64,000 nt of DNA from Argopecten irradians (lineage: Eukaryota; Mollusca; Bivalvia; Pectinida; Pectinidae): contig NC_091139.1 in assembly GCF_041381155.1 (NCBI RefSeq), positions 7,812,383 through 7,876,382 of the forward strand, in the 5' to 3' direction. A program made the position numbers and the translations under genes. A model generated the notes under the pieces. It worked only from the letters and a program-made list of their open reading frames with translations. It made no database searches and had not been told where the DNA came from. Below are positions 1-64,000 of the stretch, in pieces (the stretch's first letter is position 1; every line of letters starts with the position of its first letter).

Positions 1-580
1 AACAAAATTAATGTGTTTTCTGTACAAGAATGATAGCTTTTAAACTGTTCAGCCAACCTCAATATTAGTGCCTGGATGGGCCAGGCTGAGAAATGGAACT
101 TTAAGATGTGCTTATTAAGATTTTGTATTGATTTTACAGGATCTATTAAGTCACAGCACAGAATATTGCATATTAAAAGCCATGTACATGCCTCTTACAT
201 CATAATGCAAATTTTGTCTGCAATAATCTGACCCTTATATATAAACACAGACAGTCTTCAAAATAATCCATTTTAAATTTTACAAAAGGGATTGAATTCT
301 TAAGGGAAGATTATTGTGGTTAATGATAAGATCTGTAGAATTATTTACTTTGCTCACTTCAAATGGTAAATTCAGATTTTATTCAAAATTTCCTGTGACT
401 CTAGATACTACTGTATATATTCAGTATTTTCATATTACAGTGTTATCTGCCCTTGTGGGTAGGTACCTCAGGTATATTTATTGTGATGTCATCATTTTGT
501 GAGTACACATATAACAGTGATGTTGATTTTGAATTTTATTTTGTTTCAAATGTCTAATTTTCTTATTTTAACCTTTTCAG
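1..580 (+). other. Intron or 5' flank of the first gene
   Basis: No coding exon is visible here. The stretch ends in a pyrimidine-rich tract and CAG at 578-580, a good 3' splice site directly before the 462-codon reading frame, so at least its right part is probably an intron in the 5' UTR. Bases about 431-470 resemble the left half of the small hairpin element at 28108-28195, so a fragment of that repeat lies inside. Confidence 0.5.
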
Positions 581-593
581 GAATTAAATTAAA

Positions 594-1982
594 ATGGAAC
601 CAAAAAGTAGGCCTCGCTTGGATGGAGTGTTTCCAGAAATGAATGCGGAAAAAGATGGCGACGCACCTTTATCACCTGTACGAAAACAAATTGCTCATTT
701 TGAGAAAAAAGGAGGAAAGGGTCCTGCACCTCTTCCTCAGGGGGGATTTCATCTCCCCAAAATTGGAAACTACAAACCCAAATCGTTATTAACTTCTGAG
801 GCAGTCTCACCAACACAAAAAGACAACTCAAGACTTTCAGATGACTTCTCATTTGATCCGATTAATTTTGTTATACGTGAAAAAGATGACCCACCACCCC
901 CACCGAAAAACTTTATTCTTATGGGAGACAATCAACAGTTAATGACAATACATAATGGTGAGAGTGAAGGTCAAAACGAGGAGGATTCTGGGATGCATTC
1001 ACCAGACAAATCAGCTGTTACAGAAAACCCGCTGTTTCTTCAGGAACAAGACTCCCCAGAATCACCGTTATTAGAAAAACATAGAGATGATGAAAGTGGT
1101 ATCTACCAGCAACTAGATAATCCGGGTTTTATAGATACTGCCCCATCTGGTGATACAGAAAACTTTAATGGCGTCAACGATTTTGAAGACCTTCCACCGG
1201 CAGATTATCCTTTAGAAGAGGAGGAAGATCGACCCAAACCACCACCTAGAAAAAAGAAAGGTCAAAAGACTGACAAAGAAGAACCGTACATACCTCTGCC
1301 TGATTACGATGAAGGATCAACAAGGAAATATAACGGTGGGCCAACTGACGCACCAAGACACGAACCAATATTTGAAGAATTTGGAGGAGAGGATTATTCC
1401 AAATATCTGAGTGATGAGGAGGACTATGAATTTGACACATCACTCACTTGGCGTAAGGAAATGAAACATAAACGTTATAAAGCCAAAAATAATGTGAATG
1501 GTACGGCTCAGCGTTCAAAAGGCGGGCCATCAGGAACTATGAGGAAATCACCAAACGGTCCAAAACCTCCCCAGGAAATCCGACCTATCGGCACAAAGTC
1601 GCGTAAACAATTCGATAATATGAATGAAAAAATGAAAAGGAACACAATTAGAGACTTCACATTTGCTGATTCTAAAATTGGTAACGGGACCGTTCGAAGT
1701 ACAGCTAGTACGTCTGCTAAAGGACGTTACATGAAGCGAAATAAAGAACGTGGAAGAATTGTGGAAAATGAAGAATCAACATATGAAGATTTCTTACGTA
1801 ATCGTCACAATGAAAACGGAAGTAATAGCAGTAATGATAGTGGGATTATTCCCGAGGATGACATTAGGTATCAAAATCGTGTGTTTATGCACAGTCAGCC
1901 AAATCTTAAAGACGGAAAATCTTCTTTATGGAAGAAACTCACGTGGAGGTTCAGGAGAAACACCGGCTATCAAATGTCCTGA
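594..1982 (+). CDS. Unrecognised acidic, proline-rich, probably intracellular protein (462 aa)
   Basis: One uninterrupted exon from ATG to TGA. The ATG is chosen because a 3' splice site ends at 580 and the same frame has a TAA at 585-587, so translation should start here and the upstream exon is 5' UTR. No folded domain, signal peptide or membrane helix is seen; the protein looks mostly disordered. Visible short motifs: a basic SPVRKQ segment near residues 27-33; a run of five prolines at 100-104; DSGMHS at 131-136, matching the DSGxxS phosphodegron; YQQL at 171-174 followed by NPGF at 176-179; PKPPPRK near 214-220, fitting a class II SH3 ligand; acidic tyrosine clusters near 232-238 and 266-280; and a basic, tryptophan-rich C-terminus near 445-455. 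Together these suggest an adaptor or scaffold regulated by phosphorylation, which is inference. The family was not recognised. Codon use and the uninterrupted length make the coding call firm. Confidence 0.85.
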   Translation: MEPKSRPRLDGVFPEMNAEKDGDAPLSPVRKQIAHFEKKGGKGPAPLPQGGFHLPKIGNYKPKSLLTSEAVSPTQKDNSRLSDDFSFDPINFVIREKDDPPPPPKNFILMGDNQQLMTIHNGESEGQNEEDSGMHSPDKSAVTENPLFLQEQDSPESPLLEKHRDDESGIYQQLDNPGFIDTAPSGDTENFNGVNDFEDLPPADYPLEEEEDRPKPPPRKKKGQKTDKEEPYIPLPDYDEGSTRKYNGGPTDAPRHEPIFEEFGGEDYSKYLSDEEDYEFDTSLTWRKEMKHKRYKAKNNVNGTAQRSKGGPSGTMRKSPNGPKPPQEIRPIGTKSRKQFDNMNEKMKRNTIRDFTFADSKIGNGTVRSTASTSAKGRYMKRNKERGRIVENEESTYEDFLRNRHNENGSNSSNDSGIIPEDDIRYQNRVFMHSQPNLKDGKSSLWKKLTWRFRRNTGYQMS

Positions 1983-3785
1983 TCAAAGAAGTTTTCCAGG
2001 GATCATGTAAATGTTTAGTGTTGACCAGCAAACAGTGTGTTCAATATGTATTGGGATAAAAAAATTGTGATAATGTGACAGTGTTGATGATGGCTGCCAA
2101 CTTTAACGAGAGGCAAGTGCTTTCTGGGAGAATATCATTGTGATATCATGATGGAACTTCATTTTTTCTCTCAAAGAAATTTTCCTTTCCAATGGAGCTT
2201 AATGACTATGTGTTGATATATTTACTGATCTAATATTCGCAAATTGAAAACTCGACTATCCCAGGGATATTGTGTCATAAAAAAATATGATGGCTATACA
2301 AGGTTGAAAGTGTTCCGAATATAAGCATGAGCATAACTTATACTAGCTAATCACTTTTGTTAAGTTTTCTATCATGAATTTTAATTTAATGATAAACATT
2401 GTTAACCTTAGTAATTCTTTGGTTGGTGTAACAAAAATTAATGTATTTGATATTTTTGCTGCATCGTTCAGGTTACATTGCATTGACTCGTGGGTTTCCG
2501 CAATGTGATGATGCCATATATAGTACACAAATATATAGCTATCATCATGAAACCTACAGTAGCATAATAACCCATAATGTTATGTTTTTATTAAACTACA
2601 GTGTAACTTGTCTGGACCCTGTACAAACCGGAAACTTGTAAAAGAACAAGTTCTCCTTTATCTTTAAAACTGTTAATATATATTGCACTGTAAATAAGTT
2701 CAGAGAAATCCATATGAAATATGTATTTTTTGGGTAAAATCCATATTGATGATATGGCGATGATTTGCAACTGTATTTGAGAATTTTATTTATAATGCTT
2801 GACAAGATAAACTGTTTCTTTGACATGTACACAGTAATTCTTTTTGAACAGATTACATGCACTGAGTAATGTCAAAGTTCTTTGTCAAAAACAAATGCCA
2901 AACTTTTTTCGTTATATAGATATATACCTTATTTTTTTGTTAAAAGATTATTTTTTAATTTGTTATTTTCTTGAAATCCAACATCTTTCATATTAATTGC
3001 TTAATTAGTGAAGTTTGTTTCCCCTAGTGAAATGGTATATACGAGGATATGTTTTATCCTATTGGACTGTCCAAACAAATTAACACTGAAGTTAACTGCA
3101 TACATTTTATATAAGGTTGCTCATGTTGAAATATTTTCAGGGGAGATAACATTTAGATAGTGCATACCGTATTCAAAGCAATAAGCACCCATTGTGCTTA
3201 AAAATTGAAGCAAATAAGGGGGCACTTAATAGAAACAAATTTGGACTAGCCTTTCAGGATTTATTCTAAAAGTAACCCATAAATCAATTTGCAAAAGGAT
3301 TCATCAGAAAACCAACACAGTTTTCATATGTTCAGTCTACATTTAATTCGAAGTAGATAAGTGCATGATATTGGAAAGTCCTGCCATTGTTCAGTTTCGT
3401 TATATTTTCGATGTTCAATAGCAGGGTTTACCAACATTCATTTTAACTTACTCCAATTATCAATAAAGATTGTGCAGGGATTTTCACCCTGAAGGTAGCT
3501 TGATGGTCATTTTGAGTAAGAATCTCCTTAATTTGTAGAAGCTGGTGGCTACATCTTCACTACAAACAGGAGGCTCTGGCCAATACTGTCAGGAATAAAG
3601 TAATATTTCAGTACAGCCTTTTTATGTGTCATGTTTATATCATTAATTTTCGGGTATGGCGCGGAAATCCATCATTATTGTGAGTCACAACATATTGCTT
3701 TGGCAAAAATAATCCCTTGAAAAAATCAATGGAATCATAAGTGTTAAGGTATTTTATTTTATTAAGTAGCCTGAAAAATTAATCA
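1983..3785. other. 3' UTR and flank of the first gene
   Basis: AT-rich DNA with no supported coding exon. The first part should be 3' UTR of the 462-codon gene. I could not fix a single polyadenylation site because A/T-rich hexamers are common here. Confidence 0.4.
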
Positions 3786-3946
3786 TAAGCATTGAAGTCA
3801 CTATTTTTTACTTTCATCAGGTTATGAAATAAATTTTGTTTGCAAACTTTTGTGAGAATCTGATACACGGATTTACACATAGTTTGCAAACAAAATTTCT
3901 TTCATAACCAGATGAAAGTAAAAAAAATATTGACTTCAATGCTTAA
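3786..3946. repeat. Hairpin MITE-like element, copy 1
   Basis: Two arms of about 60 bp are near-perfect inverted repeats: the left contains AAGCATTGAAGTCA and GTTTGCAAAC, the right contains the same words reversed, around a short loop. A diverged copy of the same design lies at 61864-62021, so this is a dispersed non-coding element rather than a chance fold. Confidence 0.75.
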
Positions 3947-4036
3947 TTGTTTACAAATCAAATAGACTGACTCCCTGCTATTGTTCTGTACCCTTTGCCA
4001 GGATGCACTCTGCTACTTTTCTATACTCAGTGCTCT

Positions 4037-4220
4037 GCATTACAAAGTGGCAAATATTAATATATCATTTGGATGAAACAAGACTTGAAGAAAATAAATT
4101 TTTGGTTTTGAAATTATCTTATGCTATTTCGCATTACAAAGTGGCAAATATCAATATATAATATGGATGATACAAGACTTGAAGGAAATTGATTTCTGGT
4201 TTTAAAATTATCTTATGCTA
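4037..4220. repeat. Two-copy direct tandem repeat, 94-bp period
   Basis: GCATTACAAAGTGGCAAAT begins at 4037 and again at 4131. The rest of the two units matches with scattered substitutions. No coding potential. Confidence 0.8.
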
Positions 4221-5137
4221 AAAGTGGTCAATTTTTATATTAATGTTGTTGATGTCTTCAATGGAAGTATACTGTCTCCATGACGACATATATTGTGATA
4301 CGCATAACTGAGGCGGGAACCAGTTTATAATTTTTTTTTTTAAATCATACTGTAAAGAAAAGAATCTCCTAAAAAACAGATGCTAAATAGCTAACCCAGA
4401 GTTCTGTATGCATGCATTATAAAATCAAATATGATTGCCGTTTTCTACTTTTATAAGTTTGTTTTATAGCATAACAAACTTTTTCTAAGTACATTCTGAA
4501 TTTTATATATTGAAATTCCTTACCACCTGTGTAATATAACTTAAATGTGTTTTTTCAATTGCTTATGATGAAGAAATTGTTCATGTGGAACTATTATTTA
4601 TGTGCAATATACCATGTGTACAGAATTGAAAAATATGTAAATACAAATATTTGTAGATATCTTTTATATCTGTTTGTCTAATTGTGATGCTGGACCTAGG
4701 AGAGACAATTTATGTAATGTTCCATATTTATTCTGTTAAAAATTATCAAAAATATAGTTAAGTTCAATCAAAGAGACTCGTTTAATGGTTCATAATTAGA
4801 AATCAAACATAGGGATAGAATGTTTGATTGCTGTAAACATCTTTGGAAATTGGATTGAATTTTAATAGTGGAATTTTTCATGGTATGGAAATTTTCACTT
4901 TAAATTTATCTTCACAAAAATATGTGCTTACCCTAACATATCAATTAGTGTTAAAAGGCTTTATTTTGACATATGAATAATTTGTCTCGAGATGAACAGT
5001 GCAAAAATCATACCACACTGTCAACAATTTGAATGTTGACTTAGTGAAAATATCCATGTTTACAGAAACTTTTTCTTTAAAAAAAAATCTATAGGGGTAA
5101 AATCTAAAACATTTGGTTTTATTTTCTAGCTTTATAC

Positions 5138-5499
5138 TTAAAGATGCTCCACCGCCGACAGAGCATAAATGATATTAATCATTTGAACGATAATTGGTGT
5201 TTAATCGTGTACATATATGTCTAATTAACACAAAAAAATATAAAATAATTTATTTCACCTTTAGTGCATGCGCAATCAGGACTTCATTCCATATAGGATA
5301 TAGTGTCACGAAATTTTTTCGGGATGCAATTAATTATTTTTCATATTTTTAACTTGAAATAAAATTAGAAGCTCAAACTTTTCAATGGTGGTAATGGTGT
5401 AAAGTAAGTAACTTTTGTAACAGAAGAAAAATACTAAATCGTCTGCTCCTGTTTTTTATAGTGAAAAAATACCATTTGTCAGCGGTGGAGCATCTTTAA
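5138..5499. mobile_element. piggyBac-type MITE, copy 1 (354 bp, TTAA target site)
   Basis: Terminal inverted repeats begin AGATGCTCCACCGCC at 5142 and end with the complement at 5495. Both ends are flanked by TTAA (5138-5141 and 5496-5499), the target duplication typical of piggyBac-family transposons. There is no transposase frame, so it is a non-autonomous element. A second copy lies at 30177-30527. Confidence 0.85.
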
Positions 5500-5988
5500 T
5501 AATTTGTCTGTGATAATTTACTTGGTCTGATCTGATATTTTAATTGTCATTAGACAAAAATTAGTCAACTCGTTGACCCCTGACGACACATTTAGACTCT
5601 TCTAAATCAAAAGCTAGACCAGTCCATTACACAATTTCAGGGATGAATGAGTCAAGCAACATATTTAAAATTTTTCAAAAATCTAGTATGTGAACTTTAC
5701 ATTTCATTTCTTTATAAACTTTAGTACTATCTATCATGTTGATGGTGTTGGCATTTCAAGGAATAATTTAGTGCACAATGGAGCCCGGTAGACTGTCACA
5801 GATGTATCTTTTGAGTGGGTGGTAGCTAGCTGGTCATGACTGGATTAGGCTATTTTAGCACAAAAGAAAAAAATACACATAATATGATATATATTGTTGA
5901 CAGAGTTAGAGAAAGTTTAAATTTCATTTAAGTACAATTACCTTTGTCATGATGAGTAAAATGAGCTACTCTCAGGCTGATGTTTCAC

Positions 5989-6085
5989 ACAGGGACTTGG
6001 CACAAATTTTCAACCAACAATTAATACTGTAATATTTAGACCGTTGGTTGAAAATTGTTGTCAAGTGCCTGTGATGTGTCACACC
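5989..6085. repeat. Short hairpin repeat
   Basis: The arm with GGCACAAATTTTCAACCAAC is answered by GTTGGTTGAAAATTGTTG and CAAGTGCCTGTG in inverted order about 25 bp further on. It resembles the many small palindromic elements in this window; no second copy was noticed. Confidence 0.6.
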
Positions 6086-6891
6086 CAACCTGATATTAAC
6101 TTATATGGATTTAGAACAGCTCAGATTAGCTGTTTATTTCATTATCAAATTAATTCCCATATAAATTATTGATTTTATGAAGGCTATCAATTTTGTTACC
6201 TAAATCTAATCTCTCTGTTAATGTTTACATTAGCCTGCCTCTGGCAGTAATAGGTGGAGTCATGTAGGTGATAAACTAATTATCACTAAATGTATACATA
6301 TGGCAGATTGTTGATTGATTTTTATATTATAATTTAATCAAGGACATATTCAAATACGGTATTTGACCCAAAAAGTGTCCATGACCCTATTTGTGCCCCT
6401 CCCCTTTTAAGGCCTCAATTTTAGTTGCCGGGGCATAAATAAAGACCAAAACTATCAAAATGTTATAGGTTTGCACTTTGCTTTGCAATAATTTCGTCTT
6501 ACTTAAGGCAAAGCACCTTTTTATATTTTTTTTCATTTTTTAAACGCCCTAGGCACTTATTGGGTTAAATACGGTACTGTATGTTCCAGAGTGTTACTTG
6601 TAACGCATAATAGCTATAATATAATTATTGACAGTGTGAGTTACATACCAAGAAATGGACCTATACTGTATTGACTGGCCCGTATCGGGATTGTGTTAAT
6701 TATTACTGTATTAATGTGGGTTTTATGATTTGACCCTAATGATAATAGTTTTAAATGTAAACTGTAAGTATAAAGTAAATATTATTATTTTCATATAAAT
6801 TAAACTTGGTAAAACACTTCAGTTCTTGTTTGTGTGCTCTCTATAGTGGTACTATATGTCAATGAAGGAAATTCAGCATATACTGGATCAG

Positions 6892-6945
6892 GTTGTCTGT
6901 CTGTCTGCCTGTCTGTCTGTCTTGTCTGTCTTGTCTGTCTGCTGG
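6892..6945. repeat. Imperfect (TGTC)n microsatellite
   Basis: A run of TGTC units with a few single-base interruptions. Confidence 0.85.
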
Positions 6946-7327
6946 CACAACAATAAACTAAATACTCCTCCTAAATAAGTTGGTCACCTTGGTAACAGTT
7001 CTAATTATCACTTGTATGAAAGTACCATTATAGATATCTTTTTCAAGAATATTTTAATTATTGTATATATATTTACATTTCACCGCAGTCCCACTATGTA
7101 TACTTACCACGCGCAGTTGGCAATCATATAGACTGAACTTCAAGCGCTTATTATGACATCATTATCATTGTGACGTCACAATTGTCGTGCCAGCGATCAT
7201 GGAAAAAGGTTGTTCAAATGGCTGCTCCATTCTTAACGATAACGCAGGATTAATTCATTACAGGTGCAAAATCCCCTGGTATGTCAACACGAAATTGTAA
7301 TCAAATGTAAATATAAGAATTGAATGC

Positions 7328-7453
7328 CTTTCAGTTGGCCTTCATAGCCAAAATGAATGCCAATTGGACAAAGGCAAATCCAACATGGCACGCTTCATGG
7401 ACTTTGCCGATGTCCAGTTGGCATTTATATTTGCTATGAATGCCAACTAAAAG
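7328..7453. repeat. Hairpin element with arms of about 55 bp
   Basis: CTTTCAGTTGGCCTTCATAG at the left is matched in inverted order by CTATGAATGCCAACTAAAAG at the right, with further pairing through AATGCCAATTGGACA. It sits inside the dispersed repeat but is absent from the 10-kb copy, so it looks like a later MITE insertion. Confidence 0.7.
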
Positions 7454-7654
7454 ACAATCACTGCTTAAATGAAATATCAACATGCAAAATTTAAAGACAT
7501 GTAAGATTATATTGCCATTGAAAAGTTTCTTTACCTACTCCAAGCAATTTCTTGTCCAAACCATTGAAGGTGTGGTGGAACTCGGAGAATACTTGTATGA
7601 TCTAAACTCAATGTGCCGTGCACTCATGTTAAATCATCTGTGACTTTGACTTCA

Positions 7655-7700
7655 AGGTCAGAGGTCAGATGCGTGCAAGATGAATCAAGGTCAGAGGTCA
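7655..7700 (+). promoter_or_regulatory. Two DR1-type nuclear-receptor half-site pairs
   Basis: AGGTCA-G-AGGTCA occurs at 7655-7667 and again at 7688-7700. DR1 is the binding consensus for RXR heterodimers and HNF4-type receptors. A third copy lies at 10747-10759. They are part of a repeat family, so function is uncertain; only the motif match is shown. Confidence 0.35.
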
Positions 7701-7900
7701 GATGAGTGTAATTTGCTTTGGCCATGTGGTGATAGAACTTTAAGGTTCCTTCAATAGCCTAATGCTAATGTGCAATGCTCTACTATAATGTTACCGTGAC
7801 CTCAAACTCAAGGTTAAAGGTTAAATACCGGTAAGTGCAAATTTGGCAGACCTGGTCAAAACTTCTGAGCTCAAAGGATAGCTGTATTGGTGTAAGCCAG

Positions 7901-9026
7901 TATGAATTGTACAGTGTACTAGCTGGTCAAGGTTCCAGAGGAAGTGAAACTGCGTTGTGAAGGTGTTATTGGAAATGCCAAGGTGACAAGAAACAACTGC
8001 AATGAATATGAAGTGTCACCAAGATATGCTCCATAAAATATATTGAAAGAACTATCAATCTTTAATACTGTTTACCATTAGGGTATACAGCAAATCAATT
8101 TTGTATTTTAAAAAGAGTGAAAATATGGGTGTGCCCACACTGATTAGCAACTACTTGTCATTAAAAGGTAAACATCCTAGCTAGCAGAAGGCTAAATCTA
8201 TATCTTACTTATACAGGACCTATACGACTAAAATCATAACAGAGCTGTATAATAGTTATTAATACCACTGTTGAGTAGCTAGTTATACTGACAAGTGAGT
8301 ATTAGTTTTGCCACCCAATTTACTTGTTAAAGAGATGGCCCCGCACCTGGTGTATAATAGGTTGGTACATCGGTGTTCATCCTTTCACAACATTTGTCAC
8401 TGTGCCAAAAAGTATACACTGATATACCTATAGTAATTATAGCTGAAAAAATGTTAGACATTTCACAATATCACATTCTGGTTACGCTCTAATTACCAGC
8501 TGTATGAAATTTTAAACAGAAATTTGATTTTCGACAATTAGACCAGGAACTACCACAACTGTATCATTTTTACCTCATGTTTTCCATAAATGCAAGCAAG
8601 CACGATCAAATGGCTATTAGTGTTATGCTTATACTACTTAAGACATGAGGCTGTAGTCAGTATTTAGGCCTGTCAGTTTTATAAAAAGTAAAAGTATACT
8701 TCTGAATTATCGTACATGTATTAATTGAACATCTGTCTACTTACTACAAAATCTCTAGCTGCATTGACCATTAAAAAGTATTTTTAAGCTTGTATTAACT
8801 GGTGGCTATCCCACTGCACAGCATTGCAGGGAACCCATCACCATCATATGCAATCCAGAGCAATTACAACAGAACCAAAGGACACATTCACAACAGTACT
8901 GACAAGCCTGTTTCTCGGCGTCCAGAGAACACCTGGCCCAATACGTTTCAGACCAAAAAACTTCAAGATTTCTATATTTACAATTTCTTATTTCTCATGA
9001 TTATTGTTAAATATTACAATAACCTT
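7901..9026. other. Intergenic DNA, nothing recognised
   Basis: AT-rich sequence with only short, compositionally ordinary reading frames, including one of 75 codons at 8802. No splice-framed coding exon or clear repeat was found. Confidence 0.4.
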
Positions 9027-9049
9027 TGACCTTTTGACCTTTGTGACCT
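9027..9049 (-). promoter_or_regulatory. Three direct nuclear-receptor half-sites
   Basis: TGACCT occurs three times in direct order with spacers of 2 and 3 bp. It is either a receptor-type site or a scrap of a TGACCT-rich simple repeat. Confidence 0.25.
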
Positions 9050-9989
9050 AAGGGTACAGACAATGAAACTAACAAAATGTAACAGGAGAAGAGAAAACGT
9101 AGCAGACAGAAGTGCTTGAACCCAACAGCCTCTAAACTCTAGACAGTATCCCTTCCAGTTGAGCTATTTCCAAAGGTTTTTGATTATTGAATACACATGT
9201 AGACACCTCCATAGGTATACAATACTGGATCAGTATTGGGTCAATGGAGGAGTCTGAATACATAAAATAATCTAAAACTTGAAAGCTTTATGATTTGTCC
9301 ATGCAATTCTGCTATACACACTTGTTTGAATATTTTGTAGTATATTATTTTCTGTACAAAATACAGAATCCTGGTTTGAAACCCATCCCATGAAAATAAT
9401 ACTCTTAAAAGCAAGCCCTTTCTGTCTTGTTCAAGAGATGTGCTTCATTTCATATCTCCAAAGAAGACAAAGCTATCCTCGTGATTTTGGAACATTTCAT
9501 TCTCTAATTTATGCCTTCCTCAATGAAAACACGAAAAACAATTTGATCAAAATGTTATCCCATCCCTTTATTTTCACCAAAGTTATAGAAATGCGTAAAA
9601 TATGTGGAAAATAAAAACCTGCAAATTTTAAGCATTTGTGAAAAAGCTTTGTGTAAAATATGTGCAAAAATTCTGTAATAAGGGCTTGTCAGTTTCACTG
9701 TGTAAAATTTGGTCGTGTGTAAAATGTAGGTACAGATTGGACGAGTTACCACATATACAAGTACCTATATGAAAATATGAATGAAATGTATAAAGCCCTT
9801 CCCAAGGCTCGTACTACTAACCCACATTCTATACACTTAGGCACATTGTTATCGAGACAAGCCTCTTTTCAAGCTGACCGTCCCAACTGTTAAAGCACAA
9901 TGGGGAAGAAAATAAAAGACCTACTTCCAAATCTATTGAAAGCATTTTTCTATAATAGATGTTTGTATGTTTGTGGATGTGGAATGATA
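9050..9989. other. Intergenic DNA, nothing recognised
   Basis: AT-rich. The short open frames here show no family features, and no repeats or RNA genes were recognised. Confidence 0.4.
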
Positions 9990-10910
9990 TCATGCACAGA
10001 GTGTTACTTATAATGCATAATAGCTATAACAAGGCAATTCAGTGTATACTGGATTCAGGTTGCCCATCTGTCTGCTTGCATTCCTCAATACTCCAGAGGT
10101 TACTATCACTGTCATTTTATATCCACCACTGGACTAGTAAAACTGCAGGTAACAGAACAGAACAGGTAATGTAGTCCATTTGATGTAAATAAAAACAATC
10201 GTTTAACGGTATATTGTGGTTGACTGTGTGGCTTTCAAGTTGGGCGTCACTTTGTCTCGCAGTCTTTAAAGGAAATCTTTGCAGGCCTGTGATTGGTTCA
10301 GATTTTTTCTCCTGAGCTGCCTTCAGTATTGCTATGAGATAATTCAGGGGTGGGTATAACCTCAGTGATAGTAACCTCTGCAGTATCGAGGATGGTCTGT
10401 CTGCAGACACAAACGATAGACCAACTACACCTGACATAGATAAGTTGGCTTCCTATACTAGTTGTCACTTGTATGAAGATTAACCTTTACATATATTCTT
10501 TTTCATGAACATTTTCATTACTTTATGAAAATTTATCAACATACAAAATTTAAAAGAATGTCTTAGATTGTGTTGCCCTTCAAATTATGAGTTTCTTAAC
10601 TGCCTCTATAGCAATTTCTTGTCCAAACCATTGAAGGTGTGGTGGAAATCAGATAATACTTGTACCGGTGACACCCTTATATCTGTACCTGTATGATCCG
10701 AAGTTAACGGGCAATTCATGCAAAGTCATCTGTGACCTTGAAGTCAAGGTCAGAGGTCACATGAGTGCTAGATCTACTGTTTGTTTTTTGGGTGATAATA
10801 CTAGGAAGGTTCCTTGAATGGCCCAAAGCTAATGCACAATGATCTACTCTAAGGTCACCATGACCTCGAACTCAATGTTAAAGCTTACACAAGAACAAAT
10901 TTGATAGTCC
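9990..10910 (+). repeat. Dispersed repeat, copy 2 (paired with 6588-7900)
   Basis: Shares the same ordered blocks as 6588-7900, in the same orientation and diverged, including CAGAGTGTTACTT near the start, TTTCTTGTCCAAACCATTGA and a DR1 motif at 10747-10759. Non-coding. Confidence 0.65.
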
Positions 10911-10973
10911 TGGTCAAAATTTCTGAACTGTTGAAGATTAAGGGTTATTTTTTCTCAAATCTGAAAAAAAGAG

Positions 10974-11206
10974 TCAAATCTGAGGGGCAACGGTGGCCGA
11001 GTGGTTAAGATGTACCGACATATTACCACATGCCCTCCACCTCTGGGTCGCGAGTTCGAATCCTATGTGGGGCAGTTGCCAGGTGCTGACCGCTGGTCGG
11101 TGGTTTTTCTCCGGGTACTCTGGCTTTCCTCCACCAACAAACCTGGCACGTTCTTAAATGACCCTGGCTGTTAATAGGACGATAAACTAATCAAACTCAA
11201 ATCTGA
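10974..11206 (+). mobile_element. tRNA-derived SINE with 10-bp target duplication
   Basis: The element runs 10984-11196 and is flanked by TCAAATCTGA at 10974-10983 and 11197-11206. The head looks like a tRNA of Ser/Leu type: TGGCCGAGTGG fits the RNA polymerase III A box and GTTCGAATCC fits the B box. The body contains TTTTTCTCCGGGTACTCTGG and CTTTCCTCC, resembling the conserved central domain of bivalve Meta-type SINEs (resemblance by eye only). Intact target repeats suggest a fairly recent insertion. Confidence 0.85.
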
Positions 11207-11209
11207 TAA

Positions 11210-11720
11210 AACCATTCCTCCTGGTAAATGGTAGAGTACTATTGCCAAGTCTATTAATAACTTCTCTAACAAGTCTTCTTCAAATTTTTAAAATTGACGG
11301 TTATATAATTATTCATCCTATGGATAAGGCTGAGGCATTAAATAACGTCTTCTGTTCTATTTTGAACACCACAGCTGAGATTGAGAATTTTGAACTTGAC
11401 TTGCCTCCCCTTAGTCACTTTGGCTTCCAATATTAATATTACTGATCAAGATGTTTCAGATCAAATTAACCTATTTAAATCTAACAAGCCTACTGGACCT
11501 TATAATATTTCTCCAACAATAATAAAAAACCTTGCACCTTCTCCGCTAATTTTTAACACCTCTAAAATAACTCTTCCAGAACACTACTTTAACTGGTAAG
11601 GTACCCCACTCTTGGAAATCCTCAAATGTTACTACTATATATATAAAGGTTCTATTGATGATCCTGGTAACTACAGAACTATTGCAATTACTTCTTACTT
11701 AAGCTGTGCATACATTTGGC
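11210..11720 (+). pseudogene. LINE reverse-transcriptase fragment, plus strand
   Basis: Broken frames together show the N-terminal half of a non-LTR reverse transcriptase: a DKAEALNNVFCSI block, then KSNKPTGPYNISPTIIKNLAP (the K-S-x-K-x-x-G-P block), then PGNYRTIAITSYLS (the N-Y-R-x-I-x-x-T-S block). The catalytic half is absent, and frameshifts separate the blocks near 11430 and 11600. It starts directly after the SINE and is a dead CR1/L2/Jockey-type fragment. Confidence 0.75.
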
Positions 11721-12359
11721 ATCGAATAGGTTTTTGTTTTGATGTTATTTGGATATTGGAGGTCATAATCAGCATTTCTGTCATCAAACATCAAAGGAAT
11801 TGGATACGTATCAATGGAACTCCCCACTGTCATTATAATTACGAGCCCAGTAAGCCTGTTTGATATCTGACATGGATATGCACAGGTTGAGTATCGACTG
11901 TCCTAAAAGGTCGCAGGTGCCATGCATTTTATACTACATAATTACAGTTTGGGATGAAATTGAATAATGGTACATGTACTTTTCGGATCCCAAGAACTTG
12001 CTTGAAGGTTTTAAGCTCTCGTCCCTGTGAGGGAGGCTCTATCTGGATTCACCTGGCTGAGACACACCATAGTTTATGAAAGTGATAATTTGGTATCTTG
12101 CTTAGCGCTCAGACTATGAGAGTAGGACAACTGGGTTGCCCGTTGGCAGTATAATGTATAATTTATATACCAGATTTCGGTCTATTTTAAGCAAAGCTTC
12201 TTGACCACCTAAATCTATAATCTGTAAATAATCATAATTATATTTGCGCAAAACTCAAAAACTTGAACTAATGAAATATTGAGCATATCCAGTTCTATAC
12301 CTTATATACAATATATACATTATTATGTCCATTGCTTTAGCCTGCTTATAGTAATGTCT
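11721..12359. other. Repeat-derived intergenic DNA
   Basis: No coding exon. The block around 12005-12120 (TCCCTGTGAGGGAGGCTC and onward) has the look of a repeat fragment but could not be assigned. The right end may include 3' UTR of the minus-strand LINE. Confidence 0.3.
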
Positions 12360-13649
12360 TCAATAACAGCTAGGGTAAAACTTAATGTCACAGTTCTTCC
12401 AATACGTGTTTATGAGGGTCTTGAATCTGTTCACCGACTCGGCATTCACAATTTTCGAAGGTAAAGAATTCCAGTCGTTGATCACTCTTATTGCAAATGA
12501 ATGTTTCCGAATGTTAAGTCTCGTATGATGTTTCAGTAATCTTTTATCATGTCCCATTGTTCTGTAATGGTCTTGTTTGGTCAGCATGCTTCAGCCTCTA
12601 TCACTGGTTATGCCAATTTCACTAATAATTCTGAATACTTGTAAACCATCAGCTCTTTTACGTCTGTGCTCTAGAGATGGTAATCCAAGTTGACGTAATC
12701 AGTTTGAATAGGGCAAGTCGGAAAGTCCTTTTACTAGTTTGGTGGCCTGACGTTGCACATTTTCTATTTGCTGAATATCATTAATATAAGTAGCAGTGGA
12801 CTCCAGACTGTAGTAGCATATTCTAACTGTGGCCGAATGAGAGATTTATATAATGGCAGAAACATGTCTTTGTCGAGTGGACCAAACGTTCTCCTAATCA
12901 TCCCCAGAAGTTGATTTGCTTTCTTGACACAAGTTGATACGTGTATGCTAAATTTGAGCGTTGGATCAAACACACCTAAATCCTTTTCTTCGCGTGTAAT
13001 ACTTAAAATAGTTTGTCCGTTTTTCCCCAACATACTGTACTCAGTTTCTGTGTTATTTCCAAAATGCATAACTTTACATTTGTCAGCATTAAATTTTAAT
13101 TGCCATTTTTGTGACCAGTCGTCCAATTTATTGAGGTCTCTTTGTATTTTTTCCGAATCGTCGATGTTGTTGACTGACCCATACACTTTGGTGTCATCCG
13201 CGAAAAGTTTCGTTATGGAACATGTTGTTTCTTGAAGGTCATTGATAAATATCAAAAATTAAAACAGGTCCGAGCACACAACCTTAGGGTACTCCGCTTA
13301 TAAACGGGATCCAGGATGATGTTGTTCCGTTTACAACAAAACCCGTTGTTTTCTATCTGATAGAAACGCCTTTATCCACGCGGCCATTTTACCATTACAT
13401 GTGTAATTCCCAGAGCTTTAGTTATTGACAGCAGACGTTTGTGTGGAACGGTGTCAAATGCTTTTTGAAAGTCTAAATATACAATGTCCACATTGTTGCC
13501 TTCATCTAATTCCCTTGTGATGTCATCTAGAACTTCAAGTAGTTGCAATGATGTAGATTTGTTTTATCGAAAACCAAACTGTTCCTCACATAGAAGTTTA
13601 TTATTTTTCAAAAGTCCATTATATGTTTTCGGCAAATTGATTCCAAAGT
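12360..13649 (-). pseudogene. CR1/Jockey-type LINE, 3' half of ORF2 (reverse transcriptase)
   Basis: Reading leftward, the frames give the C-terminal half of a non-LTR reverse transcriptase. First comes a block with LDFQKAFDTVPH near 13440-13475 (palm A). Then MIFINDLQETTCSITKLFADD follows near 13190-13255, with the FADD catalytic motif (palm C), then a thumb region to about 12764. Last is the terminal block SFAIRVINDWNSLPSKIVNA near 12440-12510, typical of CR1/L2/Jockey LINEs. At least two stops or frameshifts break it. The piece continues at 19640, where the 5' part of the same element resumes after the inserted LTR element. Confidence 0.85.
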
Positions 13650-14490
13650 TGTTATGTATGACACTAAATACATGTAGTTATTAGTTAAGGGAGATAACTC
13701 CTATAGCTATAGTATCAATACATCCTATAAAGTTCATATAGTTAATTAAGGAATAGATGTTTATTTTGTTGTGGTTATGAGGGTTACGCCATCGACCATT
13801 CACGTAACAACAGAATCGCCGCGCGTGTTGTGCTAACATTATACACTGATAATGATAATACTAGATAGCATGGTTATTGAGTCCATGTCAGTGCAAACTG
13901 TAAATATTTTAGGTTATAGAACTTTCTAGAATATTATCATGTGTAAACATACATGTTTGTAAATATGTTGATTATAAGTAGGGATCTAGAATGATCTATT
14001 TCCAGAAAGTTCTGTGTGTTTATTTGTTTAACGTTTTTAGTTAGATATTTCTAGAAACAGAAGGTTCTCCAATATACTCCAGCTGCCCAAGGCTAATCAG
14101 AACTGTAATGAGACCTGTTATTAGACATATCAAGAATTGTACAGCACCATATTAGTTCGATTGGGAGAGCTATTGTGACTTTATATGTGGATTGTTACAA
14201 CGCATAGTGAGGATTTATTCATATTGCCTGGAACATTACAAATTATCTGTGGACATTCATTTTCCTCGCGGATTTGTGATTATTGTTTATTCTGGACCTG
14301 GAACGATCAAGGATTATACTAGGACATTCGCATACAGATAAGTAACACTTTAGATTATCGTATTACTCTTGTACCACCACCAATTACTTAAGATATTATA
14401 AACCATCTCTGTATAATATTGTATATATAATTAAATTGTGTTTTGAATTTAGCTGCTGGTTTCCCATTTCTGTTATTCTTAGTGGTAACA
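13650..14490 (+). repeat. 5' LTR of the Gypsy fossil
   Basis: About 841 bp, from TGTTATGTATGACAC to GTGGTAACA. It is longer than its partner because a block of about 160 bp near 13745-13910 has no match there. Sequence after 14490 (ATCGGGGGTTCG) is the likely primer-binding region. Confidence 0.88.
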
Positions 14491-14619
14491 AAAATCGGGG
14501 GTTCGTGTCCGAGATCGATATCTAATTTGTGAAATCTAACTTGAAAAAAATTAATTAAGAAATTTTCAAAATTTGTGTAAAAACTTTCAGTTTACATTTG
14601 AAACCAACAGTTAGATAAA

Positions 14620-15840
14620 CATGACTACTATGCAGGTAGAACAGTTTGTTAAAGCGCCATCCCTGGATGTTCTTTTGCAAGTTAGTAAGAGGGTTTACTC
14701 TTATTGGGTAAACATTTAGGCCTTACTATCAAAACTAATTTGAGGAAAGCTGAAATTAGGAATGTAATTATAAGATATTTTGTTGACAATGCCAAATTTG
14801 ACTCTAGTGCATTAGATAGTATAGAGAAAACAGTCAGCTCAGAAATTCAAATTAGAAAAATGGAACTTGAACATAAAATGAAAATAAAGAAAGAAATGAA
14901 AGAAAGAGAAATAGAGTTAAGGGAAAAAGAAATTGAAAGAGAATTAAAAGAAAAAGAGATTGAGAGAGATAAGATGTTAGAGCTAGAGAAGCAGGAAATT
15001 CAAGCTGAAACATAACTTAAAATTAAAGCATTAGAGCTAGCTTTTCAGGACAGGTCAAGTAATTCAACTTTTAGGGGTTTACAAGGAAACAGAGGTTTTG
15101 ATGTTAGTAGAAACATAAGGTTAGTTCCTCCTTTTCAAGAGAAAGAAGTTGACAAGTATTTTCTGCATTTTGAGAAAATAGCTGACAGTATAAAATGGCC
15201 TGAAGATAAGCTTACAATGCTTCTTCAGAGAGTCTTGATTGGTAAAGCTAGAGACATTTATTCTTCTTTGTCTGTACATGACATTTCAAATTACCAAGTA
15301 GTCAAGAAAGCTATTTTGAAAGCTAATGAGTTAGTTCCTGAGGCTTACCGCCAGAATTTTCGAAACTCTAGAAAAAGAGATGAACAAACTCATGTAGAAT
15401 TTGCCAGAGAAAGAGAACGATTGTTTAATAGGTGGTGTGATTTTAAAGAAATTGATGAGGATTTCGGTCAATTGAGGCAATTATTGTTGATAGAAGAGTT
15501 TAAACGTTGTGTCCACACAAAATAAAAGCTCACTTAGACGAGAGAAAAGTTGAAACACTTAGTGAACAGCTACAATGGCTGATGACTACGCTCTCACCCA
15601 CAAAGGCTCATTTATTAGAAACAGTTCTCAAGACAAAAACTGTACCACAGAACTAGTAAATTTGGTCAGGATAGGAACCCAACCTTTAGTGGCCCTTCTA
15701 ACGACAAACTTAAATCAGGTGATAAGACAAAGTCTGATTCTAAAACAGATGATAGGGCAGGTGTGGGGTTTCCTTCGGTCTGTTTGTAATTACTGCAAGA
15801 AATAGGTCATGTGTAAGAAGCAAAGGCGGTCAGTTCCTTC
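14620..15840 (+). pseudogene. gag region of the Gypsy fossil
   Basis: Pieces of a gag-like protein: a highly charged coiled-coil stretch rich in K, E and R, then a capsid-like helical segment, then a C-x-x-C...G-H zinc-knuckle remnant near 15785-15815. Broken; treated as a fossil. Confidence 0.65.
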
Positions 15841-15984
15841 TGTGTTAGCTATGTAAAGCCTAGTCAGAAACTTAGTGATATTGTGGAAGTAAAGTGTCTG
15901 TTTAAGAGCTCAGAGTTGATAGTGTCTTGGAGAAGTACTCTCCCTTCATTTTGAAGGTTTTGTTCACTACTAGTGATATACCAA

Positions 15985-17450
15985 CTTAAAACCTGTGAAG
16001 ATTTTGCGAGATACTGGGGCTTCTCATTCTTTGATATAGATGCGTAGTGCCTTGTCTGAGGAGACTCCTGTGGTAGTGTTTTGCTCAAGGTGTAGGTTTT
16101 GTTAATGTGCCACTCCATTGTGTTATTTAAAGTCAGACTTGGTAATGGGCCTGTCACATTGGTGCTAGACCGGAACTTTCCAGGGCAGCAATCCTGTAGA
16201 CTTTGATAGTGATAGAGTTGTTCCTAACAAGGGTACTTCTTTGGCTGATATGATGAGTAAATCATCTTTGTCTAGAGAGGAGCTTATAGTAGAACAGGAA
16301 AAAGATCCTGAAATCTCCTTATTGTGTAATCGAGCTTTGAGTGAGGAAGGGGCTGAGAAAGTCCCGGTTTGTTACTTCTGTAGGTCAGGTGTGTTGATGC
16401 GCAAGTGGTGCCCCATTGATGTGTCTCCCGAGGAGGACTGGAATAGTTGTTCCACCGAGGTATAGGCAAGATATTCTGAGTTTGTCTCATGATGTACCTA
16501 TGGCAGGGCATCCAGGTGTGGCCAATACTTATAACAGGATCTTAGATCACTTCATTTGGCCCAAGTTGAAACGGGATGTGGCTGATTTTTGTAGGTCTTG
16601 TCATACTTGTCAAGTGGTAGGGGAAACCTAATCGGAAAATTCCTGTTGCACCTATGTACCCCATTCCAGCATTTGAGGAACCATTTAGTAGAGTCAATAT
16701 AGACTGTGTAGGTTCTCTACCCAAAACAAAGTCTGGGAATGAGTATCTTTTAACTATTATGTGTGCTTCCACACGCTTTCCTGAAGCCATTCCACTCAGA
16801 AATATTAAGGCCCCTAACATAGTCAAGGCTTTGGTTAAATTCTTTACACTGGTTGGTCTTCCAAACAAGTTATGTACCATCTCCAGATCAAGAAGTATAA
16901 ATCTAGTGCTTATCATCCAGAGTCTCAGGGTGCTTTAGAACGTTTTCACAGACATTGAAGAATATGATAAGATCTTATTGTTTTGAAAAAAAGAGATTGG
17001 GACGAAGGTTTACACATGTTGGTGTTTGGCGTTAGAGAATCTGTACAAGAATCTTTTGGCTTCAGTCCCTTTGAACTTGTGTTTGGACATTCTGTACGTG
17101 GTCCTTTGGAAATTTTGAAAGACTAAATTTTGGACGAAGATTCTAAAGTGAATCTCTTAGAGTATGTGTCTAACTTTAAGCAAAGGTTGACAAGGGCATG
17201 TGAATTGGCAAAAGAAAATTTGGCCGTAACTCAAACCAAAATGAAAACATGGTATAATAAAGATGCCCGTGCAAGAAGTTTAAATCCAGATGACAAAATT
17301 TTGGCTCTATTACCAATACCGGGCCAGCCTTTGCAAGCTAGATATTTTGGACCTTTTGTTGTTGAGAAAAAGGTCGATGATGTTAACTACATTGTACAAA
17401 CTCCAGGGAAGCGCAAGAAAACTCAATTATGTCATCGTAAATATGCTTAA
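15985..17450 (+). pseudogene. Protease and integrase region of the Gypsy fossil
   Basis: A protease-type DTGAS motif lies near 16010. It is followed by an HHCC-type integrase zinc-binding segment (about 16490-16620), the start of the integrase core (about 16670-16870) and a C-terminal region to about 17450. These precede the reverse transcriptase. Broken in several places. Confidence 0.75.
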
Positions 17451-17613
17451 GAAATATGTAGATAGAGAAGAGAGCAAGACCTCTCAACCTATTGCTACTT
17501 TGGCCTCTGTACCATCATAAAGTTAAAGTACAGCTGATATTTGTAAATTAGACTTTGATGGTGGTGTACAAGGTGTAGGTTTAGACTGTGGTGTTAAGTT
17601 ACGGAACTCAGAT

Positions 17614-18895
17614 GTGCTCGCGAACTTGGACAAGAAACTATGTCATTTATCGGAAAAGGAACGAAATGAACTGACCGATCTGATACTTGAGTATAAACAT
17701 TTGTTTCCGGATACACCAGGCAAAACAAATGCTATCTATCACGACGTGGATGTGGGCGATGCCCCACCTGTCAAGCAACATCCATACCGTGTCAATCCTC
17801 TGAAAGAAGAACACTTAAAGAAATTCAATACAATGTCGGGCAATGATATTATTGAACCAAGCAAAAGTGAATGGAGCTCTCCATGTGTTCTGGTGCCGAA
17901 GCCAAACAAAATATACCGGTTCTGTACTGACTTCAGAAAAGTAAACTCTGTCAGTAACACAGACTCTTATCCAATTCCAAGGATTGACGCGTGTATTGAC
18001 AAAGTTGTCAAAACCAAGTGCGTAAGCAAGTTTGACCTGCTGAAAGGATATTGGCAGGTGCCATTAACAGAAAGAGCTAAAGAAGTGTCGGCATTTGTAA
18101 CCTCACAAGGTTTGTACCAGTACAAAGTTATGCCGTTTGGTATGAAGAATGCCTCGGCAACATTTCAACGTCTTTTTAACAGTGTGATATCAGACCTTGA
18201 AGGCTGCAATGGATACATTGATGACGTCATCAACTACCACGACACATGGGAAGACCATCTACGCGGGATTCGCGAATTCTTCGAGAGACTCACTACCATG
18301 AAATTGACTGTAAACTTGCTAAAATGTGAATTTTGTCATGCAACTATTGAATTTTTAGGCCATGTTGTAGGACAGGGGCAGGTAAAACCTGTTCAGGCCA
18401 AAGTAGAAGCAATTATAGATTGTCTAACTCCTGAAAGAAAGAGAGAGCTGATGAGATTTCTTGGTATGGCTGGATACTACAGATAATTTTGTCAAAATTT
18501 CTCTGTTATAGCAGCTCCACTTACTACTTTGTTAAGAAAAATGTCCAATTTGTCTGGTCAGACGAATGTAAGATTGAAAGCTATACTATCAAACTTACCA
18601 GTTCTGACTGCTCCAGATTTTAATAAACAGTTTAAACTGTTTGTTGATGCCAGCGATGTAGGTGTTGGTGCAGTTTTGATGCAAGAAGGTTCTAACCAAA
18701 TTGACCATCCAATTTGTTATTTCTCGAAAAAGTTTGACAAACACCAGAGAAATTATTTCACCATTGGGAAAGAATGCTTAGCGTTGATCAAAGAATTCTC
18801 AGGTGGAGTTTGAATTTGCAAGAGTACAATCTTGATATCAATCATTTAAAAGGGAAAGACAAAATTCTGGCTGATACTTTATCAAGGATTTAAAC
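17614..18895 (+). pseudogene. Reverse transcriptase and RNase H region of the Gypsy fossil
   Basis: Gypsy-type reverse transcriptase with the LPFGM-like (MPFGM) and YIDD motifs (about 17614-18485), then RNase H with a FVDASDVGVGAVL motif (about 18530-18810) and an ADTLSR-like terminal block near 18870-18890. No integrase follows; the polypurine tract and 3' LTR come next. Broken. Confidence 0.8.
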
Positions 18896-18958
18896 GTTAC
18901 TTGATATTTCAAGAAAGTTTACTTTTCAAGAAAACTTTCTTTTCTTTAAGGAGGGGTG

Positions 18959-19639
18959 TGTTATGTATGACACTAAATACATGTAGTTATTAGATAAGGG
19001 AGATAACTCCTATAGCTATATTATCAATACATCCTATAAAGTTCATATCGTTAATTTAGGTTATAGAACTTTCTAGAATATTATCATGTGTAAACATACA
19101 TTTTGTAAATATGTTGATTATAAGTAGGGATCTAGAATGATCTATATCCAGAAAGTTTTGTGTGTTTATTTGTTTACTGTTTTTTGTTAGATATTTCTAG
19201 AAGTAGAAGGTTCTCAAAAATTTTTGAATTAGGGTTTTGCTATATATACTCCAGTTGTCCAAGGCTACTCAGAACTGTAATGAGACCTGTTATTAGACAC
19301 ATCAAGAATTATACAGCGCCATATTAGATTCGATTTGGAGAGCTATTGTTTATTTTTTTATTATTATTCATATTGCCTGGAACATTACAAATTATCTGTG
19401 GACATTCATTTTTCTTGTGGATTTGTGAATATTGTTTATTCGGGACCTGGAATGATCAAGGATTATATTAGGACATTCGCATACAGATAAGTAACACTTT
19501 AGATTATCGTATTACTCTTGTACCACCACCAATTACTTTAGATATTCTAAACCATCTCTGTATAATACTGTATATCTAATTAAATTGTGTTTTGAATTTA
19601 GCTGCTGGTTTCTCATTTCTGTTATTCTTTGTCGTTACA
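18959..19639 (+). repeat. 3' LTR of the Gypsy fossil
   Basis: About 681 bp, preceded by a purine tract (AAGGAGGGG) just upstream. Aligns with the 5' LTR except for one long block missing here and scattered differences. Confidence 0.88.
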
Positions 19640-21250
19640 AAGTTTTTTACGACAATACTGGTTAACCTCACGGGTCTGTAATTTTGGGCTTGCTGTTTGT
19701 TTCCTTTTTTGAAGATTGGTATTACGTTTGCTTCTTTCCATACCTTTAGTGATAGGCTTTCTCTGAGAGATTTATTAAATATAATTGCCAGTGGTTCACT
19801 GATTACGGATCGTATCTCATAAAGTATCTTAGGACGAAGCTTGTCAGGTTCAGGGGATTTAGCGACATTAAATTCTCCGATTTTCTTTTCGACCTGGTTT
19901 ATTGTTGTCTCCAGGTTACCGAGTTCCATGTTGGTTCTTGCTTCGAACTCCGCTATGTTGTCATTGTCCTCTATTGTAAATACACTACTAAAGCATTGAT
20001 TAAGAACTGTTGTTTTCTCTTCGTCTGTAGTCACAATATCGCCGTTTTCATCTTCTAGATTTGGTATTACGGATTTGGTTTTTGTTTTACTTTGGATGTA
20101 TTTCCAGAAACGTTTAGGATTGTCCTTAAATTCAGTTACTATTTTATTTTCATATTCCTCCACTGAGCTTCTTTGCTGGTGTGATGCTTCATTTCTGGCA
20201 AGTCTATATATGTTTCGTAGTTTTCTGGTGTTTGATTGTGTTTATATTCATAACAAGTCTTTCGTTTGATTTTTAAAGCATTGATGGTGGTCTCTTTCAT
20301 CCAAGGATTGCTCATCTTCCGATCCAACGGTCTTACTTTGCACACTGGTATATGTTGATCAATTATCTTGAAGAGTTTATCGACAAAGTAATCCCAAGCA
20401 TCGCATGTGTTCAAACCTTGAAGTTCATGCTCCCATCGAATTGAGCTTAGTTCTTCGTTCATGGTATTGTAGTTTCCTCTATGGTAGCAATATCTTATTA
20501 AATCGGTTTTCGGTGTTGATGTTACTGTATAAACATTTAGTCTAAGTACTATCACAGCGTGATCACTTTTACCCAGAGAAGTTCCAACATTGAGATCTTG
20601 TAACAAATGTTCTTCATTTGTAATTACCAAATCTAGAGTAGATTGATTCTGTCCATGTCTGTGTCAAGTAGCCTCAAGAATATGTTGAAATAAAAAGTTT
20701 TATTTAAAGCACGCATAAGCTAAATAACCAATTGTTTCGGTTGTACTTTCCATTTCCCAGTTGATATTTTTGATATTGAAATACCCAAGAATAAGTAAAT
20801 GGCTGGAATAGTCCATAAGAGAATTGATAAGAAGGATTAGTTTGTCCTAGGTTTCCCTGGGTTTTTTTGGACTCCTTTAAATACAACTAGGGTGTCATTG
20901 CACTTCGATTCAATATTGCACCAGATCATTTCCGAAAAATCCAATTCCATAATTTCTTCATTCACTTCGGCTTTAAGTTGTTGGTCGATGTACAAGACCA
21001 CACCTCTTCCTTGCTCCAAATCGTTTGTAAACAAATCATATCCAGGAATTTCAAGCTCAATTTTATCAATATCTCTAGCGTTGCTTTTTGGCTAATTTTC
21101 GGTTAGGGCTATGATTGACGGTGCTTCCTGTTGAATTATCATTTGAAGCTCGTCCCATTTATTCATGAGGCTATCAACATACTATATATTAATTTAATAT
21201 CGCTGTTCGTGTTCGCCCTAACTGTCGTATAAACACTGTGCTCGTTAAAA
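19640..21250 (-). pseudogene. CR1/Jockey-type LINE, ORF2 endonuclease and start of reverse transcriptase
   Basis: Reading leftward: an AP-endonuclease domain is seen in pieces, with IIALTE near 21110-21125, GYFNIKNINWE near 20760-20800 and GKSDHAVIVL near 20550-20580 (the S-D-H block). A linker follows, and then the reverse transcriptase start with NVAKSPEPDKLRPKILYEI and NYRPVRLTS near 19660-19690. The frame is broken several times in the endonuclease part. At 19640 it is cut by the LTR insertion and resumes at 13649. Catalytic FADD lies in that other part. Confidence 0.85.
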
Positions 21251-21307
21251 CTGGTTTCCTATTTAGAATAGATGATGGACAGTTCTTTGTCACTAGAATC
21301 ATCAACC

Positions 21308-22491
21308 TCAATGTCGTCTGTTAATGGTTGAATAACAGAAAAAAATGATGCTATCCACTAATGTCGACTCATCGTAGTAACGTCCGTGTGACAGCGACGT
21401 TGTTTTCAATATAGGCTGCGAACCTATGCAGTGAATGGTGCTTATGTTGTTTTGTGTTTTGGTGGCAGGAGCAAGATTTCCCACTGCCCCAGACCCAAGT
21501 GCTAAGCTGTAGCAATCTCCTCGCTTCGTAAAAGGGTCAGGGGCAAGTAGTGGTGTCACTTTCTCCTCGCTCACTCCTGTTCGTATTTGACGACCAATTT
21601 GAGATGTAATATCAGCCTGTTTCACCTTTGCCCATTTCCTGCCGTCGCCCATGACTTTCACTATATGACCAGCGCGAATCTTTACATTCTCTCCCGCGTC
21701 ATTACGGTGTTTCAGTTCGTCACGTAATTTCCTGTTGTTATTCCGTTGCTCAGGTGTTAGGTCTCGAGTGATAACAACCCTACGTAGACCTTCATTGTGG
21801 ATGTTATTTTTATATCCATGATTTTGTCAAGTAGAACTTTCCTGCTTCTGCTGTTTTCATACCCAAGTTTAACTGGTCTTGCTTTTTCCTTGGTGTACGT
21901 TCCTATCCTAATAATATGTTTAACGTTAAATTCCGTTATCTCTAGTTCTCTAGCTATACAACAAAGGAGATGTAGGTCCTCTTTTCTTCTTGCTTCACCG
22001 GTTGAAGCTGTTGGTTCCGGCAAATTAAACACCATTAAATTGAGCTCTCTTCGCTTTTGCTCCTTTCCTTCTTTTAACCGTTCATTGACCATTGTTCCAA
22101 TATCTTTCCTTAGGTATTCAATCACTTCTCCTTTCAATTCCTCCACAGTTGTTTTCACTTTTTCTGGAAAATCATGTTCTAATTGTTCGAGTTTGTTTTC
22201 CACCTTCAACTATATTTCCTCTGTGCAGGATTCTGTATTTTTGACAGCTTGTTCGATTGCTGACAGTTTGGGGAAGTTTTGTTTACATACTCTGCAGGCC
22301 CGCATGATGTCTGAATTGTCTTCCATCATTGCGTTGTACAGTGGAGTTGAAACTTTACTACATGGCATACAGTACAACAAATTACAAACGTCATATTCGA
22401 TTGCTTTATCATTTATCTTGAGTTTTATGTCACAAACGGGACAGATGGCTGTTCCGTCACTGTCCATTCTTGACCTTTTTCTGGACGTCAT
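21308..22491 (-). pseudogene. CR1/Jockey-type LINE ORF1 (zinc finger plus coiled coil)
   Basis: Reading leftward from the ATG at 22491: a cysteine-rich PHD-like finger (CPVC, then CNLLYCMPC, then CRVC) over about 75 residues. An in-frame TAG follows at about 22210, then a coiled-coil and RNA-binding-like region (22209-21757) with NLMVFNLPEP. A final block holds LTPEQRNNNRKLRDELK, after a frameshift near 21760. This is the usual ORF1 plan of CR1-type LINEs and fits the ORF2 that follows on the same strand. With the LTR element removed, the LINE is about 4.1 kb, near full length but dead. Confidence 0.8.
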
Positions 22492-22499
22492 GGTGTATT

Positions 22500-23330
22500 A
22501 TTTCAAGAAACACTCCCTTTTCCAGAATGATAATCCTACACGTCTTGCCTAATATCTACTTAGTAATTTTCCAGGATGTACACCGTCATCGAGATATCCT
22601 AGGCATATCCTTTCATCCGGTTTCTCATTATCTTTCTTTGTTCTGTCCTTTATCAGGTCCAAACAGAATTTAGGTGAAATCACTGAGCGTCTTTCGTTGA
22701 TTTAACAGATCGGCTCATTGAGATGTTTTATCTTTGATAAGAGTTCTCTTTGTTCGTTTTCAAACAATTCCTGATGGTTGTGCCCTTTGACAGAGTTCCA
22801 CTTGACAATAGAATAGAATGGACACTCCAATATCACCATCTTCATATGTTCTTTGTACCTACTCTCAAGAACGTTTAGTCTTTCATATTGATCACGCACG
22901 TTTTCTGGTGTTGTGTTGGCAATCTCTATATTTTTTTCTCAAATTTTCCGCGTTTTCTTGTAAGGTCACATGTTCCTGTCCAAATTACAAGCAGAATATC
23001 AGTATATTGCCTGACAAAGAATTCCACATTTTCCAATATGTAGTTGATTGCCTGCAATGTTTTTCTTCCTCCGATACATGACCATTTGATCTCACACTTT
23101 AGGATATTGTCTGCATTGTCACGTAATCATACACCTTTGCTGTCAGACACGAATATAAGTTCCCTTGAGTGGTTTGCTAAGTCCTCGTTGATAAAAGATA
23201 TATGTTGATTCTTGAAGAATTCATTAGAAAATATATCCAACTTTCCAGACTTGCATATCACTGATGCCGGAATAGCTGCAGTCCACTATCAGTCTATAGC
23301 TGTTACACGTACACACTGTTGGTGAAATCA
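22500..23330 (-). pseudogene. Decayed SGNH/GDSL-hydrolase-like reading frame
   Basis: Reading leftward, the frames give ELIFVSDSKGV (a GDS-type block I), then VIWTGTCDLT (a GxND-type block III), then LECPFYSI, and finally DGVHPGKLLSRY (a DxxH block V). This order of three blocks fits the SGNH hydrolase fold, although Asn of block III is Cys here. The frame is broken several times. It lies just upstream of the LINE ORF1 on the same strand, so it may belong to the same or a second element. The 5' half is repeated at 23880-24290 by the tandem duplication. Assignment is from motif order only. Confidence 0.55.
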
Positions 23331-24790
23331 ACTCATTCGTACTGCGTCATCCGCCATAGATGAATACATATCTTACATTTGATGTTATAATAATAATTTA
23401 TAAAGTTGTTTTAATAGTATTGAGTATAAAATAATTTTAGAAACATTTATATTATGAAGATAACTTTAAATATGTGTGAATAAATACTATTACGATTTTA
23501 ATATTCTGTATCAGTTATTAATTAGTATAATTAAGTAATAAGTGGTTTGTATTGGAAGGCCTTACCTTAACACTTTGCTTTACAATTACACTTAACCTCA
23601 CACTTTCACGTACCCTTTGACTAACGCTAGCGGTAGTGTTAGTGTTAGGGTAAGGGCTAGGTTAGAGTTAGGGTTAGGGTTGAGGTTAGAGTTTGGGGTA
23701 GGGTTAGGGGATGATACGCATATGGATCAACATGTCAATGTCAGATGCTTTTTTCACGTGACATGGATGAGTGGAGGTTCAACTTTATTGCATCATGTGT
23801 TGATGCTTGTTCTATTAGTGGTTATTTCTAGTAGTCTTTCATATTGATCACGCACGTTTTCTGGTGTTGTGTTGGCAATCTCTATATTTTTTTCTCAAAT
23901 TTTCCGCGTTTTCTTGTAAGGTCACATGTTCCTGTCCAAATTACAAGCAGAATATCAGTATATTGCCTGACAAAGAATTCCACATTTTCCAATATGTAGT
24001 TGATTGCCTGCAATGTTTTTCTTCCTCCGATACATGACCATTTGATCTCACGCTTTAGGATATTGTCTGCATTGTCACGTAATCTTACACCTTTGCTGTC
24101 AGACACGAATATAAGTTTCCTTGAGTGGTTTGCTAAGTCCCGTTGATAACATTTCTGATAAAAGATATATGTTGATTCTTGAAGAATTCATTAGAAAATA
24201 TATCCAACTTTCCAGACTTGCATATCACTGATGCCGGAATAGCTGCAGTCCACTATCAGTCTATAGCTGTTACACGTACACACTGTTGGTGAAATCAACT
24301 CATTCGTACTGCGTCATCCGCCATAGATGAATACATATCTTACATTTGATGTTATAATAATAATTTATAAAGTTGTTTTAATAGTATTGAGTATAAAATA
24401 ATTTTAGAAACATTTATATTATGAAGATAACTTTAAATATGTGTGAATAAATACTATTACGATTTTAATATTCTGTATCAGTTATTAATTATTATAAATT
24501 AAGTAATAAGTGGTTTGTATTGGAAGGCCTTACCTTAACACTTTGCTTTACAATTACACTTAACCTCACACTTTCACGTACCCTTTGACTAACGCTAGCG
24601 GTAGTGTTAGTGTTAGGGTAAGGGCTAGGTTAGAGTTAGGGTTAGGATTGAGGTTAGAGTTTGGGGTAGGGTTAGGGGATGATACGCATATGGATCAACA
24701 TGTCAATGTCAGATGCTTTTTTCACGTGACATGGATGAGTGGAGGTTCAACTTTATTGCATCATGTGTTGATGCTTGTTCTATTAGTGGT
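22877..24790. repeat. 957-bp direct tandem duplication
   Basis: AGTCTTTCATATTGATCACG begins at 22877 and again near 23833, and the two units match almost base for base to GTTCTATTAGTGGTTATTTC near 23828 and 24793. Few differences are visible, so the duplication is recent. It copies the 5' half of the SGNH-like frame and a downstream AT-rich repeat. Confidence 0.9.
23625..23712 (+). repeat. Degenerate TTAGGG-like stretch
   Basis: Irregular GTTAGGG, GTTAGAG and TTGAGG words resemble interstitial telomeric-type repeat. The same stretch recurs near 24582-24678 and, shorter, near 25150-25205. Confidence 0.6.
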
Positions 24791-25690
24791 TATTTCATTG
24801 AGATGGTGTCGGTTGTGTTTGATATGCACGTTATTATAGAAAGGTCTGTTGTGTAAGTTTTTGAAAATTATGTTTGATAGATGAATATATTTCTTACAAT
24901 CGATGTTATAATAATAATTTATAAAGTTGTTTTAATAATATTGAGTATAAAATAATTTTAGAAACATTTATATTATGAAGATAATTTTTTAATTATGTGT
25001 AAATAAATACTCTTACGATTTTAATATTCTGTATCAGTTATTAATTATAAGTAATAAGTGGTTTGTATTGGAAGGCCTAACCTTACACTTAGCACTTAAG
25101 TTTACAATTACACTTAACCTTACACTTACACGTACCCTTTCACTAACGCTAGGGTTAGTGCTAGTGTGTTAGGGTTAGGTTAGGGGCTAGGGATTGGGTA
25201 CGGGGATGATACGCAATGGGTCAATATGACAATGTTAGATACTTTTTCATGTGACATGGATGGGTGGGGGTTCAACTTTATTGCATCATGTGTTGATGCC
25301 TGTTCTATTAGTGGATCTTTCATTGAGATGGTGTCGGTTGTGTTCGATATGCACACGTTATTATAGAAAGGTCTATTGTGTAAGTTTTTTTTTAATTATG
25401 TTTGATAGATGAATCCATTTCTTACAATCGATGTTATAATAATGATTTATAGAGTTGTTTTAACAAAATTGAGTATAAAATGATTTCAGAAACATTTATA
25501 TTATGAAAATTACTTTAAATATGTGTGCTTTTATGTATGTGTTTGATATGCACGTTATCATACAAATTACTTATTACTAATTAATAACTGATACAGAATA
25601 TTAAGATCGTAATAGTATTTATTCACACATATTTAAAGTTATCTTCATAATATAAATGTTTCTAAAATCATTTTATAACCAATATTATTA
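24790..25690. repeat. Partial and inverted further copies of the AT-rich repeat
   Basis: 24880-25330 repeats the right half of the 957-bp unit (CGATGTTATAATAATAATTT through GCATCATGTGTTGATGC) with more divergence. 25410-25530 starts another copy. 25560-25700 is the same family in inverted orientation (TTATTCACACATATTTAAAG). The block is thus an array of one AT-rich repeat with an inverted end. Confidence 0.75.
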
Positions 25691-25700
25691 AAACAACTGT

Positions 25701-26661
25701 ATTCGTTTTTGTCAATATGTACAGAACATGTATGTGCTACACATGGAGATTTTCCATTATGTTGTGGAATGTTCGTAACCAGGCAACCATTTTTGGAATA
25801 GATGTAGTGACAGAATTGTTAACATTCGAAGGTAATGTTTTGCAAATTTTCGCTATTGAGAGATCAGATTTTTTTAAATAGCGTTACATTTTCAGCGGGT
25901 TTAAGTTTTTTTGTCAATGTTAAATGTTGGCGCTTGCTCGATTTATTGTAAATTATAAGTGTTCTAGAACACATTGTAAATATGTCATAGGATAGTTACC
26001 TTGAGAGTGTATGGAGACGGGAATAGAAATACAGTTTTTATCACTGTCAATGTACATTTAACGTTATTAAACCCTTTGATGTTTTTGGAAATACCATCTG
26101 TCAAAGCGGTGTGCAGTTTTTTGTTTAAAGATTGAAGCAAACTTCCGAAGTTACATGACGTTGTTTACTGGCGTAAAGTCAATTTTTAACCAACGAAGAG
26201 CGCAAATCATGCAAAAATATTATCAAAGGCAAAATCATTGGATATCAGACGGGTTAGATTTTAAATTAACAATCTTTTAGATAAAGTGTCAAAAAGTCCA
26301 AGTGACTTCATTTGTATATTTTGGTTTCTAATAAAAAGTAAGTTCGTGGATGTATTAGTCAAAAGGCAAATATAAAATAAGATAAGATAATTCATTGATA
26401 TCAGTATCGAGTATTTCTTAAAACGTTCTTTTTCTATCCATTTCCTTCGGAAAGGTAATGATAAAACAAAATATAACTTATTAATATGTATTTAGTATTA
26501 AGATTGATTACTATTTATTGACTCTTACTTAAAAAGTAAACGGTTAATCTATCTGTATTGCGATTCTGAATTTAATTCTCCCTTGTGTCATGGTATTGCG
26601 TTTGGACGTCAAAATAATACACTGAGTTGACATTTATATTGTAAATATAAGGAAAAACTAC
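25701..26661. other. Intergenic DNA, nothing recognised
   Basis: AT-rich, with no supported exon, RNA gene or repeat. Confidence 0.4.
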
Positions 26662-26938
26662 GGTGGCTGGGAGCGGACATGAAATAAAAAAAATGTTGCA
26701 TGTGAACGTAATAGTATTTCGTGCGCACGCAATAGTATTTCGTTCGCACGCAATAATTATTGCGTTCGCACGCAGTAGTATTTCGTTCGCACGCAATAAT
26801 TATTGCGTTCACACTCAATAACATTGCGTTCACACGCAATAATTATTGCGTTCACACGCATTATTTTTGCGTTCGCACGCAATACTATAGCGTTCGCACG
26901 CAATAGTTTTATTTATTTCATGTCCGCTCCCAGCCACC
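26662..26938. mobile_element. 277-bp MITE with about ten internal palindromic 21-bp units
   Basis: Perfect 27-bp terminal inverted repeats, starting GGTGGCTGGGAGCGGACATG at 26662 and its complement ending at 26938. The interior consists of about ten units of 21-22 bp, each with a self-complementary core such as GCGTTCGCACGC plus an AATAATTATT-type spacer. No transposase. The open frames on the minus strand here are artefacts of the repeat. Confidence 0.85.
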
Positions 26939-27829
26939 TTAAAAACTAAATAAATAAAAAATACTTTATTTCTTCACAGTTATGTTTATAAAAACGATCA
27001 GAGTAATGGTTGCATTTTTGTTTGTAAATATTCCAAATACACTCGATACTTGATAAGGTATTTTTCCCGTAAACCTCCGAAGGGTTCGTTTGCTATTATT
27101 ATGTTCTTAATGAATAAGGAAATCAAAATATCAAGAATTTCAAATTTTATCAAACCCTTTATAAATGATTGAAATATATATTAGCTATCTTTAGAGGCGA
27201 TTTTGATACTGAATTAGCTATACTATATTTGCTTATTTTCGAAGACATACTTATGTAAGCTCTGCAGGACGAAAAATTGTTGCAGCTAGTTTTATGTTAC
27301 CGTTCAGTGGCAAATAAAAATGGTTGCAATATTTTATGATTTGGTCATGATAACTAAAAGTTACTTTTTGTTTAGTTAAAATGTGGCGATTCGTCCTAGC
27401 CCTTAGTAATTTGGCGTTTGATATATCAAAAATAAAGAAATAGTTCTCTTCTGTCAGATGTATTCTATTTAAATCATTTGGAAAGAATTCTAACTACTTA
27501 TGATAACTGAAACGAAATAGAAGAATTGATGGGCTACAGCAGCTGTCAGGCTGACAGAGGTTACCAGATTTTAAAAAATGTAATGAAATATTTCGACATA
27601 TACTGGTTTAAATGTACCAAGCAACAACCAGCTATATCGTTTTTGCTCGGGAGCTATTTTCTTGCGCATGAGGTCAAAATTTGGCTAGTTTGATTTTAGT
27701 GATCTACATACGTATCAGGAAAACCATCGTGTTCCGCTTTATTAAAGCAGTGAAAGACAATAGAAATAAATATATCACGTTGGACATGTCATTTATTTTT
27801 ACACCAATATTTTTTTTATTATTGGCGAT
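26939..27829. other. Intergenic DNA, nothing recognised
   Basis: AT-rich, no supported feature. Confidence 0.4.
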
Positions 27830-27968
27830 CTGCTGGTGTAGTGGTTCGATCCCCGGCATTGACGTGTAAAGGTTAGGGATCACCTGCCTGATCACGTGGG
27901 TTTTATCCGTACGCCCCGGTTTCCTCCCACTCCAAGACCCCTCGCACGCTTACATCCGGGCCATCGCA
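27830..27968 (+). mobile_element. SINE fragment
   Basis: GTAGTGGTTCGATCCCCGGC looks like the B-box end of a tRNA-derived head, and GTACGCCCCGGTTTCCTCCC resembles the central block of the SINE at 10984. The 5' part is missing and no target repeats were found. Confidence 0.55.
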
Positions 27969-28107
27969 AGTGATTTGCATAAGTTGTATAACTTGTTTCG
28001 CAATTGATGTAAAATTAATGAAGTTTATATTTAATTGTTTTATTTTGCATAAGGTGTTTTCTCAAACGAAATTAAATAACAGAAGTAGACAATTATCATA
28101 TTGTGCT

Positions 28108-28195
28108 CTGCATATTACAGAGTTATCTGCCCTTGCGGGTAGGTATTGGTTGCAATGGGCACCTGCCCTCAAGGGAGGTAACTCTGTAATATGCA
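28108..28195. repeat. Short hairpin MITE (88 bp)
   Basis: TGCATATTACAGAGTTATCT at the left is matched by the inverted AGGTAACTCTGTAATATGCA at the right, with CCCTTG and CAAGGG inside. A related half-copy lies near 431-470. Confidence 0.8.
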
Positions 28196-28874
28196 AAGAC
28201 GCAATATCTGATATATGAAGCGTGTTTAACACTATTTGAATGCTATATTCTATTAGTTTATTAATTGCTACAGTATCGATATGTTATGTGTTTTGTGAAT
28301 AAGTTATTATAATTTCCCATTGTTTATATATTTCAATATGTAGGTTTAACATATTCCCGTGTTATTGAAATGATAAATACGTTACGGTTAGAGTGAATTT
28401 AATAGTTCTAGAAAACGTTTTACTCCACTGATGCAAGTTCGGGTTCGACCTGCAATGTATAAACCAAAAAATTGTAATGACGGCGCGCGAGTTATTCATC
28501 GCTACTGCAAACACTAGCAACATCTGACATTATATCTGTCACAGTGATATCAAGTACTCCAACTTCCATAATAAATTTCACTCGTTTATTGCAGATATAA
28601 TTGAAATTTTAAACGCACTCTCTCTGTGAGTTTTCCATGTAAGATTTATGCTACTGTACATGTATAAAAATGCATATAGTTATCGTTGGCAGTGTTCCAC
28701 TACGACACATAGGCACCGTTTCTTACCGACCGAAAGGTATAGTATGCCGGGTACGTATATTCTTTCTATTTTTATGTAGGTTACACACAGAATCGCCTGT
28801 GCTTACCGGGTACTGGACTTCCTGATTGCACAGCTACATGTGAAATGATGTAGACACACTGTACTCTATGAGAC
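28196..28874 (+). other. 5' flank of the lectin/EGF receptor gene
   Basis: Upstream sequence and 5' UTR; no clear core promoter was identified. Part of it (about 28476-28620) is similar to a segment in intron 1 (about 30655-30790). The stretch around 28810-28835 (CCGGGTACTGGACTTCCT) resembles the 5' flank of the second gene near 52916-52945. Confidence 0.45.
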
Positions 28875-28941
28875 ATGGATACTAAACTCGTTTTTGTTCT
28901 CTGGTCATTACTGTCGATTTCAGCAGTGGTCAAGTCGTCAG
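28875..28941 (+). CDS. Receptor 1, exon 1: signal peptide
   Basis: ATG then a hydrophobic core (LVFVLWSLLSISAVV) and small residues, ending in phase 1 at G|GTTAGT. The second gene has an equivalent first exon at 52997, which supports the start. Confidence 0.85.
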
Positions 28942-31900
28942 GTTAGTATTATACGTTTAATTACATTGAATACGTTATATAGCTATATATAGGCAGTCGA
29001 GGTGTCGGGGGTGAAGGTGTATTTCTGTCCGATGATCTAGTATTCTATATCATAATGACATTGGATTAACAATGCTTTAGTTGCATAGCCATATATAGTT
29101 AGAAACACCACTAGGAAGACTCTTGCAAAATCTAGAAGCTCATCACGTAATTGGCAGGATGAAATTAACTAGGGGATAAGTTTCTAGGTTTGTGCAAGGG
29201 ACTTCCTGGTTATGTTCCTAACTATATATAGCAATGCAACATGACCATTGTTCTGTTTTGTAAACATGTACATGTATAATACTGTTTATGGAGTTTATCA
29301 AAATAAATTTGTGGATACCTTATACGTTATACGTTTCGGAAAACTAAATAATATTTTTACAACATTCAAGATTAAATTGTTTTATGAACGAGTCAAGCAT
29401 ACATATTTACATAAAATCACTAAAGGGTTTAAAATAAAAACATGTCGAGCTAAAAATGGCTTATTAGACACGGATATACATACATAGAATCTTGGTGTAA
29501 CATGGGATTTTGGTAAACAAAAATTAAGGCTTTAACAAGTAGTTATGCATAATTCACCTGGTGTAACATACAGTATCTGATGCTTTTGTATATTTAAGTC
29601 ATTGGAAATTACTATGTCTATGGAAGCTAACCCATACAAACAATTTACATTTGTATGTGCCCTTTAAATGCATTTTTTTAACGACTTGATACTTTTTACG
29701 ACATTATATACTTTATATGGTATTGATTTGCATATACATCTTTAAATAGTTTTGTTAGATGTGTATATAGGATGAGTATGGGATGCATGGGTTGAAAGAA
29801 CTCCATAAAGTAACAATATGTTTTATGGTAATATGTACAAAATTACTGAACTTTATTTTTGGCAAAATGTTGGTAAGAGTAAAGGGTAACTCTTGCACAA
29901 AAGGACAGAGAACTTTCTTCCGATATAACATAGCAGTAAGAAATTTTATTAATTTGGGTATTACGCCCTAATAATTTAACATTTCTTGTAATGAGTATTT
30001 TTATTGTCTTTATTGGTCAAAAAATGGAAATCCTATTAAGATTGAATAATGATAATTTCTTTAGATTTAATTTGTTATGTTATAAAATCTAGATATACCT
30101 CAAAAAATGAGTGTACTCTTATTAATAAGCGTTTGCTTCATGGTTTATGTACACTCAGTTGTTTGTTATATCTCCTTTAAAGATGCTCCACCGCCGACAG
30201 AGCATAAATAATACCCATTATTTGAACAATAACTGATGTTTAATCGTGTATATGCGTGTCAAAAAAAACATATAAATCTATGTATTTTGCAATCGGTGTA
30301 TGTACAATCAGTACTTCGTTCCATAAAGGGTATAATGTCAGGATTTTTTTTTCGGGGAAAATAATTATTTTGTATTTTTTTGTCTTGAAGTTAAATAAGA
30401 AGCTAAAACTTTTCAATGGTGGGGATGGTGTAAACTATGTAACGTTTGTAACTGAAGAAAAAACTTATTTATCTGCTCTTGTTTTTGATGAAGGAAAATA
30501 CCATTTGTCAGCGTTGGAGCATCTTAAAAAATTATTCAGGTTCACCCTCGATTGTATCGTTTAAGTAGAAACCATTTCTAGACCAAAATGTGCTTTTCTC
30601 TGCTCGTGCGTGTTTGGCCTACAAGACATAGCTTTATGTACCATCAAATTCATAACAACGGCGAGCGAGTTATTCGTTGCATTTGAAACACTGACCGAGA
30701 GTAGACATTATAATAGGTAACGGTGACACCAAGAAATCATACTTTTATTTCGGCATATTAACAATAAAATAATTAACAAAATCAAGGCATGTATGGTAAA
30801 AAAGACAGCAAATTGTCATTTAAAAATATATAACGCATGGATAAGTAGGCCTTATGTTCAAAATTTAATTATACAAACAATCAAACAAAGGCTACCTTTG
30901 TATGTAAAATAATAAGTACTGACCGTTTCAATCAAAACTCAGTATTCGTTTTAAAAATAATTCTGAACAAAATAAAGACAGGCCTATTTTCAAGCAGCCC
31001 TAAAAATTACGATGGAGATACGAGTACGAGTCGTACAGAAATAAAATTGCATGCACAAATAGTACGATGTAGGTAAAATCTGTGTCATTGCACAATCTTC
31101 TTTTAGTAGCTATAATGACTATATGAATCATTTTGAACGTATTGAAGAATGAAAGTTTTTCGATATCAAAAGCAGAGACAAAAACATTTTCCACTGGCTA
31201 GGTTGGAACCTTGGTTGATTAAAACATATTTTTATGTACAGTCTGTATAATTTTGATATATCATAGGAGTAAACATGATATATTAAAAAAATCAAATTAT
31301 AATATATAATAAAATGAGAATCTTAATTTAAATATTTCAAAGTTATCCTTACCACTGGTAACATTGTAACAAGTCAAAGTTCTACGTACGTGTCTGGGGG
31401 CGCCAGATGGGTCAGCTCTAAAGCCGTGGACGGATGTACTGCACAAACCATCGGCTCTGACTGCTGTACACACACGGATACCGGAAAGACCGAAGCCTGG
31501 TGGCAGGTAGATCTACAACAACAGTTCGTCATAGAAACAGTGCATATCCTATACAGAGGTAAGTCTAAAATTATTCTTGGTGACTTACAAGTCACCAATA
31601 ACAAATCTGTATTGACAGGTTTGGTTTTACCATTATCTTATATAATAGACATCATATACCTGTTGTTCCAGCTGCTGTTCTATCTTGTCAACCCATGGAA
31701 CGGGGCAGCTAATCGAAACGATGCTTTAGTGTCCATTTGATCAGTAAACAAAATAACTATTTCCTCAAGCATTTATATTCAACTAAGCTATTCCATAAAT
31801 GTCAGATAAAATGCTTTTCAACAATATTCACTTGTGTTTCTTTTTTATATTTCTCTATATCACTTTTCATTTATCATATCATTGTCTTAGAATGCATACC

Positions 31901-34900
31901 CTGTGTCGTGTTGTAAAGATGTAAAAGTATTGTTCCGTCAGCTCATACACGTATTGTCCACAAGGGAAATGTTAACACATTCTTCCGACTTTATTCCCGT
32001 GAATGAATGTGATAGTCCATCATATTATTACTTTGCATTCTAAAACCAAAAAAAATATTTATTTGCAGATAAATTTTCAGTTTCTTGTAATATTTGTTAT
32101 TTCTACCGGTGAAATTGTGTACTTTTGGTGATAGTCTGAAAGTATAAAATAATTGCATAATGCCAAACATACAGGCAAGCATTAAAGCTGACAGCTTACA
32201 TAATGATTTAGTCCATTTGAGACTCTCATCATCCAAATTAGAATCTATTACTAGGTGAAGCATATTTCTTTGTTATTTATAGATGATGGAACACTCGATC
32301 GACTGGCGGGATTTGAGATCTATCTGTCTAATACATCCGTCTTTAGATCAGAAGAACGTTGTTACCAGGACAACACTGCCTCGCTAGGATTAATGACCGC
32401 CATACAGAACGTTACGTGTACAGGTGTCGGACAGTATGTTACTATCTACAATGATCGACGGGTAAAGGCCGAATCCTGGTACTCGGATGATGCTATATTG
32501 GAACTGTGTGAGGTGTTCATTTACGGTAAGTTCTAATGTTAGTATGCACCAATACTTTGTTAATAAATGAATATCAATATTAGACGTAACTGTATAATAA
32601 CAGTACATGTAAAAAACGAATACCCACATGAATAATATTGCTGAATTATTTTGGTACATACAAAATATGTAAGATTTGTCGGAGCTCTAGACTGCATGAG
32701 AAGTAGTAAGATTAAGGTAAATGTCAAATACTAGTACATGTATGCAATGGGTTCATATATTGTATATTAATAATAAATCAGTCCGGAAAGGATGACAAGT
32801 TCCTGTAAAATGATAGAAGTGCTCTTTACTTGCAAATAAAGGTAACCGAGAAGATTCAAACACAGACTGGTTGCCACCCTATATGATGAATGCTATATAT
32901 AAGTGTACTTCTCTATCTAAATGGCTATTATAATGACATTTCTAATCAAGCAGGAAGAATGTATTTTTAATGTGGTTGATAGTACATCTATGTAAACGAA
33001 ACCCATTGATGGTGAACAATAAACTTCCCTTTGCACAAGTCAACCTAGAGAGACACCCATACGCTAGTTATAAACGACAGTCGTTACTCATTGACTGCAA
33101 TGGTTCATTTAATAAATATATTAGATATGTTCCAATTTCCGCCACTTTCATTGTCTGATACACTGTCACGTGGAGGGCGATATTTAGCATATTGACTCGA
33201 TGTTTCCAATTTTAGGAAGCATATTGACTCGAAGTTTCCATTTTTAGAATCTCTGAGTCAATATTTTCTATTGTGATGTCACACCTGAGTCAATATTCAT
33301 ATTATGACGTCGACGTCGTGTCATTCAGGAATATATAGTCGAGCCATTCTCACTGCTTTCTATTTTACTTAGCATGAAGCAAACGTTGAAACTAATTATC
33401 ATATTTAATATAAGAAATAAGGACCGTTGTTTCCGTTCATATGGTGTTATATTGCCCTTGTAGAATTTCATTATTTATTCTACCCAGGTAATACAACACA
33501 ATATGGACATCAACAAAGGTCCATGATAAATATATATGTTATGCATAAATGAAATAAAAAATAGTAATAAGTTATAATTAAATCAGGCTTATTTAGTGTA
33601 CAAAAGTTACCATCCTTGTGATAATCTATTTCCTAATGCTTGTCAACTATCTATTGAAGGCTGTACTCTCGGGAAGTTTGGAAATGGACATTGTAATGAT
33701 GACTGCTTAGACTGTCTTAGTAACATATGTCACCCAACATCCGGGATATGCGGTAAGAATGTTTGTCTAAAATATATTTAAGCTTGGTCATCAAAGAATC
33801 CGATCAAATAAAAAAGCAAATGCCTTATGAAAAGCATTAAGTTAGTCTAAATCTTAAAGTTATGGCACGTTTGAGTGTCTTTCACGGACAAACACTGGCC
33901 ATAATTTCCTGGCCGTGATTTCTTCATCCTTTAAATTGCTATTCAATACGTAGTATTTGTCTCTCTTCACATGTCTCACAAGGCATTGCGGCTTCACATA
34001 TGCTCACATATCTATTGAGTTAAACCTCAAATACACCCCTTGTCGATAACCAACAACTTGTGAAGTGGCAATGTTTACCAATATCATCTGAATCCGGTCA
34101 AATCCCCATGTTGGTTACCGCATATTCATTACTGTGATTGCTGTACGGGTGAATAATAATCTCAATTATAAACTAAAAATGTACATAAAAAGTACAATAA
34201 AACCCAACTTCAGATATAGCGATAAATAACCTGACGTTAAGAATCACCAAAGGACTTTTATCTTAGTAACACTTAGCTTGGTAGTATTTCGCCATAACAA
34301 TCATGTGTTATACATAAAGTGTATTACATTGAAAAAGGCTTTTTTTATAATGGATTTAACTTCTCTCAATTTGGAATCTTTCTACATAGAATTCTTTTCA
34401 ATACAGATAATTGTGCAGCTGGATATCACAGTTTGGTTGATGTTTGCATTCCATGTCCTACAAACTGCGCGAGAAATACCTGTGATGGTTCATCAGGGGC
34501 TTGTACAGGTACTTTTTTCTCAATGGGATACTTTTCCACATGCTACAGCTTTGTAAGCCCTTGGGATGGACTGATAGAAACCTTCATCTTTTAACAAAAC
34601 CGATTTTTACTTTATGAGAACGAGGACAAACTACAGCAAACATAAACAAGGGCAAACTACAGGTCACGAACATAAACAAGGACAAACTAAGGTAAGTGAA
34701 CATAAACAAGGACAAACTACAGGTTAGTGAACATAAACAAGGGCAAACTACAGGTTAGCGAACACAAACAAGGACAAACTACAGGTGAACGAACATAAAC
34801 AAGGACAAACTACAGGTGAGCTGACATAAACAAGGACAAACTACAGGTAAGCAAACATAAACAAGGACAAACTACAGGTGAACGAACATAAACAAGGACA

Positions 34901-37900
34901 AACTACAGGTGAGCGGACAAAAACAAGTACAAACTACAGGTTAGCAAACATAAACAAGGACAAACTACAGGTGAGCGAACATAAACAAGGACAAACTACA
35001 GGTTAGCGAACATAAACAAGGACAAACTACAGGTTAGCGAACATAAACAAGGACAAACTACAGGTTAGCGAACATAAACAAGGACAAACTACAGGTAAGC
35101 GAACATAAACAAGGACAAACTACAGGTCAGCGAACATAAACAAGGACAAACTACAGGTTAGCGAACATAAACAAGGACAAACTACAGGTGAGCGAACATA
35201 AACAAGGACAAACTACAGGTGAGCGAACATAAACAAGGACAAACTACATGTAAGCGAACATAAACAAGGACAAACTACAGTTAGAAAACATAAACAAAGA
35301 CGAACTACAGGTTAGCAAACATAAACAGGACAACTACAAGTCACGAACATAAACAAGGACAAACTACAGGTTAGCGAACATAAACAAGGACAAACTACAG
35401 GTTAGCGAACATAAACAAGGACAAACTACAGGTGAGCGAACATAAACAAGGACAAACTACAGGTTAGCGAACATAAACAAGGACAAACTACAGGTTAGCG
35501 AACATAAACAAGGACAAACTACAGGTCACGAACATAAACAAGGACAAACTACAGGTTAGTGATCATAAACAAGGACAAACTACAGGTAAGCGAACATAAA
35601 CAAGGACAAACTACAGGTGAGCGAACATAAACAAGGACAAACTACAGGTAAGCGAACATAAACAAGGACAAACTACAGGTAAGCGAACATAAACAAGGAC
35701 AAACTACAGGTGAGCGAACATAAACAAGGACAAACTACAGGTTAGTGATCATAAACAAGGGCAAAATACATGTAAGCGAACATAAACAAGGACAAACTAC
35801 AGGTGAGCGAACATAAAACAAGGACAAACTACAGGTTAGTGATCATAAACAAGGGCAAACTACAGGTAAGCGAACATAAACAAGAACAAACTACAGGTCA
35901 CGAACATAAACAAGGACAAACTACAGGTGAGCGAACAAAAACAAGGACAAACTACAGGTGAACGAACATAAACAAGGACAAACTACAGGTGAGCTGACAT
36001 AAACAAGGACAAACTACAGGTAAGCAAACATAAACAAGTACAAACTACAGGTTAGCAAACATAAACAAGGACAAACTACAGGTTAGCGAACATAAACAAG
36101 GACAAATTCAGGTAAGCGAACATAAACAAGGACAAACTACAGGTAAGCGAACATAAACAAGAACAAACTACAGTTCACGAACATAAACAAGGACAAACTA
36201 CAGGTGAGCGAACAAAAACAAGGAAAACCTACAGGTGAGCGAACATAAAAAAGGACAAACTACAGGTGAGCGAACATAAACAAGGACAACTACAGGTAAG
36301 CGAACATAAACAAGGACAAACTACAGGTTAGCGAACATAAACAAGGACAACTACAGGTTAGCGAACATAAACAAGGACAAACTACAGGTTAGCAAACATA
36401 AACAAGGACAAACTACAGGTTAGTGATCATAAACAAGGGCAAACTACAGGTAAGCGAACATAAACAAGAACAAACTACAGGTCACGAACATAAACAAGGA
36501 CAAACTACAGGTGAGCGAACAAAAACAAGGAAAACCTACAGGTGAGCGAACATAAACAAGGACAAACTACAGGTGAGCGAACATAAACAAGGACAAACTA
36601 CAGGTAAGCGAACATAAACAAGGACAAACTACAGGTTTAGAAAACATAAACAAAGACGAGCTACAGGTTAGCAAACATAAACAGGACAACTACAAGTCAC
36701 GAACATAAACAAGGACAAACTACAGGTTAGCGAACATAAACAAGGACAAACTACATGTAAGCGAACATAAACAAGGACAAACTACAAGTGAGCGAACATA
36801 AACAAGGACAAACTACAGGTCAGCGAACATAAACAAGGACAAACTACAGGTGAGCGAACATAAACAAGGACAAACTACAGGTCACGAACATAAACAAGGA
36901 CAAACTACAGGTTAGTGATCATAAACAAGGGCAAAATACATGTAAGCGAACATAAACAAGGACAAACTACAGGTTAGTGATCATAAACAAGGGCAAACTA
37001 CAGGTAAGCGAACATAAACAAGAACAAACTACAGGTCACGAACATAAACAAGGACAAACTACAGGTGAGCGAACAAAAACAAGGACAAACTACAGGTGAA
37101 CGAACATAAACAAGGACAAACTACAGGTGAGCTGACATAAACAAGGACAAACTACAGGTAAGCAAACATAAACAAGTACAAACTACAGGTTAGCAAACAT
37201 AAAACAAGGACAAACTACAGGTTACGAACATAAACAAGGACAAACTACAGGTGAGCGAACAAAAACAAGGACAAACTACAAGTGAGCGAACATAAACAAG
37301 GACAAACTACAGGTCACGAACATAAACAAGGACAAACTACAGGTGAGCGAACAAAAACAAGGACAAACTACAGGTTAGCGAACATAAACAAGGACAAACT
37401 ACAGGTAAGTGAACATAAACAAGGACAAACTACAGGTCAGCGAACATAAACAAGGACAAACTACAGGTGAGCGAACATAAACAAGGACAAACTACAGGTT
37501 AGCGAACATAAACAAGGACAAACTACAGGTGAGCGAACATAAACAAGGACAAACTACAGGTCAGCGAACATAAACAAGGACAAACTACAGGTTAGCGAAC
37601 ATAAACAAGGACAAACTACAGGTTAGCGAACATAAACAAGGACAAACTACAGGTGAGCGAACATAAACAAGGACAAACTACAGGTCACGAACATAAACAA
37701 GGACAAACTACAGGTGAGCGAACATAAACAAGGACAAACTACAGGTGAGCGAACATAAACAAGGACAAGCTACAGGTCACGAACATAAACAAGGACAAAC
37801 TACAGGTGAGCGAACATAAACAAGGACAAACTACAGGTTAGCGAACATAAACAAGGACAAACTACAGGTGAGCGAACATAAACAAGGACAAACTACAGGT

Positions 37901-40900
37901 CACGAACATAAACAAGGACAAACTACAGGTTAGCGAACATAAACAAGGACAAACTACAGGTGAGCGAACATAAACAAGGACAAACTACAGGTTAGCGAAC
38001 ATAAACAAGGACAAACTACAGGTGAGCGAACATAAACAAGGACAAACTACAGGTGAGCGAACATAAACAAGGACAAACTACAGGTTAGCGAACATAAACA
38101 AGGACAAACTACAGGTAAGCGAACATAAAGGGAAATCATTTTAATCACATCATCTAGTAGTTGATCGACCTTAACAAAATTCGAGCAGAACCGTCTAAAG
38201 CAAATGGAATACGATTTAGCATAACTGTTGCATTATGTTGACTTGTATTGATGATAAACGTTTGTATTTCTGCCAATGATTTGGAGTCATTACACTGCAT
38301 CGAAAAGCTGAATGTAACAAAATGCATGTAAGGCTTGCAATTTCATCTGAAGCATGACTACATATGTAGTAAGGATTTAAACTAACTAAATAATGCAACA
38401 TTATATCCAATTCCTAACTAAGCTAAAAGACAAGTGACTTGTATGTTTATATTTTTTTATCTTTACACATATTCAATTAATATTACTGCATTGCATTGAA
38501 AGTTTCAATGTAAAAAAGTTACAAGTTAAGGCAAACAATTACATTAAAGGATTACATCGAATGCCGATGATACATTAAAATGCAATCAGCGACATTGTTT
38601 TATCGATGACGTATGGTAATATCAGATATTTACTGTTGTTTGTTTATTGCTGAATTATTTATTTCAGCAGGTTGTAAAGCAGGATTTTCCGGTACATATT
38701 GTAGATGTCCACTAAACTGTGCTGATCAGAGCTGCCTACCTTCTATAGGACAGTGTTCGAGTAAATATCGATACAATATTGTTTCTTTATATGCATTTTT
38801 CTTTCTCCAGTATACTTTAATGATTATCTAAATTAATATTGATATTATTTAAATACTTACACTATACACACTATCCGTGTTTGGGTGATTATGGATAATT
38901 GTTCTACAAATTAAGGTTGAATAGTATTATAAAATACATCTGTATATGGTTGAACGAAACTCAACGGACCTTTAACAAACTAAAATATTAAATGGTTTTA
39001 CTGTTTAAACATTTCGTATTATGTGACCACAAATGTAAATCCTGTATATAAAAGAGTGGACTAAATAATTTGCAATACCGAAGGTACAAACTAGTTTAAT
39101 ACTATGAATGTGTTAAAGTGTACACGGAATGGTTTGGTATATAAGGCTTGATAAATGCGTCTTTGGATAAAATTTAGAATGGAGAAAGTACGAGTTTCAT
39201 AGCGATTACGGTATAAGAGATAATGCGACTTTTCTCTAGATCACACCTGAAGCCCCAAGCCATTGGCCCCGATTCGGGACCCCTAACCTGTGACGTCACG
39301 AGGACAACGGGACCTATTCTACTGGCAAAAGATAGAGAGGAGAAATTTCGTGTCTGCCATCTAATATAAACTATCTGTTTGTAAATATCGATTTTGAAGA
39401 CACAAATACCTGTGTACATGTCCGATACCTATTTAATGTTATCCTTAATCACAGATATGAGTTTGAAAAACGCTTGAAAACAGGGATTTATACTACCCAT
39501 ACATGTACATGTATATTGATGTACCTGTCTTAGATAAATGAACATCGATATTTCTACGCGATTGCAGCATAATTATACACAATAAAATGTTCATAATAAT
39601 CCACGTACGTTTTATATCTGCGCTGCGGTGGTTGGAACCACATATATGTGAATATTATATCAAGGATTCTTGATTATGTTATCCAAAGCCCGACTCGGGT
39701 CTTTGAATGTCTACTGGTCAAACCCGCTTAACGAATTTCTGACTTTTTTTTATAAACCTGCCCATACCATTAAGTTATGATTCCAAACAGATTTTTTTGC
39801 ATATATGTAAATGCATCTACTAATTGCGTTATATCTGAAATCCATCTATTTGTTTTTTGACGAAATACATTCAGCTTTCATATAATACAGTACACTCGAC
39901 GACTTGTTGATATTTCGCTCAAGTTCATACATTAGTGTCTTTAATTGAAAAAAAAATCATGCACGGGTCAGACGAAAACAATGAGACTGAAGATGTCTAT
40001 GTGACAAGTCTAATCCAAGTAGCAGATATCAAGTACAGAACAAAAAACAGAACTGTAAGTAAAGTAATAAGGGATTTATTACTCCCAAGCGAAGAGAGGG
40101 GGTAATAAGTTCCGAGTGACGAGAAATCATGGGGGTTATTGTGGAGTCAATTGTGGTAGCAAGACATTTATTGGCCACACTTTTCCTTTGTGAGAGGTTG
40201 GAAGTATGTAGTAATTCCGAATAGCTGTATACTGCAGTAACTATAACGCGTAGTCAACCGAGACTAATGAGGGGGGCTAACCAGATTACGTAAGAAAGGT
40301 GTTTAGTGACCTGTCACGCTTTGTTGATAAGCTTGCGTCAGGTGTCAAAGGTAAGATCACAGGTAAGTTAGCGATGGACCATCATAAAATTGTTGTATAA
40401 TGTAATATTTGTTTACACTTAAAAAATCCCTGGTTTACAGTTAAATATACCGTTCCAACATAACGTATAACAAGTGTATCAATTACTAGATGTACAGTAT
40501 ATATATTTTTTTTATTTTTTTTATTTTCGAACATTTTACACAGTATATATAAATGGACACTAACACACAAACACTTGCATATGCACTCATTCACAATACT
40601 TAAAAACATCAAATTGTACGTTATGGGACATCCATAAAAACATATATTTACCATTAATAGCAAACCATAACGCACATATATGCATGCTCTCACTCTCTCT
40701 CTCTCTCTCTCTCACATACACACACACACACACTCACATACATACAGACAGACAGACGGACAGACATACTAAAGATGTACAGTATTATATTTCAGAAAGG
40801 GGACTCATTATACATTTGTCTTGTATATATGTTCTGCTATAAACCTACAAAATTTATTTACAAATGGCATGTCGAGAAAGAACGCGATCCTGATTCTGTA

Positions 40901-43900
40901 AATAATAGTATATGAGTCATGAAAAAATCGACGTCCTGCTCACTCCAACGAAAGATCGTCTGTCGCGTGCATTTGTAGACTACATGTATGTACGCCAGAC
41001 GTAGATCTACCCAGCAGATGCTGTCTCTTCGACAACCCCGTATGCAGAGCGCACAACCCTATGCAGCCACATTCTCGTTCATGATATACCCCCACCCTCC
41101 ACCCACCACCGCCCTGTAATTTACTGCTCACCCTCCCCCCCCCCCCTTGTCTATCCCTCCACACCGTGTCATCTTGAACTATGGAACTACATTTTTAAAA
41201 TATTTTCTTCTCGATAAGTTGGTTCTTGAAATCAGAAACATATATACATATAATTATACGTATTTCTGTTGAAATCAATAGGCCTAGAGAGAATTTTTAT
41301 TCATACAGAAACATATTCAAATGGATAATTATATGACCATCATTTTTCGAATTCGTCTCTTTTTAGATCACATTATGAAAAATGAATATTCCCGAGGTTT
41401 GATAGATAATTTTAGTAAGCTGTTAAAACAGAGATAAGAGTTAAATGTACCAGGAACATAAATAACGTATACATGTTTCCTCTAATCTACATATGTATTT
41501 AGCCTGATTTCAGTTGCAATATTTCCTATTATATATATAATTAAATCGTCAACATAACTGTATACTGTATATATATTTGTAAAATTCTCGTAACCCCATT
41601 TCAGGAATACATATATATGTTCCCCTTTGTGCTATAACCCCACTACCAAACACTTCACTGCCGTTGTCCTCGTGACGTTCACATCCGCAATATTCCCCCA
41701 AATCAGCATGCATATGAGCTGCCGATTGCCTGATTAGCAGTCCGATATACAGGTAAAAATCGAGCACTTCGGAGGGCGGTATCTCGGTACTGAAGTGCAA
41801 GCCCCGACTGTTTGATGCGAGTTTTCAACATTCTTGTCAGGCGATCAAACAGGAATAACATATCTAAAATATACTTTCCGTTCCGTTTACACTTTAAATC
41901 AGGTCCCCTGTCCTCATCAGCATTTCGTAACTATTTTAGTAATTTTCACCTTACAAACATCTAGGAACAGATACATGTATTATGCGATACATATGTTTTA
42001 GGACCTGAACGTATTACTTTATTCCTATGGACAATTCTATGTTTAGCGTTATTCCTTAAAATAAATAAATTTTTCTGTTATGTTTTTTTCGATGGCTGAA
42101 TTAAAGGAATAAGAATATAAACCAGGTGGTATGAATTTAGGGTTAGTTCTAACGATACATGGTTGATTTAGTGAAATTCTTTTTCCCCCCCTTTAGAAGT
42201 TTAGTTATAATTCAATATGAGAACACCAGCTCCAGATAAACCAATTTAAGCGAAAACCTGTTGTATATAATAAAAGGACCTGTCGTGTGATATAATGTTT
42301 ATTACTTATTTCAGATTGTAACGATGGGGTACTACGGACCTGACCAGTACACCATGATCCAACTGGCCAGTTAGTGACTAACACGTAGTGATAAAATTAT
42401 CTGGGGGATATGTTCCAGTAAAGTGGGACAGTATATCTCGGATAATGTAATTATGTTTCTGCACTAAGATGATTACACAAATCCGACCCGTGTTATTTGG
42501 TCAATTTCCTGTGTTTTATCACAAAAACTTAACTGAAATATCTATGTCACCCTGGTAAAAAACATCCTTTTCATATACACTGTGACACATAATGCACACA
42601 GACTCACCATTAAAGGCCCAATATCCGTATCTGCTTGATTTTTTCATGATTCAGAAGAATTAAAAAAACATCCTGTTGTAAATCATGCTGAGGTAGGACT
42701 AAACCGAAGTCAAGATGGACGGTACCGATTCGGAAACTTTAAAAAATAATATGTAAAAATAAGTAGAAACCGCTAATTGAACTTTAATTACGCAGTCAGT
42801 ACAATACAAATGAACAAACGAATGACAGCAATGGTTGTTTTATGTTAAATCTACAGGGATGACTTGCAAACTACGTAAACAAACTATGTAAACATGAACA
42901 CATGTACACCACACGTACTTACCATAGACATGGCGCGCGTGATCACAAAATAAACAATTTTTCCGAACTTTCACGAGAATAGGTCATGACCTTTTCCGAC
43001 TTCCGTTCGGCAACAATCGTAACTTCCATGACGGCGCATTTCAAAGGGAGGCATGTTTACATGCAACGATTTTAAACTTGTACTTTACCAATATTAGTAA
43101 GAAATAATTAATAGACATTTTAGATTTAGCTTAATTTTAGCATTATAAGCAAATGGTATCAACATCTAGGGCTAATTCTAACTTTATTTTGTTGTTGTTG
43201 ATAGCTACGTATAGTGTGGCCTCAAGGTTTATGTTACAAAATACAAAAGCGCATTTTTATACTACCGTTAATACATTACTAATAACAAGCTACAGATTAC
43301 TATTAAAATAACTAATTAATTGACGTCTGATATAATATACTTTTCTGTTTTAGACTGTAAATGATGGATACTACGGACCTACCTGTACACCTAACTGGCT
43401 TTTCTTGCATTTTCATTAACCAGAAAAACAAGGCTCACAATTGACACCTTATGTCCTGGATGATGCTTCGTAGACTTTGTACTCTCAAACAAAACATTAT
43501 AAGAATCAGACATTTAAACATACAAATATGAATAACTGTGATTTTAAGTTTTGATTTCTATTTTTCTATTTCATTGTTTTATAATAATAATAATACTTAC
43601 AATATTTTCCTATATTTTTCCATCTTTTTCAGAATGTGAGGTTGGTTTCTACGGTGACTATTGTAACCAGAACTGTCCGTCTAACTGTAAAGACAATGTT
43701 TGTGACATGGCCAATGGTCAGTGCGCAGGTATGGCACGTACTGTAACCGTACATAGTATGACACAATCAAACTTTAAAGCAAAACTGATATATTTTGTAT
43801 GAAATTCATCTTTGTCCGAAAATAATGAAATACAAGCATGCTGTATTGAATGTTTTTATGGTCTCCTTTCGCCTGACTTCCGCAAGGTTCGCAAATACAG

Positions 43901-46900
43901 CAAATAGCTATCTCTGAGTTGTTAATTTCCTCTTTTATTAGAGAAAACAACTTTCCATGCATGACCATGCATCTAAACAGGTAAAATATGTAAAATCAGA
44001 CATTTAAACATACGAATATGAATAACTGTGATTTTAAGTTTTGATTTCTATTTTTCTATTTCATTGTTTTATAATAATAATAATACTTACAATATTTTCC
44101 TATATTTTTCCCTCTTTTTCAGAATGTGAGGTTGGTTTCTACGGTGACTATTGTAACCAGAACTGTCCGTCTAACTGTAAAAACAATGTTTGTGACATGG
44201 CCAATGGTCAGTGCGCAGGTATGGCACGTATTGTAACCGTACATATTATGGCACGATCAAACTTTGAAGCAAAACTGATTTGTTTTGTATGAAATTTATC
44301 TTTGTCCGAAAATAATGAAATACAAGCATAATTGTATGTTTATCTTAATTATACTATACAGAATCAACCGTGTTAGAGTAGAAAGATGTGTTTTTTTATT
44401 AACACTTTATTCTATAACAATAACTAATATCAAGTGAGTATCATTAAATTTTGAATGAATGGTCGATTATTCTTTGGTATTATCACTAAATTAACATTTT
44501 GCATACCATGCAGCCTGATTCGCCATGTTTGGTGGGGTGGGGCTGGAGGGGGTGGTAGGGTTGGGAGATGGGGATGTAAGGGTGGATACGACCAGAGAAT
44601 AGTGTCCAAAAATGCAAGCTATAGATTACTATTAATTAGCTTATCGTCACGGCGATTTGGTTTCACGTTTTCCTGGCCAACGACTTCGCGAATCACAGTT
44701 AGATCGCTGTATTGAATGTTTTTATGGTCTCCAATAGCGCAGGTTTGGTTTCGACCTGCGAAACGCAGCTCCAATAATGTGCAGTAGAGGAGCTAGTTCC
44801 GAATGTCACACACTGACCGCATAGTGAACGCGGTGGTCAGGGAGGTGGTCAGGGATGATACCAACTACTTCATTGTTTATGATTACCGGTTTACATTATG
44901 TTATTTCCTATGTAAATCATAATTTGACTGCGGGCTACAAGTTTAAACATTGTTAATCTCGAAGTAAAAAAATGTAGAAATTCCTGTATTTACATGTAGC
45001 TACGCTCTTCCGAGGCCTTGCTTTAGATTCGTATTACTTTGACAATATTCATTATATGTTTTTCTCGTGTATATGATAAAAAGTACATGCATACACTTGC
45101 TTTCTCTAGAATGTGATATCGGCTTCTTTGGGAACCACTGTGACCAGACATGTCCTGGAAACTGTGAGAATCGCACGTGTAACAAGGACAGCGGTCTGTG
45201 TATAGGTAAAAACATTAACGATATTGTAGATACAAATATTTGCTTTTAAAATTGAAATTGGCCATTTTTCATACAGTCCACTTAGTATCCAGTTACCTCA
45301 TCTACATTATATAATTGCATGTCAGTAGTTTAATACGAGCTGGAATTAGTCATTTTTCACATAACCCGTATGGTATCCAGTGACTCTCTTTGTGATATTT
45401 TGCCACAACATTAATACGACCTGAAGCGCAGGAAATTCGTCGTGACGTCACATCACTTGTGATGATATTGCATAGGAATTAGAGGACGATGTGATAAAGA
45501 AGTGGTCGCTATTGTCGATGTTAATATCTTCGAAATACAAATTAAAGTATAATAATAAAGGAGTCTGATAGTGTTTACTTTAAATAAAATTTCATGAAAT
45601 TAATTTTTCTTGTCAAGGCTTGTTTGTAAATACAATAAAAATCATGAAGCATATTAGAATTGCTCTCATATATGATACTAAAAATACCATATACTTTTAT
45701 TCCTTGATTTGTAATTTTTTTAAATAAATATCTTCAATAGTAACTGAATAATTATTTTCATCGAGTGTGATGGAAGCTTAAATGATATTTTGCTTGAGAA
45801 ACAATGGATATTCTCAAGATTAAATTCGCATCGATTTACGCAATTCGTTGTGCATTTTGGCTGCAAATGTGCAGCCTAAATTGGTTATTAAAACTTATGA
45901 TACAAAATATCAAATCATTGTTTTTCAGACTGTAACGATGGATACTACGGGCCTACCTGTACACCATGCGCCACAACTTGTAGTACTAACACATGTGATA
46001 AAACAACGGGAAACTGTCTACGTAAGAGCATTTAGCCGTGAGCTAGGAGGGTCCCACATGTGCATATAATAAATATTTACGAGTATGTAAATAAATATTA
46101 TGATAGCAACATACATCTACAAACTTTTCCCACGAATGTGATGTGGGCTTATTTGGGAATCATGGTGGCCAAAAGTGTCACGGAAAGTGTAAGCACAGCG
46201 GACTATGCAGAGGTAAATAAAACAGTTATTGGGGTTTTAGGCAAACCTAAGGCGGCTTATTAGGGCCACTATATAATTTTCTAGCTTGTACGTACACGTC
46301 ATTATCTTGTATATACAACTTAAGATCTTGTAAGTACAACGTAATACCACGAAGGTACAACTTAGTATCTTGTACGTACAGCTTATTAACTTGTACGCAC
46401 ACGATATTACATTGTACGTACAAGTTATTAAGGTGTACGTACAAACTATTAAGTTTTACGTTCAAGATATTAAGTTGTACGTACGAGATAAATAAAATTG
46501 CATAATGGCCTTAATACGCCGCCGTACCAACCAATATGGCGTATGTCAAGATCAACCGGAATAACAAGCCACTTCAAACCTTACTTCTCTCGTTTAATCT
46601 ACAGAATGTGAACCTGGATTCTACGGTGACATGTGCAGTCTGATGTGCCCAGATAACTGTCGTTTTGGAAAATGTAATATGCAAAGCGGGCAATGTATAG
46701 GTACTGTATTTTATTCTGAGATATAGCTTTAAGGAATATTTCTTCTTAAATCTGAAGTAATTGGCTGTTTTCTTTTGTTGTCGTTGCCAGTATATTCTCT
46801 CCATTTGAAACAAATTGTATGAGGGTTCAAATAGTTTGTTTTAATTAAGTCTTTGTCTGCGATAGACTAATATAATCTCTGTTACCCCTTGGTGTGAGAC

Positions 46901-49312
46901 AGGAGAATATCAACTCGAGGGGTAAGATTCAAAGTTGTCAAAAACGAGGCTTTGCCCAGTGTCGGGATCTGTGTAAAGGAAGAGAAGGGATATTGCATAA
47001 TCATGAACATTTATAGATAAATTCGATTCAATGTAGATAAAAACTAAACACACTTTTTTTTCTATTTCAATTTTATTGTTTAATTCAAAAACATATTTTA
47101 TTTGCTTTTTTAAAGTTGGCCAAAAAGATTGGGCACAATCTAATTTAAGTAAGCCTTCCCTGAACATACATGCAAATGTACATACCAAAAGGAGTTTTGT
47201 TCTATACATGTACATGAGTTAGATCTAATTAATTGATTCCGTGCACTATCTGTCAACAATTGGGAAATAGCCTCATACAGGAACTATTCACTGATTCTCA
47301 TTTAAGTTATCTTGTAAATCCACTCTCACTTTGATAATATATCTCTGTGACTTACACAGACTGTTGGTGAATTGATCAATCCTCGTTTTAATGAAATAGA
47401 TTATGTTCGTGCTTTTCCTTTCACAGAATGCATTTCCGGCTTTCACGGTAATGTCTGTGATCAGGCATGTCCAGATAACTGTGGAAATAGCATCTGCAGT
47501 ATACAGAACGGCCAGTGTCTGAGTAAGACCATTTTATATTCATTTAAAGATATTAGCTTTGTCATTACATACACCGTTGACATTTTCCTCTGATTATATT
47601 TCTTAGGTTTGTGTTTTAGGAACGTGTCGTCAATATCATCTGACGACCAAATATGTGTATATGATTCAAAAGAGTGAGTCAGCAAAGAGGCAAATTGTTA
47701 GTTAAAATAAAGAACAGCATTGCTTATACAATCACAACTCTACTGTCGAAAGAATAAGTCAAAGTCGACTGAAACAATAGCATATCTGGAAAATCAGTTT
47801 AATAAACAGCTTAATAATCTACACATAATAAAGGCAAAACTATGTATGTGTATATGAATGTACCGAACTACTTACTGACGATTGAATGAAGCTTTTTATT
47901 GTATATATTTTATTTGATCTATTCTCATTTTGTTTTACTAGTACCATTACCAGAAAGGCAAACAGACGACACATGTTCGGTAAGTTAGGGATGTACGCTT
48001 TGTATTTTGAAAATACACAGACATATATATGAAAGTGCATAAGATATATAACAACAGTCTATACATTGTGTTTACAAAGCGATGTAAACATACGTTTAAA
48101 CCATCGATGGGGGAACGGAAAATTGAAAAGGTGTTTTGTTCTTTTATTCAGTACACTGGATTGTATACAGGTTTCGCTATTCTGGGAGCTTTCCTAGGGA
48201 TATCTGTTTGTTTCAATATCTGCTCGATTGTGCTTTTTCTACGACAGGCGTAAGTAAACATATTTTAAAGTAACATATCAATTAAGGATAAATAAGCTTA
48301 AATAATTTCTAAAAGTAATAGAATATATGTAACTAAGATTTATCACATGTCATATGGATATATATTATATATGTGTTGATTAAAACCTTTATTTACACTT
48401 CGTAATTATGGAAACCAAAACCGAAATGTGTTTTTTTAATTTACATTTTATTTTTACTTTTATTTTGTTTAAACATCGTAATTTAGAAAGAAGATAAAAT
48501 CACCTAATGATCCACCAGAAACGTTTGGAATGCAGCAAAGTCGTAAGTCTTAAGCTTAAATTACAGATGACAAACTGGTAGTTATATACATGTAAAACGC
48601 ACTTATAAAATGTAACGAACTTCAGGAGACCTGTATATGACATTCACTATACGAGAGACGTTCGTTTTAAAGAAAGTGCGAATGGAAATCAAATTGAAAA
48701 TAAACATAATTTTTAATTTTGTTACACATTATTCATGTTTTGGCGGGAATTCAATTAACATAGGAAAAAACTATTCTTTTTATTAAAATATGATAATGCA
48801 TATCACATGCACTGTGAAGCAAAGTCTTTACTGAAAGAGTCTTTATTGAAAGTGTTTATAAAGGGTCATAACTGATTGGCAATTTAATATTTAATTGTAA
48901 AATTGCTACATGAATGAACTAATTCGCTATGTAAAAAATTAAATAAAAATAAAAAATAATATAGTACAATTGCTGATAATACTATTCAATCATACTATTT
49001 CATGTTTTTTTGTTACAAATAAAACATTGTTCTAGCCGAACACATTATTTTAGTGATTTTCAATTATCCTTTCACTCTAGCATTACTACACATACCTTTC
49101 AGATGCATAATGGGCATAAACAAAGTAAAGTAACTATGATAATTTATAATATGTATTATTTCAACTTTCCTATCTAATGATAATGCATTTTCCAATGAAC
49201 AGATTGTTTAAATGTAGTTTTTTTATATCATTTAGGTTCTGAAACCCATAACTACGAGGGATTAGATGTGGCTAAATTGGACAACGTCAAAAACATCTAC
49301 GATAGTATCTAA
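28875..49312 (+). CDS. Lectin/EGF transmembrane receptor with ITAM-like tail (16 coding exons, 551 aa)
   Basis: Assembled by eye from splice sites; exons are listed separately and sum to 1656 nt with matching phases. Order: signal peptide (residues 1-22), F-type lectin (FTP, F5/8-like) domain over exons 2-3 (about 23-175), nine EGF-like repeats of about 31 residues with six cysteines each, a short stalk, a transmembrane helix near 481-505, and a tail of about 46 residues with YEGL (Y533) and YDSI (Y548). It should sit at the cell surface with the lectin outermost. The short EGF type resembles repeats of MEGF10, Draper and scavenger receptor F proteins, which bind debris or microbes; that role here is inference. 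One or more extra exons may have been missed, and EGF3 has two possible acceptors. A paralog follows at 52997. Confidence 0.88.
28942..31342 (+). other. Receptor 1, intron 1
   Basis: AT-rich intron of 2.4 kb. Holds the second TTAA-flanked MITE and a segment similar to the gene's own 5' flank; no further exon seen. Confidence 0.7.
30177..30527. mobile_element. piggyBac-type MITE, copy 2
   Basis: Starts AGATGCTCCACCGCCGACAG at 30181 after TTAA, and ends in the complementary GGAGCATC before TTAA near 30524-30527. The right end has lost a base relative to copy 1 at 5142. Lies inside intron 1. Confidence 0.8.
31343..31558 (+). CDS. Receptor 1, exon 2: F-type lectin domain, first half
   Basis: 216 nt, phase 1 to phase 1. 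Contains AVDGC, CCTHTD and WWQVDL, hallmarks of the FTP/F-type lectin fold, and ends ILYR. The acceptor is an AAG site, supported by alignment with the paralogous exon at 60727. Donor is G|GTAAGT. Confidence 0.88.
31559..32282 (+). other. Receptor 1, intron 2
   Basis: A segment at about 31885-31990 still resembles intron 2 of the second gene (about 62395-62510), showing the introns share ancestry. Confidence 0.7.
32283..32525 (+). CDS. Receptor 1, exon 3: F-type lectin domain, second half
   Basis: 243 nt, phase 1 both ends. Opens DDGTLDRLAGFEIYL, contains RCYQDNTAS and closes LELCEVFIYG, the usual end of FTP domains. Two N-glycosylation sequons (NTS, NVT) are present. Confidence 0.9.
32526..33659 (+). 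other. Receptor 1, intron 3
   Basis: No exon. Around 33185-33310 short direct and inverted words (ATATTGACTCGA, GAGTCAATATT) recur and could fold. Confidence 0.6.
33660..33752 (+). CDS. Receptor 1, exon 4: EGF-like repeat 1
   Basis: 93 nt, phase 1 both ends, begins CTLGKFGNGHC and ends GICG. Six cysteines. Flanked by AAG acceptor and CG|GTAAGA donor. Confidence 0.82.
34407..34508 (+). CDS. Receptor 1, exon 5: EGF-like repeat 2
   Basis: 102 nt, phase 1. Starts DNCAAGYHSL and ends SSGACT, with the six-cysteine pattern. ATACAG acceptor, CAG|GTAC donor. Confidence 0.82.
34622..38128 (+). repeat. Giant 31-bp minisatellite (about 113 copies)
   Basis: Lies wholly inside intron 5 of receptor 1. 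The consensus unit contains ACATAAACAAGGACAAACTA followed by CAGGTTAGCG, with GTGAGC, GTAAGC, GTTAGC and GTCACG variants. Blocks of several variant units recur in the same order (for example near 34783, 35925 and 37067), showing higher-order amplification. Strongly A/C-rich on the transcribed sense strand. Many units read CAG|GTRAGC, close to a 5' splice-site consensus. Confidence 0.95.
38668..38760 (+). CDS. Receptor 1, exon 6: EGF-like repeat 3
   Basis: Encodes GCKAGFSGTYC through CLPSIGQCS, phase 1 both ends. The acceptor is CAGCAG (38665-38670), so the exon can start at 38668 or 38671, adding or dropping one alanine without changing frame. Confidence 0.82.
40686..40760. repeat. (TC)n/(CA)n/(GACA)n microsatellite
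   Basis: Runs of CTCTCT, then CACACA, then CATACAGACAGACAGACGG. Confidence 0.9.
42315..42412 (+). pseudogene. Dead EGF-like exon (relic 1)
   Basis: After TTTCAG, ATTGTAACGATGGGGTACTA matches the start of EGF repeat 7 (45929), and ACACCATG and ACTAACAC follow. An inserted base near the start and further changes destroy the frame and cysteine pattern, and the donor is unclear. Confidence 0.8.
43354..43397 (+). pseudogene. Dead, truncated EGF-like exon (relic 2)
   Basis: After TTTTAG, ACTGTAAATGATGGATACTA matches EGF repeat 7 with an inserted base; similarity stops after CCTACCTGTACACC, so the 3' half is gone. Confidence 0.8.
43633..43728 (+). CDS. Receptor 1, exon 7: EGF-like repeat 4
   Basis: 96 nt, phase 1. 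ECEVGFYGDYC through ANGQCA, six cysteines; TTTTTCAG acceptor, CAG|GTATGG donor. Confidence 0.88.
44123..44218 (+). CDS. Receptor 1, exon 8: EGF-like repeat 5 (recent duplicate of exon 7)
   Basis: Differs from exon 7 by one residue (CKNN for CKDN). Splice sites are intact, so both copies can be used together, and phase 1 at both ends means inclusion of either or both keeps frame. Confidence 0.88.
44219..45109 (+). other. Receptor 1, intron 8
   Basis: No exon. A G-rich stretch near 44528-44590 (GGTGGGGTGGGGCTGGAGGG) could form quadruplex-type structure. Confidence 0.5.
45110..45205 (+). CDS. Receptor 1, exon 9: EGF-like repeat 6
   Basis: 96 nt, phase 1. ECDIGFFGNHC through SGLCI; TTTCTCTAG acceptor and TAG|GTAAAA donor. 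Confidence 0.88.
   Translation, partial: NVISASLGTTVTRHVLETVRIARVTRTAVCV
45206..45928 (+). other. Receptor 1, intron 9
   Basis: AT-rich; nothing recognised apart from a TGACGTCA palindrome near 45446. Confidence 0.5.
45929..46021 (+). CDS. Receptor 1, exon 10: EGF-like repeat 7
   Basis: 93 nt, phase 1. DCNDGYYGPTC through TTGNCL; TTTTTCAG acceptor, C|GTAAGA donor. It is the living relative of the relics at 42315 and 43354. Confidence 0.88.
46135..46212 (+). pseudogene. Dead EGF-like exon (relic 3)
   Basis: Similar to EGF repeat 6: AATGTGATGTGGGCTTATTT, then CACAGCGGACTATGCAGAG before GTAAAT. The acceptor is ACG instead of AG, the CxxxC centre is shortened by about 18 nt, and a cysteine has become glycine, so it is not expected to be used. 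Confidence 0.82.
46251..46523. mobile_element. 273-bp MITE with about ten internal 21-bp palindromic units
   Basis: Imperfect terminal inverted repeats of about 21 bp (GGCGGCTTATTAGGGCC at the left, TGGCCTTAATACGCCGCC at the right). The interior is about ten units of 20-22 bp built on a self-complementary TTGTACGTACAA core with a TATTAA-type spacer. It lies in intron 10. The minus-strand frame with a seven-residue period is a by-product of the repeat. Confidence 0.8.
46605..46700 (+). CDS. Receptor 1, exon 11: EGF-like repeat 8
   Basis: 96 nt, phase 1. ECEPGFYGDMC through SGQCI; CTACAG acceptor, TAG|GTACTG donor. Confidence 0.87.
46701..47426 (+). other. Receptor 1, intron 11
   Basis: AT-rich, nothing recognised. 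Confidence 0.5.
47427..47522 (+). CDS. Receptor 1, exon 12: EGF-like repeat 9
   Basis: 96 nt, phase 1. ECISGFHGNVC through NGQCL; TTTCACAG acceptor, A|GTAAGA donor. Confidence 0.87.
   Translation, partial: NAFPAFTVMSVIRHVQITVEIASAVYRTASV
47523..47941 (+). other. Receptor 1, intron 12
   Basis: AT-rich, nothing recognised. Confidence 0.5.
47942..47979 (+). CDS. Receptor 1, exon 13: membrane-proximal stalk
   Basis: 38 nt, phase 1 to phase 0, encoding PLPERQTDDTCS. Bounded by TTTTACTAG and TCG|GTAAGT. Its odd length is exactly what is needed to join the EGF exons to the transmembrane exon in frame. Confidence 0.78.
48152..48249 (+). CDS. Receptor 1, exon 14: transmembrane helix
   Basis: 98 nt, phase 0 to 2. 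YTGLYTGF, then hydrophobic AILGAFLGISVCF and NICSIVLFL, then RQA. A single-pass helix of about 25 residues with basic residues on the inner side, giving the lectin/EGF part an outside location. Confidence 0.87.
48487..48542 (+). CDS. Receptor 1, exon 15: juxtamembrane tail
   Basis: 56 nt, phase 2 to 1. AKKIKSPNDPPETFGMQQS; basic next to the membrane. ATTTAG acceptor, C|GTAAGT donor. Confidence 0.8.
48543..49235 (+). other. Receptor 1, intron 15
   Basis: AT-rich, nothing recognised. Confidence 0.5.
49236..49312 (+). CDS. Receptor 1, exon 16: tail with two YxxL/I motifs, stop
   Basis: 77 nt including TAA. RSETHNYEGL, eleven residues, then YDSI as the last four residues. Two YxxL/I motifs with an 11-residue gap fit the broad ITAM spacing of 6-12. 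Confidence 0.83.
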
Positions 49313-51763
49313 GAATAAATGGAACAAAAAGTGTATGGGAAGGAAACTGTAATCTAAATGTCATTTGATTAACTGAATATTCATATTAATCACATATGTT
49401 TTACTGACCTGTTTTACTCTAATTGTACCTATGATTTCACCTCCAAATATGATAATGTAGCGAAGATAAATCGTCTTTATCCCATGAGGTAAGAGAAAGA
49501 GCATTGATTTATGTAATGTACATCCACATCGGCAAAAGGCTCCCTATAAAGGATTCACAGGTCTGCTAATGGATCATAGACGATTACTCTGTATGTCAAA
49601 GTTGTCATAAACGGATACATATGTAGATCAAAGAATTCTGAAACATTCTTTGGGGCAGTGAGAATAATTCAAAGAATTTGTTCGGGCAAAAACAAGAAGT
49701 CAACTGCCTACACCCTGAAAAATCGATCATGCTAAATGATCAGAAATATCTGGAAGATAAAATTAATATGAAGCAAGAATACTATGAACGTATTAATATT
49801 TTTCATAGAAAATGACGGGTGTGTTAATTTTGTTAGAGAACAACGATGTCATTTTGACGTCATCTCATTTATAAGATATTGTCATATCAATTGGACGTAA
49901 CTTGTGAAGACAGATCCATCACGTCCCCAATGGCTTAGTTTTTTTATACGTTATCTAGGTTACCTGGGTATTTTTGTTCTACTGGGTTTGAATTGTAGGG
50001 TCGTTTAGTCGAAATAGTTATGCTCAATTTATCAAAACATTGGACTTTGAAAGAGAATTGAAAACATCATTTCCTTAATGTATGAAAAAATCTGTACATA
50101 TTTGTAAGTTATCACATAGACTGTCTATTACATATATATCATAAATAAGAACATTTTCATTTTACAATAACGAAGTGCCATTTGTAATAAATATCACCTG
50201 TTGTCTTATTATCAGTGTAAATTTATGCATTGAGTTTATTAAGAACTAATGGCATCTCAATTACGTTGTAGTCCAATTTATCGTATGAATAGATTTTATA
50301 GCGGTATTGGGGTTGTTTTCAAAGTCATTTTGGCGTATATAACTTACGGACAAATCATCTGCAATTTTAGTTCTATAATTTTGAAGTATAGTGTTGTCAG
50401 TGCGATTAGGCTTAATACATTTTTGAAACCCCATCCTATTTATTTATCTAAAGTTTATGATGTCCAAATTAAATGTTATCTTGGTAAACTTAAAGTTTGC
50501 GTTTGTTTTCTATTTCAATGATGAATTCAATAAAAACGAACGTTTTTTTTGTCTTTTCTCACCCTGAATACATGTAGGTATCCGTTAGTAAAAATGCTAG
50601 ATTACCAACCAATATTCTGTATTCAAATGAATATTTATCAATTCGAATATTATCAATTCAACATTTTTATTGTAGTCATCCAGGCACTAATATGTTTTTT
50701 CCCAAAAAACATAGATATATATTTTTTTCCATTATAACAAAGTAATAAGTTATACATACATTATATAACTGTTTCACCAAAATAATTTTTTCTGTGTTTT
50801 ATATAACATCATTCCATGTTTGTTTATTTAATGTTTCTTAGTGAAAACTATTCTAAATCAATCTTTAACATTGACATTACACATGATTTCTTACCATGTT
50901 TTAATATTACATTTATTACTCCAAATTATGTGCAGGACTTGACATTAATATTGTTTTGTGCAGAGACAATTATATTTTTTAATATAAAAAGAACAATACC
51001 TGATAAATACATAGGGACACACATTATATGTACTATAATATGATTATTTTATACTGTAAAGTAATAAATATAATATAACAGGTATTTATTTATTATATAT
51101 CTATTAGTAATTCTATTCTAATTTCATGGTTATTACATTTAGTTTTACAATCACTTTGCCCTATACATTACCTGAACCTAACGGACCACCTGCGATCCTT
51201 TGTTATACATATACAAATTATAAAGGTTTATGGACAATTTATTTAAAGAAGTTATAACAGAAAACTTTTACGTATATTACGTAATAAGTTAATTACTTTA
51301 TTTCTAGTTATATTATTTAAATAAACATACCTTTCAGCACTGTGGCCGTAAAGCACACAGGCTTCCAGCTATAGGTGGTATCTGTCCGGTGCCTATTTTC
51401 CATGTAATTGTGTGGACACACATCCACCAGGGTGGGCGTGCACGTGCAAGGACAGTGTCATGCAGGGTCAATGTGACACACTCCACCAATCCATTCACTC
51501 ACCTCTCTTACGTCATCATAACAACTTACATACACAGATTTACATGTACAGGACATTACATGACACAGGGACATGTAAATCCAGACAATACACAGCGCAT
51601 GTATGTTTTAAGACCTAATATAATATCTTTTATGTACACAGTGAATTCAAACACCGCGACATTCTCCCCTGCAAAGAAAAAAAAGACTCCTTGCATTTAA
51701 ATTACGCCAAAGTTAAACATTTACAGTTAAAATATTGATAAGAAAACCAATGAGCAGCACAGT
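49313..51763. other. 3' UTR and intergenic DNA between the two receptor genes
   Basis: AT-rich. Several open frames occur by chance in low-complexity DNA, and no exon is supported. Confidence 0.4.
50529..50534 (+). terminator. Candidate polyadenylation signal for receptor 1
   Basis: AATAAA followed within about 15 bp by a T-rich tract. Another AATAAA lies just after the stop at 49314-49319. Which is used cannot be told. Confidence 0.3.
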
Positions 51764-51898
51764 ATAGAATGTTATTTTTCATGAATCTACCGGAGATTAG
51801 ATCATGAATTTTAGTTTTAACACGAGACGAAGTGGAGTGTTAACACTGCAAAATTCATGATATAATTTCTTGTCAATTCATGAAAAATAACATTCTAT
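51764..51898. mobile_element. 135-bp hairpin MITE
   Basis: Perfect 23-bp inverted ends (ATAGAATGTTATTTTTCATG at the left, its complement ending at 51898) and a second inner inverted pair (ATCATGAATTTT with AAAATTCATGAT). No coding capacity. Confidence 0.85.
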
Positions 51899-52996
51899 CC
51901 CCATTCTAAAAGGATTAAGGATGCAGTGATGACTTCATGTCGTATTTTCCCTTAACATATCAAAAGTTTTATCTAAAAACTCTCTAATTTTCTATTCGCC
52001 AATCAGATATCTTCTTGCATTTTGATATTCTAAACTTCCGCCAACTTCAAAGTTTCAAAACTGATCGCATTGTTGATCCTGCGATGTAATATGTGGTGTA
52101 AGACTTGCTGCATTTTCTGCCAAACTTACCGGTTTTATATTCTCAAGTCGGTAGGAAACCTTATCATATGGACGAAACGACTGAAGAAGTTTGCTCTACG
52201 ATCGATTGGCCTTGATCACAAAAATTGAGATGTTTTGGAATTTACATAATGGTTTTTTTCTGAATAAAGGTAAGAACATTCATAATATCCGGTCAGTTAT
52301 GTATAGAAGCTTTAGAGTGGTGATCAGGATCTGCTTTACTGTGTCCAGTTTGTTAACCGAACCCCCGATAGGACTATTTTGAAGAACTGACCGAGATCAA
52401 ATTTTATGTATGCTAAAATAAATAAAATCATTTAACATATCGCAAATACTTGAAAACAGTTCCGGCACCAGGTTATATTAAGTGAACAATAAACAAACAA
52501 ATCCTTAAATGATCAATATTCGGATCAACTCAATCCAACCTACGTAATAGACACAATAGAATACCACAAGGTATACAAATGAACCAGTATTGACAGCTTA
52601 CTACATTTAATACTGTAACAAAGAAATGGTAACAACATTACGTATACATTGTAAGCCTAAATAATACAAAAATGCACAAATAATTACGATACGAATACCC
52701 ATACATCATATTTTGATATCATTTTTTGTCAGATATAAAAGTTGGTTAATGGTAGGAATATTAAAGAACTAAAGCATTTAGATATGTGTAAAAGACATGA
52801 AACACGTCGGCATGATAATGGTTACATATATTATGAATAGCCGATTATATTCGCGTTTAAATGCTATTGTCACAAGGAAATGTCTATAGTCTATATGCGT
52901 GAATACCTATGTTAGCCGGGTACTTGACCTTATGAACTTCCTAGTTGGAGAACTAAAACTACAAAAATGATCAAGATTCCCTGCTACCTATAAGAC
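51899..52996. other. Intergenic DNA and 5' flank of receptor 2
   Basis: No exon supported. The last 90 bp (CCGGGTACTTGACC, then TATAAGACATGG) resemble the 5' flank of receptor 1. Confidence 0.4.
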
Positions 52997-53066
52997 ATGG
53001 GTTTTAACGAGTATACTTTTGTCATCTGGTCAGTCGTGTTGATGTCAGCAGTGGTCAACGCAGCAG
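52997..53066 (+). CDS. Receptor 2, exon 1: signal peptide
   Basis: MGFNEYTFVIWSVVLMSAVV then NAAG, ending at CAG|GTAAGT. Shares the SAVV ending with receptor 1. Confidence 0.82.
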
Positions 53067-56000
53067 GTAAGTTAAAAAGTTATTTTTTTTATTTGTTTAA
53101 TATATAATTCGATATCTTATTTTGATAGAATAACGCGCTGAAACAATGGTGTTCGTAAGTATTGCAAGGGTAGGTTAATTGACAAACACAATTTAACTAT
53201 GGTAAAGATGTCTTTATTTCAGTGATACAAGAATAACTTATAAGTTATACAAGTACTCTCTTACCATCGTTTACTTGCCAGCAGTGCAAATATTTATAAA
53301 TATAGAGTTTTGAGGCGTCCGCGGTCCAGCCCCGGTTGCAGCGGATTCAAGTACCCAAAATGGTATACCTCTCAAATTTGATTTGATAAATTGATGCTTA
53401 CACGTGATTAACAAATGGTTGTTGCGCGACGTCGTTTCCCGGATTTTTTGCCATCCCGGATTTTTTGCCATAATTTCATTATCTTCATATTTAAATAGCG
53501 ATAATTAGCAACAGGAAAGAATATTACATATGCAAATTGTAACAGTTACTATAAGCACCTTATTGTTTGTTAAGGAACAGTCAGTTTAGATTGTAATATA
53601 AAACATTCTGCTGCAACTGCATTAAAAGTGTACCAATTCTGGTAGCGTCACGTTAAATATTACTTAAGGACAATTAGAGAGAATAATTACTCATTATCTT
53701 AACGACGATAAACCATTTACAGGTTAACATATTAAACTGGTTATAGACTTCAAGCATATATTATACCATGTATAATTTACACACTATATATTACAATATT
53801 ACTTACATTTAATAACGGTTAACTATTAATAGTACATATCATAATGCACTTGTGTGTGACACAGAGCAATTAGACAGGGACACTGATTATATACTCGTAC
53901 AGATACCGAATTACATCCCATTTACTAATATTACATGGATAACAAATATACATCGGGCTGCGTTACGGATCGGAATCATTATTATAACTAATATGTAAAC
54001 TTAATGGTACACCTGATGGCAAATAACCTATTTCTTGATAACGGATCCGATTATATAACTATATTTTAATTCTTTATGTGTATGGAATGAAATTAATCTT
54101 AGCACAGACATTTTTTTATCAGAAGCACCTACAATTTATTGTAAGTATAAACTGTCAATAATCCATATTGCACAATTTCTTAGAGCACAGTTTGCGCATG
54201 AATCGGGCCACTTGTCTTAGTGACCAGTAGGTATACAAGTATTCTCGTACCATTGTTTAGATGTCTTTATTCCAAGTGACACAAGAAACAATGTATTAGG
54301 TATACAAGTATTCTCGTTACCATTGTTTAGATGTCTTTATTCCAGTGACACAAGAAACAATGTATTAGATATACAAGTATTCTCGTACCATTGTTTAGAT
54401 GTCTTTATTCCAGTGACACAAGAACAATGTATTAGGTATACAAGTATTCTCGTACCATTGTTTAGATGTCTTTATTCCAGTGACACAAGAAACAATGTAT
54501 TAGGTATACAAGTATTCTCGTACCATTGTTTAGATGTCTTTATTCCAGTGACACAAGAGAACAATGTATTAGATATACAAGTATTCTCGTTACCATTGTT
54601 TAGATGTCTTTATTCAGTGAACAAGAACAATGTATTAGATATACAAGTATTCTCGTACCATTGTTTAGATGTATCTTTATTCCAGTGACACAAGAACAAT
54701 GTATTAGGATATACAAGTATTCTCGTACCATTGTTTAGATGTCTTTATTCCAGTGACACAAGAACAAATGTATTAGATATACAAGTATTCTCGTACCATT
54801 GTTTAGATGTCGTTATTCCAGTGACACAAGAACAATGTATTAGGTATACAAGTATTCTCGTACCATTGTTTAGATGTCTTTATTCAGTGACACAAGAACA
54901 ATGTATTAGGTATACAAGTATTCTCGTACCATTTGTTTAGATGTCTTTATTCCAGTGACACAAGAACAATGTATTAGATATACAAGTATTCTCGTACCAT
55001 TGTTTAGATGTCTTTATTCCAGTGACACAAGAACAATGTATTAGGTATACAAGTATTCTCGTACCATTGTTTAGATGTCTTTATTAATTCCAGTGACACA
55101 AGAACAATGTATTAGGTATACAAGTATTCTCGTACCATTGTTTAGATGTCTTTATTCCAGTGACACAAGAACAATGTATTAGGATATACAAGTATTCTCG
55201 TACCATTGTTTAGATGTCTTTATTCCAGTGACACAAGAACAATGTATAGGATATACAAGTATTCTCGTACCATTGTTTAGATGTCTTTATTCAAGTGACA
55301 CAAGAACAATGTATTAGGATATTACAAGTATTCTCGTACCATTGTTTAGATGTCTTTATTCCAGTGACACAAGAACAATGTATTAGGTATACAAGTATTC
55401 TCGTACCATTGTTTAGATGTCTTTATTCCAGTGATACAAGAACAATGTATTAGGTATACAAGTATTCTCGTACCATTGTTTAGATGTCTTTATTCAGTGA
55501 TACAAGAACAATGTATTAGGTATACAAGTATTCTCGTACCATTGTTTAGATGTCTTTATTCCAGTGACACAAGAACAATGTATTAGGTATACAAGTATTC
55601 TCGTACCATTGTTTAGATGTCTTTATTCCAGTGACACAAGAACAATGTATTAGATATACAAGTATTCTCGTACCATTGTTTAGATGTCTTTATTCCAGTG
55701 ACACAAGAACAATGTATTAGGTATACAAGTATTCTCGTACCATTGTTTAGATGTCTTTATTCAGTGACACAAGAACAATGTATTGTATACAAGTATTCTC
55801 GTACCATTGTTTAGATGTCTTTATTCCAGTGATACAAGAACAATGTATTAGATATACAAGTATTCTCGTACCATTGTTTAGATGTCGTCTTATTCCAGTG
55901 ACACAAGAACAATGTATTAGTATACAAGTATTCTCGTACCATTGTTTAGATGTCTTTATTCCAGTGACACAAGAACAATGTATTATATACAAGTATTCTC

Positions 56001-59000
56001 GTACCATTGTTTAGATGTCTTTATTCCAGTGACACAAGAACAATGTATTAGGTATACAAGTATTCTCGTACCATTGTGTTTAGATGTCTTTATTCCAGTG
56101 ACACAAGAACAATGTATTAGGTATACAAGTATTCTCGTACCATTGTTTAGATGTCTTTATTCCAGTGACACAAGAACAATGTATTAGGTATACAAGTATT
56201 CTCGTACCATTGTTTAGATGTCTTTATTCAGTGACACAAGAACAATGTATTAGGTATACAAGTATTCTCGTACCATTGTTTAGATGTCTTTATTCAAGTG
56301 ATACAAGAACAATGTATTAGGTATACAAGTATTCTCGTACCATTGTTTAGATGTCTTTATTCCAGTGACACAAGAACAATGTATTAGGTATACAAGTATT
56401 CTCGTACCATTGTTTAGATGTCTTTATTCCAGTGACACAAGAACAATGTATTAGGTATACAAGTATTCTCGTACCATTGTTTAGATGTCTTTATTCCAGT
56501 GACACAAAAACAATGTATTAGATATACAAGTATTCTCGTACCATTGTTTAGATGTCTTTATTCCAGTGACACAAGAACAATGTATTAGGTATACAAGTAT
56601 TCTCGTACCATTGTTTAGATGTCTTTATTCAAGTGATACAAGAACAATGTATTAGGTATACAAGTATTCTCGTACCATTGTTTAGATGTCTTTATTCCAG
56701 TGACACAAGAACAATGTATTAGGTATACAAGTATTCTCGTACCATTGTTTAGATGTCTTTATTCCAGTGACACAAGAACAATGTATAAGATATACAAGTA
56801 TTCTCGTACCATTGTTTAGATGTCTTTATTCCAGTGACACAAGAACAATGTATTAGGTATACAAGTATTCTCGTACCATTGTTTAGATGTCTTTATTCCA
56901 GTGACACAAGAACAATGTATTAGGTATACAAGTATTCTCGTACCATTGTTTAGATGTCTTTATTCCAGTGACACAAGAACAATGTATTAGGTATACAAGT
57001 ATTCTCGTACCATTGTTTAGATGTCTTTATTCCAGTGACACAAGAACAATGTATTAGATATACAAGTATTCTCGTACCATTGTTTAGATGTCTTTATTCC
57101 AGTGACACAAGAACAATGTATTAGATATACAAGTATTCTCGTACCATTGTTTAGATGTCTTTATTCAGTGACACAAGAACAATGTATTAGATATACAAGT
57201 ATTCTCGTACCATTGTTTAGATGTCTTTATTCCAGTGACAAACATGATGTATAATTTCGTACAATGTCTTTAAGTGATACAAGAACAATGTATTAGGTAT
57301 ACAAGTATTCTCGTACCATTGTTTAGATGTCTTTATTCCAGTGACACAAGAACAATGTATTAGGTATACAAGTATTCTCGTACCATTGTTTAGATGTCTT
57401 TATTCTTCCAGTGACACAAGAACAATGTATTAGGTATACAAGTATTCTCGTACCATTGTTTAGATGTCTTTATTCCAGTGACACAAGAACAATGTATTAG
57501 GTATACAAGTATTCTCGTACCATTGTTTAGATGTCTTTATTCCAGTGACACAAGAACAATGTATAAGATATACAAGTATTCTCGTACCATTGTTTAGATG
57601 TCTTTATTCCAGTGATACAAGAACAATGTATTAGGTATACAAGTATTCTCGTACCATTGTTTAGATGTCTTTATTCCAGTGACACAAGAACAATGTATTA
57701 GATATACAAGTATTCTCGTACCATTGTTTAGATGTCTTTATTCCAGTGACACAAGAACAATGTATTAGATATACAAGTATTCTCGTACCATTGTTTAGAT
57801 GTCTTTATTCAAGTGACACAAGAACAATGTATTAGGTATACAAGTATTCTCGTACCATTGTTTAGATGTCTTTATTCAAGTGACACAAGAACAATGTATT
57901 AGGTATACAAGTATTCTCGTACCATTGTTTAGATGTCTTTATTCCAGTGACACAAGAACAATGTATAGATATACAAGTATTCTCGTACCATTGTTTAGAT
58001 GTCTTTATTCAAGTGACACAAGAACAATGTATTAGGTATACAAGTATTCTCGTACCATTGTTTAGATGTCTTTATTCAAGTGTATACAGAACACAAGAAC
58101 AATGTATTAGTATACAAGTATTCTCGTACCATTGTTTAGATGTCTTTATTCCAGTGATACAAGAACAATGTATTAGGTATACAAGTATTCTCGTACCATT
58201 GTTTAGATGTCTTTATTCCAGTGACACAAGAACAATGTATTAGGTATACAAGTATTCTCGTACCATTGTTTAGATGTCTTTATTCCAGTGACACAAGAAC
58301 AATGTATTAGTATACAAGTATTCTCGTACCATTGTTTAGATGTCTTTTCAGTGACACAGAACTATTATATCATTGTTTTCTCGTACCATTGTTTAGATGT
58401 CTTTATTCTTAAGTGACACAAGAACAATGTATTAGGTATACAAGTATTCTCGTACCATTGTTTAGATGTCTTTATTCCAGTGACACAAGAACAATGTATT
58501 AGGTATACAAGTATTCTCGTACCATTGTTTAGATGTCTTTATTCCAGTGACACAAGAACAATGTATTAGATATACAAGTATTCTCGTACCATTGTTTAGA
58601 TGTCTTTATTCAAGTGACACAAGAACAATGTATAAGATATACAAGTATTCTCGTACCATTGTTTAGATGTCTTTATTCAAGTGACACAAGAACAATGTAT
58701 TAGTATATACAAGTATTCTCGTACCATTGTTTAGATGTCTTTATTCAAGTGACACAAGAACAATGTATTAGATATACAAGTATTCTCGTACCATTGTTTA
58801 GATGTCGTTATTCAGTGACACAAGAACAATGTATTAGATATACAAGTATTCTCGTACCATTGTTTAGATGTCTTTATTCCAGTGACACAAGAACAATGTA
58901 TTAGATATACAAGTATTCTCGTACCATTGTTTAGATGTCTTTATTCCAGTGACACAAGAACAATGTATAGTATACAAGTATTCTCGTACCATTGTTTAGA

Positions 59001-62000
59001 TGTGTTATTCCAGTGATACAAGAACAATGTTTTGTTGGGGTTGTTGCATGACGTCATTTCCCGAATTTTTTCAACAATTCCATTACTTTCATATTTAAAT
59101 AGAGTTAATTAACAACAGGGAAGGATATGACACATATATCACAGTACCTATAAACACATTATTTTTTTTTGTTCAGGAATAGTATTGCTAGTTTTTAAAA
59201 ATATTAATAACATAAGGAAACATATACAGATGGCCTAAGTTGAGGTTACAATACCAAACAAATGCCAGATTTCCTGCGTAAACTATATTTACAGTGAAGA
59301 TTCGTTTCGCTGTTTTACCGTCTGGCTCAGCGATAGTCAACTAACGCTCGGTAGTTAGGACGACGGCGGGAAATATAATACGACCCGCGTTATGAAAATT
59401 AACGTTTAATTTACATTATTTCAAATGTGCAAAGGGTGATGACAGGCCTAGTATTAACAGTAAGCTAACAATTTTTTGGAATCTACAAAATTATCAATCT
59501 CGTTTTGCATTCCAATTTTGAAAATTAAAAACCGTTTCGGAAAGGTAGTGGGCCTTTAAAAAGAAAACGAAAAAAATCAATAGTATAAGTGCAAGAATAA
59601 ATAAACTAAACTAAATGTATAGGTACTGTACTGTACTGCGTTTTTCTTACTGGTAGGACGATTGATAAAATATGTCGACACTTTCAGGTTGATGGTGTAT
59701 GCACAAAGTGATGCAAATGATATATAAGTTTTTACGTATGATGCAAATGATATATAAGTTTTTTACGTATTTGCCTGATGTATTCACATTACCAGAGACA
59801 CATATATTTCTTTGAGAAAATGAAAAAAGGTGTTATCAAATCAAAGCTTCTGAAGATCAGCAGGATTGTTGAAGTTATGCAAAATACACCTATAAATCTT
59901 TGATGTTTTCTATGAAACTGTCCATTAGTTAAAAAAAGCCACAAGGACTGAAAAGCATAAAAATCGTGTTCAATTTCACCTTTGCATGTCACACTCATAA
60001 CAATGTCTTACCGACTTAAATTGCTAACCCTGCTGTAGTCGAATAAAAAGCTGTCCCATTTGGTTTTTTCAGAAGTCAAAGATCAAATGATGAAACGTGA
60101 TTTTTTTATTGTTGAAGTCCTAGTTTAATATTACAGTGGAAATTGTTTTTTCTCAGTTTTTATTCATTTCAGTTCAGAAAAAAGATGGAAATCTGAAGAA
60201 GTAGGTCACAGTGAACTAGTAAACAAGTTTTATCTTAGCATTAAATACTAAATTATTTTTGATGAAAATTAGAGATTGATGTTCAGTGCTGTATGTAAAT
60301 GTAGACATGGCCTGTTTAAAATAATTTCATACTAGAATCACATAGGTTTGGTGACGAGGATTAATAAGATTACATTCAATTGATGGTATCGTCTGTTAAC
60401 TAAGCATTTTCTCTTTCCCTATAATTAAAACACGTTTTCAGTTATTTTATTTTGATTTCAGGTAAGCTCAAGTAACACCTACACTGACAATAGGATATTA
60501 GAAATATGTCCTACATTCTAGGTCAAATTTAGGTCACGACACCATATTATTCACGTAGCTTTAGTGGAGTAAAAATTCATCTAAATGCACATCGGAGAAA
60601 CAAAGTATTTCCCTATCAAAATAGGCAGTTAGATTTCCCATCGTCGACGCATATCAACATTAGTTGGCTACAAATATGTAAATAATTGTAATTTAAATAC
60701 TTATAAAACACTTGTTCTGTTTACAGTAAACCTTGCCACTGGTGATGTTGTAACAAATCAAAGTTCTACTTATACGATAATCACTGGATGGGTCAGTTCT
60801 AAAGCCGTGGACGGATGTACCTCACAGATGATAGCCACTAGCTGTTGTACACACACGGACGTGGGCCATAAGGAAGTCTGGTGGCAGGTAGATCTACGGC
60901 AACAGTCCGTCATAGAAAGGGTGAAAATCTTGTACAGACGTAAGTCTTATCACAGAACAAGTGTTTTATTTCAAACATCAGTTTTTAATATAATGGACAT
61001 CGTATAACTGTAGCTTCAGCTAACGGCATATCTTTGCGATCAAGGGAACGGGAAAACTCATCGAAACAGTAAACAGAATAACTGTGCCATCTAGTATTTA
61101 TATTAATCTTTTCTGTATATAAATTAAGCACATGAACAATGACGTTACAGTATTCATAGATAAATAGTATTCACTTGATATCAGTCAAAACAAGTACCCA
61201 TGCCTACAGTGTTGTGACATGGTTTTATCTATGCATATTATTTTTCCATTCGTTATTCTCTTTCGGGCTGAAAATATGGAGGAAGTAATGGTGATGGGAA
61301 ATTGGGGAAACAAATAAAATCATATTAGTTGTACTGGGATTAGGAGCCATCGGAAAACAGGCCACGGACGCACACACTTAACTGGCAATCATCGCATAAA
61401 TTCGAAGGCTTTTCAACAATATGGTTTCCTTTTATAACAATGGACTCGTCTGTAATCTAATTTACTTTATTTTGTCTCATTTTCGGCATTACGTATAGGC
61501 AAAACTATAGCTGATAGTTCGGAACGGCAATCGCACGAATTGAGTCTAGGTAATATATATTTTTAGTTTCGTTTTCCATATGAATACTATATCATTTTTA
61601 TATGAACGTCATTGTTTATGATCGTATAACAACTGAACACTTCCATTTTGTTGTGATGCAATTTTTAGTCTAATAGATTGAAACTGTTTAGTCTCTTAGA
61701 TTTAAGATATGTATGTATATACAATAGTCCGATAGTACCAATTTTACGACAAAAACAATATTAACCTTATATAGGGATTTTAACTCGTACCTGTATCACA
61801 AATTCGCCCATCGCGCACATTTCTACTCCGCTGATCGATAATCTGTATTCAAGTGCTTTCATTTAAGCAGTTATGCAACTATTTTTTTAACCTTCATTGG
61901 GATATGAAAGAAATATGGTTTGTTAACTGTGTGAATCCGCGTACCGGAATCTCACAAAAGTTTGCAAACAAAATTTCTTTCATATCCGATGAAGTTAAAA

Positions 62001-64000
62001 AGAAGTTACATTAATGCTTATAATAAATTTTCAGACTACTTGATAACAAAATATACGTTTAAATGTATTTCTATTGAGTTTCCGAAGGAATTTTTTCTAA
62101 ATCAATACTCAACGTCGACGTCTCTATTGTGACGTCATGATAACGTCGAGTGTTTGCGCCAGTCTTGGATATTTTCTTCATAGAAAAAACAATATGCCAA
62201 TCAGAAAGTCGGATTTTGTATAGAAACAAATAGAACTTCTTTATATCAAATTTAACATTTATTCGTGTTACCTACCTCACAAAAATGGATTTATTTGTCA
62301 TCATACTTATATGATTGTATTCTTTGTCGAATTCCTTCATTCGCAATGATAATGTTTAACTTATCATAATATTACCTAAATATGCATTTCTCTTTTAGAC
62401 TGTGCCGTGTTTTATCGATATAACATAATTTCCACTTCTGCTCATGGACGTCCACAAAGGAAATGTTACACTTTCTTCCTGCCTAATTCCCAATAATGAT
62501 TTACGACATTAAGCTTCTAAATTAAATATATTTACGAATTCAGAATATAATATAATCCGTGATTCCAGTGGAACCCAGTTGAACAATAATTCTGTATTTG
62601 TGTGTTAATAAACCAATTTTTAAACAATTAGTTTGTGATTCTTTAAACTTTACTATAATAATTATTTATTAATAAATATCAAATTATCATATAATTAGTA
62701 AATATATAAAATTATACACAAGTTCAGACAATATCAGATAGGATTATTTTGGCCTGTGCATCAATAATGCACATGGACATTTGGTCAAACCGACTAACTG
62801 TTTGTCATTCTTATTGAAATGTTGTGCTTCATATGTATTTATTTCCCATACCTTAGTCTAAAAATTGCTATATCTGTATTAAGTTTGTAATGTATGTGTT
62901 TGTGATTGTGTGAATGTATGTTTTTATGTAATATGTATATATTACCTACTACATGTAGTTACCTTTTCTATGTTTTGTTGTTATATATTTATTCATTTCA
63001 AATATCTTAACCAATTATCCACCCAAGGAAAGAATTTATATAGGCTTTGCATGTTATTCAATCCTTTTGACTGCAACATCATGTCAATAAACTTTGTTGA
63101 AATGAAAATATATTATTATTATATATTTATCATAATGGATTAAAAATTCTAGAGATCTGAGTTAAGCATTGGTCTTTTCTATTAACAGACGAAGACTTGA
63201 CGCTTACGCGATTGGGAGGGTTTGAGATCTATCTGTCTGACACATCCGACTGGAGATCAGGCGTACGATGTTACCAGGACAACACTGCGTCGCTAGCATT
63301 AATGACAGCAACACAGGACGTGCCGTGTGTAGGTATCGGGCGGTATGTTACCATCTACAGTAACCGGACAGTAAAAGCTAGAACATGGTACTGGGATGAC
63401 GCTTTTCTTGAGCTCTGTGAGGTATATGTTTTCGGTAAGTTAAAAAGACTGTAAAGATGCATTAAATGTAACATCAAAATAAAAGTGAGAAAAAACTCCT
63501 GTAGGCACAGGGCAGAGCAGATACCATCAAATCATTTGTGTACATACATAACTATGTCAGGCTTATCAGAAGTGAGGGTATTAGAAGAAAAACGGCTCAG
63601 AATTACCAATAATTCTAATGAATTAGAATTCTTTTCGACGCTATATATACTTTTTTAAAATAAGTAATACAAATACCAAGATGCCAATATTTCGTTTATA
63701 GTTAACACTTTTAGTAATTAAACAAGGTGTTACAAGAACGAATAACAGAAATAAGAAACCAGCAGCTAAATTCAAAACACAATTTAATTATATATACAAT
63801 ATAATACAGAGATGGTTTACACTATCTAAAGTAATTGGTGGTGGTACAAGAGTAATACGATGATTTAAAGTGTTACTTATCTGTATGCGAATGCCCTGGT
63901 ATAATCCTTGATCCTTCCAGGTTTCAAATTAATAATGTTCACAACTCCACGAGGAAAATGAATGTCCACAGATAATTTGTAAAGTTCCAGGCAATATGAA
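52997..64000 (+). CDS. Second lectin/EGF receptor gene, 5' part (runs off the right edge)
   Basis: Tandem paralog of the gene at 28875, same strand. Exon 1 (52997-53066) encodes a signal peptide, exon 2 (60727-60939) and exon 3 (63189-63434) the F-type lectin domain, all phase 1 and closely similar to the first gene. The EGF, transmembrane and tail exons should lie beyond the window. Coordinates give the gene span, and the stop is not in view. The lectin exons differ from the first gene at many residues, including ligand-loop positions, so the two receptors may bind different glycans (inference). Confidence 0.83.
53204..53590 (+). repeat. Left flank copy of the 67-bp repeat locus
   Basis: Contains one diverged 67-bp unit (GATGTCTTTATTTCAGTGAT near 53208). 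It also holds a spacer block (GCGACGTCGTTTCCCGGATT, then ATTTAAATAGCG and AGCAACAGG) that recurs after the big array at 59035-59180. The two flanks suggest a duplicated element inside which the array grew. Confidence 0.7.
53591..54230 (+). other. Receptor 2, intron 1, left unique part
   Basis: AT-rich, nothing recognised. Confidence 0.4.
54231..59030 (+). repeat. Giant 67-bp minisatellite (about 71 copies)
   Basis: Unit: GTATACAAGTATTCTCGTAC, CATTGTTTAGATGTCTTTAT, TCCAGTGACACAAGAACAAT, GTATTAG. Copies are highly alike with one- or two-base indels; local degenerate units occur near 57240 and 58350. Lies in intron 1 of receptor 2. Each unit carries TCTTTATTCCAG|TG, which looks like a 3' splice site. 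Because 67 is not a multiple of three, open frames here are artefacts. Confidence 0.95.
59035..59180 (+). repeat. Right flank copy of the 67-bp repeat locus
   Basis: TGCATGACGTCATTTCCCGA, then ATATTTAAATAGAGTTAATT and AACAACAGG, matching the spacer at about 53412-53590. Confidence 0.7.
59181..60726 (+). other. Receptor 2, intron 1, right unique part
   Basis: AT-rich. A direct repeat of about 31 bp (GATGCAAATGATATATAAGT) stands at about 59709 and 59740. No exon seen. Confidence 0.45.
60727..60939 (+). CDS. Receptor 2, exon 2: F-type lectin domain, first half
   Basis: 213 nt, phase 1 both ends. VNLATGDVV, KAVDGC, CCTHTD and WWQVDL; TTTACAG acceptor, C|GTAAGT donor. Confirms the boundaries of receptor 1 exon 2. 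Confidence 0.88.
60940..63188 (+). other. Receptor 2, intron 2
   Basis: Holds hairpin MITE copy 2 at 61864 and a segment (about 62395-62510) similar to intron 2 of receptor 1. No further exon seen. Confidence 0.6.
61864..62021. repeat. Hairpin MITE-like element, copy 2
   Basis: Same arms as the copy at 3786-3946, in the opposite orientation and diverged: CATATCCGATGAAGTTAAAA and GTTTGCAAACAAAATTTCTT on the right arm, inverted counterparts on the left. Confidence 0.75.
63189..63434 (+). CDS. Receptor 2, exon 3: F-type lectin domain, second half
   Basis: 246 nt, phase 1 both ends. LGGFEIYLSDTS, RCYQDNTAS and LELCEVYVFG; ATTAACAG acceptor, CG|GTAAGT donor. Confidence 0.9.
63728..64000 (-). repeat. 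LTR of the same Gypsy family, reverse strand, cut by the window edge
   Basis: Reads as the reverse complement of the LTR end at 19639: TGTTACAAG at the left edge, then the GCAGCTAAATTCAAAACACA block and the GGTACAAGAGTAATACGAT block. Whether it is a solo LTR or the end of a whole element lies beyond the window. Fossil. Confidence 0.88.

Follow-up and report, generated by a model that had tools for sequence, protein, structure and literature searches.

The window analysed here, a stretch of 64,000 nucleotides of Argopecten irradians contig NC_091139.1 (C6; window C6:7812383-7876382), carries on its forward strand a gene of 16 exons (28875-49312) that splice in phase into 1653 nt, encoding 550 amino acids and a stop codon. 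All 15 introns have GT-AG borders, all 16 exons are open, canonical and in phase, and the predicted protein comprises, in order, a signal peptide, an F-type lectin domain, nine EGF-like repeats with six cysteines each, one transmembrane helix and a 46-residue tail. A first-pass annotation had claimed a complete 16-exon gene, and every one of its exons was found, with GT-AG borders and consistent phases; its count of 551 codons plus stop holds if exon 6 starts at 38668, the upstream choice of a tandem acceptor (NAGNAG) that gives 551 residues and a stop, whereas with the acceptor at 38671 the 551 codons include the stop. As far as sequence evidence reaches, the locus was confirmed as a real and complete gene model. 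Exons 2 to 12 of the model are each in phase 1-1, so each could be skipped or repeated without a frameshift. An AATAAA motif was observed at 49314-49319, two bases past the stop codon, with others at 50186 and 50529 in a search extended to 51000. Elsewhere in the window, an open frame of 464 residues (588-1982), proline-rich and charged, had no Pfam match at E 0.01 and is possibly the last exon of another gene. Retroelement remnants were detected between 12764 and 18486, including a reverse transcriptase match at 17527-18486 on the forward strand (1.2e-29), another at 12764-13258 on the reverse strand that was under the cut-off (3.4e-6), and a SCAN-domain match at 15016-15525 just under the cut-off.

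Exon 1 (28875-28941; GT donor, phase 0-1) supplies the start codon and a predicted signal peptide (MDTKLVFVLWSLLSISAVVKSS), and hydropathy in 19-residue windows exceeded 1.6 only at this N terminus (windows starting at residues 1 and 5-8) and across residues 476-507. The first half of the F-type lectin domain, with His66, Arg94 and an AVDG segment, is encoded by exon 2 (31343-31558), and the second half, with Arg101, by exon 3 (32283-32525), whose paralogous exons are 42-74% identical. A Pfam scan of the whole protein matched PF22633 (F5_F8_type_C_2) at 8.2e-11, with 42.8 bits against a cut-off of 27.8, and PF00754 (F5_F8_type_C) at 2.6e-6, with 28.0 bits, marginally short of its cut-off (28.2). 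Seven matches were obtained in a PDB search, of which the best was FBP32 (1.9e-14), the second SCARF1, aligned to the EGF region (residues 287-443, E 1.8e-7), and the remaining five were chains named Sm-hPAF, lectin or fucolectin-related protein.

The fucose motif of F-type lectins is described, in the available part of a review, as a histidine followed by RXDX4(R/K) with a His-to-Arg spacing of 24, and the cation motif as hhDGx, where x is N, D or S (PMC5712786). In the PDB alignments, His66 (in CTHTD) aligned to the lectin histidine and RDDGTLDR (Arg94 and Arg101) to the RXDX4R segment; the predicted fucose triad His66-Arg94-Arg101 is intact, and the border between exons 2 and 3 lies directly past Arg94, so that an intron splits the binding motif. 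The His-to-Arg spacing is 27 in this protein, 26 by count in the alignment row of chain 1k12 and 24 in that review, indicating that it varies among F-type lectin members. The cation segment in exon 2, AVDGC, fits hhDGx in its first four places and ends in a cysteine. The triad was also counted across the family at 30 loci, which provided 16 matches to the first-half exon and 21 to the second-half exon, with the gene's own exons among them and identical strings taken once: among the rows with a letter at the site, the histidine was present in 14 of 15, the first arginine in all 13 and the second in 19 of 21, while the aspartate of RXD was found in eight of 13 rows (Glu in two, Gln in three). 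Relative to the three neighbouring genes downstream, designated G2, G3 and G4, dN/dS for the lectin exons was 0.27, 0.45 and 0.23, values that indicate constraint.

Each of the nine six-cysteine EGF-like repeats occupies one phase 1-1 exon of the splice model: exons 4 (33660-33752), 5 (34407-34508), 6 (38671-38760), 7 (43633-43728), 8 (44123-44218), 9 (45110-45205) and 10 (45929-46021), followed by exon 11 (46605-46700) and exon 12 (47427-47522) of the model, with paralogues supporting exons 4, 5, 9 and 10, and exon 12 being 81-87% identical in the three neighbours. The Pfam EGF models stayed under their curated cut-offs (EGF_TEN 1.1e-5, EGF_laminin 0.0011). A scan for phase-1 six-cysteine exons with AG/GT flanks gave nine solutions with seven distinct C-terminal ends on the forward strand of 28-50 kb, a pattern that cannot recover the first EGF exon (33660) because this exon ends in its last cysteine. 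No solution was found on the opposite strand of the same interval, on either strand of the remaining window or in any of 20 dinucleotide shuffles. This predicted series of EGF exons is above chance, and stronger support comes from its recurrence in paralogues of the same genome. The dN/dS values of the EGF exons against the three neighbours (0.27, 0.24 and 0.23) were kept out of the argument, since the best matches may pair non-orthologous repeats.

Several features of the EGF region record changes in its exons. Exons 7 and 8 are separated by a step of 490 bp and share 95.7% identity over 301 bases, with one nonsynonymous difference in 31 codons, and exon 8 is best described as a recent tandem duplicate of exon 7. 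An additional EGF exon at 46135-46212, apparently dying, has four cysteines in place of six and was left out of the model on account of its acceptor, which reads CG and not AG; if used it would stay in frame and give a protein of 576 aa. An intact six-cysteine EGF exon is present in G2 at C6:7887645-7887740, in a place matching that of this fossil, and from position we infer that the two correspond. Two older remnants of the exon-10 type, both with approximate limits, were recognised on the forward strand: a degenerate one at 42317-42410, identified by eye only, and a truncated one at 43354-43395 (NDGYYGPTCTP; tblastn E 2e-6). A 21-bp tandem repeat (CTTGTACGTACAAGTTATTAT) was also noted at 46285-46484, in the stretch that separates the fossil at 46135-46212 from exon 11.

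Most of intron 5 is occupied by a 3.5-kb minisatellite (34635-38129, forward strand) composed of 113.4 copies of a 31-bp unit, which contains 102 CAGGT motifs, mostly as CAGGT(G/T/A)AG, similar to 5' splice sites when read in the sense orientation. On the forward strand CAGGT(A/G)AG occurs 48 times within the array versus three times in the remaining window, and a genome search that skipped simple repeats and very common words located the unit at this place only. Taken together, the fossil exon, the two older remnants, the exon duplication and this minisatellite show exon turnover, by which the number of EGF repeats would change through gain or loss of symmetric exons.

The searched genome comprises 846 Mb in 1508 contigs, and the lectin query produced at least 151 matches at E <= 0.001, own exons included, with 150 of 271 candidates scored; C6 carries most of the lectin matches listed. 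In the three downstream neighbours (C6:7865400-7936482), each lying on one strand, the lectin halves, EGF, transmembrane, linker and tail exons follow the same order. The first lectin half was matched only partly in G4, the juxtamembrane exon was matched in G3 only, and exon 1 in G2 only, weakly (E 0.004), its counterparts in G3 and G4 being expected outside the sequence examined. Some EGF exons of G2-G4 are incomplete, and no place in these genes had EGF 2 or 3 (exons 5 and 6) as its best match. G2 begins within the window, on the forward strand, with a probable exon 1 at 52997-53066 (limits set by hand) and lectin exons for the first half at 60729-60944 and the second at 63179-63436 (match limits), and continues over C6:7876383-7895152, its end being approximate. 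A 67-bp tandem repeat of about 71 copies in two blocks (54228-59030) apparently lies within its first intron. About 7 Mb away, C6:404341-419506 and C6:497274-510870 present lectin half 1, half 2, EGF 1-3 (the EGF exons covered by this comparison), transmembrane and tail exons in order, with a weak EGF 3 in the former (E 0.004) and tails at E 0.33 and 0.12, respectively.

The repetition of one exon order in paralogues makes a chance joining of unrelated exons hardly likely. The join of the lectin exons to the EGF and transmembrane exons, on which the first-pass annotation depended, is thereby upheld by predicted genes both adjacent and 7 Mb distant, and the architecture that it had proposed, a lectin, nine EGF-like repeats, a single transmembrane segment and a signalling-type tail, agrees with these collinear paralogues as well as with the domain search it had suggested (a F5_F8 Pfam match over the cut-off, an EGF region matching SCARF1 and one transmembrane segment by hydropathy). 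The gene is one member of a large clustered family. The transmembrane exon of G2 contains an in-frame stop (SV*FNIC), implying that G2 is either a pseudogene or the source of a truncated product, which may be secreted. This stop, together with the fossil EGF exons standing among good ones and the minisatellite filling most of intron 5, would suit the locus itself being a pseudogene or a non-coding assembly of family exons, a reading that we regard as highly improbable given 16 of 16 exons open, canonical and in phase and lectin dN/dS values below 0.5.

Downstream of the EGF repeats, the splice model places a juxtamembrane exon (PLPERQTDDTCS; exon 13, 47942-47979), with a counterpart in one of the three neighbours (G3), the transmembrane exon (exon 14, 48152-48249), where hydropathy peaks (2.33 for the 19-residue window from residue 484), a cytoplasmic linker (KKIKSPNDPPETFGMQQS; exon 15, 48487-48542) and the tail with the stop codon (exon 16, 49236-49312), the last three having paralogous counterparts. 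The C-terminal end of the protein (NYEGLDVAKLDNVKNIYDSI) contains YEGL-x11-YDSI, beginning at residue 532. The ITAM consensus is Yxx[LI]-x6-12-Yxx[LI], a pattern that arose in 0.22% of 100,000 shuffles of this tail. The ITIM consensus has S/I/V/L at position -2 of the tyrosine, and an ITIM reading was set aside, as neither tyrosine has such a residue at that position by eye. For the transmembrane and tail exons together, dN/dS against G2, G3 and G4 was 0.72, 0.32 and 0.56, on few sites.

Two tail queries, run at E values of up to 10, and translation of the loci gave, with the window tail included, 18 tails (six of the window type, ten of the DSTK type and two of a third type). The strict form Yxx[LI]-x11-Yxx[LI] was present in 15 of them, and 16 keep both tyrosines at x11, that of G3 ending in YxxV; the exceptions are C283, with Phe for the second Tyr, and C224, which is frameshifted. 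Since the queries that picked up the tails by similarity themselves carry the motif, this count leans towards it. Several were matched weakly (E 0.12 to 8.5), resting on their flanking exons, and in an alignment of eight of the 18 the invariant residues were Y, L, D, K and Y only. A transmembrane-type exon was located upstream of 15 tails in the stretches examined (E 5e-4 or better), that of G2 including the stop, and none was found upstream of C283, C6:7975905 or C6:8049952 in the stretches examined. The predicted tail is ITAM-like in form, which sharpens the earlier description of a signalling-type tail into a motif kept in 16 of the 18 tails found.

The same residues may be read otherwise. 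YxxPhi is an endocytic signal motif that YEGL and YDSI each fit, and the EGF region has a match in the scavenger receptor SCARF1. On this reading the protein would serve to scavenge or take up fucosylated particles and act without ITAM-type kinase signalling. We consider this unlikely in view of the x11 spacing and the retention of both tyrosines in 16 of the 18 tails found, when one would suffice for a sorting signal, although this conservation weighs little against endocytosis, the tail exon being short and the tails having been found by similarity.

The reading that we favour, and judge probable, is that the product is a single-pass F-type lectin receptor, glycan-triggered and activating or phagocytic, of the Syk/Shark type; the glycan-sensing or phagocytic role put forward at first pass stays a putative one. 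The lectin head would, we infer, bind glycans with fucose that are carried by microbes, by algae taken as food or by altered self, and the EGF stalk would hold it off the membrane. Clustering of the receptor would let a Src-family kinase phosphorylate both tail tyrosines, and a Syk/Shark kinase would then bind the phosphorylated pair through its tandem SH2 domains and start engulfment or cytokine output, following the pattern of Draper/MEGF10 and of the hemITAM C-type lectins of oysters. The simplest account would thus be a Syk circuit of the Draper or oyster type placed beneath an F-type lectin head, with presumed specificity, phosphorylation and cell type. More tentatively, and with distinctly less confidence, the multigene family, located mainly on one 48-Mb contig and bearing full ITAM-like tails, might constitute a repertoire of activating glycan receptors whose stalks become longer or shorter as symmetric EGF exons arise, decay or are spliced in and out, the donor-like array of intron 5 possibly influencing the splicing of exons 5 and 6 in this copy. 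Should the tail signal, invertebrates would have, besides C-type lectins, fucose-type lectins that serve directly as ITAM-type receptors, in a family with at least 18 such tails. It would then become testable how cell responses are drawn from a broad set of lectins in an animal that lacks antibodies, and with one exon for each EGF unit the length of the stalk can be counted.

No F-type lectin that combines EGF repeats with a membrane anchor and an ITAM was found in a search of the open-access literature. With the fucolectins (eel AAA, MsaFBP32) the protein has in common an F-type domain with the His-Arg-Arg triad. A predicted transmembrane domain is known in the mosaic F-type lectin furrowed/CG9095 of Drosophila (PMC5712786, in part), but mosaics of that kind carry CCP and C-type lectin domains, whereas the window protein has EGF-like repeats and an ITAM-like tail. 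In the accessible text of the same review EGF has a single mention, for a protein of Nematostella in which the F-lectin is accompanied by CCP, EGF-like and other domains (PMC5712786). The oyster sperm bindins, F-lectins to which the family of the window gene compares in being large and in its exon turnover, suggest a receptor for gamete or self recognition in place of immunity. We hold this to be very unlikely: bindins reside in the acrosome and contain one to five lectin domains, according to the available part of that review (PMC5712786). A protein with EGF repeats, an ITAM-like tail and an anchor in the membrane is ill suited to such a use.

The favoured activating receptor would work much like two other groups, without belonging to either. 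Draper, MEGF10 and CED-1 likewise have extracellular EGF-like repeats, one transmembrane pass and a tail with an ITAM or YxxL, and the ITAM of Draper and MEGF10 is phosphorylated by Src-family and read by Syk-family kinases (PMC8092387, in the part available). The MEGF/Draper likeness proposed at first pass thus stands for the EGF repeats, which match SCARF1, and for the ITAM-like tail, but does not extend to membership, which was ruled out: the Pfam scan of the whole protein gave no EMI match at E 0.1, NPxY is absent from the protein, and an F-type lectin head is present instead. The oyster receptors CgCLec-TM1 and CgCLec-HTM share a lectin head, a transmembrane pass and a tyrosine activation motif, and according to a review they influence IL-17 expression by way of Syk and ERK (PMC13027682, in part). 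Their lectin domain is of the C-type and their ITAM is half or nonclassical, in contrast to the F-type lectin, EGF stalk and full two-tyrosine motif of the window protein, and membership of this hemITAM group was excluded, as the Pfam scan of the protein contained no C-type lectin domain. SCARF1 (scavenger receptor class F) is alike in the EGF region, to which the comparison applies, and the window protein differs in its F-type lectin head. The gene model combines known kinds, an F-type lectin mosaic and a probable ITAM-type lectin receptor.
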